Under the pieces are notes generated by a model. The model was not told the origin of the DNA. It did no database searches and saw nothing but the letters and a program-made list of their open reading frames with translations. Position numbers and translations under genes: made by a program. A DNA stretch of 64,000 nucleotides from Gonapodya prolifera JEL478 (Eukaryota; Monoblepharomycota; Monoblepharidomycetes; Monoblepharidales; Gonapodyaceae), in contig KQ965769.1 in assembly GCA_001574975.1 (NCBI GenBank), positions 124,001 through 188,000 of the forward strand, read 5' to 3'. Every line of letters begins with the position of its first letter. Within the stretch, counting starts at the first letter, position 1. Below are positions 1 to 64,000 of this stretch, piece after piece.

Positions 1-231
1 CGATTAGATTTCGAATGGCTGGTGTGAAAGAACCACTGCAGTATCATTGGTTGTCGGATGGAGGAGAGACAAGCTTAGCATTAGTAGCCAATCACAACGC
101 TGCACGGAAACGTACTCTTTACTGTATATCTCCTCGGGAAACTCGATGTCAGCAAAGAGAAGCGACATGAACTCAGTAGCTGTTCTTGTGACGACTTTTT
201 CAACATCGTGGCCGGCTGAATTACGTTTAAC

Positions 232-1554
232 TTGCGTCTCTATCCTTCTCTGAGTTTTCCTTCACCTCTTTTCGCAGCACTGTGGCATCGTCTCGTCGCT
301 GCGAACTGTTATTTGCTTTCATGCGATGGTCATGTCCTTGAACTTCAATGCGACAATCACCTGCTTCAACTTCCAACGGAAACCATCGACGCCATTCTCT
401 CACACCTTTCCACGGACTCGATTGTGCTGATGAGCCAGACCTGCCGAAGAATGAGGTCTATTGCCCTGCAGAACCAAAATCACTGTTCAGAAGTCCATAT
501 CCGCCTCGAAAAGGCGTACTGCTCGCCAGGGGAATTCGAAAGGGCGGTTAAACGCACCGTCGGGGCAATTCAATATATGAGCCTCGCCAGCCCAACGACG
601 GGCCTCATATCTCACGTGGTTTCAATCACGCTTGAACGCGATGTCTACCTCCCCATCAGTGTCAATATCATTGGCCGCATTCTCGACACCTTTACCGGAC
701 TTCGTGAGGCCCGCTTCGTCGGATGTCTCGCCTCTGGAGCGGACTTTATTACGATGGCGTCCGCGGACGGTCGCTCAAATCAGTGGATTTCTTCGAACAG
801 CTTGCGTCTTTTAGATTTGTCCGAAGATGAGAAGAAGCTCCGAGAAATCGAGCTGGGGCCACGGGGAAAGCACCACAAGCAGGACGCTCTGGTGTGGGAA
901 CGACTTCTTTGAAGATGATGCGGGGGAAGAAGTCTGCATGTTGTTCCAACATCTGTTCAGGGGGACGTCCGTTCAGGCGTACCCTCTTCTCTGCTTTTAA
1001 TGCAACGCAGGTGCATCGCATTCGTGGATGGCGCCCGGGCTCTGCCTTTTTGCACTGAGCTGGGCAAATTTTTTCAATGTCACACCATTCAAACAGATGA
1101 GGACGTACATTTCTACGTGGAATGCGAATGCCCATGCAAACAGCGCACGCAAATGTGTCCTGAATGTCGAAAATCTGTTGGTTGGACGTATTGCTCAGAT
1201 CCTCGATGCGGCATTCAGCTTTGTCCGTGGTGCAGCAGCAGAACGTGTCGCAAATGTGGAGATTACGCGTCTTTGTGCACACTGTACAGATGCTCCGCAT
1301 GCAAGATGCGATGCAGGAGTTGTCTGAAAAAGACTTCGTGCCAGATATGTGGCGCCCTATACGGCTGCATTGTGTGCACTGAACGTATATCAATGGGAAC
1401 GTGTAAGTATTGCGGGAAGCGGACTTGCACGATGTGCGTCAGGATACGTTTGTACCACGGGGGGGACGACGAGAACTGGTCATATGTGGATTGCTTTAAT
1501 CACTCTCGACTGGATGCTGCGAGGACCAGAGGGCGTGTCGCCGGTGGAGAGTGA
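232..1554 (+). CDS. F-box protein with a cysteine-rich zinc-binding C-terminal half
   Basis: The reading frame is open from 232 to 891 and again from 961 to 1554 in the same frame. A 69-nt GT-AG intron (892-960) removes two in-frame TGA codons, giving about 418 codons. An F-box is visible around 358-470 (LPTETIDAILSHL followed by MSQTCRRM), so the protein is probably an SCF ubiquitin-ligase substrate adaptor. The second exon is packed with CxxC pairs (CPCKQ, CPECRK, CPWCSS, CRKCGD, CSACKM, CQICG, CKYCG), enough for several treble-clef or RING-like zinc sites. I do not recognise a named RING or ZZ domain. No ATG precedes the F-box in this frame, so an upstream exon probably supplies the start and position 232 is only the open edge. 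Confidence 0.5.
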
Positions 1555-1775
1555 TGCTATGTCTTGATATTCATGATTGTCTTCGCAGTGACTAGGACCG
1601 GATTACTTCCGGGTTATACTAATAACTATGAGATGCTGTAAAGAGTGTATCTCGTCCACGAGGGAAGAAGCTAAGATGCAGTTGGTGACTGTACGGCCGC
1701 AGTTCGGCCCCAGTCCGCAAGCACTTCACTCAAAATCTTCGCTCAGGAGCCCAAACGCGCGTCGCGCGATTCGCG

Positions 1776-3140
1776 ATGCGTGCACCCGCCGCCCTGAAGT
1801 GGTCACGGCTCGCAGTCATCGTTCTTCTCCCTTTTGCTCGCGGTGCTCTCTACGAGTCCGCACACAGTTTTCCGAGCGCAATCCTGCCCCAGTGGTTTCC
1901 AGTAGTTCATGTACCATCGCATTTGCATACTGATCCCCTCTCACCAATCATCACTGACACTCGATAGTTGCCCGACTTTTGGCGCAGACGATGCCGGATG
2001 CCTGTCCGACTCCTTCAAATGCTGTCGCAACTTCCTCTCGCCCGAACACTACTGGAGCTGCACAGCAGGCGCGAGCGCAACCTGCTGCGGCATTGGTGGC
2101 TGCTGCAGCCCTAGTCAAAGCTGTGTTTCAAGCACAGGGAAGCCGGAGGACGGGCTATGCGTAACAAGGACGACACCACCCCCACCTTCACCGAGCCCTC
2201 CCAGTCCCCCGCCCTCACCAACGCCCCCTCCTACACCAGTAGGTGAGATACAGCTGCTGTGACATCAAATGGTGTGCAGCAATACTAACTTCTGTAATCT
2301 TCGCTTTAGCTCCACCTGAGAACTGTTTCTCGGAGTCATGAGCCTTCTATTTATGATGTAATAGGACCCTGTTCGGTTTCTAGGGTACAACTGGCATGAG
2401 TGTTCCGTGACGGGTGGGGAATCGGGAAAAATGTGAGGGCTGGATTGTTGCTTGTACTGATCGAAATATTGGACTGAAATGTCTCTTCCAGCTCGCGACC
2501 GGAGCCTACGGCGCCTTGTAAGTACCCCAAACCCACTTTTCCACACATGTGTTCTACACTAACGCCACCACGTGCCTTTTTAAGTCCCCTCGACTGCCGC
2601 GACCTGCACCAAGTCGCGCCCGGCCCTCTCACACCTCATCAGGCGCACCATTCACGTACCGCCTCCGCGGTGAATCGGCCCTCCCGCCCGTTGCCGCCCA
2701 CGTACGGTCCGAGCGCACGGTGTTGGGCTCGATTGTCGTGGAGCAATCGCCGGGGTCCATTTCGAGTGGAAGCGCCGGAAGCGGGACGGTTGTGCTTGAC
2801 GTGCGAGCAAAGTTTGGAAGGGTCGACGGCCGTGCCGCTTTTGGGTTCCAATGTGGGGTATGTGGGGGGGTCAGCTGGGTACAGCGTACCGGCGATCGCG
2901 AGCGTGCATGAGGTGTATAAGAATGTGGAGGGCTCGTCGTTTGGTAGGGGCACGTGGCCAAAGTACTTCCCAATTGTCGCAACGCCCTTCCGAACATTTC
3001 AGCTTCACCATCTATGCCCTAGAACCCAGTCACCCAGTTGGAATCGTACCAGTCTAAAAACGTTTCCACCCCGATGTGCTCCTGCGTACCGCTTGTTGAT
3101 CTGTGTCAAACTGAACACATCACACTCCCAACGTCTATGA
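1776..3140 (+). CDS. Putative secreted cysteine-rich protein with a proline-rich linker (3' part unresolved)
   Basis: The first exon (1776-1894) begins with a basic N-terminus and a hydrophobic stretch (WSRLAVIVLLPFARG) that reads as a signal peptide. A GT-AG intron (1895-1967) joins in phase to exon 2 (1968-2242), which has about a dozen cysteines in CC pairs (KCCRNF, TCCGIGGCCSP) and then a Pro/Ser linker (PPPPSPSPPSPPPSP). Downstream, several short exons are plausible at about 2310, 2383-2430, 2490-2520 and 2580 onward, with good splice signals, but I could not settle the frame. The 2580-3140 stretch is open in more than one frame. The layout suggests an extracellular or cell-wall protein in which a disulfide-rich module is tethered to another domain. 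No family is assigned. Confidence 0.4.
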
Positions 3141-3223
3141 CCCGGGGAGAGTTCTTACGATGAAATTCTATTACAAAGTGGAAAGTGTCTTAGTACTTGT
3201 GACCTTATTAGAAACGCATATCT

Positions 3224-4807
3224 TCACCGGTCGCACGAGAAAATGACTGTTGCAACCCTTGTCTTGACATTTAGTTCCTCCAACCATCCGGAAAGCATGG
3301 AAACCGCTCGCCGTGCACTCTCCTCCAATTCCTCTGTCGCCCTCTCCTGACTTGCCTGGGTTACACCCTGTGTGAATTTCAGCCAGTTATCCACCTCCTT
3401 TACAAACACACGGCACCCTGGGGGGCACAACTCTGATGAGGGCTGTGATTGTCTCCACTGTGAGATCAAGCGCATCACGAGATGATTGAGGTTCCGTGCA
3501 ATGCCTCTGTAGTCGACCGCAAGGAGGATGAGTAGGGCGACACATTGAAGATTGGTACGGCACCATGAATCCAGTTCAAGATGGCGTTTGTAGCCTCAGG
3601 GAAAAATATACCTTGTTACAACCCGATGACTCAATTTCAATGTGGAGTGTTGTAAGGTTCGGAGTTGCAATTGCTGATTCTAGCAGTTGACTTTCGTCAT
3701 ACTGGGTGCCAATATTGCAAGGATCCCTGCCAAGCAGTATCATGCCAAGCTCAGAAATGTTTGGGAACAGAGAAAGCACAAAATCGACTGATTTCATGTC
3801 CCGGCATGACGAGACAAGCAAGGTCTTCGAAACACGAGATTGCCTATAGAAATCAACGCGTTTTTGCATGTACGCTACAGCTTGGGTATCGTGCACCATC
3901 AGTCCATTGATAGTGCTTGCGTTTGGAAAGATTTTCAAAGCAGCCACCATCCCAACCACGTTGTCCCTGTGCCAACTGTTATGCTTGACAGTGATGGATT
4001 TTATCAACTGCCGAGATGAAGTAGAGTGATTGACGTGGGCCACTTCAGACGCCGTTGCGGGGGGGTATTGAATTGTACTGATGTGAGATTGATGTGACCA
4101 TTTGCAAACTCCGCAAGTTGCATCTTTGCATTGTCAGGCAAGCAGTCAAGCTCCCCTTCATATGACATTCTGATGAGACTCAAGGTCACTCCGTGACCAT
4201 TTGCGTGATCATTTGTAATACGAGAGAGTCCGTCGATTCCCCCGAGCTCTTGCCAGACCGCAGGCATCAGGTCAAGTGGCCATTGTTTGAAAGGATCAAT
4301 GTGGTCCCCAACTTCGTGATCCCAGACTTTCAAGGCAACTTCGACTGAAAGTGCTGCCCAAGTATTCTGCCAACCGTTGTTTCCATTGCTGATAGGTGTG
4401 GACTCGAAGGACGGCAGGAATTTCAACGTGTCCAAGCTGTTTCTTACTTTCATTCATCAGTCAACTCTTCGGACTCAAGTAAGTAATCGAGGACATTGGA
4501 ACCACATAGCACAAGTGTGCAAAGTACAACAAGCCTTCCGCGAGCGTAGTCCGGTATGGCAGTTCGTGCAGCGCCTTCCAATCGACGCAAGAGCTGTGTA
4601 AGAATTGTGAAGCAGGTTTAGGGAGGAAGGAAAGCGGATGATTCGGTGCAGGAGTTCAGGAGGGAGGTCGCTCAAAGTGAGGTGGCGCTGATGAATGAGG
4701 GGAGGGTTGCTTCCTTGAATCACTCGTTGGTGAGCGGCGAGGACATTCAAGAAACATTGCTTGTCTCGACCGACACCGATGGCAGTGGCGTTTCCAGCGG
4801 TAGACAT
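3224..4807 (-). CDS. F-box protein, exon structure unresolved, possibly decaying
   Basis: From the ATG at 4807 the first exon encodes an F-box (LTLSDLPPELLHRIIRF) by about residue 45. The next open segment (4453-4004) is in the same frame and can be joined by an intron ending in AACAG near 4440, with a branch-like GTTGACTGAT. A further segment (about 4043-3576) is in another frame. It could be reached by a short intron, or by one base added at the C7 run near 4061-4067. The last segment (to 3224) needs another frame change near 3590. Leucine-rich spacing (FPNISELGMIL, TPNLTTLHIEI) suggests degenerate LRRs behind the F-box. Either a multi-intron gene or an early pseudogene fits. Confidence 0.4.
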
Positions 4808-5051
4808 GACGGATCAGATCGGACCTCGTCTTAGCAGATTGATTTTGACGTGATTTCTCGAAGCAGAGAGGCTAAGAGTGGGGAAAGTGAGGCCGACGGG
4901 GAAATCGTTCTCAGCCGATGCCTGGCACAGTTCCACCAACCACCTTCAATTGCTGGAACAAATATTGGTTAAGATTTGAAGCTAGGTATGGCATTATCTT
5001 ACCTGTCTCGTTTCTTCGACCAAAATGCGGTCTCCTAATATTATGCTCACG

Positions 5052-6039
5052 TTACAATTTTCCTATCCTCCTCTCATACGCATCCCACCCCCTCTTCCTA
5101 TACTCCTCACACCTCCTCCTAATCATCTCCTTCCCCTTCTCACTCAGCACACCACCGTCCAAATGCTCCTCGACACCGGCGTAGATCCCACGCCCGACAA
5201 TGATGAAGTCGCACCCGGACGTCTCGACGACGTCTTCGGGCGTGCGGTATTGCTGCCCGAGACCGTCAGATGAGGCAGTGAGGGAGACGCCCGGTGTGAG
5301 GTAGAGGAAATCCGTCGCGTCCGATTCAGCGGCCGAGTCCGGGGCAGAGTCCGAGGCGGATTCGAAGTACCGCTGCATCCCAATGAACCCCACGACCACA
5401 TCCCTGTTCTCCCTCGCCATCTCCCACGTCTTTTTCCTATACATCTCGTCGCACAGGTTCCCCTTTGATGACATTTCGGCCAGGAGGATTACGCCCCTGC
5501 CGAGCGGTTTCGCAGCCTTTGCGAGGCCTGAGACGATACCCGGGCCGGGGACGGAGTGCGCGGTTACGAAGTCAGCCCAGGAGGAGATGTGGTGGATCCC
5601 GGAGGAGTATTGGAGGTGAACGGTGTTGCCTGGGTTGGGGAGGTTGAGGTGATTGCAAGCAACCTCGGCGATGAATACCAGACGACGTAGAACACGCACC
5701 GATGTCAGCAAACTTGCGATCCTCGAAAATCACAAACCCATTCTTCTCCGCGACGGCCTTCAACCCCTTCTCCCCACCAACCGTCGTTTCAAAATCAAAA
5801 TCCTCCACGATATCCGCATGCGTCTTGAGCGCGCAGATGTACGGCCCTGCTGCGTCGGCGATGTCAAGGAGGAGCTGCGTGGACGTGACGTCGACGGAGA
5901 GGCAGAGGTTGGTTCGTTTGGAGGATGCGAGAGAGAGGAGACGGCGCGCGGTCGGGTTGGGGAAGGAGGGGGCCCGGGTGGCGTAGGAGAGGCGGGCGAA
6001 GGGTGAAGAGGGGGGCGATGGCGGAGTGGTGGAAGACAT
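5052..6039 (-). CDS. URA3: Orotidine 5'-phosphate decarboxylase
   Basis: Converts OMP to UMP, the last step of de novo pyrimidine synthesis, in the cytosol. There are two exons: 6039-5700 and 5629-5052, with a 70-nt GT-AG intron that interrupts the active-site region. The spliced protein is 305 aa, close to the usual fungal 260-300. Visible family motifs are [21 protein letters not shown], the catalytic [13 protein letters not shown] with its DxKxxDI lysine/aspartates, [12 protein letters not shown] and the phosphate-binding end [12 protein letters not shown] Ser/Asp-rich insertion ([18 protein letters not shown]) sits before the YLTPGVSL strand, as in other filamentous and zoosporic fungal enzymes. 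The start at 6039 was chosen because the frame upstream (back to 6117) reads as leader. Confidence 0.95.
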
Positions 6040-7206
6040 GATGGAAGAGATGGAGCAATTTCTTGTGGTGAAGAACGGACCACAGCAAAAGGTGTTTGAA
6101 TTGTAGCCGGCCCACACCCGTCAATATGATTCTGTCCAAGAACGAAGACAAAAGAAAAGGATAAACTACTAGCTTATTAAAGTAGCTCTTTCTACGTGGT
6201 CAACTATGATTGGATGTCCTGCAGAATTTCAACAAAAGGTCTTCGAACAATCGAAGTCAACCTACCTAGTCCAAACAATTCGTTATTGGCATTATCTGGA
6301 TCAAACAAATCTAGTTCATTTAAGCTGTACATAAAGTCAAAGTCGTGCAGGGTGCTTTCTACTGTTCTGACGTTGGCAGCGCGGCAAGAAGGAAACTTAC
6401 GTCGTCCTAACTCTGCCGTTGCTCTCTGTCCGTTCTCGGTACAAAACAAGTGTGGTTATTCCCCATTAGACTCTCGCCGTGTTATTGAGCCTCAGGGCGG
6501 CCAAGGTTTTTGTTGGTGCGGCCGCTGAGAGAGTTCACTAGCAGACACCCCATAAAGCACCGGTTTCTGGAATACAAGCAATCTAGTTTCACTTCTTCCA
6601 CCAACGCTGATTCCGCAGCCGCGCTTCCCTTTTCCCCGCATCTCTGGTCAGGAAAAAAGAGGCTGTGGTGCCTCCTTGGAAATGGGTCCCGACCGCAGAT
6701 TCACCCACTCGACCCCCTTCCTCCGAATCTCGCAGTCACGGTAAGAATCACTCGGAAATGGCGTGACGGACCGCCCATGGAGGCTGGGGCGGGAGGCGGG
6801 CGTCACTGCATCCGGTCTCGGCTTTCCTTTGAATGGGCTGGGGCCGCATTGGAAGCCACGTCCGCGTGGCATAAATCCACCACGGGCCGGCAATCGCCAG
6901 AGACCACACGGATACGGCGAAAATTGCCCTTCTCTCACCGGAACGATGCGCCGCCGTGTCGCCTCACCGAGCGGTGGCGGTGTCCTCACCTGCGTCACAC
7001 TGACACACACCCCTTACTCCTCCAGCACACCTCGGCCACACGCACAAGACACTCACTCTCAACGACTTCTCAAGCGGAGAACAGTTTTCTTCGCCACGCC
7101 CCCGCCTTTGTTGTATACGAGGCCACCCATCCACCGATCGGGATCCGCACCTGTTCCCTGCCGCAGCCGCCAAACCCAAACCCCGACCCAACCACATCGC
7201 CACAAC

Positions 7207-9034
7207 ATGGCAGTCGCTGTTTCGCACTTGCCTCACAACCCGACCACTCCGCCGTGGATGCTCGCTCCCCCTCTCGACACCATCACCCATCCCATCGTCA
7301 TGGACCCGGACCAAGGGCGCCACGAACCTCAATACGAGACCGCCACCTTTGCCATCAAAAACAGTCTGGGCGCGTTTGAAGGCGTTGACCAGAACGGCAA
7401 CCTCGTGGCACGAGAAGCCGTGTGCGAGATATGCGGCGCGGCATTCGCTCGGTGCGTCCGGATAAACTTATACTGCTTGGCAGATACGCGTACTCACGTG
7501 CGACCTCTCCCCCTCCTTACAGAAAATTCAACCTCCAAGCCCACATGTCGATCCACGCCGCCGAGCGAGAAAAAGTGTCGTGCGAATGGTGCGGTCGCAC
7601 CTTCTACCGTAAAGGGGATCTCAAGAGACACGCCAAATTGCATGAGTTGGGGCATAAGCAGTTTGTGTGCGAGTACTGCGGGAAGGATTTCGCGAGGTGG
7701 GTTTTGGGTGGGGTGGGGGGTGGCGGGCGGGGGTGGCGGGGGACGAGGCCTAAGCGTGCAGCGCTGACCGTGGACGCGAGCGTAGCGACCTTCGGGGCCT
7801 AAATGCGGTAAAACGCTGACCGAGGACTCTGTCGCGGAGCGAAGCCGAGGACTAAGCACGAAGTGCTGACCGAGGCGAATTACGGCCGTGGAGCGGTGTA
7901 CTCTTCGTGGAGCGTATTGCATGATTGACCCGTCTTCTATTGCAAACTTCTTCTCACCGCTTTCCATTCCCTTCCTCCGACCCCTCCAACTCCAGACAAG
8001 ACCGCATGCGCCAACACATCGAGAACGGAAAATGCCCCGGGCTCGGCGGGGGTCCGTTGCGATCAGCTCCGGCTTCCCAAGCCGCCGCTGCTGTACACGT
8101 GCACACCCGAGTACGCAACGGACCACTGCCATCCCCGCCCCCCTCGGTCGTCATCAAGAGTTCGAACTCACCATACGAACCGCGTAGTCGCGAGACCTCG
8201 CCCTACCCTGGGAGTTGCGCGAGTGGGCTTGGGTTAAGGAACGTGTCGATGTCGATGCCTGATTTGCACGGACAGGCCGGTGGCGCCTTTGATTATGGAG
8301 TGGAATCGTCCCGGTCCACGCCTAATGCTCCAACGGATCCCTCAAAGGTGACGACCTCGGTGTCACAATACGACGAAGGGTCAAACGCGGACTCGTTGTC
8401 GACTCTGGCAATGGCGGCGGCTGTCGTGGCGCCGGATTCGGAGGCGTCTGCTGGAGCTGCAGGGACACCGAACCCGTCGGCTTATGTGGACGATCACAGG
8501 CCGAATCCTGCGCACATGAGCCAACAAACTCCGTACCCCACTGGCTCTTACCTTTCACGACCTTCGTTCATGCCACCCAACGCAGCGCTACTGGGACAAG
8601 CTTGGGGACCGTCACCAATGGGGTTAGCACCAGTACCTCCCTTCCCACCGCCACACATGTACGGCCCGCCTCCGCAGGGATGGTCGAACGCACAATTCTC
8701 AATGGCATACAACACTGCACCTGGACCCTACATGCACCCACATATGCAATATGGGCCGCCTCCTCCACACGGTGCCAGCGTGTTCCCAACACACCCTTGC
8801 ACCGGTCCCGTGTACGCCTACCCACCCGGGCTACCACCACCACACAACCCATACATGAACGCCGGTGCTGCGCCGGGACCCATGTACAGCTACGGTGCTG
8901 CATCTCCATCTCTGAGCTATCATAAGTACTCCGTCGACCGCGCACCACCCCCGCCGCGACAGATGATGCAAGGAGAGCACGCCACGGATGATTGGAGGGC
9001 TGGGTCCTCGGTTCCGAACGGGCGGGAGCAGTGA
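7207..9034 (+). CDS. C2H2 zinc-finger transcription factor (three fingers, proline-rich tail)
   Basis: Three exons, 7207-7451, 7523-7696 and 7996-9034, join in phase to give 485 aa. Finger 1 starts CEICGAAF and ends HMSIH, finger 2 starts CEWCGRTF and ends HAKLH, and finger 3 starts CEYCGKDF and ends HIENGKC (C2HC). Each intron falls inside a finger, just after the Phe-Ala-Arg stretch or its equivalent. The last exon is disordered and rich in Pro, Gly, Tyr and His (PPPQGW, MYGPPP, PPPPRQ), typical of an activation or low-complexity region. It is a nuclear DNA-binding regulator by family, with unknown targets. The start at 7207 is the first ATG after a GC-rich leader, though the frame stays open upstream to 6763. 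Intron 2 (299 nt) carries the dispersed repeat described separately. Confidence 0.8.
7697..7995 (+). repeat. Intron-resident modular GC-rich repeat, copy X
   Basis: This 299-nt intron is several times longer than the usual introns here. It contains three tandem imperfect units near 7747-7770, 7796-7825 and 7846-7875, each of the form GG(C/A)CTAA, then a short variable stretch, then GCTGACCG(A/T)GG. The third unit has a perfect small hairpin, AGCAC-GAA-GTGCT. A second module (CGAATTAC then GGAGCGG and TACTCT) follows at 7875-7903. Both modules recur in the introns at 52539-52936 (minus) and 53903-54108 (plus), always on the sense strand of the host gene. Confidence 0.7.
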
Positions 9035-9356
9035 AGGGACTTTCCGCTGGACGGGGGGTGTTCGTGTTGGGAGTACTTGGCATGAGCATTAGCGTCAACG
9101 CATTTGATACGCGTCAGAACCCGGTAGTGCTGGACGCTTCGGGGTCGCATTTGGGCATTTTAGCACATTGCATTTGCATTGTTGTTTCGCATTTGATGAA
9201 TACAAAGTCGCAACTCTGAAAACGATACCAAAAATTTAGCCGAAATCTTCAACCTTGCTGTCTTCTCCCGCCCTAGGAATGAATACCGAGGACCGATTAT
9301 AACACCTCGCGTGATTATTCACTGCACAACGTAGGCAACCTCCATCACCGGCCTCC

Positions 9357-11106
9357 ATGGGCCGCCGCTCCAGCGACGAAATTCGACCCGTTCCCAGTTC
9401 GCACCCGCCATCTTCACCACCCTCCATGCCCCCCCTCTTACGCCTCCTCTCCCTCGCCGCCTTCCTCATCCTCGCCATTGTCCTCCTCACATCCCTGCCC
9501 TCGCTCGCGCTCTTCCTCTCCTCCCTACCTTCGGGGTACCATGTGCTCCTGTACGCAGTGTTGGGCGTCTGGTGCTGGACGGCTAATGTGGCGGGACTTG
9601 TTTGGGCGGGGATTGATGTGGAGAGGGTGTTTGCGGTGACGGGGATCGGACATGCGAATGAACGGCTCGGGGGAAATGTTGCCATCGCGTCACCGACTAG
9701 ACATTCGGCGACACCGTCCTTGACGCCACGAACTGTGTCCGAGAATAGCGAGAACAGTGCCGTTCTCGAAGTCGAACAGGAAACGACGGAACTCGTTTCG
9801 CCGAGCCGAGTGACACGATCCCCTTCACCGAAACTCCAAGCTTCGGAACCGGGATCAGCAGACTCCTTCGCGTCTACCCGATCTCTCTACTCGATTTCTA
9901 TCGCCCTATCTTCCATCACCCTCTTTTCCATTACTCTGTACACCTTCGTCCTCTCCACCTCTCATGAGGAAAGTGCAGCCATGCTCCCTCCAATCACGTG
10001 GGCGCTGGTTCTGGGACTGATATACGTGCCGCTGGACATTGTGGAGCGTAAAGAGCGTCAAAAATTTGTCCAGTGAGTGTCACTCTCGCAACATTTGACT
10101 CCCAATAAGCCACGCTCACATTTACCCACTTTGCTCAATCACCAAAAACGCTCTCCTCCGAATCATCGACATTCGCATCATGCAAGTCGTACCCTTCTCC
10201 GACGTCGTCCTGGCCGATATCTTGTGCTCCTTCTCTCGCGTTTTCGGGGATCTTCATGTCAGTATCAACGAGCTCTTGTTTGACGCCGAACCGAGCTTCT
10301 CCCAGTCGACGGAACCTTTGTGGAGGACTCACGATGTCGTCTTCACACTCTTTGTGAGGTATGTTGATAACTTCTGCACTTAGAACGGAAACCCCATTCA
10401 GGTCACCACCATTCTGGGCTTTCAAAGCATCCCACCCATAATCCGAATCCGCCAATGCCTCTCCGAATACTTCCTCCTCCCCGCCAAACACCCCGACCGG
10501 CGACGCCACCTCGCCAACACGCTCAAATACGTCGTCTCGCTCCTCCCCAACGTTGCCGCAACGTGGGCCGCTCGAGCCCAGGACCGCGCCCGTGACGCAC
10601 CGCAGGGGGAGGAACAAGACGCCCTTTGGCACTTGAATCGAGCAGTCACGGTGTGGCTCGCGACGAGCGTCGTGAGTGCGGTGTATGGGTTGTGGTGGGA
10701 CGTGAGGATGGATTGGGATCTTGGGCAATGGCCTGGCGCTGCTACTGCCACAAGTGCTGCTCTTCCCTTAAATGCCTCAGGGAGCGCGAGCTTCCCGCCA
10801 CTTCTCCGCCCAACCCTGCACTTCCGCCCGCACCTCGTCTACTACATCGCCCTCATCCTGGACACTTTCGGGCGGTTCGCTTTCCTTATAAAACTCATTC
10901 CCGTACACTACGCCATTGCATGGGACGTCGACCGCTCCTCTGACGTTGAAGCAACGTGGGCGGCGCTGGACGGGTTGGCGGGTCTGGACGCAGCGCTCAA
11001 GGTGGTCGAAGTGGCACGGCGGTGGATGTGGGTGTACGTGAGGGTGGAGAAGGAGTATACTGGGATGACCCAGGCGGCGCACCCGAGGGGGTTGATGGTT
11101 GTGTAG
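9357..11106 (+). CDS. ERD1: EXS-domain multi-pass membrane protein (Erd1/XPR1-SYG1 family)
   Basis: Three exons, 9357-10072, 10110-10353 and 10402-11106, join in phase (introns of 37 and 48 nt) to 554 aa. Two hydrophobic segments occupy the first 100 residues, then there is a Ser/Thr-rich loop with a charged, disordered character, then further membrane spans. EXS hallmarks are visible: FSDVVLADILCSFSRVFGD, IPPIIRIRQCLSEYF, LANTLKYVVS, the WWDVRMDWDL block and VYYIALILDTFGRFAF. No N-terminal SPX domain precedes it, which favours the Erd1 branch (Golgi, phosphate recycling and retention of luminal ER proteins) over the plasma-membrane phosphate exporter XPR1. The large loop between the N-terminal spans and the EXS core is longer than in yeast Erd1. 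The Erd1 name rests on domain layout only. Confidence 0.75.
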
Positions 11107-12019
11107 CGGGGTTGTTCACACTTTCGGAAAGTGATGGCGAACATAATGTTGTAACCGCAATTTGGACATGGAGCGTTCGTAAGCATCAAGCACGACAGTT
11201 TAGAGCACGGTAGTACTATAGAGAAATGATATGGGAGGAGGCTTTCCCTCCGTCATTGCCAATCCCCTGAAACGCGACTTCAATTCCCTTCCCGTGGTCT
11301 GAACACGAGACGTGGGGCCTGCAAAGACCTATACTATAGGAGTTATAGGCCTCCAGCACGTGAATATGAGTAGTTGAAGGAGCTGGACGGGGTAAAAGGC
11401 GAGAACGATTCGTCATTCGACACAACTTGGTGGACTGGAACTGGACGGCAGCGTCTTCTCAGCCTATTTGTATTTCGTCTTTTTCCTATTCATATACATT
11501 GAATAAGGCGACGTGTCTGTTCGTTCGGGCAATACTGAATCATCCGGCGAGTCCAAGCACCCCTCCTCCAAATGAGCTTGCACCCGGAATAAGGGCCGAG
11601 GAAGCCGTTCGCAGATGGCTCTGTGAACGCCCCACTCGGGGCGTATCCCCCGCGAAGCTCACCTGCGTCCCCCTCCTTCGTCCCTTGCCCTTTGCCCTCG
11701 CCTTCATGACCGACACCGACCAGGCACAACGTTGACAAGCTCGTTAGTGAGATGGTTGGATGACAGGAAAGGGACATCGCGCCACGCGTTTTCCAGCACC
11801 GCCTTCACACGTTCTGAAGTCCAATGAAGCGAGCGTCAGAATGTGTCCACCAACCAGGACACGGGGGAGGGAAACCTCACCCGATCAGAGCCGTCAATGG
11901 CAGAGCAGACGTGACAAGCGTTCACGAGCGACGGTCATGTCGCTGGGTTATGTTCACGATTGCATGGTCGGTGTAGGTGCGGAATTTTACGTTTGTTCTG
12001 GATTTGAAGTGCCTGGATC
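11107..12019. other. Region without a recognisable gene
   Basis: Only short overlapping frames on both strands are present, with no motif, no long hydrophobic run and no splice-consistent chain. It is the 3' side of the EXS gene followed by unassigned sequence. Confidence 0.5.
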
Positions 12020-13057
12020 GTGCTCGGGGACTCTCCCTTTCTTGCCTCTTACATACCTGTCTCTACCTGCCTCCACAGAAGGATCACCGGACCGTTCCCG
12101 CTCCAGCGCTTTCCCAAAATAAGTATTCTCTCCTGCATCTTCTCCGTCCTCCCTGCCAAAAGTGCCGATTCGTCGCGTGCACGTCCAAGGAACATCCAAC
12201 TGGCCACTGCTGTTCTCCCGGCTCTGTCGCATCAGCTTCGCATTCCACTTTCTGTCCTCCTTGCCCTTGCCAACGACCGCAAAGTGAACGTCGCAATCAT
12301 AATTGAGCGCGCTCTGAAGGGTCTTTGTCTCGGTTGCGGTCACCCCGAAGGCGCCCCGGTCTGTGGGAAATGCGCGAACGAACGGCTCTCACGACGCTCC
12401 TCTACCACTGTAAGGTACCCAAAGTAGCATTCGCCAAGGCATTTCGATTGTGCCATGGCTTCTTCGTCGAATCAGCGTTAGAGGCGTTCGAGGGGTATTG
12501 GATGATCCGAAGGCGTCGCTGCTGGTGCAACAAAGGAGGAACGATATCATGAACGACCTCGGATGGAATGGGTTTAAACCCGGCTCTGCGGCCAAAGACA
12601 TCATCAAACTGTTCTCGCTCCATCTGTCCTCCTCGGTTCCGGCACTTCGCATTGCTCTGCGCAACCGATTCACATACCGTCTGAAGGAAGACGTTCTGTG
12701 CAACAGAGACCAGTACCTCCCGAGAGAACCACTTGATCTCCCCGACCACCCCAATGCAGCCTTGTATACCAGTCCTACTCCCTTCTCTCCTACAGCCCCG
12801 AGGATTATCTACCACCAATGTTCTATATCATTTTCCCCGACGGTCTCAGGATTGAAGAGATGAGTACATCGTGCACGGCAACAGAATGGGCATCGACTAC
12901 CTGCTCGCCAAAGGATAGGGCACGTATCGCGTTGAACAAGAGATGGCGACCGCTCTCGGTTTGCCCCCCCCCGAAGGAGAAACCAAGTGGCACACGGGCT
13001 CGCAAAGACGGCCAGAAGGACAAGCGGAACGAGAAGCGTAAACGCGTGCAGTACTGA
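12020..13057 (+). CDS. Unrecognised gene with a small zinc-ribbon-like motif, probably disrupted
   Basis: A chain of segments reads like protein: LALANDRKVNVAIIIERALK, then CLGCGHPEGAPVCGKCANE (two CxxC pairs), then RNDIMNDLGWNGFKPGSAAK, a charged helix-like stretch, and YLPPMFYIIFPDGLRIEE. Short introns near 12414-12469 and 12764-12795 connect most of it. After about 12860 the best protein-like frame (EYIVHGNRMGIDYLLAKG, then TYRVEQEMATALGLPPP) differs from the preceding one and contains an in-frame TAG near 12927. The gene is either decayed or I have missed an intron. No family recognised. The 5' end is uncertain. Confidence 0.3.
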
Positions 13058-16000
13058 ATTGGTGAGTTGCGTGTTTTGTAATCAGTGCAAATCAGCTTCA
13101 TGTCGGTGACCAAATAATTTTCACTGGTTGCAGCTGCAACGAACCGTAAACCTGAAGAACTCCACTTCGGACGCCTTACCCTACGTGTTGCCCTCTGCCT
13201 GAACACATTTACATTTTTACCACAAGCGCTTTTATCCCACGATCATCACTTTTTACCCTCAACACTTGCACCAACATTCGCTTTTGCTTCTCTCTTCCAT
13301 GCAATTGCACGGGATTCGGTTTTGTCTCTTCGCCACTTGAATTGCACGCATGTTGCGCACTTGTTCGGCATCGGTTTTTGCCAACGTTTCTTCTGCATCT
13401 GGCTCGTCACGGACATTGATCTCCGGACTCGTAACCCCCAAGATTCCCATGTTATTGTTCGATCACAACACTTGCTTTTTGTCCCCCACGACTTGCTTTA
13501 GTAGCTAAGATAGCTCTTTAGCTATTACTGTATTAGTAATTATCACAATTAATGTCGTGCTCTTGTCTCCATTTTTCAACGCATCGCGAATCGCTTCTTG
13601 AGATGCTGGTACAATTACGATACTCTAAGGATCTTGAAGCTCGCAGTAACAACTTCGTCCTTGTCCAGAACGAAACGCATCGCCTCCCATCCTTTGATGA
13701 CGTCGGCAGCTCTCCCTTTGACTTTCAAAGTTTCGCCCACAGCTTGTTACGTATATAGTGGCAAGTGTAAGCCACGTCCTTGTTTTGTTTTACCTACCCA
13801 TTCTGATGAAGAGAGGCCTTGTCACTGCGGACGGGAACGGAACAGAATCTAAAGCGGAATATGACTCTGAAATATTCTTCTTGCAAGACTTCAAAGTGAT
13901 CTTACCGCCAATTTGCATTGAGAACTCGAAGATTCCCGCAAGTCCAACTCTTTCTTCGGTGACGACCTTGACAACAGAATCTGAGCGCATTGTTAGATTT
14001 ATTCAAGTCTTCCCACACTCGAACCTAATAATAACCAAATACGCGTATCGCGCGTTGTCATGTCGTTCAGCAATCAAATGATGTCACCGGTGATGGAACA
14101 CCGATCGTTACGGTTATTGACAACCAACTTGCACTCGGCGAGTCGCATCAATCCGGTGCCAAGGAGCAGCCAAAGAGGGAATGATCTCGGTTGTTATCGA
14201 GGGAGAGCCGGTCATGATCTAGTTGTGACTCTGCTCAGAAGTAAGACTGTCGATGGACAATGTGGAAAGTCGAAAAGCAGGTGTCAGTTGAGAATTTTCG
14301 GCACACCAGAGCCACCACAAGTTCTTTTCCCGCCACCCCCACGCAGAATCCAATATTCCGGAGAAAAGCCTCATGAAAAGCCATTGCATGACATACTCGC
14401 TCGTGTGTACTTGATTTATTTACCTTTTTCGGGCTTTGCTCTTTAGTCATAAATGGTGACGTTTTGAGTCGTTGCTGATGTCATATCGTCATACTTTCAT
14501 CGGTGACAAGCAGCACTCAAAAGTGTGAAAGTCATGTATGCAAGAATTGCTGTCACTGCAAACTCCTTTGCGATGTTTGCGGACGTCTATCAATTCAGGG
14601 GTGACGACATTTGAGCGGGACTCACCGTTATACGCCATTCGTAGATCAACATCTACAATATCAATATGCTTTTTTCATAACTCATTTCTTTAGGCCCCGC
14701 CGGAAAGTGGTTCACAGACCGACCTGCTCGGGCCAATTGTTGTGCTGGTTGGGTATGATATTATGAGAACGACCTCGCTGGTTCTTCGTGCTGAACTTGG
14801 ATAGCGTCCGCTCGACAAGAAATGTGAAGAAATTACGTCTCAAGGTCGCCTTTTCGTGTCGGCTACTGCTTCCCAATCACAACTTAATACGTCTGAATCG
14901 GTCGCCCTTGATTCGTGGCCAAAAAACAACCCAAATGACCCTTTTCAGTGCTTGTTGCAACTCAGTTTTCTGATTTATTCTCCTTGCGACTGAATAAAAA
15001 GTGATGTGATGTTGTTCAGCGATGAAATTATGTCACCTGTGAAGATGAACTGATCGCCACGATTTGTAGGTAAACCACATGTCGAGTTTCATCATTTTCG
15101 GTTCAGGAGCCATCTTCTTCTGTTTTTTGGGCTGAAGATGGAATATTTTCGTTGGCAAAAGTGCCTTGACAGAGCACATGCCACACAATCGACCCAGAAT
15201 GAATCGTCATGATCAGGCCTCCAGACGCCACAAATGCCGCGCACGTTATTCAATTTAAAATTGCGGACATAAATTGGTACGAATATTATGAATTATCGCT
15301 CCCCACCATCGAAATGTCCCTTCGAAGTATTCTCGCTTGTACATTAACAGAGCGTTTAACCTAAGTGTCCATCATCAGTCAGGTGCGGGAAAATTTCTAA
15401 TTTCCTTGACTGGTAAGCTCGTCACATATATGTATCCAACTCCAGATGGGTTGGGTTATCTGGATGTGTATCGTCGATATACGAGCACCAAGCAGTCTCT
15501 CCAGTGATGCAGTTGAGATCATCATATAGTATTTCTGGACAGTCCTTCGAAGGTATCGCAAGTATCGCCCTCACAAGCTCTCGGTTGGCAAAACAAGATT
15601 CGGTTCAAATCTTCCCGACAGCGGACAAATACATCCTTTCGCTTCTCGCTTCCTTTATCTTCAAGACACACCTACCATGACCACGGACGACCCTATCATT
15701 GCCGAGGTGCGCGCAAAGCGGGACGCATCAATCCCGGACGAGTGGAAACTCAAGGACGACTCACTTAACAAGTGCAAGATTTGCAAGGTCTGAAAACTCT
15801 ATTACGGATTGGCACACAAACTTTGAAGCTTCCAAAGGCACCAAAGAAGCAGCTGAGGGGAGTTGGAGTCTTTTCCTCCCAATTCACTCCAGAATTGTTC
15901 AGTCCTTGCCACCTCTTTTGCAGCAAGGGAGTCATTTGGGGTTCAAAAAGCACTGAGATTTACCTTTTTGCTGAAGATAATAAGCCAGCCAACACTGATA

Positions 16001-16780
16001 TCCCTGTTGGTGCACGTTGTCCAGCAGTTTCTCATTCATTCAGCCTTGAGTTATTGTTGGGCGTCAGGCACATCTTCTGGGTTGTGGAAGTCATTGGGGC
16101 ACAAGTTCAAATGAAAGATGTGGTCCAGAAATTTTCCTTAAGTGCCGTTCCGTGTTGTGGTCCGGTACGAGCGGGGACCACTTTGGGGGCAGGTCGTGTC
16201 CGAAAGATGTAATCGCCTGGGCTTTTTTGCCCGGAAATAATACAAATGTAGTCTAAGCGCCTAAACCTATATAGCCATGGGGCCTACCACATCCGGGCCA
16301 CACACTTCCAAACTCAATTTATGCAAAATAAGTTCACTCTGCAGAGAGAAAGGCCTCATCAATGGACAGGGTATCTAAGAGCTCATATCTTAAAACCATG
16401 TGGTCGTCCGATTTATGAAATTAAAAAATAGCTCGCCAGAAGCAAGCACAATAATTATGAACTATTCCGGTGTTCCTCGAGAACGGAATTTTGAGTGATA
16501 CAAGATAATGCCAAAACTGCCCATGCACGTGCGTTTGCTGCGCACCATTCTGAAAATTCGAATATCCTTGAAGTTGTGGCTGCGCACCGCTGCTGGATCA
16601 CTGCAAACGTGAGCATCAAAGAAGAGACCTCCGAGGCCTTCGAATCTAGCGCTTTCATCGGACTCCGCCTTACATCACTCGCCCGTCCGTGTTGTCAGTC
16701 AAAAGCGGGTCTCCTCGCCGTAACCGTCAGCAACTTCTCACCTCGCCAAGGTAGGCCATTCCCACCCAAACACCTGAGCA
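13058..16780. other. Gene-poor, AT-richer stretch with faint coding traces
   Basis: No intact recognisable gene. On the minus strand three pieces look protein-like and may be exons of an unknown gene or its remains: 13450-13259 (MGILGVTSPEINVRDEPDAE), about 13740-13610 (KGWEAMRFVLDKDEVVTASF) and 13990-13790 (VVKVVTEERVGLAGIFEFSM). A truncated amidase-like start lies at 15677. Two segments near 14058-14110 and 15012-15065 resemble each other (GTTCAGC then ATGTCACC), suggesting an old direct duplication. I see no terminal repeats, transposase or RNA gene. Confidence 0.4.
15677..15793 (+). pseudogene. Truncated amidase-like N-terminus
   Basis: A 38-codon frame from an ATG at 15677 includes the phrase AKRDASIPDEWKL, which matches the substrate-tunnel start of fungal general amidases and acetamidases (usual pattern KR..SIP.EW.L). 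It stops at 15793, and nothing downstream resembles the amidase signature core, so this is at best a 5' remnant of a roughly 550-aa enzyme. A coincidental short frame remains possible. Confidence 0.35.
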
Positions 16781-18355
16781 ATGGATTCTGACTCCATCGG
16801 GTGGGAAGCTCTCCTGGACCAATTGTGCCAACCGGATCACCTTGACGCGAACATGCCCTCCGCCGTTCGTGCAAACTCTATACATGTCCCTGCAAAGACC
16901 GCCAAGAGTCCTAGAGTAGCGGTTTGCCTTGCAGCAGCCGCTCTCGCTATCAAATCCATTCCAGATAAGAAGACAAATGCCGACGCTCCCCCCACTCCTC
17001 CTCCGAGTGAGTTGGACTTGGATTCACAGTGCCTATGGTCACTCGACAGTCATACGTTTTTTGAACTTGACTCGTGGCCAGAGGTGGTCTCTGCGGAGCA
17101 GCAAATATCGTCAGATGTGGCTTCAACTGATCAGCAAGTAACAGCGGAAGGGGATTTGGACACTCTACATAACGGCCTGACCGCTGAGGGTGAGGATGTG
17201 TGGTCGTTTGAGCCCAATTACATGGTTCCACTATCATTCGACGTGGATTTTATGGACACAGTCAACACTCAAGCGATTCCGGCGCTGCACAACGATGACA
17301 CTCCCGACGCACCTGCTGAACACGATGAGTTCGAAGCATGGACTGTCGACTCTGACGACGGAGAGGAGGTCGGTGCCGCCAATGGTCAGGACTCCCCTCC
17401 AACACCAGATCATTCTCCTGCCACAGCCTTGGCAGCCGACCTAGTACCCCAATGTGAGCTTTCCATCCACTCAGAATGGCTGCTTGACGACGGGTTGGTC
17501 TCATCCCCGTTTACGGCCCTCGCAGCGTTCGATTCGTCTTATGATTTGGCCATAGCAGAGTGCCAGACGCTGGAAGACGAAGAGGCCTTGCAACGTCTCG
17601 CCGTGGAGGATTGCGAAGTTCAGGAAGTATCACAACAACAACAGCTGGACGCTGAGCGTGAAAGCATCCAGGTCTATAAAATGATCCAGCCCGGATCCGA
17701 AGTGCGGCCCCATCCGGATTCAGCATCACTCAGTCTGGCCAACCCGTCTCTGGACTATCCGACACCTGCTTCGTCATCCGACCGCTTCTCGGTTGAACCC
17801 GACGGAACCATCAGCGGTATTAGTCTGCACGATATATCACCATCTCTCGCCTCCTCTCCTCCGCCTGACGGCTTGGAAATGCACGTGCGATTACCCACAC
17901 CCCCCGTCACCGAAATCGTTTCAGAAGTCGAGGAGGAATTCGTCAAATCATTTATTTGTCGCGCTGGGAGCCAAAGGGGACCCACTTCGAGTTGGATATG
18001 CACATTCCCTGATTGCAACAAGACCTTCACTCGCCGATACAATTGCGAGACACACACCAGAACACACATTGATGTTCGCCGATTCGCGTGCACGGTGAAA
18101 TGCCCTCGATCGGGCATGCAATGTGAGGCGAAGTTTGCACGATCACACGACATGAGGCGGCATATTGTGTCAGTGCATGGCGAAGGAGCAAAGCCTTGGT
18201 TGTGTCGGTGTACTGAGTGTCTCGTGGAAATCGCATCCGAGAATGCCAACAAAAGGAAAAATAAGGACACTGACGATGAGGAGGTTGAGGGTGGTCCGAT
18301 GAGGAAAAAGGGGAGGCCGAAAGGGAGGAAGAACAAGGGTGCAGTGGTTGCTTGA
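16781..18355 (+). CDS. C2H2 zinc-finger transcription factor with an acidic N-terminus and AT-hook-like tail
   Basis: Single-exon frame of 524 aa. Residues 1-400 are acidic and low-complexity (DSDDGEEV, LEDEEALQRL) with Thr/Pro-rich PTPPP and PTPDHSP patches, typical of an activation domain. Near the C-terminus are finger 1 (CTFPDCNKTFTRRYNCETH then THIDVRRF) and a longer second finger (CTVKCPRSGMQC, then EAKFARSHDMRRHIVSVH). A third Cys pair follows (LCRCTEC) but lacks obvious histidines. The end RKKGRPKGRKNKG combines an AT-hook core (GRPKGR) with a nuclear localisation signal. It should act as a nuclear regulator with unknown targets. The finger arrangement resembles fungal regulators with a C-terminal two-finger DNA-binding domain. 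Confidence 0.75.
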   Translation: MDSDSIGWEALLDQLCQPDHLDANMPSAVRANSIHVPAKTAKSPRVAVCLAAAALAIKSIPDKKTNADAPPTPPPSELDLDSQCLWSLDSHTFFELDSWPEVVSAEQQISSDVASTDQQVTAEGDLDTLHNGLTAEGEDVWSFEPNYMVPLSFDVDFMDTVNTQAIPALHNDDTPDAPAEHDEFEAWTVDSDDGEEVGAANGQDSPPTPDHSPATALAADLVPQCELSIHSEWLLDDGLVSSPFTALAAFDSSYDLAIAECQTLEDEEALQRLAVEDCEVQEVSQQQQLDAERESIQVYKMIQPGSEVRPHPDSASLSLANPSLDYPTPASSSDRFSVEPDGTISGISLHDISPSLASSPPPDGLEMHVRLPTPPVTEIVSEVEEEFVKSFICRAGSQRGPTSSWICTFPDCNKTFTRRYNCETHTRTHIDVRRFACTVKCPRSGMQCEAKFARSHDMRRHIVSVHGEGAKPWLCRCTECLVEIASENANKRKNKDTDDEEVEGGPMRKKGRPKGRKNKGAVVA

Positions 18356-19017
18356 ATGGGTTGGCGCTTGCGAGGGGAGCCCGTTGACACATCGATAATT
18401 CCCATCATCGGGTCTCTCCCTTTATATCATTCCCACGGACAGAATACGCTCTCTTATCGTTTCCACCAGGCCTAAGTGAACTTTTCTTCATGCTCCGAAC
18501 GCGGTGACAGTTTAACACTCGCTTTACACTTTTCGCGAGCTGTCCCATCCCTTACAGGGTCGTCGTTCCGGTTCCACTTGGCCTGTTCCTAATTCATACC
18601 CATTTGGTGATGTATTATAAAATTGGGTAAAACTTTCATGGTGAATCGAGCCTGTTCGGAATGCGTGTGTCATGAGTGTGAGTAGGATAGGGAAAAGGGA
18701 GTTCGGATTGTCCTCTATTGACACTTTTACATTGCGCTTCTCGGTGCGCACGCATTGGCGGGGGTGGTGACGTTTTATTTTGTTGTATATACAATAATTC
18801 GGACACTTTAGCATGGGGTTTGTGGTAAGAACGGGGTAAGACTCAGTTTTCTGCTGTTTAAATTACACACCCTATGCTCTTTTTGTTCTTTCAACGCAAA
18901 ATATCTCCAGGTCAGAGTTACTGGCTACGACAGCACAGAAATTAGTGTGACGACGATAGAGAACGACAACTGCTTCGAGAGCGCCCTTTACTGAAAAAAG
19001 GCGTTGCTACTTTCGAC
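18356..19017. other. Intergenic region between convergent genes
   Basis: It separates the C2H2 gene (plus) from the F-box gene (minus). Only short frames are present. The sequence is AT-rich with T runs consistent with 3' ends on both sides. No gene seen. Confidence 0.5.
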
Positions 19018-20692
19018 TCATACATTTACAGACATGCTGCGACTGTCTTGTTCGCACCCCTTCCACCACACAAATGTTCCCTGAGCAGCACCTCCGGGAG
19101 ATCCCCATACTCCTGCAATTCCACATGGCAATATCACTCCTTCATAGAGCCACATGTGCCTCCTATACCGCTTCTCCACACGCACAGTGCCACCAGAGGC
19201 CACGTCCCCCACCATCGTGTACGGGCCAACGCCGTCTTCACCCCCACCACGAATCAGATAGCTTTGAACAGCGTCCGGATGAGGAACGTTCCATTTCTCA
19301 CACGAGCGGATGGAGAATGTCATCATTGGATCCATTTCAGTTTCAGTGAAGGCACGATATTGGTAGAAGCCCTGCCAGGTTCCTAAGATGCACATTGGAA
19401 GAGCCAAAATGAAGTCGTAGATGTGTAATGTGAGAAAACGTTCGATCTGGGTTGCGGTCGTACGATTTGAGGTCACAGCATGCTGGAACAGAGCAAGTAG
19501 TCGAAGGTCTTTAGATAAAATGATTGCAACACTGGGACCAACCTCCTCCGAGTAGTCGCGGACCGTCGCGATTGCATCACGCAAAGTCCGCAATGCAACC
19601 CCCGAAAACTCCTCCGACACGATTCGGGTCATTGGGAGAGCGAAGGATTCCGATTGATCTTCACGCTGCGGTCCAGTGTGCCCCATCATGTGCTGGAGCC
19701 AGGTCCCAAAAGGAGAAGTATTTGGGGACGCTTTGGATACTGTATTCATTCGGCGAAGATGCACCACACGAAGCGCCGCAGCAGATGCCGCAAACAGTCG
19801 TACGACAGGCAAAGTCGCGCGACCCCGTTTCACAAACTCGAGGAAAGAAAAGTCAACTTCCATGATAACTCGAGGTGGGCAAACGTAAATACCGCCAACT
19901 GTAGTCCGTGAAATGTTATTATATAGCACCCTGACGCATCAACGGCGGTGTCATGAACTCACTTGAAACATAAAGAAGGGCCAGGATCCCAAGTGATGCC
20001 CCTAGGGTGGGTCCCCAACTCATGAGAAATCGCTCACGGAGTGTAGGTTCCTTTGCTGCTCTAACTTCTCTTCCGGCCGTTCCTTCGCCAACAGTATCAA
20101 GAAAATTCTGGCCATTCTGAGAGCACCATACCGCCGTCTCAACAGCCACATCGACCATGGAGGATCCCGAGGCCGTCCGTGCAGGGTTGAACAAGAACTC
20201 CACGTTACGACTCCCGCAGGCTGTTTCGGCCACAATCTCGACAAGGATTGCAATCTGCACAGGTGACAGTGATTCTATGTCGGTAAGAATGGCTTTCCTC
20301 AGAGCGTATCTATCATGAAACCTGCGGAAAACAGGAGAAAGTGCTCGCCAAGGGTGGGGGTCATTCGACGTCTCCGTTTCTGCTCCGATCGCAGCTACAC
20401 TAGAGGGCCCTTCAAGAGTGATGCTGAGAGACTCCAGCGTTGGCTCAGTATCGAAAACTCTCGTCCAGATGCCCCGATAGATTCTGCTGAGGTTTGACTC
20501 GATCTTTGAACGAATGCAGCGGTTGCTCTGCACGAGGCGGAGGACATCTGAGGCGGAGAGCCGCGATGCCACGTTTGCGATGAGCTCGCAGGGCAGCTCG
20601 TTCATTGGAACTGCGTGCAGAGAGAACCCGGCCACCCGGCACCCGCCTTTAGGAACTTGCAACCTAAATCCCGGGGAAAGGCGGACCAACAA
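19018..20692 (-). CDS. F-box protein with a C-terminal beta-rich domain
   Basis: Two exons: 20692-19963 and 19898-19018, with a GTGAGT...ACAG intron, in phase, giving 536 aa from the upstream ATG or 507 aa from the ATG at 20605 (MNELPCELIANVASRLSASD), which starts directly with the F-box and is the likelier start. A weak hydrophobic stretch (LGASLGILALLYVS) precedes the intron. The C-terminal 130 residues have the pattern GTWQGFYQYR, then SIRSCEKWNV, GPYTMVGDVASGGTV, KRYRRHMWLYEG and GIAGVWG. This repeated GxWxGxY / GxV.KxY beta pattern occurs in some fungal and plant F-box proteins and is presumably the substrate-binding part. Probable SCF adaptor. Confidence 0.7.
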
Positions 20693-20815
20693 TCGTTATT
20701 ACGATATTCTTACGGAAATTCGGGAGCGTTTTTTGTCAGACCCTCTTCAGTTGTACGTCGATTATCAAACCGTATTGAATATTCCCGCCAACAACGTACA
20801 TCGGCGATACGACTA

Positions 20816-22190
20816 CTATGCGAAGTAAACGGGATTCGGTTTGTACAGGTAAAATCTGTCTCCCTCGGTATCGGTGACTTCTGCGTACGATCCAACTGTG
20901 CACAAGACGAAGAAAGAATCCTTTGTGAGCACACTTTACACCAGCTGCGGAAGTCAGTCGTCTCTTACTTTGCTCATGAATGAGGGTTTCGCTGGTTATC
21001 ACCTCTCCTCCGTTCTCCGTGACAACTGCTTGCGATTTCGTAATGTCTGGCGTTGTGAAGTACAAGTTGATGTTCGACCTGGTCGGAGGGATTTGTCTTG
21101 GCTCCTTTCCCGCAGGTGCGAGCCGATCTGTGAACCACACAACAAATTTTTGCAAAGGGAGACCACTTGCTGTGGAGGAGGAAGGATGGAGACACAGAAG
21201 GTCGAAAGTCAGCCATACATTGGGGTGGACGCCGCAAATGAATGTCATCGTCAACTCACGAGTGATATCACCGTCCTTTCCTTCGGGGTACCAGAACAAC
21301 TTTCCGAACGCTTTCCACTCCTGCATTCTCAAGTCGAACAGCTTTTCGTAGAACGCCTGTTTGCGAGATGGGTTGTCGCAGGGGAGCTTGATGGTGACGA
21401 TAGGCGAGCCGTCGCCAGGCGCGAACAACCCCATTGATTGAGCCAGCGAGGTTGCTTGAGCGTCGGTGGATGGAAGCTCGTGTAGAAAGAGGTGGTTTCC
21501 TTCGGAGTCGGTGAACTCTGCGTCGAAGGAAACTACGAAGAATGTGTTTGTGAAAGTCCAGTTAAGTAGATAGAAAAGTGGCACATTGTCATACCTATAG
21601 GGGCGTTTGGAATCTGTGCAAGAAGCGAATGAGCAGGAAAGGAAAGAAACGAGTAAATGATCCATGGAGGTTTTGTTTGAACACATGTCATCAAGTACCC
21701 ACCTCTCTCCTCTCCCTGACCACCTTCCCTCCATGAGCCACAACCTTTTCCAAGGTTGCAAGGATATCTTGGACTGCAATGTTGATCTGAGGGCCTCCCC
21801 AAGCGCCATCTTCTGTCTTCGAGGGATAGAAGCTCCCACCGAGCAAGTGAGTCCCTGTGGGCGAAGCGTTAACAAAAAGGCGTATTAATCGCGCTAAGAA
21901 GGCTGCTGTACCTTCAGTCTTCTTGGGATTTGTCGGGGACCACAATCTGCAGTCCGGGCTGACTGTCTCCCGAATGTGCCAACCGAAGACCGCTGTATAG
22001 AAAGCGCACGCCCGGGAGAGGTCCTAGCAGCATGTAATTGATGCGTCCGACATTTTGACGGAGATAGTCGTGAAATCGCAAACCACAGTAAGTACACTCC
22101 GCCTTGAGTGATCGTCGATGGCAATGAACATACCTTGACGGGGATTTCCACGTGGCGAATGATTCCCAAAGACGTATCAGATCCAGTCAT
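20816..22190 (-). CDS. Tandem VOC (glyoxalase/bleomycin-resistance fold) protein
   Basis: Seven exons join in phase: 22190-22134, 22023-21912, 21854-21703, 21613-21595, 21532-21260, 21169-20969 and 20895-20816, 297 aa. Module 1 runs IRHVEIPVKDLSRACAFYTA and VFGW through INIAVQDILATLEKVVAHGG to the metal-site-like FDAEFTDSEGN. Module 2 runs PIVTIKLPCDNPSRKQAFYE through INLYFTTPDI and GGEV to SYAEVTDTEGDRFYLYK. Each module shows the beta-alpha-beta-beta-beta signature with FYxxxF and a terminal (A)E.TD.EG. The first His and last Glu of the VOC metal site are present in module 1. In module 2 the first strand has Lys (TIKLP) where His is usual, so that site may be altered. Substrate unknown; small cytosolic enzyme or binding protein. 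Confidence 0.8.
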
Positions 22191-22744
22191 GATTGTCGAT
22201 TGAACGCTATTGAATCCTGACGAGTCGTGTGGGGAACTTTAAATTTAGGTCCTTTCATCCGAGTGCGCGTCAGGTGGCGTTCTTCCGCACCAAGGCCAGG
22301 GCGACCGCAGAGCGGAAGAATGCTCCTTCTTTGCGCAGTGCATATGAACGGAAACTATCGTATTAGGTCTAAAACATCTATCACTATTAGTGTTTTGGAA
22401 ATGAGGGGCCAGTTCGATGTTCCATGTCCCAATCCCCCCCATCACGGCCTGGTGAAGTGAAATTATGCGATATCATCTGGTGTTGTATACCTTTAAAATA
22501 CGGTCCACATTAACTTCGACATGTTGATTATTACGTGTTGATCTTTCTTCACCACATCCCAGCCCACAACCCGATGGGTTTGGAGACACCCCTGGGTGTC
22601 CGCGTAGTCGGCGAACAACGATTTCCAAGGGATTATGGCAGGGCTGTCATGGCAGCCAACTGATGGTAAGATGGTGAATCATCTCATACGCAAGTGCCGG
22701 CGCCTTGAGACAGACCAGCCCAGAAATATCGGGCGAGCAAATTC

Positions 22745-23551
22745 TCATACCCGCCCTGATATCCACTTTTCTACTTCAGCTTCCGCCTTGGGCCAGACAG
22801 TCTCGTCGAGTACTTCTAGCTCTTTACGGGAGAACTTCGCCAGCACGTAACTCGAAACGTCCGAAGGGCTGTTTAAAGGTGGACGCGAGATGCCGATTCT
22901 GAGGCGTGGAAAGGACTGAGATGAAGGCGATATTATATAAGATCAGTTACTCGGACTTGGAGCGTGTTGAGCAGAAGAGGTGAGCTTACGTCGAGTCCAA
23001 GGTGTCCGATTACCGACTTGATACCATTGTGGCCCCTTTAGAGAAGCGGTAAGGTCCAAAAATTGCACCCAGACCACAGCCAAGCTGTCGACGCACCCTG
23101 AAGCACCACCCGTTTTCATCGAAACCTTCCCCAATTCACGTTCCATCTCGTCGTGAACAATCAACACATTGTTTTCCCATCCCGGTCCATTCCGCCTCAA
23201 GTCCAGCTTCCGAACCATTTTCCCGACGCTCCGCCCGCTTTCGTTCATGAATTCGCGGGGTTTGAAGAGTGCTACTTCGACCGTAACATTCTCCCTTTGC
23301 CGGGATATCGAACTCGTGTAGGAGGATATCCATCCCCCGACAGACGAATCGAGAATCCACTGGGAGGTGGGATGTCCGGTGCGGAAGTAGTCCACGAACA
23401 TTTGTCCGACCGAGTGGCGGGTGTTGGGGAAGGTGTAGTTGCCGAGACCAACGATCTGGGCGCATGGGGACGAAGATGGGGGATGTCACAGTGAAGATCG
23501 TGTCACTTGAAAGGAAATCAGATGGTCATCACTCACGAGAAGGCGCTTCAT
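22745..23551 (-). CDS. PTH1: Peptidyl-tRNA hydrolase (bacterial type)
   Basis: Four exons: 23551-23537 (only five codons), 23455-23097, 23035-22990 and 22915-22745, giving 196 aa, the normal size. It releases peptides from prematurely dropped peptidyl-tRNA, usually in mitochondria in fungi. Motifs: LLIVGLGNYTFPNTRHSVGQ with the catalytic His (TRHSVG) and Asn (GLGN), FMNESGRSVGKM, the HDEMERELGKV block with the catalytic Asp, and GGASGGHNGIKSVIGHLG. No clear mitochondrial presequence is visible because the protein starts MKRLL directly before the first strand. The tiny first exon is supported by a GTGAGT donor and a CGCCCAG acceptor. Confidence 0.92.
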
Positions 23552-23844
23552 TGGAGTCGACGTGGTTTTTTGGATATCCAGTTCAATTCCACCGGCTAAA
23601 CTACCGGTACTAACACGTCAAACTTTGACAAGAGTGACTTCTAAAACCGAGAAGAGGCGACGGATGCCAGACGATAATTCAAGGCAGCATGAACGGGATA
23701 AGATTGGACAACTAACCACGACAAAGATTCGTCGGCTTCCCCCGGAAGTTTGGAAGTTGGTACTTGTGCTGCGTCCTACTGGGGTATTCAGATCTCCGTC
23801 GCGAATGTTACACCTTGCGTCCATGCGATTAAATGGGCAATTAC

Positions 23845-24330
23845 TGAAGGAATGAAGCGCAAGTGCGAAGGAATGCTCGTCAATTAAGTTGCACAGATAA
23901 GGCGATAAGCCGGCGTCGACCAGAGCTTACCTTGCGACTCAGGAGCCTTTCATCGACCAGGCGCTCACTTTATCTGTGCCTAGGAAAACATACCATACCC
24001 GAAAGAGTCAAGTGGGAGCGGAAGCATTCGTCTTTCAGCAAGTTCCAAGAAACAGAATCACAGCCCACTCTCTGACTTGACCAAAAGGATTCTCCTCGGC
24101 GTCCGGAAACGATGCAACCGCAGCTCAGGTATGGGCATATCAATCAAACTTGAGGATGTTGAGAGGACTTTAGAACACGCGGAGAGCGCGACAGTCGTGG
24201 GCTTATGGCTGTGGTGAGGAGTGGCGACCAACGAGGAGAGGTAGTCTGCGTTATTTGAGGTCCGAACGGCAGTTTGAAACCAAATTGGCTTGATCTTTGT
24301 TCGATGAGTCATTCGTGTCGTCAAACACCG
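23845..24330 (-). pseudogene. Copy A: 5' fragment of the PGAM-family gene
   Basis: This matches the first two exons and introns of the intact gene at 61635-59557. The end of exon 1 reads RTPRRILLVK against RPRKIILVR in the intact gene. The second exon is recognisable (SERLVDERLLSRK against SERQVDDTLLSRM), but the RHGES catalytic motif is destroyed. Similarity ends near 23845, inside what is intron 2 of the intact gene. The duplicated block was therefore cut there. Confidence 0.75.
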
Positions 24331-24344
24331 TCAAAGAGTATCTA

Positions 24345-25520
24345 CTATTTATCTTTTCGAGGCTTATCTACCTTTACAACTTTCAGTTTTGGCGCCACGG
24401 AAACACCCTTCCCCGTAGTTTTCTTCTTTCCCCCCGAAGATTGATTTTTGGCCTGCACCTTCACCATTTGCTGAGAAGAAGTGCTTCTCCCCTTCGTCGG
24501 TGATGGATCAGCCTTACTCTGAGCCGCAGCGTTCAATTCCGGCCCAACTTTCAGCTCCTCCGGCAGTTTCCCGGTCTTATACTCTCTCCAGGACCTCTCC
24601 GCCACAAGTTTGATTGCAGCCACTTGTGGCGAGTACATTGATACCTCGGGGTAACGTCGGATGTTCCTCTTGGCGATACAAGTGTAGAGCGTCACCATGG
24701 CAAAGAAACGGCGCAGCATCATCGTTGTGAGGAATTGCGGGGGAAGTTCTTCCCCCTTTTCTGCCAAGTCGACTTTTACTGCATCCAGAATAGGCTTCAG
24801 TGTCGACATGCCTGCTATTGTCGTTCGTCTATTTTTCTCCGGTGCCTCCCTCATCAATGTTGTCACCAATGTCTCCAGAGCCTGAACGCCTTTCTGCACC
24901 TCGTCCCACTCTGGAACAACCCATCGAGCCAGTTGTTCCTTATAGTGTCCCCACCGTGTGGAGCAGTCAGTCGGCCTTCTCCCAGGAAGGTAAGCCGCAA
25001 TCAAATCCCAATTTTGCGCACCGCGCAGCTCCACCCCTTTGGCGAGAATGTAATCTTCCTCAAGTGTCCATCGCAATGCACGTTTTGGGTCAACGCGAAA
25101 GACATCCACAGGTCCACCGGTGAGGGGCCTGCTTTCTTCACGCGAGCGCCCTTTTATGTGCTTTCGGTACGCTGTTTCGAGTGAGGTTTCACTCCGCGGC
25201 GGATCAAATACCCCCATTTTAGCGATTTTCTCCCAGATTATCGGGCCCTTTTTGGGCAGAAGACTGGCGAGAAGGCGAAGTTGGTCCGTTGTCCATGGTC
25301 GTTTCGATTCGTGGCGATGATTGGGTTCTGGAGCTTCAATTGGGGTTGAGGAGTAAGTGAAACTGTTGGAGCACCTCAAGAAAGAGGAGCAAGAAGATGT
25401 GGAAGGACCATGACTGAACGTCAGGCCGAGAAGATGGGGGAGGACCAATGCGGAGAAGGAGGGGATGCCTCTGACGTGCGCCGTGGTGGGAATCCGTCGA
25501 TTGTTTCCCAGGTCAAGCAT
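24345..25520 (-). CDS. Two-SANT Myb-like protein, copy A (intact paralogue)
   Basis: Single-exon frame of 391 aa, collinear with the copy at 62862-61672 from the first residue (MLDLGNNRR) to the basic tail. The first SANT/Myb repeat begins RPWTTDQLRLLASLLPKKGP and ends YRKHIKGR. The second begins RWTLEEDYILAKGVELRGAQ and contains NWDLIAAYLPGRRPTDCSTR. Both have the spaced tryptophans or aromatics of a Myb repeat. A conserved central block follows (WDEVQKGVQALETLVTTLMR, then ELPPQFLTTMMLRRFF), of unknown fold, then a Lys-rich tail likely to act as a nuclear signal. Differences from the other copy are mostly outside the second repeat, and no stop has appeared, so it may still be functional. Flanked by fragments of PGAM and CCT3. 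Confidence 0.75.
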   Translation of the reverse strand: MLDLGNNRRIPTTAHVRGIPSFSALVLPHLLGLTFSHGPSTSSCSSFLRCSNSFTYSSTPIEAPEPNHRHESKRPWTTDQLRLLASLLPKKGPIIWEKIAKMGVFDPPRSETSLETAYRKHIKGRSREESRPLTGGPVDVFRVDPKRALRWTLEEDYILAKGVELRGAQNWDLIAAYLPGRRPTDCSTRWGHYKEQLARWVVPEWDEVQKGVQALETLVTTLMREAPEKNRRTTIAGMSTLKPILDAVKVDLAEKGEELPPQFLTTMMLRRFFAMVTLYTCIAKRNIRRYPEVSMYSPQVAAIKLVAERSWREYKTGKLPEELKVGPELNAAAQSKADPSPTKGRSTSSQQMVKVQAKNQSSGGKKKTTGKGVSVAPKLKVVKVDKPRKDK

Positions 25521-25637
25521 AAGATTGCATCCAACGCAAAGAGGACCACAACATTTTGGACTTCCTCACATGCTATAAAACAGAGTCTTGCCATTTATAA
25601 TTTTATCTTTTGTGTCGCGATCCAGGCAATATACATT

Positions 25638-25931
25638 TCATCGTTCGGAAAGACTGGTGATAAAATTAGCGCTGCCATCCTCCCCTTTTGAACCGTGATA
25701 AAGAAGACATGAGGAACTCTCTAAACGTTGTGGCACCGAAACCAAACAATGTCTCACTTCGGGTGCTGCCATCTTCTCCACCTTTCCTTGTTCTTCCATA
25801 ACACCTGCAGAAACAATGTCGTCTGACCGTAATATGAGGCAAGCGAACTGCATACTTAACGCTTTTAGGTACTTTGTTGTCGAACAGAATGTCGGTTCAG
25901 TGACAGAGTACATGCCCAAGTGCTCTTTCAT
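25638..25931 (-). pseudogene. Copy A: CCT3 last-exon fragment fused to upstream sequence
   Basis: The minus strand reads FACLILRSDDIVSAGV, then MAAPEVRH and a 3' region matching the tail of CCT3 at 63228-63026 (SACLILRVDDIVSGV, MAAPE). Similarity begins at the 3' end of the CCT3 intron (GTATGCAG acceptor against GTTTGCAG) and is absent upstream of it. A continuous 97-codon frame runs from ATG at 25931 through this acceptor into the fragment, so a chimeric transcript is conceivable, although no function can be claimed. Confidence 0.6.
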
Positions 25932-26005
25932 GACCTGGTTCAGTAGCTTGACGTAACTTCAGCGACGTTGGAAAGTTATCCCAGTGGAGCACCAATTTCT
26001 AAAGG

Positions 26006-26530
26006 CTATCGAAGCCACATACCTGACGCGCAAATTATGGTCGAAAATATTATTGCGTCTTGGAAGGTTCGTGACCCAAAACCAACATCGACGCGCACCG
26101 TGTTCATCTCGCGAATCAACACCGGTCCGTGGTCCCAAATCATTAACCTGTGCAGCTGCGAGGTTTCCTTCAAGTACGAAGGGAAAACGACTCGAAATCT
26201 CCCTGTTTGTTTCACATCACGAAAACGAGCGCAAATCCGAGCGCGGCGCGTCGGCGGGACAACAACGGGTTCAATCGAAGCGCGGTCAGTTTTCTCATAT
26301 ATTGCGATGTTCTTTTCGGTGATCGACGGGCTGTTACGCGTTCCAGGTGTGACTCGGCTTGAAGCTTACCGCTCGCTGAGTCATCTTCTGCACCAACGAG
26401 CAAGCGCACAGAAAATTCACGTTCTCGACTACCTGCAATCTCAATAGCCGGCTCTAAAAAGCCGATGCGTCCCGGATCCTTCGACACCTTCACTTTACCA
26501 ATGGGGCGAGCTCCCACTTGACTTCCCAGC
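26006..26530 (-). CDS. Possible exons of an unrecognised minus-strand gene
   Basis: Two minus-strand segments look protein-like: about 26530-26370 (GRIGFLEPAIEIAGSREREF, then SVRLLVGAEDD) and 26215-26020 (GRFRVVFPSYLKETSQLHRL, then VRVDVGFGSRTF). They are separated by a plausible intron beginning at the GTAAGC donor after DDSASG. The second ends at a GTATGT donor near 26017, which points into copy A. No family recognised. It could be a truncated gene whose 3' end was replaced by the duplicated block. Confidence 0.25.
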
Positions 26531-26531
26531 C

Positions 26532-28425
26532 TTGACTTCCCGCCCCTCCTCCCCTCTCCGCTCCAAATCCACCTCTCCACGCCCAAGCAAGCTGGTCCTT
26601 GCCTCATCCCCGGGGTCATTCTCTTCCATCTCTGACACGCTTTACTCGCCCCGCTCGGCACAGTCGGGAACCTTTTATTCCACGTCAGGCACGCTCTCCG
26701 GGTTCGAGGACAATTTGGGCGATCAAGAAGTGGACATTGTGGACATTTTCGGAGGAATTAAAGATATCGGTGGCCCCGACCTTCCAGAGCTGTTTGGTGG
26801 CATGGCTGTCGTGCGGCAGGCTTTTCTGAAGCCCAGCGTGCGGCTGCTCGACCTTCCTTGAGAATTAAACGTGAGGATATTTGATCTGCTGGATCAGATC
26901 GAGTTGTCGAGGATAAGCAGGGTAAGTTTGAAATCTGTCGCACACGGGCCTGGCGGATGGGGGGAGGATGCATCTTTGGATGATGCACGTAAACACTCAC
27001 ACGACTGTTGCTGCAGGTATCGCAAGTTCCAAAGGCTCGCAGCCGACGGGCACCTCTGGGCCTCCATCGACCTCTCGCACCACATCAGCACGTCCCCGCC
27101 CAACAAGTCATCCGCCTGTTTAAGAACGCCGGAGAGTTTCTCCAGTACGCAAACTTACGGTATGCACGTCTCTCATGTTTCACTCGGAACGTCTCACCTC
27201 ACGTCACCCGCTGTCACCTTCAGCGGCTCCTGCCACGTCCCTGCAACCTCCCTCTCTCTCATCGCCAAGCACAGTCCCCATATCTCCCACCTCGACCTAC
27301 AGGGCTGCACATCTCTCACGGGTACCGCGCTCGTGCAGATCCTGTCGGGCCTGCGTCGCCTCAAGACTGTGGACCTTGCGGGTTAGGGTGCGTCAATGAT
27401 CGGTACTTGCTGGTTCTGGGAAGGTCCAGTGGAGAGATGTTGGAGAAGTGCGTAGTAGGGTTCTGTAAGGGAGTGTCCTCGGTGGGTGTTCTGTGAGTGT
27501 TGAGGTAATCCTTCCCCACTTCGTCAGGTTGCGTTTCTCACGAAGAGATCCCCATTTCCCATCACTAGCAATCTCATCCGCCACACGCATAACCTCACCA
27601 ATGTCGGCATCGCCTTCCTCCCCGTCGACGACACCACGCTCGAGCACCTCTGACGGAACGTTCCCCACATGCAAATCCTCGACGCCCGCGGATGCGCGCA
27701 ACTCATATTCCACGGTCTTCACGCGATGGCCCTCGCAGGACACCCCGACCTCATTGGCGACGACGACGACGCTGACCGACCAGTACAGACAGGGATCGTC
27801 AAACTGCACCTGCCGCAGATCCCGGGTCTTGACGACACTGCACTGGCCGCAATCGGCAAACGGGGCTGCCTGCTTGAGACTCTCGAAGTGGCGGGCATGC
27901 GTGGAGTCAGCGATACCGCGCTCGACTCCCTCTCCTCCTGCGTCCAGCTGAGGCACTTGGATGTCGAAGAATGCATCTCCGTCTGGGACGTCGGACTCGG
28001 GTACGTTGCCCGTCTTGTCCTTTTGGAGCGTCTTTCTATGGGCGGGCGGGAACGACCGCGTCGCCGGAGTGGCAGCCGTGCTGGGCGGATGTCGTGCGCT
28101 CAAGACGCTGGATCTGTCGGGGTGCGGAGGTATCACGGACGGGCTGTTGGAGCGCGTGGTGGCGATGATAGTGCGTGCGAGGACGCCCTTGAGGATCGTG
28201 GGGGTCGGGGTCATGGCCGCTGCGGATTCGGGGTATGTGGGCGATGCGATGGGGCTCATCGCGACCTCCTCGACCTCGACCCAAAGCGCCCCCCCGACCA
28301 CGCACTTAAAGCTGGTCGAAGTATACGACTGTCGTCACATCTCCCAAACGGCGTGCAAGGACCTCGAGCGGCGTGGTGGAGTGCAAGTACGAAGTTTCTG
28401 GTCCAATAGGGAGGGACGCACTTGA
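26532..28425 (+). pseudogene. F-box/leucine-rich-repeat gene carrying several disabling changes
   Basis: A Ser-rich N-terminus (26532 onward) leads into an F-box in which an in-frame TGA (26859-26861) falls between LLDLP and ELNVRIFDLLDQIELSRIS, where Arg or another residue is expected. After an intron (AGCAG donor, GCTGCAG acceptor near 27015) come FQRLAADGHLWASIDLSHH and cysteine-containing LRRs (ISHLDLQGCTSLTG, LKTVDLAG, MQILDARGC, LETLEVAGMRGVSD, LRHLDVEECISVWD, LKTLDLSGCGGITD). A second in-frame TGA near 27651 splits TLEHL from RNVPHM. Frame changes are also needed near 27085 and 27385. An intact version would be an SCF adaptor of the AMN1/Pof2-like LRR class. Four lesions against well-kept repeats suggest recent inactivation. 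Confidence 0.7.
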
Positions 28426-29020
28426 GGAGCTGGTGCGGTGAATGGTGATGGCGATGCAGGAGCTCCAGGTGTAGGTGGAGTTAGAATGGCGCGAAGGAGA
28501 AGAGGGTTTTATGTCGTGATGTGAGGGCGTGTGGGGTGTCGTGGCTGTGGTGCTGGTGGTGGTGGGGAAACGTGTGAAGTGAAATGTGGTAATTGTGTTC
28601 GTGGTAATGTTGTTGTGACGTTGTTGGGCTTGATGTGACGTGTAAACTGGAGTGCAAGTTTTCAATTTTCCGAACGATTGGTATATGTTTGTCCTCTTTG
28701 TACAATGTAATCAATCCACCGCATAATATTCCTTCTCGGTGTCTGCTCCGCCCTGCCTTCCCTCCTTGTCGCACTTGGCTTTACACCTCCCCACTGTGCA
28801 GTTACAGATGAAGAACAATGTGTGTACTGAAATTAAGCTAAAGCCTTCTTCCTAGGTCTAACAAACTGAACACGCTGAACTTGCGAGGGGCACATAATCA
28901 ACTGTGCGCGAGGGACAGAAATGGACCAAAGGGTGCATGGAAAAGTACATGGAAGGAAAGAGAGCCGTTTCATATTTTTTCAACCCTTGTGCAATACAAA
29001 CTCTGATATCCTTCTATGGC
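28426..29020. other. Intergenic region between convergent loci
   Basis: Low-complexity GT/GGT-rich sequence (28500-28660) followed by AT-rich DNA. No supported gene. Confidence 0.5.
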
Positions 29021-29511
29021 CTATTGTGGACGAGCCAAGAGGGCTCTGGCGTACTGTTTACAAATGTTTAAAAACGCGTTGTAATTGACCTCACTCGTTC
29101 AAAGCATTCACTTACATCTCTTGTCATAGCATCCATGTAGGCTTTTGTCTCCTTCTGAGCAGGCACAGTCCTGCCGCACTGATAGTACTACGCCAGGGGC
29201 TGAAGGGGGCAGGGGCGGGCAAAACCATTCAACTTCTGCGATTCCCGGACAATACCGAACTCGACGTCAGTGGAGACGTCACTCACATATATCGCTTTCA
29301 TGTACTTTACTTGCTCCTCGTGCGAGAGACCAGTCGGCGGGGCGAAGGTCGAGTACGCCTGATATTCCTGATCGAACTGGATTTGAAACACAACGCTGAC
29401 GTCACGGAAAGGAAACAAAGGAGCCAGATAGACGCCAATCACCTCGGCGGCCAAGGAGGAGCTCGTTGCGGATGCATTCACAGCAGGGTTTGGAGTGACG
29501 GAGCTTGACAT
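29021..29511 (-). CDS. Small uncharacterised protein (109 aa)
   Basis: Three exons, 29511-29287, 29187-29116 and 29053-29021, each ending on a complete codon, with GTGAGT/GTAAGT donors and TAG/CAG acceptors. The protein has a Ser/Thr-rich start (MSSSVTPNPAVNAS), then VIGVYLAPLFPFRDVSVVFQ, FDQEYQAYSTFAPPTG, LSHEEQVKYMKAIYYYQCGR and a helical end (KAYMDAMTRDYARALLARPQ). An alternative in-frame ATG lies at 29532. No signal peptide or clear membrane span. I do not recognise the family. Clean splice phasing across three exons argues that it is real. Confidence 0.6.
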
Positions 29512-29989
29512 GGTGGGCTGATTGGCGATCATTGGCGGTCGCGGTGGGTTTTGGTCTATTGTGACGGCGTGAGCGAGGGAGATGTGTATCGCAAGATGCC
29601 GAGAGAAGACAAGTGGTGAAGTGTGGGGGCCAAAGCGAGGAAAAGCAAACGTTGTCGAAATCCGAAGAAGTGAACCAAAGCAAAATTCGCCTCACTTGCC
29701 CCACCCCCAAACTGGAACTCTCCCCTTCCAACCTCCCCACTCCACATACAATTCTTAGTTTGCACCAATTTGAAATATAATTCATATAAGTAGTAGTAGT
29801 TAGCAGCCGACGTCCAGATAAGCCCCAACTGGCCCTTGGAGTTAGCGCGAGGGGCAGAAAGGAAAGACGGACGACATCGAGAAAGTCTGATATATAACTG
29901 TCCTTCTGTAGTACACGAATAAGAAGAAGAAGCCTTCCCGCATCCCGTGCACTGCCTATCCACCACCAGCCCAGCCCACCGCGCTGATC

Positions 29990-31855
29990 TCACGTCGTCT
30001 TCTTCCCGAAATTGACATACCCCGTCCCAACACACGACAGCAGCACTTCGCCCGTATCGGGGTCCTCGCGGACTTTGAACTCGGACCCGAAAAAGGTCTT
30101 GATGTCGCGGAGGTATTGGATCCTGTTGTGGTTGCGTGTTAGTCAGTGAGTTTATGGCATGAAGATTCGAATCCACCCAGCCCCGCTTTGCCCCTCAAAC
30201 CGCAACTCACGTAAACTCCCCCAAACGCCTCCCCACCCTAACCCTCCCCACATCCTCGGGCCCCAGCACCATCATCAAACACGCCAGCCACTGACACCCT
30301 GTATCGACACACCCGCCCAGATCGATCTCGCGCAGGAGGAGCTGCACGCAGCGGGTGGAGAGGTCTTCGGGGGTTGCGAAGTGGTATGAGTTGTGCAAGT
30401 GCAGGTGGGAGGAGGAGTGGGAGTGGGAGTGGGAGGAGGCGTTGGATTCGAGGCGGCGGAGGGAGGACGAGGCTGATGCGGATGTGGGGGCGGGGGTGGA
30501 AGAGGTGTCGGTGGAGGAAGAGGAAGAGGAAGAAGAGGAAGAGGTCTGAAAAGCGACTTCGGCGTGGTACAGCGCCCCAGTTGTGGATTCGGCTACGAGC
30601 GTGAGTGCGTAGCCGGGGGATCTGTGACGGGGTAGTGGGGGAGGACAGACGGTTGATGAATGAGGGGGTAAGACTCTCGCAATCAGAATACATCGCACCA
30701 CTTGAGCCCAGAACTCCACCAACCCCAAGTCTCCCGTACCACCAAAAAAACCTACAACCCCCGCAAAAACTCACTTCCCAGCCTCCTCCCCCTTATACAC
30801 ATCCGAATACACATACACATCCGGCAAGAACTCCGTCAGTGCCCCTCTCGCCGCATCTGCCACACGATTCGCCATTTGCGGAGACACACGCGAGGCGTAC
30901 GCGACGCCGCGAACGCGCTTGATCAGGCCCCGGTCGGTGAAGTTCAGGGGTGAGAGTTGACGAGTGGTGGGGCACAGGAAGCGGATGAGACCGCCGCCGA
31001 GGGGGGGGGCGCCGCGGTGTTTTATCTGTAGGAGGTTGAGGGTGGGGGTTAGTGTGGGTGGTACGGTAGTGGGGAGAATAAGTTATTGGGAGATCTCAGG
31101 AGAGGGGAGGTGGCTTCTCAGACTATCAATTTTGGTTGCACATTTCAGGCACGGAACAAGGCCCCACGCGGTCACATGACGCACATTATATTGTCACAGT
31201 GCATTATCATCCCGTCTTCCAGGGTAGACACCTCCAACCCTCAGCGACACGACAACGCACCTGCAACTCCATGCCATTTTCCAACCCTCCACTGAACCTC
31301 CTCAACACTGGCAACAGCACCGTTCGAATCATATCGACTGTAGGGTCGACATTATCATTCGTGATCCCGGTGAGTGTCAGCTCGAACGGCAGCTTCGAGA
31401 AGGGCGCGAGAGCAACGAGTGGTTCGAGAAAGTACCCGATTGCGCGGGACGTGGGGCATGCGTGGTGCACGTCGCCGCCGGTGATGACGCCTGGGCGGTA
31501 GTGGACGGACGTTCCTGCGGGTGGGAGTGGGTTGAAGGGGTGGATTGGAGGGGAATGTGTGGGACAAGAAGAAGATATATACCTGTGTAGCTGATTTCAA
31601 TGACGCATCCGTTTGAGACCTTTTCCAGAAGACGCAGGAAACTGATTTCGTAATCTTGCAATCGAGACGGAGGAAGGTAGGCAGAGACAGTGAGCTGAGA
31701 AAGAAACAGGGTATCTCAGACACAGAGTGCCCACCTCTCAGCCCCGGGTTGTCATCGCTCGGTCGTATCCCGTTTACCGTGATTGCCTTCTGCGCAAGGG
31801 TTGCCAGCACCAGCCGCTGTCTGAAGTGCGCGTGGCCCTCGAAGCGGATCACCAT
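29990..31855 (-). CDS. RCL1: RNA 3'-terminal phosphate cyclase-like protein (18S rRNA processing)
   Basis: Six exons: 31855-31735, 31654-31583, 31514-31261, 31025-30775, 30621-30211 and 30122-29990, 373 aa. Rcl1 acts with Bms1 in the nucleolar SSU processome for cleavage at the A2 site of pre-rRNA. Motifs: FEGHAHFRQRLVLATLAQKA, NPGLRDYEISFLRLLEKV, RPGVITGGDVHHACPTSRAI, GYFLEPLVALAPF, GAPPLGGG and KSPGYALTLVAES. A low-complexity insertion (a run of ten Ser, then Ser/Thr/Ala and alternating His-Ser) sits in exon 5 between AEVAFQ and FATPEDLSTRCVQLLLREI. That region is a short loop in yeast Rcl1. The 3' end reads IKTFFGSEFKVRED and VNFGKKTT. It is divergent from RNR1 over a 358-bp intergenic region. 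Confidence 0.93.
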
Positions 31856-32213
31856 TGTTTTTTACTTTGCTGCGGTCACTCGTGCTTCTTTTCAACAACT
31901 CGATTTTTCCAAGTCAAGGAAACCGGTCGATGTAACAACATTTTCACGAAATTATACCAATTCCGCAGCCTCCGATTTCAAAAACCAAAAGGTAAATTTA
32001 GCCGATCGCACCACCAAGATACTCCAATAACCAAGAAATAAATCTCCGATTAATTCCCTCCGTCGCAAACACACAAATCCACATAAATCGACTCGTTTCA
32101 TAATCAGCAAGGGTAGCCTCCCCGTGCACATTGCGAAGACGTCTCTGCCATCCTGCACCTCGAATCAAAAACCACCACTCCATCCATCTCCACCCAACCG
32201 CCGCCATCCAGCA
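31856..32213. promoter_or_regulatory. Shared divergent promoter region of RCL1 and RNR1
   Basis: The 358 bp between the two divergent start codons contains T/A-rich tracts and one CACGAAA (31945-31951), the core of the SBF/Swi4-type cell-cycle box known from yeast. That would suit a ribonucleotide reductase gene, but a single 7-mer can occur by chance. Confidence 0.3.
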
Positions 32214-35200
32214 ATGTTCGTCGTTAAGCGAGGTAAGATCGCACCAATCCCCACTTGAATCCGCCCTCTCCCGTCTCAAATCTCACCGTCGCACGTCTTC
32301 ATCTGCCCAGACGGCCGCCGCGAAAACGTCCTGTTCGACAAAATCACCTCCCGCATCCGAAAACTCTCGTACGGCCTCGACGAGAACCACGTGGACCCCG
32401 TCCTGGTCTCGCAGCGGGTCGTCACTGGCGTCTACAATGGCGTGACCACCTCGGAGTTGGACACCTTGGCCGCCGAGACAGGTGAATTGATTCGACGGGG
32501 GATGGGCGTGATTACCCGTGATTCGACCGAATCGGTCCTCGTTGCGTGGTTTTGGACCTGATTTGTCGTCGAATCTTGATCATCGCCGTGATATGTCCAG
32601 CCGCCTCGTTGACAATCCAACACCCCGACTACGCCATCCTCGCCGCCCGCCTTGCCGTATCCAACTTGCACAAGGAAACCAAGAAGCAGGTGCGTATCGT
32701 CCTCCCTTTCCCTTACTCCTTCGCCCTCCCTCCATTCTCTTCCCTTGTCGCTTACGAAACAACTACTAACCGCCGTTTCCCCCCTTCTACCATGTGAAAA
32801 AAAATCATAGTTCTCCGCCGTCGTCGAAGACTTGTACCGCTACGTGAACCCCAAGACGGGCAAATGGTCGCCCCTGATCTCAGACATCTGCTACCAGAAC
32901 ATCATGAAGAACGTCGATAAGCTCAATTCGGCCATTATCTACGGTTCGTTTTTGGTTTTCCTTTGCATCTCCTTCTCTTTTGAATATGTGCTCACTGCCT
33001 CGCATCCGCTTCCACGCCAATCCATTTCTCTTTCCTCACACCGTTGCACCCCACCACCCCTTCGTCACCTCCACAGACCGCGACTACAACTACAACTTCT
33101 TCGGCTTCAAAACCCTCGAACGCTCCTACCTTCTCAAACTGAACGGTCGCACCGCCGAACGCCCACAGCACCTGTTGATGCGGGTCTCGGTCGGGATCCA
33201 CGGGGAGGACGCTGACGCGGCCATCGAGACGTACAACCTCATGTCGGAGGGTCTGTTCACGCACGCGAGCCCCACGCTGTTCAATGCGGGAACCCCGAAA
33301 CCGCAGATGTCGTCGTGCTTTCTTGTGGGAATGAGGGATGATTCTATCGAGGGTATTTTCGAGACGCTGAAGACGTGCGCTCTCATTTCGAAGACGGCGG
33401 GTGGAGTTGGGTTGAGTGTGCAGAATATTAGGGCCACGGGGTCGTATATTGCTGGTGTGTATCCTTTCTTCCGCCTTTCGTTGGAGAATCCCGTTTCTCT
33501 CCGCCCGATCACGTATTCTGACATACGTCGCACCCTTCACCAACGCCCCCCCTCCCACCCAGGCACCAACGGCACCTCCAACGGACTCGTCCCAATGCTC
33601 CGCGTATACAACAACACCGCCCGGTACGTCGACCAGGGCGGGAACAAGCGCCCGGGGGCGTTCGCCATCTACCTCGAGCCGTGGCACGCGGATATCTTCG
33701 ACTTCCTCGACCTGCGCCGCAACAGCGGCAAGGAGGAGCAGCGAGCGCGAGACTTGTTCTACGGGTTGTGGATCCCCGATTTGTTCATGGAGCGGGTCGA
33801 GAAGGATCAAGATTGGAGCCTGTTCTGCCCCGCTGAGTGTCCGGGGTTGGCCGATGTGTGGGGGGATGAGTTCAAGGTTTGTCTTGTCTTCCTTTAAAGG
33901 CTGACGTGTGGTGTCCGTCCCAGCTGACGTCACTCGCCACTGTTTTAGACCCTGTACGAAAAGTACGAACGCGAGGGCAAGGCCCGCAAAGTCGTCAAGG
34001 CGCAGAAGCTGTGGTACTCTGTCCTGGACGCCCAGATCGAGACGGGCACTCCCTACATGCTGTACAAGGACGCGTGCAATGCCAAGTCGAACCAGCAGAG
34101 TGGGTCCCTTTTCCGCCTTCTCGCCTTCTCCTTTTGCTGTGCTGTTACTGATGGGTGCAATCGGTGGACAGACCTCGGCACGATCAAGTGCTCCAACCTC
34201 TGCACTGAAATCGTGCAGTACACGTCCCCCGACGAGGTCGCCGTGTGCAACTTGGCCTCGATCGCGTTGCCGACCTTTGTTAACAACAAGGTGTTTGACT
34301 TCAAGAAGCTCAAGAGGGTGACCAAGGGTATGCATTGTCATGTACTTTTTCGGTTGTTTCGTGCGTCTGACGGAACTTCCCACCCATCCACCGGCCAGTC
34401 GTCACCGCCAACCTGAACAAAGTCATTGACCTCAACGACTACCCCGTCCCCGAAGCGCGGTTCTCCAACATGCGCCACCGGCCCGTCGGACTGGGTGTGC
34501 AGGGTCTTGCGGACACGTTCATCAAACTCCGCATGCCGTTCGACTCTCCCGAAGCCGCGCATCTCAACCGGGACATCTTCGAGACCATCTACTTCGCCGC
34601 GCTCGAGAAGTCGTGCGAGCTCGCCGAGGAGCTCGGCCACTACGAGTCGTACCCGGGGTCCCCGGCCAGCAAGGGCCTGCTCCAGCCGGACCTGTGGGGC
34701 GTCAAGACCTCGGACAGGTGGGACTGGGCAGATCTCAGGGCCAAGATCGCAAAGTCCGGTCTGCGCAACTCGCTCCTCGTCGCGCCCATGCCGACTGCGA
34801 GCACGTCCCAGATTTTGGGCAACAATGAGTGCTTCGAGCCGTACACAAGCAACATCTACACCAGAAGAGTGCTTTCGGGAGAGTTCCAGGTCGTCAATGG
34901 GCACTTGCTCAAGGATCTCATGGCGTTGGGGCTCTGGAACGAGAAGATGAAGAACCAGATTATTGCCGATCAGGTGGGTAGTAGAAGGAGTGAATCTCTC
35001 TTTGCTGTTGTGCAAAGTCTCACGTGTCGAATGTTTGCAGGGATCGGTTCAAAAGATCCCTTCGATCCCCAAGGATATCAAGGCCATCTACAAGACCGTT
35101 TGGGAGATCTCCCAGCGGACAATCATCGACATGGCTGCCGACCGAGGTGCTTTCATTGACCAGGTTCGTCACCACTTCCTTGCATCACTCCTGCGTGTAC

Positions 35201-35476
35201 TCACCTCGTCCATCATTGCACCAGTCCCAATCCCTCAACATCCACATCGCCGAGCCGACCTACGGCAAGCTGACCTCAATGCACTTCTACGGGTGGCGCA
35301 AGGGTCTCAAGACCGGGCAGTATTACCTGCGCTCCAAGCCCACCGCGACCGCGCTCAAGTTCACCGTGGAGGCCAAGAAGGCGGCCGTCATGTCGGCCGA
35401 AGAGCGCGAACAGGCAGAGGCCGTCTTGGCGTGCAGTCTTAAAAACAGGGACGAGTGCTTGATGTGCAGCGCGTAA
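32214..35476 (+). CDS. RNR1: Ribonucleoside-diphosphate reductase large subunit (class Ia R1)
   Basis: Eleven exons: 32214-32232, 32311-32481, 32601-32689, 32811-32943, 33077-33454, 33563-33876, 33949-34099, 34172-34327, 34399-34973, 35041-35163 and 35225-35476. All join in phase to 786 aa, normal for eukaryotic R1. It reduces NDPs to dNDPs together with R2. The N-terminal ATP-cone reads [20 protein letters not shown]. Active-site elements: PQMSSCFL (first redox Cys), NLCTEIV with the thiyl-radical Cys and catalytic Glu, and CNLASIALP. The substrate loop [15 protein letters not shown] is present. The C-terminal redox pair is in DECLMCSA. Exon 1 encodes only six codons. The small-subunit gene lies convergently 1.8 kb downstream. 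Confidence 0.97.
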
Positions 35477-35698
35477 AGGTTTTGCACCCGTCATTGTTTC
35501 CGCTCGCTCGCATGATCATTGTGGCAGATGTTGGAGTAGTTTGTATATTGGTATTCGCTTTACTTTTTGATACCCTGTTGTTTGTTGTGCCTACCGGTAT
35601 GAATATACATTTCATAACTGTTGAAGTACTTTCCCTTCCTGGAGTACTGGCTGGCTCCCCGTCAGCGAACGGGTGTAAGTAGTGTAACGGTCTGTACT

Positions 35699-35960
35699 CA
35701 TGCAAGTGCCACGACCCCAAAGCTTGCACGATTGTTCTCCGTGGTGCCTCAAAGGACATTATGAACGAAGTCGAGCGGAATCTCCAAGACGCGATGGCAG
35801 TAGCCTAGAACGTCATCTTCGAGCCCGCGCTCGCTCCCGGAGGAGGCACTACAGAAATGGTGAACCGAAGACATGGCAGCACCCGAAGTGAGATATCGTT
35901 TGCCTTTCCGCCTGCAACTACGTTTTGGGAGCTCTGCTCATGTCTTCTTTATCACGGTTC
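35699..35960 (+). pseudogene. Copy B: CCT3 fragment with an internal deletion
   Basis: The plus strand reads DPKACTIVLRGASKDIMNEV, then QDAMAVA with a stop, then NVIFEPALAPGGG, matching a CCT3 exon at about 63812-63590. It then jumps directly to ATGGCAGCACCCGAAGTGAG, the end of the penultimate CCT3 exon. Exons in between are missing. The 3' part shares TCATGTCTTCTTTATCACGG with copy A but not with the native gene, so A and B are closer to each other. Confidence 0.8.
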
Positions 35961-36067
35961 GGGGAGCCCAAATTTCATCACTAGTCTTTCGGAGCGTTGA
36001 GATGTATATTGCGTGGATCGCGACACAGAAGATAATAGTACATGTGCAAGACTCTTTTCTGTAGCAT

Positions 36068-36857
36068 GTGAGGAGGTCCGTCCGACAGGACAGAGAACGA
36101 TGGACTCTGGAGGAAGATTACCTCCTCGCCAAAGGGGTGGAGTTGTACGGTACGCAATATTGGGATTTGATTGCAGCTCAGCTTCCGGGGAGAAGGCTGA
36201 TTGACTGCTCCGTACGGTGGAGCCAATATAAGAAAGAACTGGCGCCATGGATTGTGTCAGAGTGGGATGAAGTGCAGAAAGGTGTTCGGGCTCTGGAAAC
36301 ATTGATGACAACATTAATGAGGGAGGCACCGGTCGATAAGCAAGGACGAAAGACACTGACAGGCGAGTCACTGAAGCGGACTCTGGATGCAGTAAAAGCC
36401 GACATGGCAGAAAAGGGGTACGAACTGCCTCCGGAACTCCTCACAACGATGATGCTGCGCCGGCTCTTTCACAGGGTGAAGCTCCACACTTGTATCGCGA
36501 AGATTCACGTTCAACGTTACCAGGAGGCATCAATGCACTCACCGCAAGTGGCTGCAATCAAATTTGTGACGGAGAAGACCTGGAGACAGGAAAAAGACCG
36601 GGAAGCTGGAGAGGGTGAAACATTGGTACGCTGCAGCTGAGAGTAAGTCTGACCCATCACTGACTAAGGGGGGAAGCAAACCTGCTGAAAAGGCGAAGGA
36701 GCAGCCCAAAAAGAAGTCTTCCAAGGGACAGATTAAGAAAACTAACGGGAAGGGTGTTTTCGCTGCGCCAAAAGTGAAAGTTGAAAAAGTAGACAAATCT
36801 CGAAAAATACATAGTAGATGCTTTTCTGACGCTCTGTTTGGGTCACCTGTGGAATGA
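36068..36857 (+). pseudogene. Copy B: Myb-like gene lacking its first half
   Basis: The sequence enters the Myb gene at the second SANT repeat (RERWTLEEDYLLAKGVELYG, NWDLIAA equivalent YWDLIAAQLPGRR) and stays close to copy C through TTLMREAP and LPPELLTTMMLRRLFH. An extra base near 36588 (GGAAAAAGACC against TATAAGAC in copy C) shifts the frame after KTWRQ. The basic tail is then found in another frame (SKSDPSLTKGGSKPAEKAKE). The start codon and first repeat are deleted. It is not expected to make a full protein. Confidence 0.8.
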
Positions 36858-36869
36858 CTCCTCGAAGTT

Positions 36870-37030
36870 CGAACTAGGCCAGCAACTTCAGTTCGATTCT
36901 GCGGATCTCAAACAGACCACGACCTGTCCGTGCCCGCTGGTCATCACCGCAACAATCTGCGGCGTCTTTCCCGCTCTCCGTATGTTCCATCGCCCTCTCG
37001 ACATTCTGAGGTTCAATTTTTCCCCGATGA
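36870..37030 (+). pseudogene. Copy B: PGAM 5'-end fragment
   Basis: After the Myb tail, sequence matching the beginning of the PGAM gene continues (CGTATGTTCCATCGCCCTCT, encoding MFHRPLDILRF against MFFRPLDILKF) and fades near 37030. This marks the right edge of the inserted block. Confidence 0.65.
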
Positions 37031-37302
37031 CGCCCAACTCTCGAAACCAACCACGTTCCTACCGTATACCCAGCATACGTCGCAGATCGTCCACCACCAA
37101 GAATCGGACTCGCGTTCGGGGAGAACCTTGGAACTACGAAGCGCATCGTACTGTCTCAGAGAATAATTAGTGCAAATGATATTACATGTATTTGCGTACA
37201 CGACACCACAATACAAACATCTCCAATGTAGGGTTGGTAAAATCAATCAAACAACGTATGCGAGGTGGGGAGGTGGGAGAGACAGAAGTCAGGTATGCAC
37301 GT

Positions 37303-38609
37303 TTAGAAGTCCTCGTCCATGGTGAACACGCGGTCGGTCACAGTGGGTTGAGGTAACCGGTACACGGCCTTGGTTTCGAAGAAGTTGGCCTTGTCCTGCA
37401 AACGGTACGAGCGTCAACGTCAGGGGATCTATCGCAAACCTCGGGGGATGTTGAGCGAGACTCACCAACATGCCCTGCATGGCCATGAAATCAAAAGGGT
37501 TTGATACATTGTAGAACTTGTCGCATCCCATCATATCGAGGAGGTAGTCGGCGACGAACTGGACGTACTGGACCATGAGGTCCGAGTTCATCCCGATGAG
37601 TTTGAGCGGGAGGGACCCCGTGACGAACTCCTCTTCAACCTCGACGGCGGCGCGGACCGTGTCACGAATCCAGGCCGGGCTGGGCTTGTTCCTGACGTGA
37701 CGCAGAAGCGTGGCGCCGAATTCGGTGTGCAGAGCTTCGTCGGCCGAGATGAGCTTGTTGGCGAAGGCGAGGCCTTTGCAGATACCGCGCTTTTTAAGGT
37801 AGAAGATGGCGGCGACTGGTTGGATGGCATGGCGTCAGCGATCAAAAATTCGAGTCGGAAGAATGGTGGGGATTTACTCACACGAGGCGGAGAAGAAGAG
37901 CCCCTCGACGATAATGAAGCCCACGGTGCGTTTGCCAAAGTCGACGTCGTCGCCAATGAAGCGGCGAGCCCAGGTGGCCTTTTTGCGGAGGAAGGGGAAG
38001 TGCTCGAGGCCGTGGAAGAGCCGGAGCTTTTCGTCGGATTCGGTGACGAGCGAGTCGATGAACATGGAGTACATCTCGGAGTGCACGGACTCAATGGCGA
38101 CCTAAGGGCGGGAAATGGGTGGTGAGGGAACGGAAGAAGAGATGGGGGAAAGAGAGGTGTACCTGGAACGACAGGAAGAGACGGGCTTCGGGAATCTGAA
38201 CGTCTTCGAAGATGCGCTGGACGACACTCTCGATAACGATGATGTCGGAAAAGTTGAAGAAGGCGAGGACCATCTTGATGAAGTGCTGCTCGCCCTCGGT
38301 CAGATTCGAGAACTGAGCGATGTCATCTTGGAGGTCGACCTCCTCGACGCGCCAGAAGGAGGCGGTGGCTTTTTTGTACAGGGCGTAGAGGTCCGGGTAT
38401 CGGATGGGAAAGAGCGACACGTTGTCATCGGATTTGACGAGGAGAGGCTCGATTTGAGATGATTCTGCGATGGAATCGAGAAGACGGAGGTCAGACGGAC
38501 CTGACGGGACTGATTCGAGCGGCGTGGACGGAAAACAGGACCGATGGACGGCGGACAAAGCCATCGCGCTCGATGAGATCTGAAACTCACGGATTGCGCC
38601 GGGTGCCAT
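37303..38609 (-). CDS. RNR2: Ribonucleoside-diphosphate reductase small subunit (class Ia R2)
   Basis: Exons 38609-38163, 38101-37882, 37815-37466 and 37395-37303 join in phase to about 369 aa. It holds the diferric-tyrosyl radical that drives R1. Motifs: LFPIRYPDLYALYKKATASF, WRVEEVDL, FFNFSDIIVIESVVQRIFED, VAIESVHSEMYSMFIDSL, FGKRTVGFIIVEGLFFSAS, FANKLISADEALHTEFGATL and YNVSNPFDFM. The R1-docking tail ends FTMDEDF. Metal ligands Glu and His in ESVHSEMY, EG and DEALHTEF are present. The first ~50 residues are poorly conserved and an extra small intron may lie there (possible GTGAGT near 38590), so the N-terminus is uncertain. Convergent with RNR1. Confidence 0.95.
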
Positions 38610-39017
38610 CGGGATTCGGATTTTCGATTTGAATTCTGAGAGTATAAAGTGGAATGGATTTGCGAAGACTTGGCGGTCTCCTTTATGCGCCAACGCATGG
38701 GCCTCCGGGTGATTCCAAGAATTTGATTCGACCACATTCCGGCGTCGTTGAGTCAAGGGCGGGCTGAATCTAGTGATTGGATCGACGAATCAATTGAAAG
38801 AGAGGGCTCCACATCCGCTTATCAAACGCAAACTCAATCGACTGAAACTCCAATGTCACTCGAAGAAAAAGATTTCTAGCAAAGAGATATCCCTACTCTG
38901 GACTCGCTCGATTCTTTTTCGGTTCTCAAAAGAAGTCTTCGTTGCGATTTGACGTGTGGCAAAATCGCCGGGTGAATTTCACCCTCCCACCACCAAGACA
39001 CCTTTCCACTGCATAGA

Positions 39018-40343
39018 ATGTCCTTTGGTCCCTCGTTTACTGAGCCGCACATCGCAGAACTGTCGAATGGGATTCGGATTCGCTACAGAAAGGGGGGAAG
39101 TGGACCGCCTCTGCTGTTACTGCACGGGAAGTGAGCATCCGACTTGCCGAACTTAACTTTCCAATCTTGCCACGATTCTTACGATATCTGCGCTACTCTA
39201 GTCCTCAAACACACTACATGTGGCATTCCGTTGCTCCTGAATTCGCAAAACACTTCACTGTGATTGCTTCCGATCTTCGAGGGTCAGTTGAGATTCAAGC
39301 CCTGACGCGGACGTTAACTAACGCCTGAAATGCTAAAGTTACGGTGAAAGCTCATGCCCGCCGGCAACACCCAACAACGTGCACTACTCGAAGAAACGCA
39401 TGGCCGAAGACCAAGCTCTCCTGATGGAACATCTAGGTAGGCCCTACTCGTCGAACACGTCTCCCCTTTATTTCACGCAATGACTGTGGACGTAATCCAG
39501 GATACCGTCGTTTCCTCGTGGTCAGCCACGACCGCGGAGCGCGCACCGCCCACCGCCTTTGCATCGACTACCCCGACCGCGTGATCAAGGTGGCGTTCCT
39601 CGACATCGTGCCCACGCTTCACATGTTCGAGACCATGACGATGCGCGAGGCGATGGGGTATCACCATTGGCTTTTCCTTGCACAACCGTACGACTTCCCA
39701 GAGAAGCTCATCCTTGCGGGCCAGAACGGACTTCTTTGGTGGAGAGAGTGAGTCACGTCTCGTGGTGGAATACCTGCTTTAAGCTCTAACTGTCTTGTGT
39801 TGGCCCGCCTATCGAACATGTCATTCAGCCACGTCGCCTGGAGCAAGAAGTTCCCCACCTCCACAGGCGGAACGTCCCTTCACCCGGACTTCCCCGCCCT
39901 CCCACCATTCTTCCACCCCGACGCCGTCGCCGACTACACGGCGACGTTCTGCCGGGAGGGAAATGTGCGGGGTATGTGCGAGGACTATCGTGCGGGCGCG
40001 AGAATCGATTTGGACCACGATCGGGAGAGTCGGGCGAAGGGAGAGAGGGTGAAGTGTGATGTGCTGGTCTTGTGGGGGAACAAGGCGAGGGTGGGGCAAT
40101 GGTACGTCGTTTGTGCTTTCCGGCCGCCTGAGCTGCAGTTCTCTCGAACCGAAGAGATAACAAATGGGCGGCTGCTTCGATCACAGGTACAATCCCGTGG
40201 ACGTTTGGAAGACGTACTGTGACCCATCCGTTAACGTCACGGGGTACGGCGTCGATGCTGGCCACTACATTGCAGAGGAGAACCCGGAGCAGACGTTGAA
40301 ATACGTTTTGCCCTTCTTGGGTATAGCGAGGGGGAAGATTTGA
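39018..40343 (+). CDS. Alpha/beta hydrolase, haloacetate dehalogenase-like
   Basis: Six exons: 39018-39130, 39202-39282, 39339-39436, 39501-39747, 39829-40101 and 40187-40343, 322 aa. The oxyanion motif HGNPQTHYMWH, the nucleophile elbow VVSHDRGARTAHRL with Asp as nucleophile (as in haloacid/fluoroacetate dehalogenases and epoxide hydrolases, not the Ser of esterases), and the terminal catalytic His (VDAGHYIAEENPEQ) are visible. The cap contains GYHHWLFLAQPYDFPE, matching the His-Trp halide pocket of fluoroacetate dehalogenases. This makes C-halogen hydrolysis plausible, but epoxide hydrolysis cannot be excluded. No signal peptide, so cytosolic. It starts 408 bp from RNR2 in a divergent arrangement. 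Confidence 0.85.
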
Positions 40344-40567
40344 ATGTAATTCGCTGAGAGAGCATTACCAGATTGGACTTGTGCCGATTTCGAGCGGGTA
40401 CTTTGTTTTGTCGAGATGATCTATCTGCTCGAGGTTTCATCGTACTACTTCGATCACATCCGACGTCAAGAACCGAACCATCTTTTCCTTTCTATCAATG
40501 CAATGTATATACCCTATCTATTCTCCCCGGTCCCCCGGATCAACGTGTGGTCTCCACTTCCCACACC

Positions 40568-41814
40568 CTACGCACCCCTCGACGTCTGCATCCACATCCG
40601 ATCCGCCACCAATCCCGCGGACCCGCCGTTCCTCCTCACTTGACCCATTTTACCACCCGTCCCCTCCACCGCGGCGCTCATAGCGCGTCTGCTTCTCCTT
40701 GTCCGATAGACGAGGGGCCACGCATCGGCCAAAAAGCTCGCAAAGTACGCCGCGATCAAAGGGAACGCGATGAACCATTCGAGTACGGCGGCGGCGGATT
40801 GTGCTCCGTTGCATCTTGGGTCTGGTGCGGTGGCTGAGGTGGTCGAAGCGCTTGTGTTGACAGTTGTAGAGTGCTTCGATCCGACGCCGCCGCATGACAC
40901 CATGAGGATGATCATGACTATTGTCAGGACTGTCGGGAGTGTAAATCACCTTTGGTACCAGAGATGACGACAATAGCGTTCTATTTACCAATGGCAAGAG
41001 CAGCGACGGTCAACTTGATCTTCTGGCTCTCCCACAGGTATTTCCACGGTCTTCCGGCCAGATCGTAATCCTTCTGAAGCCACCAGACTTCGAGACACGA
41101 AAACAGCGCGCTTAACGCGAGCCCAATAATGAAAACGAGCGTGAGCGTCCAGTGAGTCGCGTCGTGGTTCACGTCGTCGAAAATGGTGAGAAGGATAATG
41201 CAGATCGACCCCACGAATGCGAAGAAGATGGATAGTACCGCGAACCACCATTCGCGTTTGCGGAGAGCTGGAGGCAGGTACCCGACGTGACGGAGGTGGC
41301 GGTCGATGGTGATGGACAGCAGGAAGAAGATTACCGAGACTGTGGCACCAGCAATAAAGAGTGATTTGTAGCGGGCACCTGTTGGTCGCGATTTCATGTG
41401 GTGTCAAGTGAAATGACGGTCGTAATTTGTTTTGAGTTTTAGGGCAACCACCTTGTAACATAATCAAGGTGGGGAGGTCCCATCTCACCGACATCGCTGA
41501 TGTAAAGTATAGTCGTATTCGTAGGCTGATAGCGGGCAGCTCCGTCTCGTGCTGCCCAAAGAAGAAGGAGAGCCAAGATCGTTCCGCTCCACACCACCGA
41601 CGAGATCACGGGAGGAAGGGCATACAGGACGAGAATCAGGTCACGCCTCCTGATGTCGGACGTCGACGCTTCCTTGTCTACTTGTAGAAGTGAGAATGTA
41701 ACGGTCTTCGAAAAGCTAATGATGACGTGTGGGCTTACCGTATTCTGAGGAAGGAACAGAATCTGGGATGGGAACGGGACTTCCATCGCCAGGAGTAGTC
41801 CAATCTTCAGGCAT
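40568..41814 (-). CDS. Frag1/DRAM/Sfk1-family multi-pass membrane protein
   Basis: Four exons, 41814-41739, 41680-41489, 41378-40989 and 40917-40568, each breaking in phase 1, give 335 aa. Hydrophobic spans: LILVLYALPPVISSVVW, LFIAGATVSVIFFLLSI, FAVLSIFFAFVGSICIILLT, LTLVFIIGLALSALFSCLEV, a span after WESQKIKLTV, and EWFIAFPLIAAYFASFL. The luminal TTILYISDVGARYKSLF and cytosolic ILLTIFDDVNHDATHW are the family landmarks. Relatives act in PI4-kinase regulation at the plasma membrane (Sfk1/TMEM150), GPI remodelling (PGAP2/Cwh43) or lysosomes (DRAM). The sequence alone does not choose among them. Divergent from the sphingolipid methyltransferase gene. Confidence 0.75.
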
Positions 41815-42270
41815 TTTGAAGTAAATTCGTGATGAGGTAGGTCGCGATTGTCGTAGATAGGGTTTTACGGGAGGTGCCAGGGCAGGTCCGACTGCCGTTT
41901 TCTTGGTGTCTCCGGTCACGATTGTGGCGGACAACCCAACAAACAGGAAGACTCCACACGGATTCCCGCGCACCGCAGGACTCGCAGGACTCTCGTGTGA
42001 TTCACGCTCAGTACCCGGCGCGATTCCCTTGTCTCCTGTCACGTGCCGCCATTTGAATCAGGTGAGTTCAAGCCATTCCACAGCACGAAGACCTCCCGGT
42101 CGATGGCGGAAAATAACATTAACTAGCGTGTGGACCGTCTGGACTGTGATTTGAATCGTTTTCAATTGAAACAATCGACATGAGATTGAGCCGAGCAATG
42201 CGGCGTCTCCTTCGCCCGCCCACACGAATCCATTGCAAACTCTTGATATTTCTATTTTTTCCATTTAGTG
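41815..42270. promoter_or_regulatory. Divergent intergenic region of the Sfk1-like and methyltransferase genes
   Basis: 456 bp between two divergent starts. The T-rich stretch ending CCATTTAG immediately before the methyltransferase ATG looks like a 3' splice site, so a 5'-UTR intron is likely. No gene seen. Confidence 0.35.
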
Positions 42271-44101
42271 ATGCCTCTCACACCTGGGAAGGAGCCATAT
42301 TGGGCTACCCACGACGGTCGCAAGGTCGTCTCCGTCCACGAGCCACCATACCCCGTCGAGGGTCACGGCAACGACACGTTCTCCAACCTGTCCCTCGCCA
42401 CGGCCATTCTCGGTGTCGCCGCCCCGATTCCAGTCCTTCTCGACCTCCCCTTCACGACGCTCCCCACCATCCTGGCAGTGACTGCTGCCCCAACCTTTGT
42501 CGTCTATAACTACGCCAGGGCTTGGATCTACGGCAACTACGTCGCCACCGACGACTCTAAGGCGCCTTTACCCAAGAAACCCATCGAGGAGTACCTCGAA
42601 TTCAAGGACCCGGCCCTCAAACGCAGGTTCGGAGGCAGCAAGATCCCCATGGAGCTCTTCTTCGAAAACTACATGGACGGAAAGATCGACATCAAGGGTG
42701 ACGTTCTGGACGTCCTCGAACACCGACACGACTGGGCCGTGTTCCGTTTCTCCCTGGGTCAGGCAACTTTCCTTGTCTCACAATGGGTTCCCGAGCTTCT
42801 CTGGCACTCCAAGAAGCAGGACGAGACACAAGTGGGAGAGAACTACGACCGTGGAAACGACTTTTACAATGCTGTGAGCTTGAATTTCAGAGTAGTAGTT
42901 CGCTGATCACCTCTCGCTATTGCCTTTATCCTGAACAATGCCCAGTTCCTTGGACCTACCATGACCTACACCAGCGGTGTCGTCGTCGACAAAACCCGAA
43001 AGGAAACTCTCGAAGAACTCCAACGCAACAAGTACGACCTCGTTCTCCGCAAAACCCTCTTCGACCGGCCCGGACTCAAGCACCTCGACATCGGTTGTGG
43101 CTGGGGACCTCTTGTCATTCACGCTGCCAAGCACTTCAAAACTGCCGAATCTGTCGGTGTCACACTTGCCAAGAACCAGGTGTCCTGGGGAAACGACTGG
43201 GCTGCCCGCGAAGGCGTCAGTGATGTGGCTAGGCTCGAGGTTATGGACTACAGAGACATCCCGACAAAGTACCCCGGAAAGAAATGGGACCGTATTACCT
43301 GGTTCGTTTTGATGATCGTTCGACGAGGAGCATGGTTTTGACCTCGTTTCAACCAACAGTTTGGAAATGGCCGAGCACGTCGGCGTTCTTCGATTCCAGA
43401 CCTTCTTGCGCCAAATTTACGACACGCTCGAGGACGACGGTGTTTTCTACATGCAGGTGGCTGGCCTTCGCAGGTGTGTTGTGCCGATCGACTTGCTTGA
43501 TCAAAAGCGAAGAACTTACGATTTCCTGAACGGGGTACAGGACTTGGCAATACGAGGACTTTATTTGGGGGTAAGTTTTGCACAGACTTCGGAGACCCTG
43601 AATCCCGTTTCTGACGCCTTTGCCAACAGCTTGTTCATGGCGAAATACATCTTCCCTGGAGCCGACGCGTCGACACCCCTGAACTGGTACCTCGAGCAGC
43701 TTGAACGCGCCGGATTTGAAGTTCAGAGCACGGAGACTATGGGCACTCACTACTCGGCGACTCTTTGGAGGTGGTGAGTTTCTAGACGCTCGACGTACTC
43801 TTACGGGACGAGCAGCACCCAATGAACGGCACTTTCTTCCCCAGGTACGAGAACTGGCTCTCTAACCGCGGATCCATGGTCAAGGCCTACGGCGAGAAGA
43901 TGGCCCGTTTGTGGGAGATTTTCCTTGCCTGGTAAGTCCGCACCCAACCCGGCACATCCGTAAACCACCGAAACTGATACGTTATCGCAATCTAGGTCCA
44001 CGATCATCGCTCGCCAAGGTTCCGCCACCGTCTACTTCATTGTGGCGCACAAGAACAAGAACGGTTTCGACCGCACACGGTTCATGCCCCCGCGGGCGTG
44101 A
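42271..44101 (+). CDS. Sphingolipid C9-methyltransferase
   Basis: Seven exons: 42271-42873, 42946-43301, 43360-43473, 43541-43570, 43630-43773, 43845-43931 and 43996-44101, 479 aa. It uses S-adenosylmethionine to methylate C9 of the sphingoid base of fungal glucosylceramides at the ER/Golgi. Two membrane segments lie near the N-terminus (LATAILGVAAPIPVLLDL and LPTILAVTAAPTFVVYNY). Motifs: YDRGNDFYNAFLGPTMTYTS, the SAM site HLDIGCGWGPL, CLEMAEHVG, YMQVAGLRRTWQYEDFIWGL and KYIFPGADAS. These match the fungal family and not plain cyclopropane synthases. The 30-nt exon 4 is confirmed by restoring TWQYEDFIWG. The gene is fungal-specific in distribution and supports the organism assignment. Confidence 0.95.
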
Positions 44102-44422
44102 ACGGCTTGAGGGACGGATAGCTCGGCCTTGTGTATTTGGAATAGACTATCGACTATTCGAAATCTTGCTTCCCGAAATTCCGTCCCTTGGAGCGTTGGC
44201 GAAGACACAAAAGTGATCGGGCTTCGCCTTTCAATTCATCCCAGAGTTACCAATCTCTGATATCAGAAATGCCCCTTCCGTTTGCGGAGCACTTCTGGGT
44301 GAGGACACAGGCAGTCGGATGTGATTTGATCGGATATTTGATGAGCGACATGTTCTTCAAACATGGGTAGGGGTCGGGAGACAAGGGATTCCAAGTTCTC
44401 GTAGGGAAGTTAGACCAGGTGA

Positions 44423-47252
44423 ATGATGGAGCAGTCTTTACTGAAACATCTGTGTCCTTCACTGGCATCTTTGAAGGGCAACGCGAGTCTCGGGGAGCTG
44501 CTGGCATACTGGACACAGAAGTGAGTCCACTTTCCAGTTAGACGCTGAACCCCTTCTGCACACGTGTGGAAATATTTAGGATGGAGACGGAGGCGTCGTT
44601 TACGGCGTCCATGACCCGACTCATGTCCAACAACAAAATGCAATCGGAAACCTCGACCTCTCTTCGGTCAGCGCTCGACAAACTAAATGCGTTCTTCGAG
44701 CAAATGGCGCGATCCCACTCGCTGGTTGTGAATCGTATCAAGGACGACTTGGTTTCCCCTTTGACACATTGTCGCGATTCGTTGGTCAAACTTCGGAAAT
44801 CCCTTCCGAAGGAGTTCGACAAGACGTACAAACCACTAGAAAAGGTGAGTCGGAGCAGGTTCGGAGTCGAGGAGCCACCTGTTTGAGGTAATGGCCCCGT
44901 CGTAAGGAAAAGGAGGGCGTTGTAAAAATCCACACCAGATACGAAGCCAAAGCAGCGGAATTCGTGGCTGCAAACGAGATGTTTACCAAGATGCCAAACG
45001 ATAGAGTGAGTGAGTCTGTCTTTTCCGCTATCTGGTTCAGAAAGATCAACAGGTGTCATTGCAACAAATTCCGATATTTATAGAAACTGCAAGAGAAAGT
45101 GGCAATGCTTAGAATCGAGCTGGACCGACTCAAGGAGGACTACAGTGAATCTGTATCACGATGTCATACAGCCTATAACACTTGGGAGACCGCATATGGG
45201 GATATCTGTCAAGTGAGTAGACTTTTATGATATTTCATTTACGATACCTGAGAATCACAGAATGACTTAATATGTCCAATGCTTCTATGTGCAGAAAGTT
45301 GAAGACATGGAGCGGCACCGGATCACATTAATCAGAAAATCTCTCGAGAGGGTGATTGAAGTGGAAGTTCAAATCAATCACGACTTCATTCCCACTGTGA
45401 GTTCGACGAGGTCATTTGTTGTACTCCTGCTCAAGATCTACACATTTGGATTATGCAGATCATTGAGAAAATGCGCCTCGCTCTCGGTAAAATTGACGTT
45501 CAGTCGGACCTGGATGCTTTCGTGAAGGCAGCGAGAACTGGACGGAGAAGATCCGAGCTTCCCACATTTCGAGATTACTTTGATCCATCGCCCGTGTCAC
45601 AAACGGATGAAGGTGACCGTACTGTCTCATTGCCAAGGTCCCTCGACCTCCCCTCCTCTGAGGGTCCACTTCCACCGCTACCATTCGGCACCCTTAGAAC
45701 AGCTCATACACAATCGACTGGTCTTGGCCCACCTCCTATAGAATCCCCTTTAAACTCTTCTGACATGCTTTCACCGCTTGACCTCACCTTGGCGCTGACA
45801 ATAGGACGCACCACAGATCGCAATAGCGGTACAGAGCGCCCGAGTAGCTTGGCAAGCGAAGTGTTCGAAGCTCTTAAGCGGACTGATATTCATCTCGCGA
45901 TGGATATACTTCAACCCTCCGATGTGTTGACAACGAGGTCCGACGCAAGGTCGGGGTCTGCTGTCACTCTGGCATCTGCACCGTCGGTAAACCCTCGAAA
46001 TGGTGGGAAAGTTGGAGGCTCTTGGGTTGTTCCACAGGGGCGGTCAAACTCGGAGTCCGCAGTTGATTCGATGATGGGTGTACCACCGTTGTTTCAAACG
46101 CAAGGCAGCAATACCAGGATGCTCGAGACTCTTACGGAAAACGAAGAAAGGCCATCGAAGTTATTGGAGTCCCCAACCAAAAGGAAATCTGCAGCATCGG
46201 AATCAGAGGCGACGGGACCTCGAGCATCACAATCAAGATCTTCCACTCTCACCTCGGCAAACGGTCCACCTCCAAGTTTTCCTCCACCGTCCCCTACGGT
46301 CTCGTTTGTTACCGCACCATCACCATCAAACGAAACACCAGGATACTCAAACCCCATGCCACCCGCGTCACCAACTCCTCTAGCTTCTGTGTCGGTGCAC
46401 ACGTCCATGAATCAAAGTGAAAGAGCTTCTGGGATAAATGGATGGACGCCGCGAAGCTCTTCCCCCGCGCATTCACTCGCGCGCACTCCTATTGGTCTCA
46501 GCCCCGGTAATGAATCGATAAATGAAGAGCTGTTGTCAGTTCTACAGAAAAAGGCAGCACGAACTGGTAGTGCAATCGAGCGGTTGGAAGCGGAGAGAAA
46601 GATCAAAACAGCAAATACCAGGGATTCAGCCGGCGGCGACGAAAACGGGGGTTCGTCTCCTCACACGTTTGTTCAGCTCCGAAAAACTCGGCCGGCTACC
46701 CAAGAAGGTGCTAGCAGCGTAGATCAAACACAACGACCTATTATCAGTGCGACTGGACCAGGCGTCGTCCAACAGCCAGGAGGTAGACTTTCCACAACGA
46801 AGCCTTTGACTGAACCTCCTTCGGATCTTCCACCGCAGTTGCGTCGGGTTGCATATCCAGCGTCCGCACAAGCAGCGCAAGCGTCTCAAGATATGGGAAG
46901 CGCCGGCAACATTTTAACTTTGCTGATGAGCAGTGACCCGGGAGGATCCTCTTCAGGCCGAGCACGCCAAATGTCGTTGGCGAGCCTATCCGTACCCGCA
47001 GTGGACGATGCAGATTTTGTTTCACCTGCAAGAACGTCCGCCGCTCTTCGGACACTCACGTGGATAGAAGTTGATGGCGGCGTACCAATGCCTGAAACAG
47101 TTCAAGTGGAGTCGGAAGAACCCGAACTTGACACGAAGACTTTGAGAGATGATCGGCGAGTGCCGCCTAGCCCTGATCTGGTTGTCAGTTTTGGGGAGGG
47201 ATTGAATGGTCAATGGCCGAGGCCTGATTCTCTGCCAAGTGACCAAACCTGA
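44423..47252 (+). CDS. F-BAR-like membrane-bending/cytoskeletal protein with a long disordered tail
   Basis: Six exons: 44423-44520, 44580-44844, 44907-45005, 45084-45212, 45295-45396 and 45459-47252, in phase, 828 aa. Residues ~30-270 are almost entirely helical coiled coil (LDKLNAFFEQMARSHSLVVN, KLQEKVAMLRIELDRLKEDY, VEDMERHRITLIRKSLERVI) and end FVKAARTGRRRSELPTFRDY, a sequence typical of the end of an F-BAR domain. The remaining ~550 residues are Ser/Pro-rich with PPxP motifs (PLPPLP, PPPSFPPPSP) that could bind SH3 domains. No RhoGAP or muHD follows in this frame. The frame at 47345-48445 has similar composition and may be a further exon. Likely role: membrane curvature, cytokinesis or endocytosis. 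Confidence 0.65.
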
Positions 47253-47344
47253 GCACGCCTGGCTGAGAATGGACCGTTAGCATTGAGAAAATAGTATCTT
47301 TCGAGCAGCTAGTAATTTATATTATATTTTGTTTTAATGATATT

Positions 47345-48445
47345 ATGCAGTTGCCGGTGTTTGCCTCCCTTAGCAACCAGTTCGCCCACCACACGCTTGG
47401 CCAAGACATGGCCTCGATTTCGTATTCTAACTCTTTCGCATCGTCAGTATCACTGACGGTGGGAATCCCAACGAAAGCGCAAAGCGGAGGACTGGCGTAC
47501 GGTGATGGCAATAGGGGACTTCCATTTTTGAAGGAGAACGGAGCACTCATCGACAGCAAAACGGAATCTCCCGCCATTAGTTCACGGTACATAAAGCGAG
47601 AGCCATACATTGCTGCCGCACCTGGCGGCCAGGACAATGATTATTATCATGAGACGTCGTTCGACTTGTTTGAATCGCAGGGAAGCGCGGAAGCGTCAGA
47701 GGGCGAGCTCATCGTAGGCCTACGCCCCAAAGAAAACTCCAAAAGTGGGATGAGATTGCCGTCCGAAAATGGAATGGTCCGCAAGAATCACAGTGGGAGT
47801 TCAATGAATACAAGTGAACTGGCGCCATCCATCGAGGACTTTTCCAACTCTCTTGCCGAGTCCAAACCAGCACAATTGGGCTCTGTCGTGGAGAATCTTG
47901 CCAGCGAAGTTGATCCACTGTCAGAGGAACCCAATGGTTTCGACAACACGGAATCAGCACCCATGGAATTGAACCCTGTTGTGGACGCCGTCAAATCTCC
48001 TTTACCACCGTTGCCGACTCACTTGAGCTCACTCCGAAGCGCGGTGCAGTTGAAATCTATCGACCCGAACGACGAGTCAGCTCCGTCTGCAGTTACATCA
48101 AAGTCGGAAACTCATAGTAATACGGATGGTATCGGCAGGACTTCTTCGAAAACATTTGATGCCCCTCTGGCGCTGACGCACGAGATTGCTGTCACACATC
48201 CACTAATCAGAAACGCTCACCCAAGGTCTCAGCAGACTGATCGGAGCTCGTCTTCTCGAAGAACCTTGTCACACCAATCCGGCACATTTGAATCATGCAC
48301 TTCGATGGCATCAGCGACTTTCCCAATCCCCGTCAACCCTCGGAACTATTCCTCACCAGGCAACTCTGAAAACATACCTGTAGCTTCAGAAGCACGAACT
48401 GAGACAATACCCCAACGCACCGTAGAAAAATTCTTCATCAGTTAG
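47345..48445 (+). CDS. Ser/Pro-rich open frame, probable extra exon of a neighbouring gene
   Basis: A 366-codon frame begins at an ATATTATGCAG sequence that could be either an ATG (47345) or a splice acceptor. It is disordered, with SPLPPLPTHLSSLRSAVQ recalling the F-BAR tail (GPLPPLPFGTLRTAH). It ends at TAG 48443-48445. Adding one base to the A5 run near 48433 would make it continuous with the next frame, which leads to the LisH segment. It is therefore either the last exon of the F-BAR gene or the N-terminus of the OFD1-like gene. I cannot decide. Confidence 0.4.
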   Translation: MQLPVFASLSNQFAHHTLGQDMASISYSNSFASSVSLTVGIPTKAQSGGLAYGDGNRGLPFLKENGALIDSKTESPAISSRYIKREPYIAAAPGGQDNDYYHETSFDLFESQGSAEASEGELIVGLRPKENSKSGMRLPSENGMVRKNHSGSSMNTSELAPSIEDFSNSLAESKPAQLGSVVENLASEVDPLSEEPNGFDNTESAPMELNPVVDAVKSPLPPLPTHLSSLRSAVQLKSIDPNDESAPSAVTSKSETHSNTDGIGRTSSKTFDAPLALTHEIAVTHPLIRNAHPRSQQTDRSSSSRRTLSHQSGTFESCTSMASATFPIPVNPRNYSSPGNSENIPVASEARTETIPQRTVEKFFIS

Positions 48446-48599
48446 CTCTGCCGGAAGAACCTCAAACATCCCAAAACGTCGCAGCAGAACTTCGCAAGCA
48501 TCTATCCAAGAGCGAAGAAACCAACAGCTCCGTCCCGCTCCGAATGGATCTCATCGTGGGCAATCGTCCACAAATTCCGACAGTCGAAGTTCTCCATCA

Positions 48600-51500
48600 A
48601 TGGTTTCTAGCGCTCGTGCGAAGTCTCAAGCCAGTGATCAACGGAGAACGTCGTCGAAAGCTAGAACATCACCAGACAATCTTGCTCGAGCCATCTCCAC
48701 AATTCGCATGGATGATAATCGCGCTCGCCAGGACATTAAAACAGTTGCGTCCCATGGGAAAGGCCTACCATCGGGTGATGATGCGAGTCATCGTCGAGAC
48801 GCTTGGACAACGCCTCTGCCGATCACGACGGTACCTCCCTCTTCATGCAATCTCCCACAGCCTTTACCTACCAACACTGCATCGCTACAATCAAACCATC
48901 TCCCGACTGGTCACCCAGTTCTGCCCGAACCACGTCTGCTAGACCTGTTGACAACTCAACCTTCTGTAGATCCCGCATCATTTCCTGCCACACTGGCCCG
49001 GTCACTTCTTCGCACACCACTCGCGACGCACCTCCGTGCCCGCCTCCGTGGTCATCTCTACCACCTTATGCGCGCCCATTTCGCCACAATCCAGCGCGAC
49101 GGGCTCTCAACGGAGGATGGTGTCGACCCTGAGGCTCTCCGCGCGGCACTTACATCGCCTGTGGTGGTGTCTGGAGGCGGATTACTAGAGGAACGGTCGG
49201 TGGATGTTCCAGTGGAAGAATGGCTACGGTGGAGGGGGTACGAGGTGGCCGCTGGAGTCATGGTCGGCGAAGCGGGGTGGCCAGATGATCAGGACGATGT
49301 GACAGTTGGAGATGACAACCAAGGGGTCGAGGTATGCGAATTCCCAATCACACCTTCCTGCCTGCAGGTGTGATCTCACATTATGTTCTATCGCAAGCCT
49401 ATTCCCTTTTCGACTGCCAGGAACAATCATCCTTCCAAGGCAGGCAGTATGCCCGTGCATCGTGCTCTTTTGCGGCACTGGGAACCACCGTGCCCTTGCT
49501 GCTTGTTGCGGTTCGGAAGCTCAGGGAACTTGGAGGGATCGAGATGACGGACAGCGGAAACCAAACAGAACCTGGGACAACGTGGGCTTTCGGTGAGTTG
49601 TTTTGTGTCGTGTTTTTTTTCGGGGGGGGAGGGCAACATACAGTCCTTTTTGCTGGTTCTCACCTCGGGGTTTTAGAATCAGACTTAGAGGCGGTCTCCT
49701 GGTCTAAACTTGCCGATCAAAGTTTTGCAGAAAACTACGACCACTCTCAATATGCAAACTCGGAGACACTGGGAGCAAAGTCGTTCCCTCAACTCGAGGG
49801 ATCAATTTCGCCAGAAGCTTTACGGTACATTTCCTCAATTCGAAATCTGTACACTCGCCACTTCCAGCATGCCGTGACTCTATTCCGCAAGCAAGAAACT
49901 CGCAAGATTCTGTCTCAGGCCCGCGCCGACGTTGCCGAAGATCTTGCCCGTGCCGAATCTCGCGCGGATGAAGCTGCAGCGTTGTACGAGTCCAGCTTAC
50001 GGGAGGCACGCGATGCGATGTAAAGCGCAGAAAATGAGAGAAGGCGGCGGTGGGAAGAGAGCGAGGCTGAGAGTACTGAGAGAGAGAGGAGGAGAATTCA
50101 AGAAGTGGAGAAATGGCGAGTGGCCGTCTCCGATCGAGAAATGGTCCTCGGTCAGAAAGAGGTGCACGTGCAAAGACAGGAAAGAGAGTTGAGGGAGAAG
50201 GAAGCGAAGCTCGAGCAGCTGATCGAGATCGAAAAGCAGAAAGCTCGAGCAGTGTGGGAACGTGAGCACGAAGCGCGAAAGAAGGAATTGGAGGCCGGAC
50301 AAGAGAAGGTGGATGGTGCGTGTTGATGTGGAAGTCTCAATTCTGTTTCCTTATAAACTAACGTTTCTGGTTTCGCTTCATCTGCTCGTACTCAGCCGAT
50401 CGCAGTCTCCTAGCACGTCTTACAGTCGAAGTCCAACGCAAAATGCAGACGCATGAATTGAAAATCGGAAAGGTGGAAAGTCTCACCATGGAACTCGAGA
50501 CAGCGCGTGGTCGCATACAAGAACTTGAAGGTCGCTGCAAAAAGCTCCAGCATCAAGTCGAAGGCGAAGGAGAGACTCGAGCGAGGTTGTGGGAAGTAGA
50601 AGTTTTGAAAGGGTGCGTGTCGCGTGAGGGCGTCTTTTTGGAGATCGGACGTCCTCCCGAACCATGCATTGAAACTGCTTCTCTTCAAAAAATTAGGCAG
50701 TTGTCTGCTACTGAAGCGGCACTTTCTGCTCGCAAAACCGAACTCGCCAATCTCTTGCGGTCCATTGCTCATCCCGAGAAGGTACCTGGCGATTCAGAGC
50801 GGGAGCTGGCGAGGTTGCGCAAGGCGGAACACAGGTGAAAGAAGGAATGTGCCGAGATCGTGGGGAGGTTGGAGGGTGAGGTGAGTTGTTCACGTTATGC
50901 CGGAGTAACACCTCGCACTGCAAAACTTGTAACAACGTGGCCACTCACCTTTTCAAGATGAACCGCTCCGACGAGCTCGCCCGCATCAACGACGACCTTG
51001 TTGTGCGGTGCAGGGCGCTTGAGCGGGAACTGGTCGAGATTAAGATGGAAGTTCAAGAAGAGAGAGCGAGGAGGGAGGAGCAAGGTTGGTACACGACGGG
51101 GGCAAGTTCCCTTTTCGATATGTGATCTGATCACGATATCATGTATTTTGGCAGAGGAAACTGGTGGCTTGCGCATGCGGCCCCGCCAAGGATCGCGTCT
51201 CCTCTTGCAATCCCCATGCCCGATCCCATACCACAACGCGTTATTTCTATTCCTTCTTTGCTACCGATACCTCCCGCACGGATCGACAATGTGTCCTTGA
51301 CCCCTCCGGCCGTGTCATCTCCATCTACCGCACCTATCTTCGTACTTCACCCGCGTGCGTCACCGTTCACAGCCCACGTACCCGCACAGAGGCTGCCGGA
51401 TCCGATGACGAAGTGGGAGAATTCAGCACGTAGAGCATTTTCAGAACGTCCATATCCCCTATCCCCCAGAGAATTCGAGCCAGCAGAACGGACCGCAAAT

Positions 51501-52249
51501 TGGTCCGGTCACGCTTACCAGTGAACCTCAAAGGGGCAAGCTCGGGCCCACTTCGTCACCGCCTTCGAATTATATCAGCATATCTGCCGCACTTGCACTT
51601 GATCCACACGTGGGGGCGATCATGGCCTTCGATAAACTGCGAAAGGTCAATGAAACTGTGCTTGTCAAAACGCCAGGGACGACGATTGGTGAAGAACAGA
51701 TGCAAAAAACGAACGCAAAGCGTGGCGCGAGTCTCGAATGATTCTGTCGCTTTCCTTGCCACCAACACCACAGCCCCGGGCACTCCGAATCCGGCAAATT
51801 CTAGTATCGGAGCGCCATTGGTGTCCGACGTAACCAGTGAACCGAAGACGATTGAATATTCGGGGTTTCGGCGTCTCCCGAACGCAAACGAACCACAACG
51901 AATACAAGTCGAGGAACGAAACGTTGAGAGAAAAAGCATCACTGAACATTCGGCATCAGTGGACCGTGGGTCAGGCAACAATTGGGTGTCGAGGAATCCA
52001 ACACCGCAGGTGCAGGTGAAGGTGCATCAGCCACTTCCCGGTCGCAGTCCCGCGGTACTGGGGTCTTCAGCTGCTGCCGCTCCGGTAGGGACGCTCGCTC
52101 CGGCGATCGTGTATAAGGGAGTAGGACCTTTAAGGGGAGCCGTCACGGACAATGAAAACGAACTACGTCTCGAGACGCAGACGCAGGAACAGAAGCGAGA
52201 CACGTCCCAGCAGTCAGTAGCTGCTCCCGATCGCGCGCGTTCCGAGTAG
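48600..52249 (+). pseudogene. LisH/coiled-coil gene resembling centriolar OFD1, with disabling changes
   Basis: The first part (48600-49378) contains TPLATHLRARLRGHLYHLMR, then a LisH-like motif (VEEWLRWRGYEVAAGVMVGE), the same order and spacing as the N-terminus of OFD1/FOP proteins of centrioles and basal bodies. Long charged coiled coils follow at about 49680-51085 (SREMVLGQKEVHVQRQEREL-like; ELKIGKVESLTMELETARGR; RCRALERELVEIKMEVQEER), then a Pro-rich, poorly ordered end. In-frame TAA at 50021-50023 and TGA at 50836-50838 interrupt continuous heptads, and further frame changes are needed after 51140. A functional copy would mark a flagellated fungus. Here it looks decayed, unless the stops are sequence errors. 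Confidence 0.5.
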
Positions 52250-52476
52250 TCAACGGAGACGGATTTCGGGGCGGGAGACACGGCATCCATAAGTAGTCCT
52301 AGTTATTGAAGTTTGAAGGGGTGATGTGGATGGTGTTTGCGCTTTCATTCCTATTCCGCTATGAATGTACAATAGATGTGTTCGTGACTGATATGGGGAC
52401 CGGACCGTGTGGGGGCGGGGGCACGGGGTTTAACCAGCGCGTGAGATGGATCTTCCAGGATTGGGAGGAAGGAATG

Positions 52477-53422
52477 CTACGTCTTCTTGCCGGCGCCGAA
52501 CCAAGACCCCGAAAAGGCCTGTGGGAAGAACTGGTTCGCTAGGGAAATCACTGATCGAGGGACCGGGATCAGGGGGTGGGGTTTAGAAATGTGCATGAGC
52601 ACGTTTGGCAGTGAAAAGAAAGCCACGAGCACATCCCCGATAATTCTCCAGCAAGCCGGTCAAGAATTCTCAACTCTTTAGGCTTACGAAGGTTAACTAG
52701 GCCTCGACCAAGCTCCGTGGGTAATTTTCCTCCAGCGGACTTCCTCCGTCAGCGGCTAGCAGTGCTTAGTACTTGATATTGTCCCGCGAGAGTATTCCGC
52801 TCCGTGGTGTAATTCGCCTTCGGCGGACAGCTCCGGTCAGCACTTCGTCGGGGCTCGTCTGCGCATATCGGCCTCGGACAGCTCGGTCTTCCGTGCTTTG
52901 CACTCGAAATCCCACTCTACCCAAAGCCACACTCACTCAACGCCATGATCGAGAAAATAATTGCGTTCATCCCACCGCCAGCTGTGTCGCAATTCGAGTC
53001 AAGCACGAGTGGCAGTCGTTAGGAACCGGCGGCGAGAGAAAAACGACGTACCAGGCGAAGCGTTCCTCCCCGTGTTGACCTGAGCGACGATCCCGAAGAA
53101 GAGACTGACCCAAGAGGCGACTCGCCATTGCGTGAAGAGTCCGTACATTCCTGCAGGAAGGGAGTGTGTCGTTGAATTCGAGGCTTCTTGTGTCATGCGG
53201 TGACTGAGACCTACCAATCGTCATGGCCAGCAGCCCGATAAGTTCTGCATCGGCCCCGCTCGCGTCGTCTTTGCTTGGTTCAGGCCACCTGGTGGAGACA
53301 TCGCGTGGGGAATAATCAGACTTCGTGTTCCGCCACTCTGCAGCGCCCACACGAGTCCACCATACTCACGTGAACGGCACCGCGTCGTCGGGTCTTCGTG
53401 GGTCTCTTCGCTTGGCTGCCAT
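52477..53422 (-). CDS. Asterix/WDR83OS-like small ER membrane protein
   Basis: Exons about 53422-53370, 53320-53215, 53150-53052, 52981-52937 and 52538-52477. The last three junctions are in phase. The first intron boundary is uncertain. The protein starts MAAKRRDPRRPDD (the DPRRP is typical of Asterix), then AELIGLLAMTIGMYGLFTQW, RVASWVSLFFGIVAQVNTGR and GGGMNAIIFSIMALTNQFFP. This agrees with Asterix in having two or three short membrane segments and a short N-terminal tail. Asterix is part of the PAT complex that shields polar transmembrane helices during insertion at the ER translocon. The last intron (52936-52539, 398 nt) is unusually long and holds the dispersed repeat. Divergent from the calcineurin B locus, 99 bp apart. 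Confidence 0.6.
52539..52936 (-). repeat. Intron-resident modular GC-rich repeat, copy Y
   Basis: Read on the sense (minus) strand, the intron contains GCACGGAAGACCGAGC with GAGGCC, then CGAAGTGCTGACCG, then AGGCGAATTAC and CACGGAGCGGAATACTCT (52850-52791), then ACTAAGCAC and GCTGACGGAGG. The middle part lines up with copy X at 7858-7903 over about 45 bases with one 16-base insertion. The first part matches copy Z at 53941-53965. Confidence 0.7.
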
Positions 53423-53521
53423 CTGCGCGCTCCGGCAATCGAGTGTCAGTTGGTTTGGCGAACTGCCTAATCTTGCTTTGGTTGCACCTCTATTCGGCCG
53501 GGACCCGTTCACCACACGCAA
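53423..53521. promoter_or_regulatory. 99-bp divergent promoter between the Asterix-like and calcineurin B loci
   Basis: Two start codons face away from each other across only 99 bp, so the two genes must share control sequences. No specific motif is claimed. Confidence 0.4.
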
Positions 53522-54344
53522 ATGGGCGGCAGACAGTCGACGCTGCTCCAGAGGAGATCGAGGAAATGCAGAGTGTGGCTATGGCGGAACGTGAGAGTCC
53601 CCTCCCTCGCTGCCGTCGTTGTATCTCCCTTCTGATTTCGGGACGAATTTGCGTCGCAATCATATCAGTGAGCCCTGACGAAATCAGCAGACTGTACGCT
53701 CGATTAACACAACTCGACAAGTCCGACGGGCGCCATATCAGTCGAGGAGTTTTTCCATATCCCTGAGCTCGCAATGAACCCGCTCGCACCCCGAACCGTT
53801 TCAGTTTTCGATGAAGATGACCGTGGAGAGGTCAACTTCCGACAGTTCGTTACAATCTGAGCGCGTTCTCGCCAAAAGCTAAGCGAAACGTGAAGCTGAG
53901 ATGTGAGTAGGAAAGGCGGGCGTTGCGAGGTCTGGCGTGTGAAGCACGGAAGACCGAGCGAGGCCTAAGCGCGAATGAGACCGCGCGGAGCGATTATTGG
54001 ACCGGTGGAGTCTGCTGGAGCCGAATCATCCACGGAACGCGAATGCTGCAGCGAAACTTCTTTTTAATTTCTTCAACCACCAATCTTCATCTTTTCCCAC
54101 CCTCTTAGTCGCATTCAAAGTCTACAACCTCAACTCGGACGGCTTTATCGACCCCTCCGACCTCTTCTCCATCATGCGGATCATGGTGGGCTCCTCGCTG
54201 AGCGACACGCAGCTGCAGCAGATAGTCGACAAGACCATGGTCGAGGTCGATGTTATTGACAAGGACGGCAAGATCAGCTTCGAGGAGTTCAAGAGGAGTA
54301 TGGCGTTGGCGAATGTGGGAAAGAGGTTGCAGGCGGAGTGTTGA
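53522..54344 (+). pseudogene. CNB1: Calcineurin regulatory subunit B, broken copy
   Basis: Normal calcineurin B is a ~170-aa four-EF-hand Ca2+ sensor of the protein phosphatase calcineurin. Here MGGRQSTLL, PEEIEEMQ, SPDEISRLYARLTQLDKSDG, FFHIPELAMNPLAPRTVSVF, DEDDRGEVNFRQFV and LSAFSPKAKRNVKLR lie in successive frames that require single-base changes near 53555, 53745 and 53860. The last exon (54109-54344) is clean: AFKVYNLNSDGFIDPSDLFS, MVGSSLSDTQLQQIVDKTMV, KDGKISFEEF. EF-hand 1 is degenerate (DKSDGRHISR), and EF-hand 4 appears to lack the first Asp ligand (VIDKDGKISFEE). The intron 53903-54108 carries the dispersed repeat. Either a second intact CNB1 exists elsewhere or the indels are sequence errors. 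Confidence 0.7.
53903..54108 (+). repeat. Intron-resident modular GC-rich repeat, copy Z
   Basis: The 206-nt intron contains GAAGCACGGAAGACCGAGCG, then AGGCCTAAGCGCGAA with GAGACCGCGCGGAGCG (53941-53991), then a weaker second module (CGAATCATCCACGGAACGCG near 54022). The orientation matches the direction of transcription, as in copies X and Y. Confidence 0.65.
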
Positions 54345-54633
54345 GGTGATGAGGTGCCGAGCTGGCGGTGCCATCAAGGAATGTGAGTGCTCGTCATGGC
54401 TTGATCCAAAGGGTTGTTCTTCTGAGAGGGCGGGACTTTCATCGGGACGTCGAATCAGTTGTAACTTGTCTCACCGAACGAGCTGGAGGAACATTGGATT
54501 CTTGGACGATTGAAACGACATTGTCATGGGTGTATCAATTATAATGTTACGAACCATAGATAAGCAATAGCAAAAATCAAGAATGAAAGTGAAAAATCCC
54601 GCATGTAGTTCACTGGCAGTCGATCCCGCCATC

Positions 54634-56189
54634 TCACGACCCCAACTCGCATGCATCCCCTCGCACCTGCCGTCTTTGCACTCGTCCCATTCCCACCCGA
54701 ACCCACCGCCACTTCAGGCCACGAAAACCTGCACTTCCCACCAACCGCCCGTCCCGCACACTCCCCTCGTCCACCCAGAACTCGTAGTCCCCCTGCGACC
54801 GGGGCTTCACGACCTGCCACGGCATGAGGGGACGCCCCAGTTCTGGACCACGGGCCATTTGAAGTCGTAGCGAACTGGCCCGGTCCGACCCGCGCGCGCC
54901 TAGCTCTTCAATGACGGCTCGTTTCCCTGCTGCAGCAACTTTGTCCATCAGGGAGCAGTAGTTCGACGCGTTGACCCACTTCCCCGCGTCGTAGGAGTGG
55001 ACAGAAATTACGTCGATCGAAGGGCACGACAAGTATTGATCCCGCACCAAGGTCCCCACGTCAGTCCCGCCGCCCGTAAACACCAGGATCCCGGGGCGTA
55101 CGAGCTGCTTCACGGTCATTGCCCGCGCGCAGACCCAGTTTGGGTCCCCACCGGCGCTGTACCCGAGAGCTTCGTTCTGGATCCCGAATAAGCACGGCCT
55201 CGGGGAGATCCTTCCACGCTTTTCCGAACCGCGGGTTTGCGTGGCTCAGCACGTGTTCGATCCTCTTGTCGAACGCGGTGGCGGCGTCAGGGGTCGCGTA
55301 GCAATCCGACATGTCGTGCGGCACGCCGGACTGCCCCGAGCTTTACGCCAAGCGACTGGGCGCGGTACATGAATTCGTCCACGGTGGTCAGGATCGTATC
55401 GTTGAACACCCCCAGGGTGGACGGCTCAAGATCGGGTGTGTACGTGGCTGAGGTATTTTTGAGCCCGGCGTCGACCTCAGTGATGAAGATGCGCACGACC
55501 GTCACCCCGATGGACCGGTGAGTACGGAGAGTTGGTCCTTGGGGGAGAGAGCGAAGAGGAAGAAGCTGTTGGCCCCGACCCAGATTGTGCCGTTGCCGGT
55601 GAAGGGTTCGGAGGGGGCGGTAGTTGTGGTGCAATCTAGGGTTTCGTGAGTGTTGAGGTTGGAGGGCACGTCACTGATTTACTCCATTGCGGGCCGGGGG
55701 AATACCAAAAGTGCAGAACGCACCTTGCCCTCCAGGTCGACACGTCGTCTTCCCCGTCGCATTATCTGCCCTCGCCACGCAGCAGGTTGCATTCACAGTG
55801 GAGCACACTGTCGATTGGAGGATACACGTTTGCCAGTCCTGTGGGAAGGCATCAACCAAGGGTCCGAATCGCTCTGACTCGACATCATTGAAGACTCACA
55901 GCAATGGTCGGTGCGCAGTCTTGGCTCGTGGTCTGGAAGACGTGCCGATATTATTATTCAACTAAACGAGGCGATCGCTTCAACCAGCAGCGCTCCACTC
56001 TCACCTGCAAGTGTACTTCATCACCGCGACATCAGTGATCGCAACGCAGCACGTCGCATTGCTCCAAGCGCGTAGGTTTTCGGATGCCGGGAGACAGGTT
56101 TGGAAATCGGCGACGGTATAGGTGGCACCTTTCGTGAGCGCGGGGATTGACCGGGCGAGGATGATGAGATGAAGGTGGTGCAAGAGCAT
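54634..56189 (-). pseudogene. Secreted GH5-type mannanase with two N-terminal Cys-rich modules, decayed
   Basis: From ATG 56189 a signal peptide (MLLHHLHLIILARSIPA) leads to a Cys module (FQTCLPASENLRAWSNATCC, then VAITDVAVMKYTC). A second similar module follows at about 55850-55700 (WQTCILQSTVCSTVNATCCV, then TGKTTC). The catalytic part has VRIFITEVDAG, FDKRIEHVLSHANPRFGKAW, FGIQNEALGYSAGG with the acid/base Glu, SIDVISVHSYDAGKW, AVIEELGARGSD with the nucleophile Glu, and MPWQVVKPRSQGDYEFWVDE. These are GH5 (endo-mannanase-like) landmarks. Frame changes are needed at least near 55360 and 55185, and the first module joins the second out of phase. Plant-wall degradation would be its role if intact. 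Confidence 0.6.
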
Positions 56190-56521
56190 CGGATGGACAG
56201 CGCGATGGCATCGGGGTTAGGAGGGGTGAGGTGAGTGTGGGCTCCGGGAGATCTTTTTGGGAAGGGCGGCAAAGAATTTTCAATCAACGTTTGGGATTAC
56301 AAAGGGTGAGAGCGAAGGCAACACACGATTTCATCTTGAGTATTGTTCGTTCTGGCCTGAATCGTCCTTCGCGGATGACAGGACCGGGGCGAGTTAGCGG
56401 AAAGTTCACCACACTCGCCATAGCCCTCAACGCGCGAATCATCGTAGAAAACCACGCCAACACTTCTCCACAAGCACTGCACGCATTGCGACGGCACACG
56501 CTGACCTCGGCTCCACGGGCA

Positions 56522-57278
56522 ATGCAGTCATTACCATTCGCAACAGCTTCCTACACAACTCAAAGCGCAACTCTACCACAGTTTGGCCGTCATATTGTCG
56601 CTAGATTTGATGGGGCTACTGTCGTCGTCTATCAGGGTATGTGTTCACGACGTCTCTCCTCTTTCAATGCACTGAAGGGAACTGAAATGCATAATCGATT
56701 ATGTGGGCGTCGTCTTACTCTCGCCTGTCGACTGGTGGACAGCCTTCAACCCTCTCATCGCATCGTACGCCGTCGAGCAAGGCAAGTTTGCAGGATGCCC
56801 TGACTTCAAACTCGGACGCAAAACGTGGGTCAAGCCCGGATTCCTCTGGATGATGCACCGGAGCGGTTGGGCGACAAAACCGAACCAAGAACGAGTGCTC
56901 GCCATCACCCTCGAACGAACATTTTTCGACGAGATGCTACGACAGGGCGCCGAGTCCCTCACTATACGGGCAGAGGGACAAAAGTTCCCTGTCCAGCTGC
57001 AGTGGGACCCTGATCACAAACCGGACGGATCACGCGAGGTCAGGAGGGCTATTCAGATTGGGCTGGGAGGAGAGCTCGGCGACAAGTACGCGCGTGGGAT
57101 CGGGATCGTGAAGGTGGTGGACGTGACTGAGTTCGTGCGTGCTCAGAGCGAGTACGCCACGACCGGACAGTATGACCGTCTACAAGTTCCTCTTGAGAAT
57201 GTCTATAAAGTGGCCGATGTAAATCTGGCTATGTCGTTGGGAATTGATCGTGTGGGGAAATCGGATCAAGGAAAGTGA
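56522..57278 (+). CDS. DUF4291-family protein
   Basis: Two exons, 56522-56636 and 56743-57278 (GTATGT...GACAG intron), 216 aa, near the family norm of ~200. Characteristic runs: FGRHIVARFDGATVVVYQAF, NPLIASYAVEQGKF, KTWVKPGFLWMMHRSGWATK, QERVLAITLERTFFDEMLRQ, VQLQWDPDHKPDG and RRAIQIGLGGELGDKY. The family is widespread in bacteria and fungi and has no established function. Its conserved FLWMMxRSGW core suggests a soluble fold without membrane segments. The gene is divergent from the decayed GH5 gene. Confidence 0.85.
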
Positions 57279-57645
57279 TGACTCTGGCTGGAGAACATGG
57301 GACAGTCGGCTATTGAACAAGAGCTTCGACATAGCACCCGCCATACGGTCTCGCCTACAACTGCGTGATCTCAGTCATGGAGGTTGATCATGCCTGGAGC
57401 AATTGGATTCTGCATGAGTTCCCCAATTGTAAACGTGACTTTTTACATCTAACAACTACCAATTTTATTGAATTATCGTTATTGTTGATCATCTTAAAAA
57501 ACGTAGTCCTCTATTCGCCACTGATTAAGTCAATTTGTGGCGTTGGGGTGTGGCCTGAATGAGATTGCGTAACCTTAATTTGGGAATCAAATTCACCCCA
57601 TCAATCACCAATCGCCCAGTCAAACCCCAACGATTCCACCCTTCG

Positions 57646-58663
57646 ATGCCAAAAAAGAGCACTCCCCCTGGTGACGATGAGGAGTTCGAAGACACATTCA
57701 TCTCTCCAAACCTGTCGACCCTGATTGGATCGACGTTCCTCACTGCTCACTATAAGCAGACCCGGCATATTGCGATCTCGAGTGAGTTGTGATTCGCCAA
57801 TGCCATCGTTGCACTGCTACCGAGGGCTCATCACAAACCTTGACCACTATTCAGAGTTCTATCAACCGAACCCAAACGACGGGTCTTGGCAGTTCAGCCT
57901 CTCGACCCGTCTCCTCGGGCTTTCACATACGGGTATCTTCCGGTTCAAATTTCTGGGCACCTCTGTCCCCGGGGAATTCCTCTTCAACTGCGAGAGCCAC
58001 CCCATGGTCGCTCACCGCAGGATGGCTCGGGACTCCGACGCGCCTCTTCTGAAGCTCCGAGAGATGTATCCCGACGTGCCGGAATTCAAGGAGGGCACAG
58101 TTCAGGTGGACCCGGACGGAGATTATAATTCGGCGTTCATGGCGATAGCGAGCATAGCGGCGGTTGCGCTGGACAGTATGTTCTTCTATCGTGGACCTAC
58201 CGCAAACGGGGGCGCGATATGGATGCTGGTGATGGAAGAGGTCGCCGTGGGATCACTCGGCGCAGAGTTGCCCCAAGCAATTGCAAACCTCGAACCGAGG
58301 GACCCGACAAAGCCGTCCTACACCAGCGCGGTGGCACGATACGACGAGGGAAGACCACTAGGTGGAGCGGCGAGACTGAATTGGTTTCGAAGAGAGCTCG
58401 TGTCCTTGATCAGCTCACTGGACTTCTTCGATAAAGGGGTGACACACAGGAAACTCGTTGAAGGGTTCGTAGAAAGAAACGGCTACACCATTTCATCGCT
58501 TGAGAGTGATCACAGTAGTCCGGAAGTCTTCGAAAAGGTCGCAGTCGAAGCCGCAGACGGAGTCAATGCAGTCAAGCTCAGCTTTGACGAAATTGGTCGC
58601 TTCAGGTCAATCGAGATGACCCTGAATGCGAATGCATATGCAAATGACGAGTTTGAGGTATAA
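57646..58663 (+). CDS. Uncharacterised protein (324 aa)
   Basis: Two exons, 57646-57781 and 57825-58663, joined in phase by a 43-nt intron (GTGAGT...CCGAG). The start MPKKSTPPGDDEEFEDTFIS is acidic. The body has HYSEFYQPNPNDGSWQFSLS, HTGIFRFKFLGTSVPGEFLF and a moderately hydrophobic patch (AFMAIASIAAVALDSMFFY). The end is acidic. No motif or family recognised. The long second exon, consistent frame and codon use like neighbours support a real gene. It converges on ITPA with only 66 bp between stops. Confidence 0.6.
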
Positions 58664-58729
58664 TGAAAGTCGAGTCCATCGTACAAGATTCCCACTCCAA
58701 TAGAGTGTTCCACCGCAAGTCGAACAATT

Positions 58730-59428
58730 TTAGATTGTTGTTTTCAAGAAGTCCGCCAGCTCCTTAACGGCTTTGTACCGGTGTGACAGTCCATTTTTCA
58801 CGGTTCTATCCATCTCTGCGTACGTGTGTCCATTCGTGTTCCCTTCGCTCGAAAGCGGTTCAAAGATTGGATCCCATCCAAACTTGTTGTCCCCCCGTGC
58901 TGGAACGATTCGTCCTTTGGTCCGTCCGGTAAATGTGCGCACTTCTTTTCCAGGACCCGCACTGTAGGCGAAAATGCAAAGGGCGCTCGCAGATTTGTCT
59001 TCGTAAGCTGCGAGGAGGTTGTTCAGCCCTTGGTGACCGAGCGTTTCCAAGAACCACTGCAGGAAGAATCAGCGCAGTAGATACAAAGCTCGCGATTAGA
59101 TTGAGGGGGGATTCTCAAAGAAATCACAGGTGCATGCCTTGATGTAAGGACCAGGAAGTCCACCAAGCGAATCAAAGCAGAGACAGGTGTCTTCTGTCAC
59201 GACCTCGCCACCCACGAGCTCCGCCGCTCTCTTGCATTTGTCTGCTGCTATGGCCTCGGGAGTTTTCTCCTGAATCTCCACCAAATCGAGTTTTGCAGAA
59301 GAGATTGTGAACGGCAGCGGATTCGCTTCTGACTGTCCGTGGGGAAAGAGCGAAGATATGATCGCGGTGAACTCGCGAAGCTTGTTTGCGTTTCCGGTGA
59401 CGAACGTGATTGTTCTAGAGGAAGACAT
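58730..59428 (-). CDS. HAM1: Inosine triphosphate pyrophosphatase
   Basis: Exons 59428-59138 and 59056-58730 make a 205-aa protein. It hydrolyses ITP, dITP and XTP to monophosphates, cleaning the nucleotide pool in the cytosol. Motifs: [14 protein letters not shown] (SHR-type start TGN..K), [69 protein letters not shown] and PIFEP, with [20 protein letters not shown] at the C-terminus. The intron joins IK to WF using a GC donor (AAG|GCATGC) and a CTGCAG acceptor. No GT donor restores the family sequence. Confidence 0.95.
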
Positions 59429-59556
59429 GTTTGTTACCTATAACATGTGACCACAGCATCCTTCATTTCAATACTTGTGTTTTGAATTATAAATTTTCGA
59501 AACACAGAACTTTTCACTTAGGCTCAGCGTTTGGTTTACTCTTTAGCTCTGGAAAC

Positions 59557-61635
59557 TCAATACAACGGGGAGCCATCCCCGCCAGCTCCAAACCCACCAA
59601 TTCCACCAATCCCCCTTCCTGCGACACCATATAATTGCCCGCCTCCAACCCGTTTGGACCTCTGGCCCGCTCTGAGCAAGTCGCTCCTTGCAGATATCCT
59701 ACTCGGCTTCACTGCCCGGTCGCTACGTTCTCGCGCAGCAGACACAGCAGGTAGGCTTGCCGGGCGAGGTTTGCTCAATGCTCCAGACGAGCCCTCTTGA
59801 TCATCGATGTGGCGATAATCGTCGGACTCCACGTCGAACAGCTTCCGAAGCAGATCCTGCTCCTCCTCGACATCAGGAATACTCGTCTCAGGCTCGCGCC
59901 GTACCTTCGCTTCGTCCAGTGCTGGGGGGTGCGACAGAAGATCGTGTATTGTGTCGACAAAACTCCGAAGGTGAACTTCCTTTGGCCCGTGCTCCTCTTC
60001 GACATTGGGGTGATCGGCCAACGTTTGGCGCAGTCTTGCAGGAAGAAGTGCACGGCGGTGGTCGAGAGAGGGCGTTCCGCCAACAGGAGAGAGACCGCCG
60101 TGAGATTCACGCCAGACCGAAAGTGGTGTCGCGAGTTCGTAGCGGCCATCTCTTCGCCGCTCCATCACGACTTTAGACGAAGAGAGTGAGGGCTGCAATA
60201 TGTCAGGGCCAACAAATAGTATGAAGGACGAACTTACTTGCTTGACAGTTTTCTAGGTTCTCGATATGCTCAAACTGCTCGACGGAAAGATGATACCACC
60301 TTTACGCAAAGGTCGGTATCAGGATGACCGACAAAATCGGAAGGCTTGCCACTCGACAACAAAATGGTGATCACCTCATAAGAAACAGTCGAGCAAGTAG
60401 CCCATGGGTTACAACAATAACAACAGTCGGGGGATTTGGCGCACTAAATGATCGCCACATGGTCTCGAAGAATGTGGAGAGTCGGTCGAATACATCCGCA
60501 CCTGAAATCCCAAAAAGAAATTATGAAAACACGCATCTTGAAGCACAGGGCAACGGTTCCAAGAATTAAAAAGCCATCCCAACGTACCGCTTTCTCCATT
60601 TGGGAACCGATAAAAGCTGGTTCCAGTTGGAGAAGTGCGGGACGCCGATCAACGAAGGAAAAATGTGCACCGTCACGAAGCACAATTGCTCACAAATGCC
60701 CATATGCACTTCGCTCCTTTTTGACTTTTGGCAAAAGACACGTTGACCAGTGAGAACAGTAAGACATCGATTGTTGAATCACAAGTTCGTAGCTCACTCA
60801 AGGGCATAAGCTCCGACGGCTGCAGGTTTCCCCAGTCTGAGTAAAAAGTATTTCAAATGTGGAAGATGTTCGACACGGTCTGCTCGAGTTCACCTTGTTC
60901 CCGAAGACGACTCTCCTCGAAAACATGGTACCGCATTCCAGAAAATGACTTTTGGATCTCCTGAAACGTCTGGCGGGTTCTGATAGTTGATGCAGGGTCA
61001 GCAACCTCCAACTAACCTCTCGACCATCACTCCATAGTTTGTAATCTCACCGATAGAACGGCGATATCCAGAACCTGATGTTATCCCTTTCAGTACAGTG
61101 CTGGCGAAGCATTTTTCCGACCTCAAACGCTTGCTGACGTCCCTTGTCGGTCAGGTTTATTTTCCAATCGGGCTCCAAGTGAAGGAATGAATGGGCAATT
61201 AAGAATGAAATGCCCAGATAGGGCGATGAGGGAGTCACCAAAAGCTTACCATGCGGCTCAGTAGCGTATCATCGACCTGGCGCTCGCTCTCTCCGTGTCT
61301 AGGACCAGTGACCGCAACCGAAAGAATCAAATCGCCGCACATCGTTCGTCCCTCAGCAGCGAGCCAAGGGGATGGCATCAGAGCGCACTCTCTTACCTGA
61401 CCAAAATGATTTTCCTCGGCCTCCGGAAACGATACAATCGCAGCTCAGGAAATCGGCGGGGATGGGCATATCGATCAAACTTGAGGATGTCGAGAGGGCG
61501 AAAGAACATTCGTAGAGCGGGACAGACGTGGGCGGATTGCTGCGGAGATGCGGCGGCACGCGACGAGCGGACGTGGCGTGTGTTATCTGTACCCCGAACG
61601 GCAGTTGATGGCCGCAGCTCGAACTCATGAGTCAT
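59557..61635 (-). CDS. Histidine-phosphatase (phosphoglycerate mutase) family protein with a long C-terminal extension
   Basis: Ten exons: 61635-61397, 61298-61250, 61172-61051, 60979-60894, 60836-60798, 60724-60694, 60616-60588, 60501-60375, 60299-60238 and 60170-59557, all in phase, 465 aa. Catalytic landmarks: KIILVRHGESE, NLTDKGRQQAFEVGKML, ISPFYRTRQTFQEI, RLREQDWGNLQ, FFYRFPNGESGADVFDRLS and VVIVVTHGLLARLFLMRWYH (both catalytic histidines). This is the fungal branch with homology to broad-specificity phosphatases rather than glycolytic mutase. After ERRRDGRYEL about 200 residues of low-complexity, charged sequence follow. The first ~70 residues before RPRKII are also poorly conserved, and an ATG at MFFRPLD may be the real start. 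It begins 36 bp after the Myb stop. Confidence 0.88.
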
Positions 61636-61671
61636 TCCACAGGTGACCGAACAGCGTCAGAACAGCATCTA

Positions 61672-62862
61672 CTACGTATTTTTTCGAGGTTTATTTACTT
61701 TTTTAGATTTTAGTTTTGGCGCTGCGGAAACACCCTTCCCGGTAGTCTTCTTCTGTCCACTGGAAGACTTGTTTTTGCGCTGCTCCTTCGCCTTTTCACC
61801 AGGACTGCTTCCCCCATTGGTCACTGATGAGTCAGGCTTACTCTCAGCCTCAGCATACACTTTCCAATGTGTCACCTTCTCCAGCTTCCCCGTCTTATAC
61901 TGTCTCCAGGTCCTCTCCGCTACAAATTTGATTGCAGCCACTTGCGGTGAGTGCATTGACGCCTCGGGGTAACGTTGAACGTGAATCTTCGCGATATACG
62001 TGTGGAGCTTCACCATATGAAAGAGCCGGCGCAGCATCATCGTTGTGAGGAGTTCCGGAGGCAGTTCGTACCCCTTTTCTGCCATGTCGGCTTTTACTGC
62101 ATCCAGAATCCGCTTCAGTGACTCGCCTGTCAGTGTCTTTCGTCCTCGCCTATCTTCTGGTGCCTCCCTCATCAATGTTGTCATCAATGTTTCCAGAGCC
62201 CGAACACCTTTCTGCACTTCATCCCACTCTGACACAATCCATGAAGCGAGCCTCTTCTTATACTGGCTCCACCGTGTCGTGCAGTCATTCGGCCTTCTCC
62301 CCGGAAGGTCAGCCGCAATCAAATTCCAATGTTGCGCGCCGTACAACTCCACCCCTTTGGCGAGGATGTAATCTTCCTCCAGAGTCCATCGCACTTTGTC
62401 TTTTCGGGCAATGCGAAAGACATCGTCTGGCCGCCCGGTCCGGGGTCTGCCTTCTTGGGCGGCGAGCGACGAAGCTGCACGCGAGCGTCCTTTTATCCAC
62501 CTTTCGTACGCTGAATTAAGTGAAGAGCTACTCCGGGGCGGATCAAATCCCCCTGTTTTAGATAGCTCGGTCCAGACGGGGCCCTTTGCACGCAAGAGAC
62601 TGGCGAGAAGGCGAATCTGGTCCGTTGTCCATGGAGGTTTCGAGATGCGGCGATAATTGAGTTCCGGCGCTTCCAACGGGGTTGGGGTTGGGGAGGAGGT
62701 GAAACTGATGGAATGCCGGTGGAAAAACGAGAGGGAAGGTGTGGAACGGCTGAGACTGAACGTTAGGCCGAGAACCTTGGGAACGACAAACGCGGCGATG
62801 GAAGGGATGCCTCCGAGATGCGCCGTGGTGGGAGAGCGTCGATTGTTTCCCAGGTCAAGCAT
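61672..62862 (-). CDS. Two-SANT Myb-like protein, copy C (native locus)
   Basis: Single-exon frame, 396 aa, between CCT3 and the PGAM gene on the same strand. The first repeat begins PPWTTDQIRLLASLLRAKGP and ends YERWIKGR. The second begins RWTLEEDYILAKGVELYGAQ and contains NLIAADLPGRRPNDCTTRW. The central block (WDEVQKGVRALETLMTTLMR and LPPELLTTMMLRRLFHMVKL) is almost identical in the other copies. A Ser/Lys-rich tail ends PKLKSKKVNKPRKN. The N-terminal 60 residues are Ser/Thr-rich and could include a targeting signal, but no claim is made. It is probably a nuclear DNA-binding protein. It is treated as the native copy because both neighbours are complete here. Confidence 0.8.
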   Translation of the reverse strand: MLDLGNNRRSPTTAHLGGIPSIAAFVVPKVLGLTFSLSRSTPSLSFFHRHSISFTSSPTPTPLEAPELNYRRISKPPWTTDQIRLLASLLRAKGPVWTELSKTGGFDPPRSSSSLNSAYERWIKGRSRAASSLAAQEGRPRTGRPDDVFRIARKDKVRWTLEEDYILAKGVELYGAQHWNLIAADLPGRRPNDCTTRWSQYKKRLASWIVSEWDEVQKGVRALETLMTTLMREAPEDRRGRKTLTGESLKRILDAVKADMAEKGYELPPELLTTMMLRRLFHMVKLHTYIAKIHVQRYPEASMHSPQVAAIKFVAERTWRQYKTGKLEKVTHWKVYAEAESKPDSSVTNGGSSPGEKAKEQRKNKSSSGQKKTTGKGVSAAPKLKSKKVNKPRKNT

Positions 62863-63025
62863 TGGTTGCCTTCAACGTCGAGATGCTCCAAAGGCTCGCT
62901 TGCATTTGGACCTCCTCACATGATACAACATACAGTCTTTGCGCACGTAGTTTTATGTAGTTTTATTTTATGTGTCGCGATCCAAGCAATATACATTTCA
63001 TCGCTCGGAAAGACTGGTGATGGAA

Positions 63026-64000
63026 TTAGCGCTCGCCTCCCTCCTGTGAGCCGTCAGAAAAAAGTCGTGAGCGGAACTCTCAAAATTTAATGGCAACAAA
63101 GTCAAACGATATCTCACCTCGGGTGCAGCCATCTCTTCTCCACCCATCGCTCCACCTCCACCCGACCTTTCCTTGTTCTTCGATACACCTGAAACAATGT
63201 CGTCTACCCGCAATATGAGGCAAGCGGACTGCAAACATAACTCGTTTGAGCTATCAATTTAGTGAACACCAATGTGAATTCTCTCACCTCAATCGCTGTC
63301 TTGATGGTTTGAGCCTTAACTGCCACGGGCTCCCAGATACCATATGTCTTCATATCCACCACGTTCCCCGTGAGCCCGTCAATACCCCATGTGTGCTGCC
63401 CCGCGGCGTGCTTTTCTCGAAGTCGTCCAAGTGTGCGAAGTGCGTTACCACCGCAGTTCTGGATCAACGTGCGGGGAATAATCTCGAGAGAGGTGGCGAG
63501 CGCCCTGTACGGGTACTGCTCAACCTAAAGGAGGGAAGACGTGATTTTGACGGTTCGTAAGATACAAGATGGTGGTGATGCCACCAACTCACCCCTCCGA
63601 TTGCTTTTGCCTTCTCACCCAACCTTACACTGATCGCCATTTCTGCAGCCCCTCCCCCGGGAGCGAGTGCTGGCTCGAAGATGACGTTTCGCGCAACTGC
63701 CATCGCGTCCTGAAGATTCCGCTCGACTTCGTTGATGATGTCCTTTGAGGCACCACGGAGAACAATCGTGCAAGCTTTGGGGTCTTGGCACTTGGTGAGG
63801 TAGGTGAAGTACCTGAAATGTTTGGACCGTTCGTGGGACAGCACACGCGCTATTACTTGCCCGGGAACTCACTCGTCGCCAACTTTTTGCACTTCAAAGA
63901 GTCCGCACTTGATCCCTACATCAGCCTCTTTGAGGTCCTCCACACGGTTCAAAATAGTCGCACCGACGGCACGAGCAATACGGTTATTATCCGTTTTGCG
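63026..64000 (-). CDS. CCT3: Chaperonin CCT gamma subunit, 3' half (runs off the window)
   Basis: Partial gene on the minus strand. It is a subunit of the cytosolic TRiC/CCT ring that folds actin and tubulin. Exons seen in order: from 64000 (KTDNNRIARAVGATILNRVE, then CGLFEVQKVGDE), about 63812-63590 (YFTYLTKCQDPKACTIVLRG, then APGGGAAEMAISVRLGEKAK), about 63523-63288 (QYPYRALATSLEIIPRTLIQ, NCGG, TWGIDGLTGNVVDMKTYGIW, EPVAVKAQTIKTAIE), 63228-63118 (SACLILRVDDIVSG then a Gly/Glu-rich tail) and 63043-63026 (EGGER and stop). These match CCT3 closely, including the C-terminal RVDDIVSG. It is the source of the fragments in copies A and B. Confidence 0.95.

Follow-up and report, generated by a model that had tools for sequence, protein, structure and literature searches.

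A sense-oriented hairpin repeat in Gonapodya prolifera that seems to move into existing introns instead of making them

An introner, by definition, creates the intron in which it is found, and the sequence-similar stwintrons of the Hypoxylaceae are whole introns, typically at new positions. Mobile DNA in introns is mostly strand-indifferent or biased against the sense orientation. In bacteria, REP/BIME palindromes form clusters of short hairpins that are high-copy, non-autonomous and extragenic. In addition, mini-hairpins with GNA or GNNA loops are familiar from oligonucleotide and aptamer work.

Here we describe an intronic repeat of Gonapodya prolifera JEL478, first met in a 64-kb stretch of its genome (hereafter the window), which shares features with each of these systems and differs from each. 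Like REP/BIME elements, it consists of clusters of short hairpins, has a high copy number and is non-autonomous, whereas REPs are extragenic and bacterial. As with the Hypoxylaceae stwintrons, repeated intron sequences have multiplied in one fungal lineage, but only an internal array is common to the copies, not the whole intron. Introners and fungal introner-like elements (PMC9860276; Collemare et al. 2015, PMC4457414) resemble it in being high-copy, intronic, gene-biased and sense-oriented, in having no obvious inverted-repeat ends and in having multiplied within one lineage; unlike them, the Gonapodya repeat does not reach the splice sites, and its host introns also occur without an array. 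The main introner survey recognises an introner by sequence similarity that extends almost to both splice boundaries (Gozashti et al. 2022, PMC9860276). The small hairpins share loop type, loop length and a C-G closing pair with GNA/GNNA DNA mini-hairpins of the d(GCGAAGC) class (PMC4686876), but they are building blocks of a genomic repeat and are likened to that class by sequence. Searches of an open-licence library, some of them aimed at other topics, listed no description of the repeat.

The reading that we consider probable is that of a hairpin repeat confined to introns, which enters introns that already exist, close to the 5' splice site and in the sense orientation. The repeat appears locked to introns and to the sense strand, yet separable from the intron, which sets it apart both from typical intronic mobile DNA and from introners. 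It would offer a natural system for asking how repeats couple to transcription or splicing without creating introns, and it cautions that shared repeats inside introns are insufficient for calling an introner.

Hairpin modules in three introns of the window

The initial annotation had reported related modules, in the direction of transcription, inside three introns of the window, and this was borne out at the positions below; R1 denotes a covariance model of the core module.

Positions 7697–7995, plus strand: intron of the C2H2 zinc-finger gene, with the hairpin array by reading at ~7745–7925 and a G-rich 5' part
Positions 7744–7773, plus strand: core hairpin module 1, GAGGCCTAAGC..GCTGACCGTGG (R1, 39.6 bits)
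Positions 7793–7825, plus strand: core hairpin module 2, degenerate (R1, 25.8 bits)
Positions 7846–7875, plus strand: core hairpin module 3, then CGAATTAC, GGAGCGG and TACTCT (R1, 43.9 bits)
Positions 52539–52936, minus strand: intron of the Asterix-like gene; its hairpin array has degenerated too far to be matched by R1
Positions 52881–52896, minus strand: head module GCACGGAAGACCGAGC in the Asterix-like intron (C39:176882–176906, 2 mismatches in the head-module search)
Positions 53903–54108, plus strand: intron of the calcineurin-B-like gene, with a short array
Positions 53944–53970, plus strand: head module GCACGGAAGACCGAGC and start of core module GAGGCCTAAGC in the calcineurin-B-like intron (C39:177934–177958, 2 mismatches)

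The exons flanking the zinc-finger intron join in frame (...CGKDFAR/QDRMRQH..., slashes marking junctions), the junction lies by reading within a third zinc-finger-like motif, and the product matches zf-C2H2 in Pfam. Across the Asterix-like intron (52936–52539) the joined exons read ...FSIMAL/T/NQFF..., and the joined product scores 22.3 bits against the Pfam family ASTER, slightly below the cut-off of 22.7. The third intron breaks the calcineurin-B-like frame, which reads best in a second copy of the gene on contig C104. Relative to that copy, several small indels disturb the reading frame of the window copy (53524–53900), which reflects either a decaying copy or a consensus error.

Module sharing among the three introns far exceeds chance. 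The claim that all three contain the same listed modules holds for related modules in general, but each specific word is missing somewhere: GCACGGAAG is present in the second and third introns and absent from the first; GCTGACCG(A/T)GG occurs three times in the first and not at all in the third, and is present in the C104 copy of the third; the second intron has GCTGACCGGAG; and CGAATTAC followed by GGAGCGG and TACTCT is found in the first two only. R1 gave three matches in the first intron (25.8–43.9 bits), a weak one in the third (11.8 bits, E 0.61) and none in the second. The accompanying statement that the window holds no copy outside introns stands for R1, which has no match in the rest of the 64 kb at E up to 1, but single words do occur, with GCTGACCG at 27771 (plus strand) and 44672 (minus strand). 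Searching the whole window against Rfam at gathering scores returned no match, and five array loci searched against Rfam returned one, at E 0.56.

Copy number and hairpin structure of the arrays

The core pattern CTAAGCN{4,25}GCTGACCGNGG matches the 47.6-Mb genome 292 times (163 forward, 129 reverse) and the head module, at up to 3 mismatches, 161 times (80 and 81 by strand); as controls, the reversed core pattern and the reversed head module each gave no genome match. The strict core was found in 4 of 27 head-found arrays and the head in 4 of 27 core-found arrays, and this small overlap, used for a rough capture-recapture estimate, suggests that the genome contains more than a thousand arrays. 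The core pattern has no match in IMG/VR and three in a prokaryote collection, which by estimate is about the chance level.

From 82 loci, 74 non-redundant arrays were obtained after removal of 8 duplicates. These were picked by pattern and not by context, from the first contigs or the best matches (first or best 30 or 15 places). They are not fully independent, since at least one pair (L004, L059) represents second copies, and because the array copies are related, the counts given below are not independent either. Each copy is an array of short hairpin modules in which no coding capacity was seen. Among 59 arrays, 24 contain one core, 22 two, 6 three, 2 four and 5 none; core-to-core spacings range from 32 to 388 nt with clusters near 50 and 90 nt, and the arrays are dispersed in unrelated introns. 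Two opposite-strand arrays lying 1.2 kb apart (L012 and L013, at C1:569523 and C1:570745) share an unusual core variant, CTAAGCGCCGGTACGCGC, and each is sense to its own divergent gene, as far as readable.

The consensus of 42 aligned units of ~90 nt contains, by reading, the core hairpin and the hairpins GCC-GGA-GGC, CCGC-GAA-GCGG and CGC-GGA-GCG; RNAalifold on the same units finds two short stems only, at -3.4 kcal/mol. A published class of DNA mini-hairpins is characterised by a GNA or GNNA loop and two or more G-C pairs (PMC4686876). When small hairpins are counted as stems of 4 bp or longer that enclose loops of 3 or 4, the loops of 171 of 256 would by sequence place them in this class (133 GNA and 38 GNNA), compared with 4.2 and 6.2 per first-order Markov shuffle (~10 in total) and with 3 GNA and 1 GNNA among 79 hairpins in downstream flanks of equal length. 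In 167 of 169 cases a C stands directly before the loop, and most tetraloops are GATA, GCTA or GACA, not GNRA.

One rival reading is a functional intronic RNA structure under selection, for example one that shortens the effective distance between splice site and branch point. The outer core pair covaries genome-wide (A-T 226, G-C 22, G.T 16, A.C 4; Fisher odds ratio 78); a local count of this pair was disregarded, as a G.T pattern had been used to retrieve 15 of the loci. In the other stems, with the ascertained outer pair excluded, wobble pairs exceed A.C by 83 to 49, which hints at RNA rather than DNA, but head stems do not follow this trend, with 6 wobble and 8 A.C pairs. Unpaired core flanks carry 3 C-to-T and 10 G-to-A changes, and the outer-pair, wobble and flank counts, all of them comparisons of sequence, lean towards structure on the sense strand. 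In a 30-sequence core alignment the covariation score lies above that of shuffles (reached by 13 of 500), and changes on both sides are no more frequent than in shuffles (289 of 500 reach the observed value); furthermore, both arms of a palindrome could be altered by template switching itself, which would produce covariation.

A functional RNA would also be in line with the sense-only occurrence of the arrays and with their branch-point-like CTRAY words, of which 127 are sense and 16 antisense. This bias lends some support to the initial annotation's remark on branch-point-like words, as putative branch points. On the other hand, RNA folding of whole arrays stays near shuffled levels (z-scores of -0.8, +0.9, -1.1 and -2.6 for four sense arrays and of -2.6, +1.9, -0.3 and -0.6 for the antisense), DNA folding z-scores are alike on both strands, and nearest-neighbour folding of four whole arrays is unremarkable, so that whole arrays have no consistent folding advantage over shuffles as RNA or DNA. 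The preference for tetraloops other than GNRA, the unrelated host genes, the different module content in copies of one intron and the occasional absence of the array likewise speak against a functional RNA, which we consider an unlikely explanation.

Confinement to introns and sense orientation

That the repeat lies only in introns and only in the sense orientation was claimed initially for the window, and the claim holds in further arrays sampled from the genome by pattern: exonic, intergenic or antisense placement was demonstrated for none of the 74 further arrays. The locus L048 scores 18.4 in sense and 13.0 in antisense, with no donor identified and nothing from Pfam, and its downstream frame is possibly coding. 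A strict GT[AG]AGT lies within 100 nt before the array in 47 of 74 cases on the sense strand and in 3 of 74 on the antisense strand. Self-trained gene finders missed exons and were replaced by a frameshift-tolerant codon model and a splice-bracket score, which combines splice-site quality with codon usage on both sides. This score was higher for the sense strand at 33 of 38 and 25 of 30 loci (overlapping lists) and put antisense first at 9 distinct loci. Five of these have Pfam evidence for sense (L012, L050, L074, L037 and, slightly below cut-off, L010), L034 belongs, as a second core, to the L033 array, for which sense scored higher, and L013 scored sense when met again as L066. For L013, L060 and L070 the sense call comes from reading of donor and frame, Pfam having given nothing useful on L013 and L070.

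Protein evidence is in agreement with these scores. The longest sense ORF has a Pfam match (E up to 0.001) at 10 of 30 loci, 9 of them above cut-off, compared with 3 of 30 for the longest antisense ORF (L007, L019, L033; 2 above cut-off); these antisense ORFs end ~450–730 nt upstream of the array and are taken for presumed neighbouring genes. Ten products, chosen from the 74 arrays for readable exons, were spliced by hand, L062 and L074 among them; several automatic splices were wrong. Of the 10, 8 gave a single Pfam match that spans the junction, and 7 of these matches exceed the curated cut-off. These matches are to a class-III aminotransferase, a cupin-like protein, the GH31 N-terminal domain, TFIIB, an MFS transporter, EMP24 and ribosomal protein S19e, plus a weaker MFS match, and the spliced product of uS14 (an S14-type ribosomal protein) likewise gives a match across the junction. 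In hand-spliced L050 the domain stops before the junction, and L058 yields no domain. Within the family, modules rarely flip, as only 2 of the 353 11-mers present in 5 or more of 59 loci are accompanied there by their reverse complement. Taken over the sampled set, this evidence supports arrays that are confined to introns and sense-oriented. A G. prolifera transcriptome (SRR427152, cited in PMC6142364) exists, and splicing of the array-bearing introns is thus directly testable.

An ordinary transposable element or minisatellite might produce the same picture if it inserted at random and selection alone purged its exonic and antisense copies. The clustering of core spacings would suit such an element, and antisense copies would bring more YAG, which has a density of 32.6 per kb on the antisense and 17.0 per kb on the sense strand of the arrays (~2x), with strong acceptor-like sites differing little (6 sense, 10 antisense). 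This asymmetry in splice signals might explain the loss of antisense copies within introns, but not the absence of intergenic ones: random insertion predicts common intergenic copies in both directions, and none was identified among the 74 arrays. At the one clean insertion described below, read by eye, neither inverted ends nor a target duplication was seen, and we regard random insertion as unlikely. The initial annotation's alternative of a repeat tolerated only in introns comes closer to the data, but tolerance alone leaves the missing intergenic copies unexplained. Since random insertion followed by selection would leave many intergenic copies, we prefer a route of entry that is coupled to transcription or splicing and involves sense-strand hairpins, the moving form being either DNA or RNA.

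Array position, second gene copies and a possible route of spread

Automatic bracketing of 73 arrays gives approximate medians of 330 nt for intron length, 32 nt for the gap from donor to array and 109 nt for that from array to acceptor, the gaps being measured outside the track of shared 11-mers. By these estimates, similarity among arrays ends before the splice boundaries, as is clear in L063/L092, and the stretches in between vary in length. In 19 of the 30 loci found through the head module, this module follows a donor-like hexamer at a distance of 16–41 nt. The donor-to-array stretch is G-rich, with 43% G in 31 introns compared with 31% after 89 other GTGAGT words, which are putative donors at most. 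At L049, L054 and L091 a single N or runs of N, either assembly gaps or withheld letters, stand beside poly-G just after the 5' splice site.

Second copies, either alleles or duplicated genes, were sought by flank search for 37 sampled loci (9, 7, 10 and 11), from query sets that held 16, 16 and 24 loci, the first covered fully and the other two in part. Ten second places for nine loci were compared, and 8 of the 37 sampled loci together with the three window introns make up a comparison set of 11 introns. Partial matches for L053, L058, L060 and L081 stand outside this count, and L045 was dropped as a second copy of L011, being the same gene over a short stretch only. A full second copy was not seen for most of the 37 other sampled loci.

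The intron position is identical in every copy of all 11 introns, and the array is shared by both copies in 8, reduced to a remnant in 1 and absent from the second copy in 2. The eight comprise the zinc-finger, Asterix-like and calcineurin B introns, L004, L007, L052 (whose second copy is partly N), L065 and L089; as arrays occur in both copies of so many introns, the insertion activity may be old. The module content often differs between two array-bearing copies. On C104, the zinc-finger gene has the same intron with a shorter array (C104:51717–51924), the Asterix-like gene has the same intron with an array of different composition, and the calcineurin-B-like intron has ~150 nt more modules at the same place; L065 and L098, by comparison, are collinear with 20 substitutions in 202 sites. 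In the pair L003/L042, the second copy retains only a fragment resembling one module; the 317-residue aminotransferase exon of L003 shares 97% identity with a G. prolifera JEL478 protein, which in turn matches the gene copy at L042 at 98.6% over residues 181–461, in an alignment extending beyond the end of the exon. The distance from the 5' splice site to the same anchor is 168 nt in L063 and 18 nt in the array-free L092, which keeps the same intron and both splice sites. Similarly, the genes related to L062, namely L093 and L094, are both without the array and keep the same intron and both splice sites. The L063/L092 difference, one clean insertion by eye, has no inverted ends, and its ends share at most 2–3 nt; neither a diagnostic target-site duplication nor a source copy was caught for any insertion compared. 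Because gene copies without the repeat still have the intron, the repeat seems, from these alignments, to colonise introns rather than make them.

Ectopic gene conversion, or template switching at short motifs that introns share, could carry arrays from intron to intron and would require no transposition machinery. Such spread would account for the mosaic structure of the arrays and for the gain and loss of modules between copies. In addition, just after the head module, L065 and L098 differ by the inversion of a loop between GTCC and GGAC arms (TCGCTGCGCTC versus GAGCGCAGCGA); both loop orientations occur among the arrays, 4 and 2 times, and an inverted loop between complementary arms is what template switching would leave. 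The empty intron L092, however, has just 18 nt from 5' splice site to anchor and no array seed from which such an exchange could start, and we consider this route unlikely. Least probable by far, and disfavoured, is the intron-generating reading offered initially, in which the array is an introner or introner-like element that carries splice sites and creates the intron on insertion: although the arrays are sense-only and in introns, fungal introners are strongly gene-biased and without TSDs and TIRs (PMC9860276) and G. prolifera had the highest intron density of 263 fungi surveyed (PMC8476143), the array ends miss the splice sites by stretches of varying length, and the intron position is the same in 11 of 11 cases, including the three array-free copies L092, L093 and L094.

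Within the preferred reading of a repeat that enters existing introns, sequence comparison supports the confinement and the orientation of the sampled arrays, the presence or absence of an array in a standing intron, the gain, loss and rearrangement of modules, and the covariation of the outer core pair; how the repeat spreads, we infer. Arrays would arrive as single-stranded nucleic acid of the sense strand and settle in introns already present, between the 5' splice site and the branch point; the orientation would then follow transcription. The moving form could be non-template DNA that carries hairpins and is exposed as the gene is transcribed, or a copy made from excised intron RNA. Template switching guided by the hairpins would then expand, contract and flip modules, and the pattern would be reinforced by selection, both against the cryptic 3' splice sites that antisense copies bring and against copies in exons. 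The specific proposal that the element moves as hairpin-bearing sense-strand single-stranded DNA and is captured at transcribed introns is tentative and, taken alone, rather unlikely. By this route transcription would leave the non-template strand exposed past the G-rich region of the 5' splice site; GNA mini-hairpins would form and the element would be captured there, so that its orientation would follow the host gene and only transcribed introns would be colonised.

Much of window positions 44001–64000, as well as 7697–7995, has a second copy at ~80–93% identity (weaker in places). These second-copy stretches lie on C104 and C184 and are partly inverted, with 7697–7995 corresponding to the C104 interval given above, which indicates that parts of the assembly represent either haplotypes that have diverged or blocks that were duplicated. 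Finally, positions 61176–63247 form a dispersed multi-copy stretch with 69–92% identity to places on C104, C184, C39, C44 and C32, on both strands.
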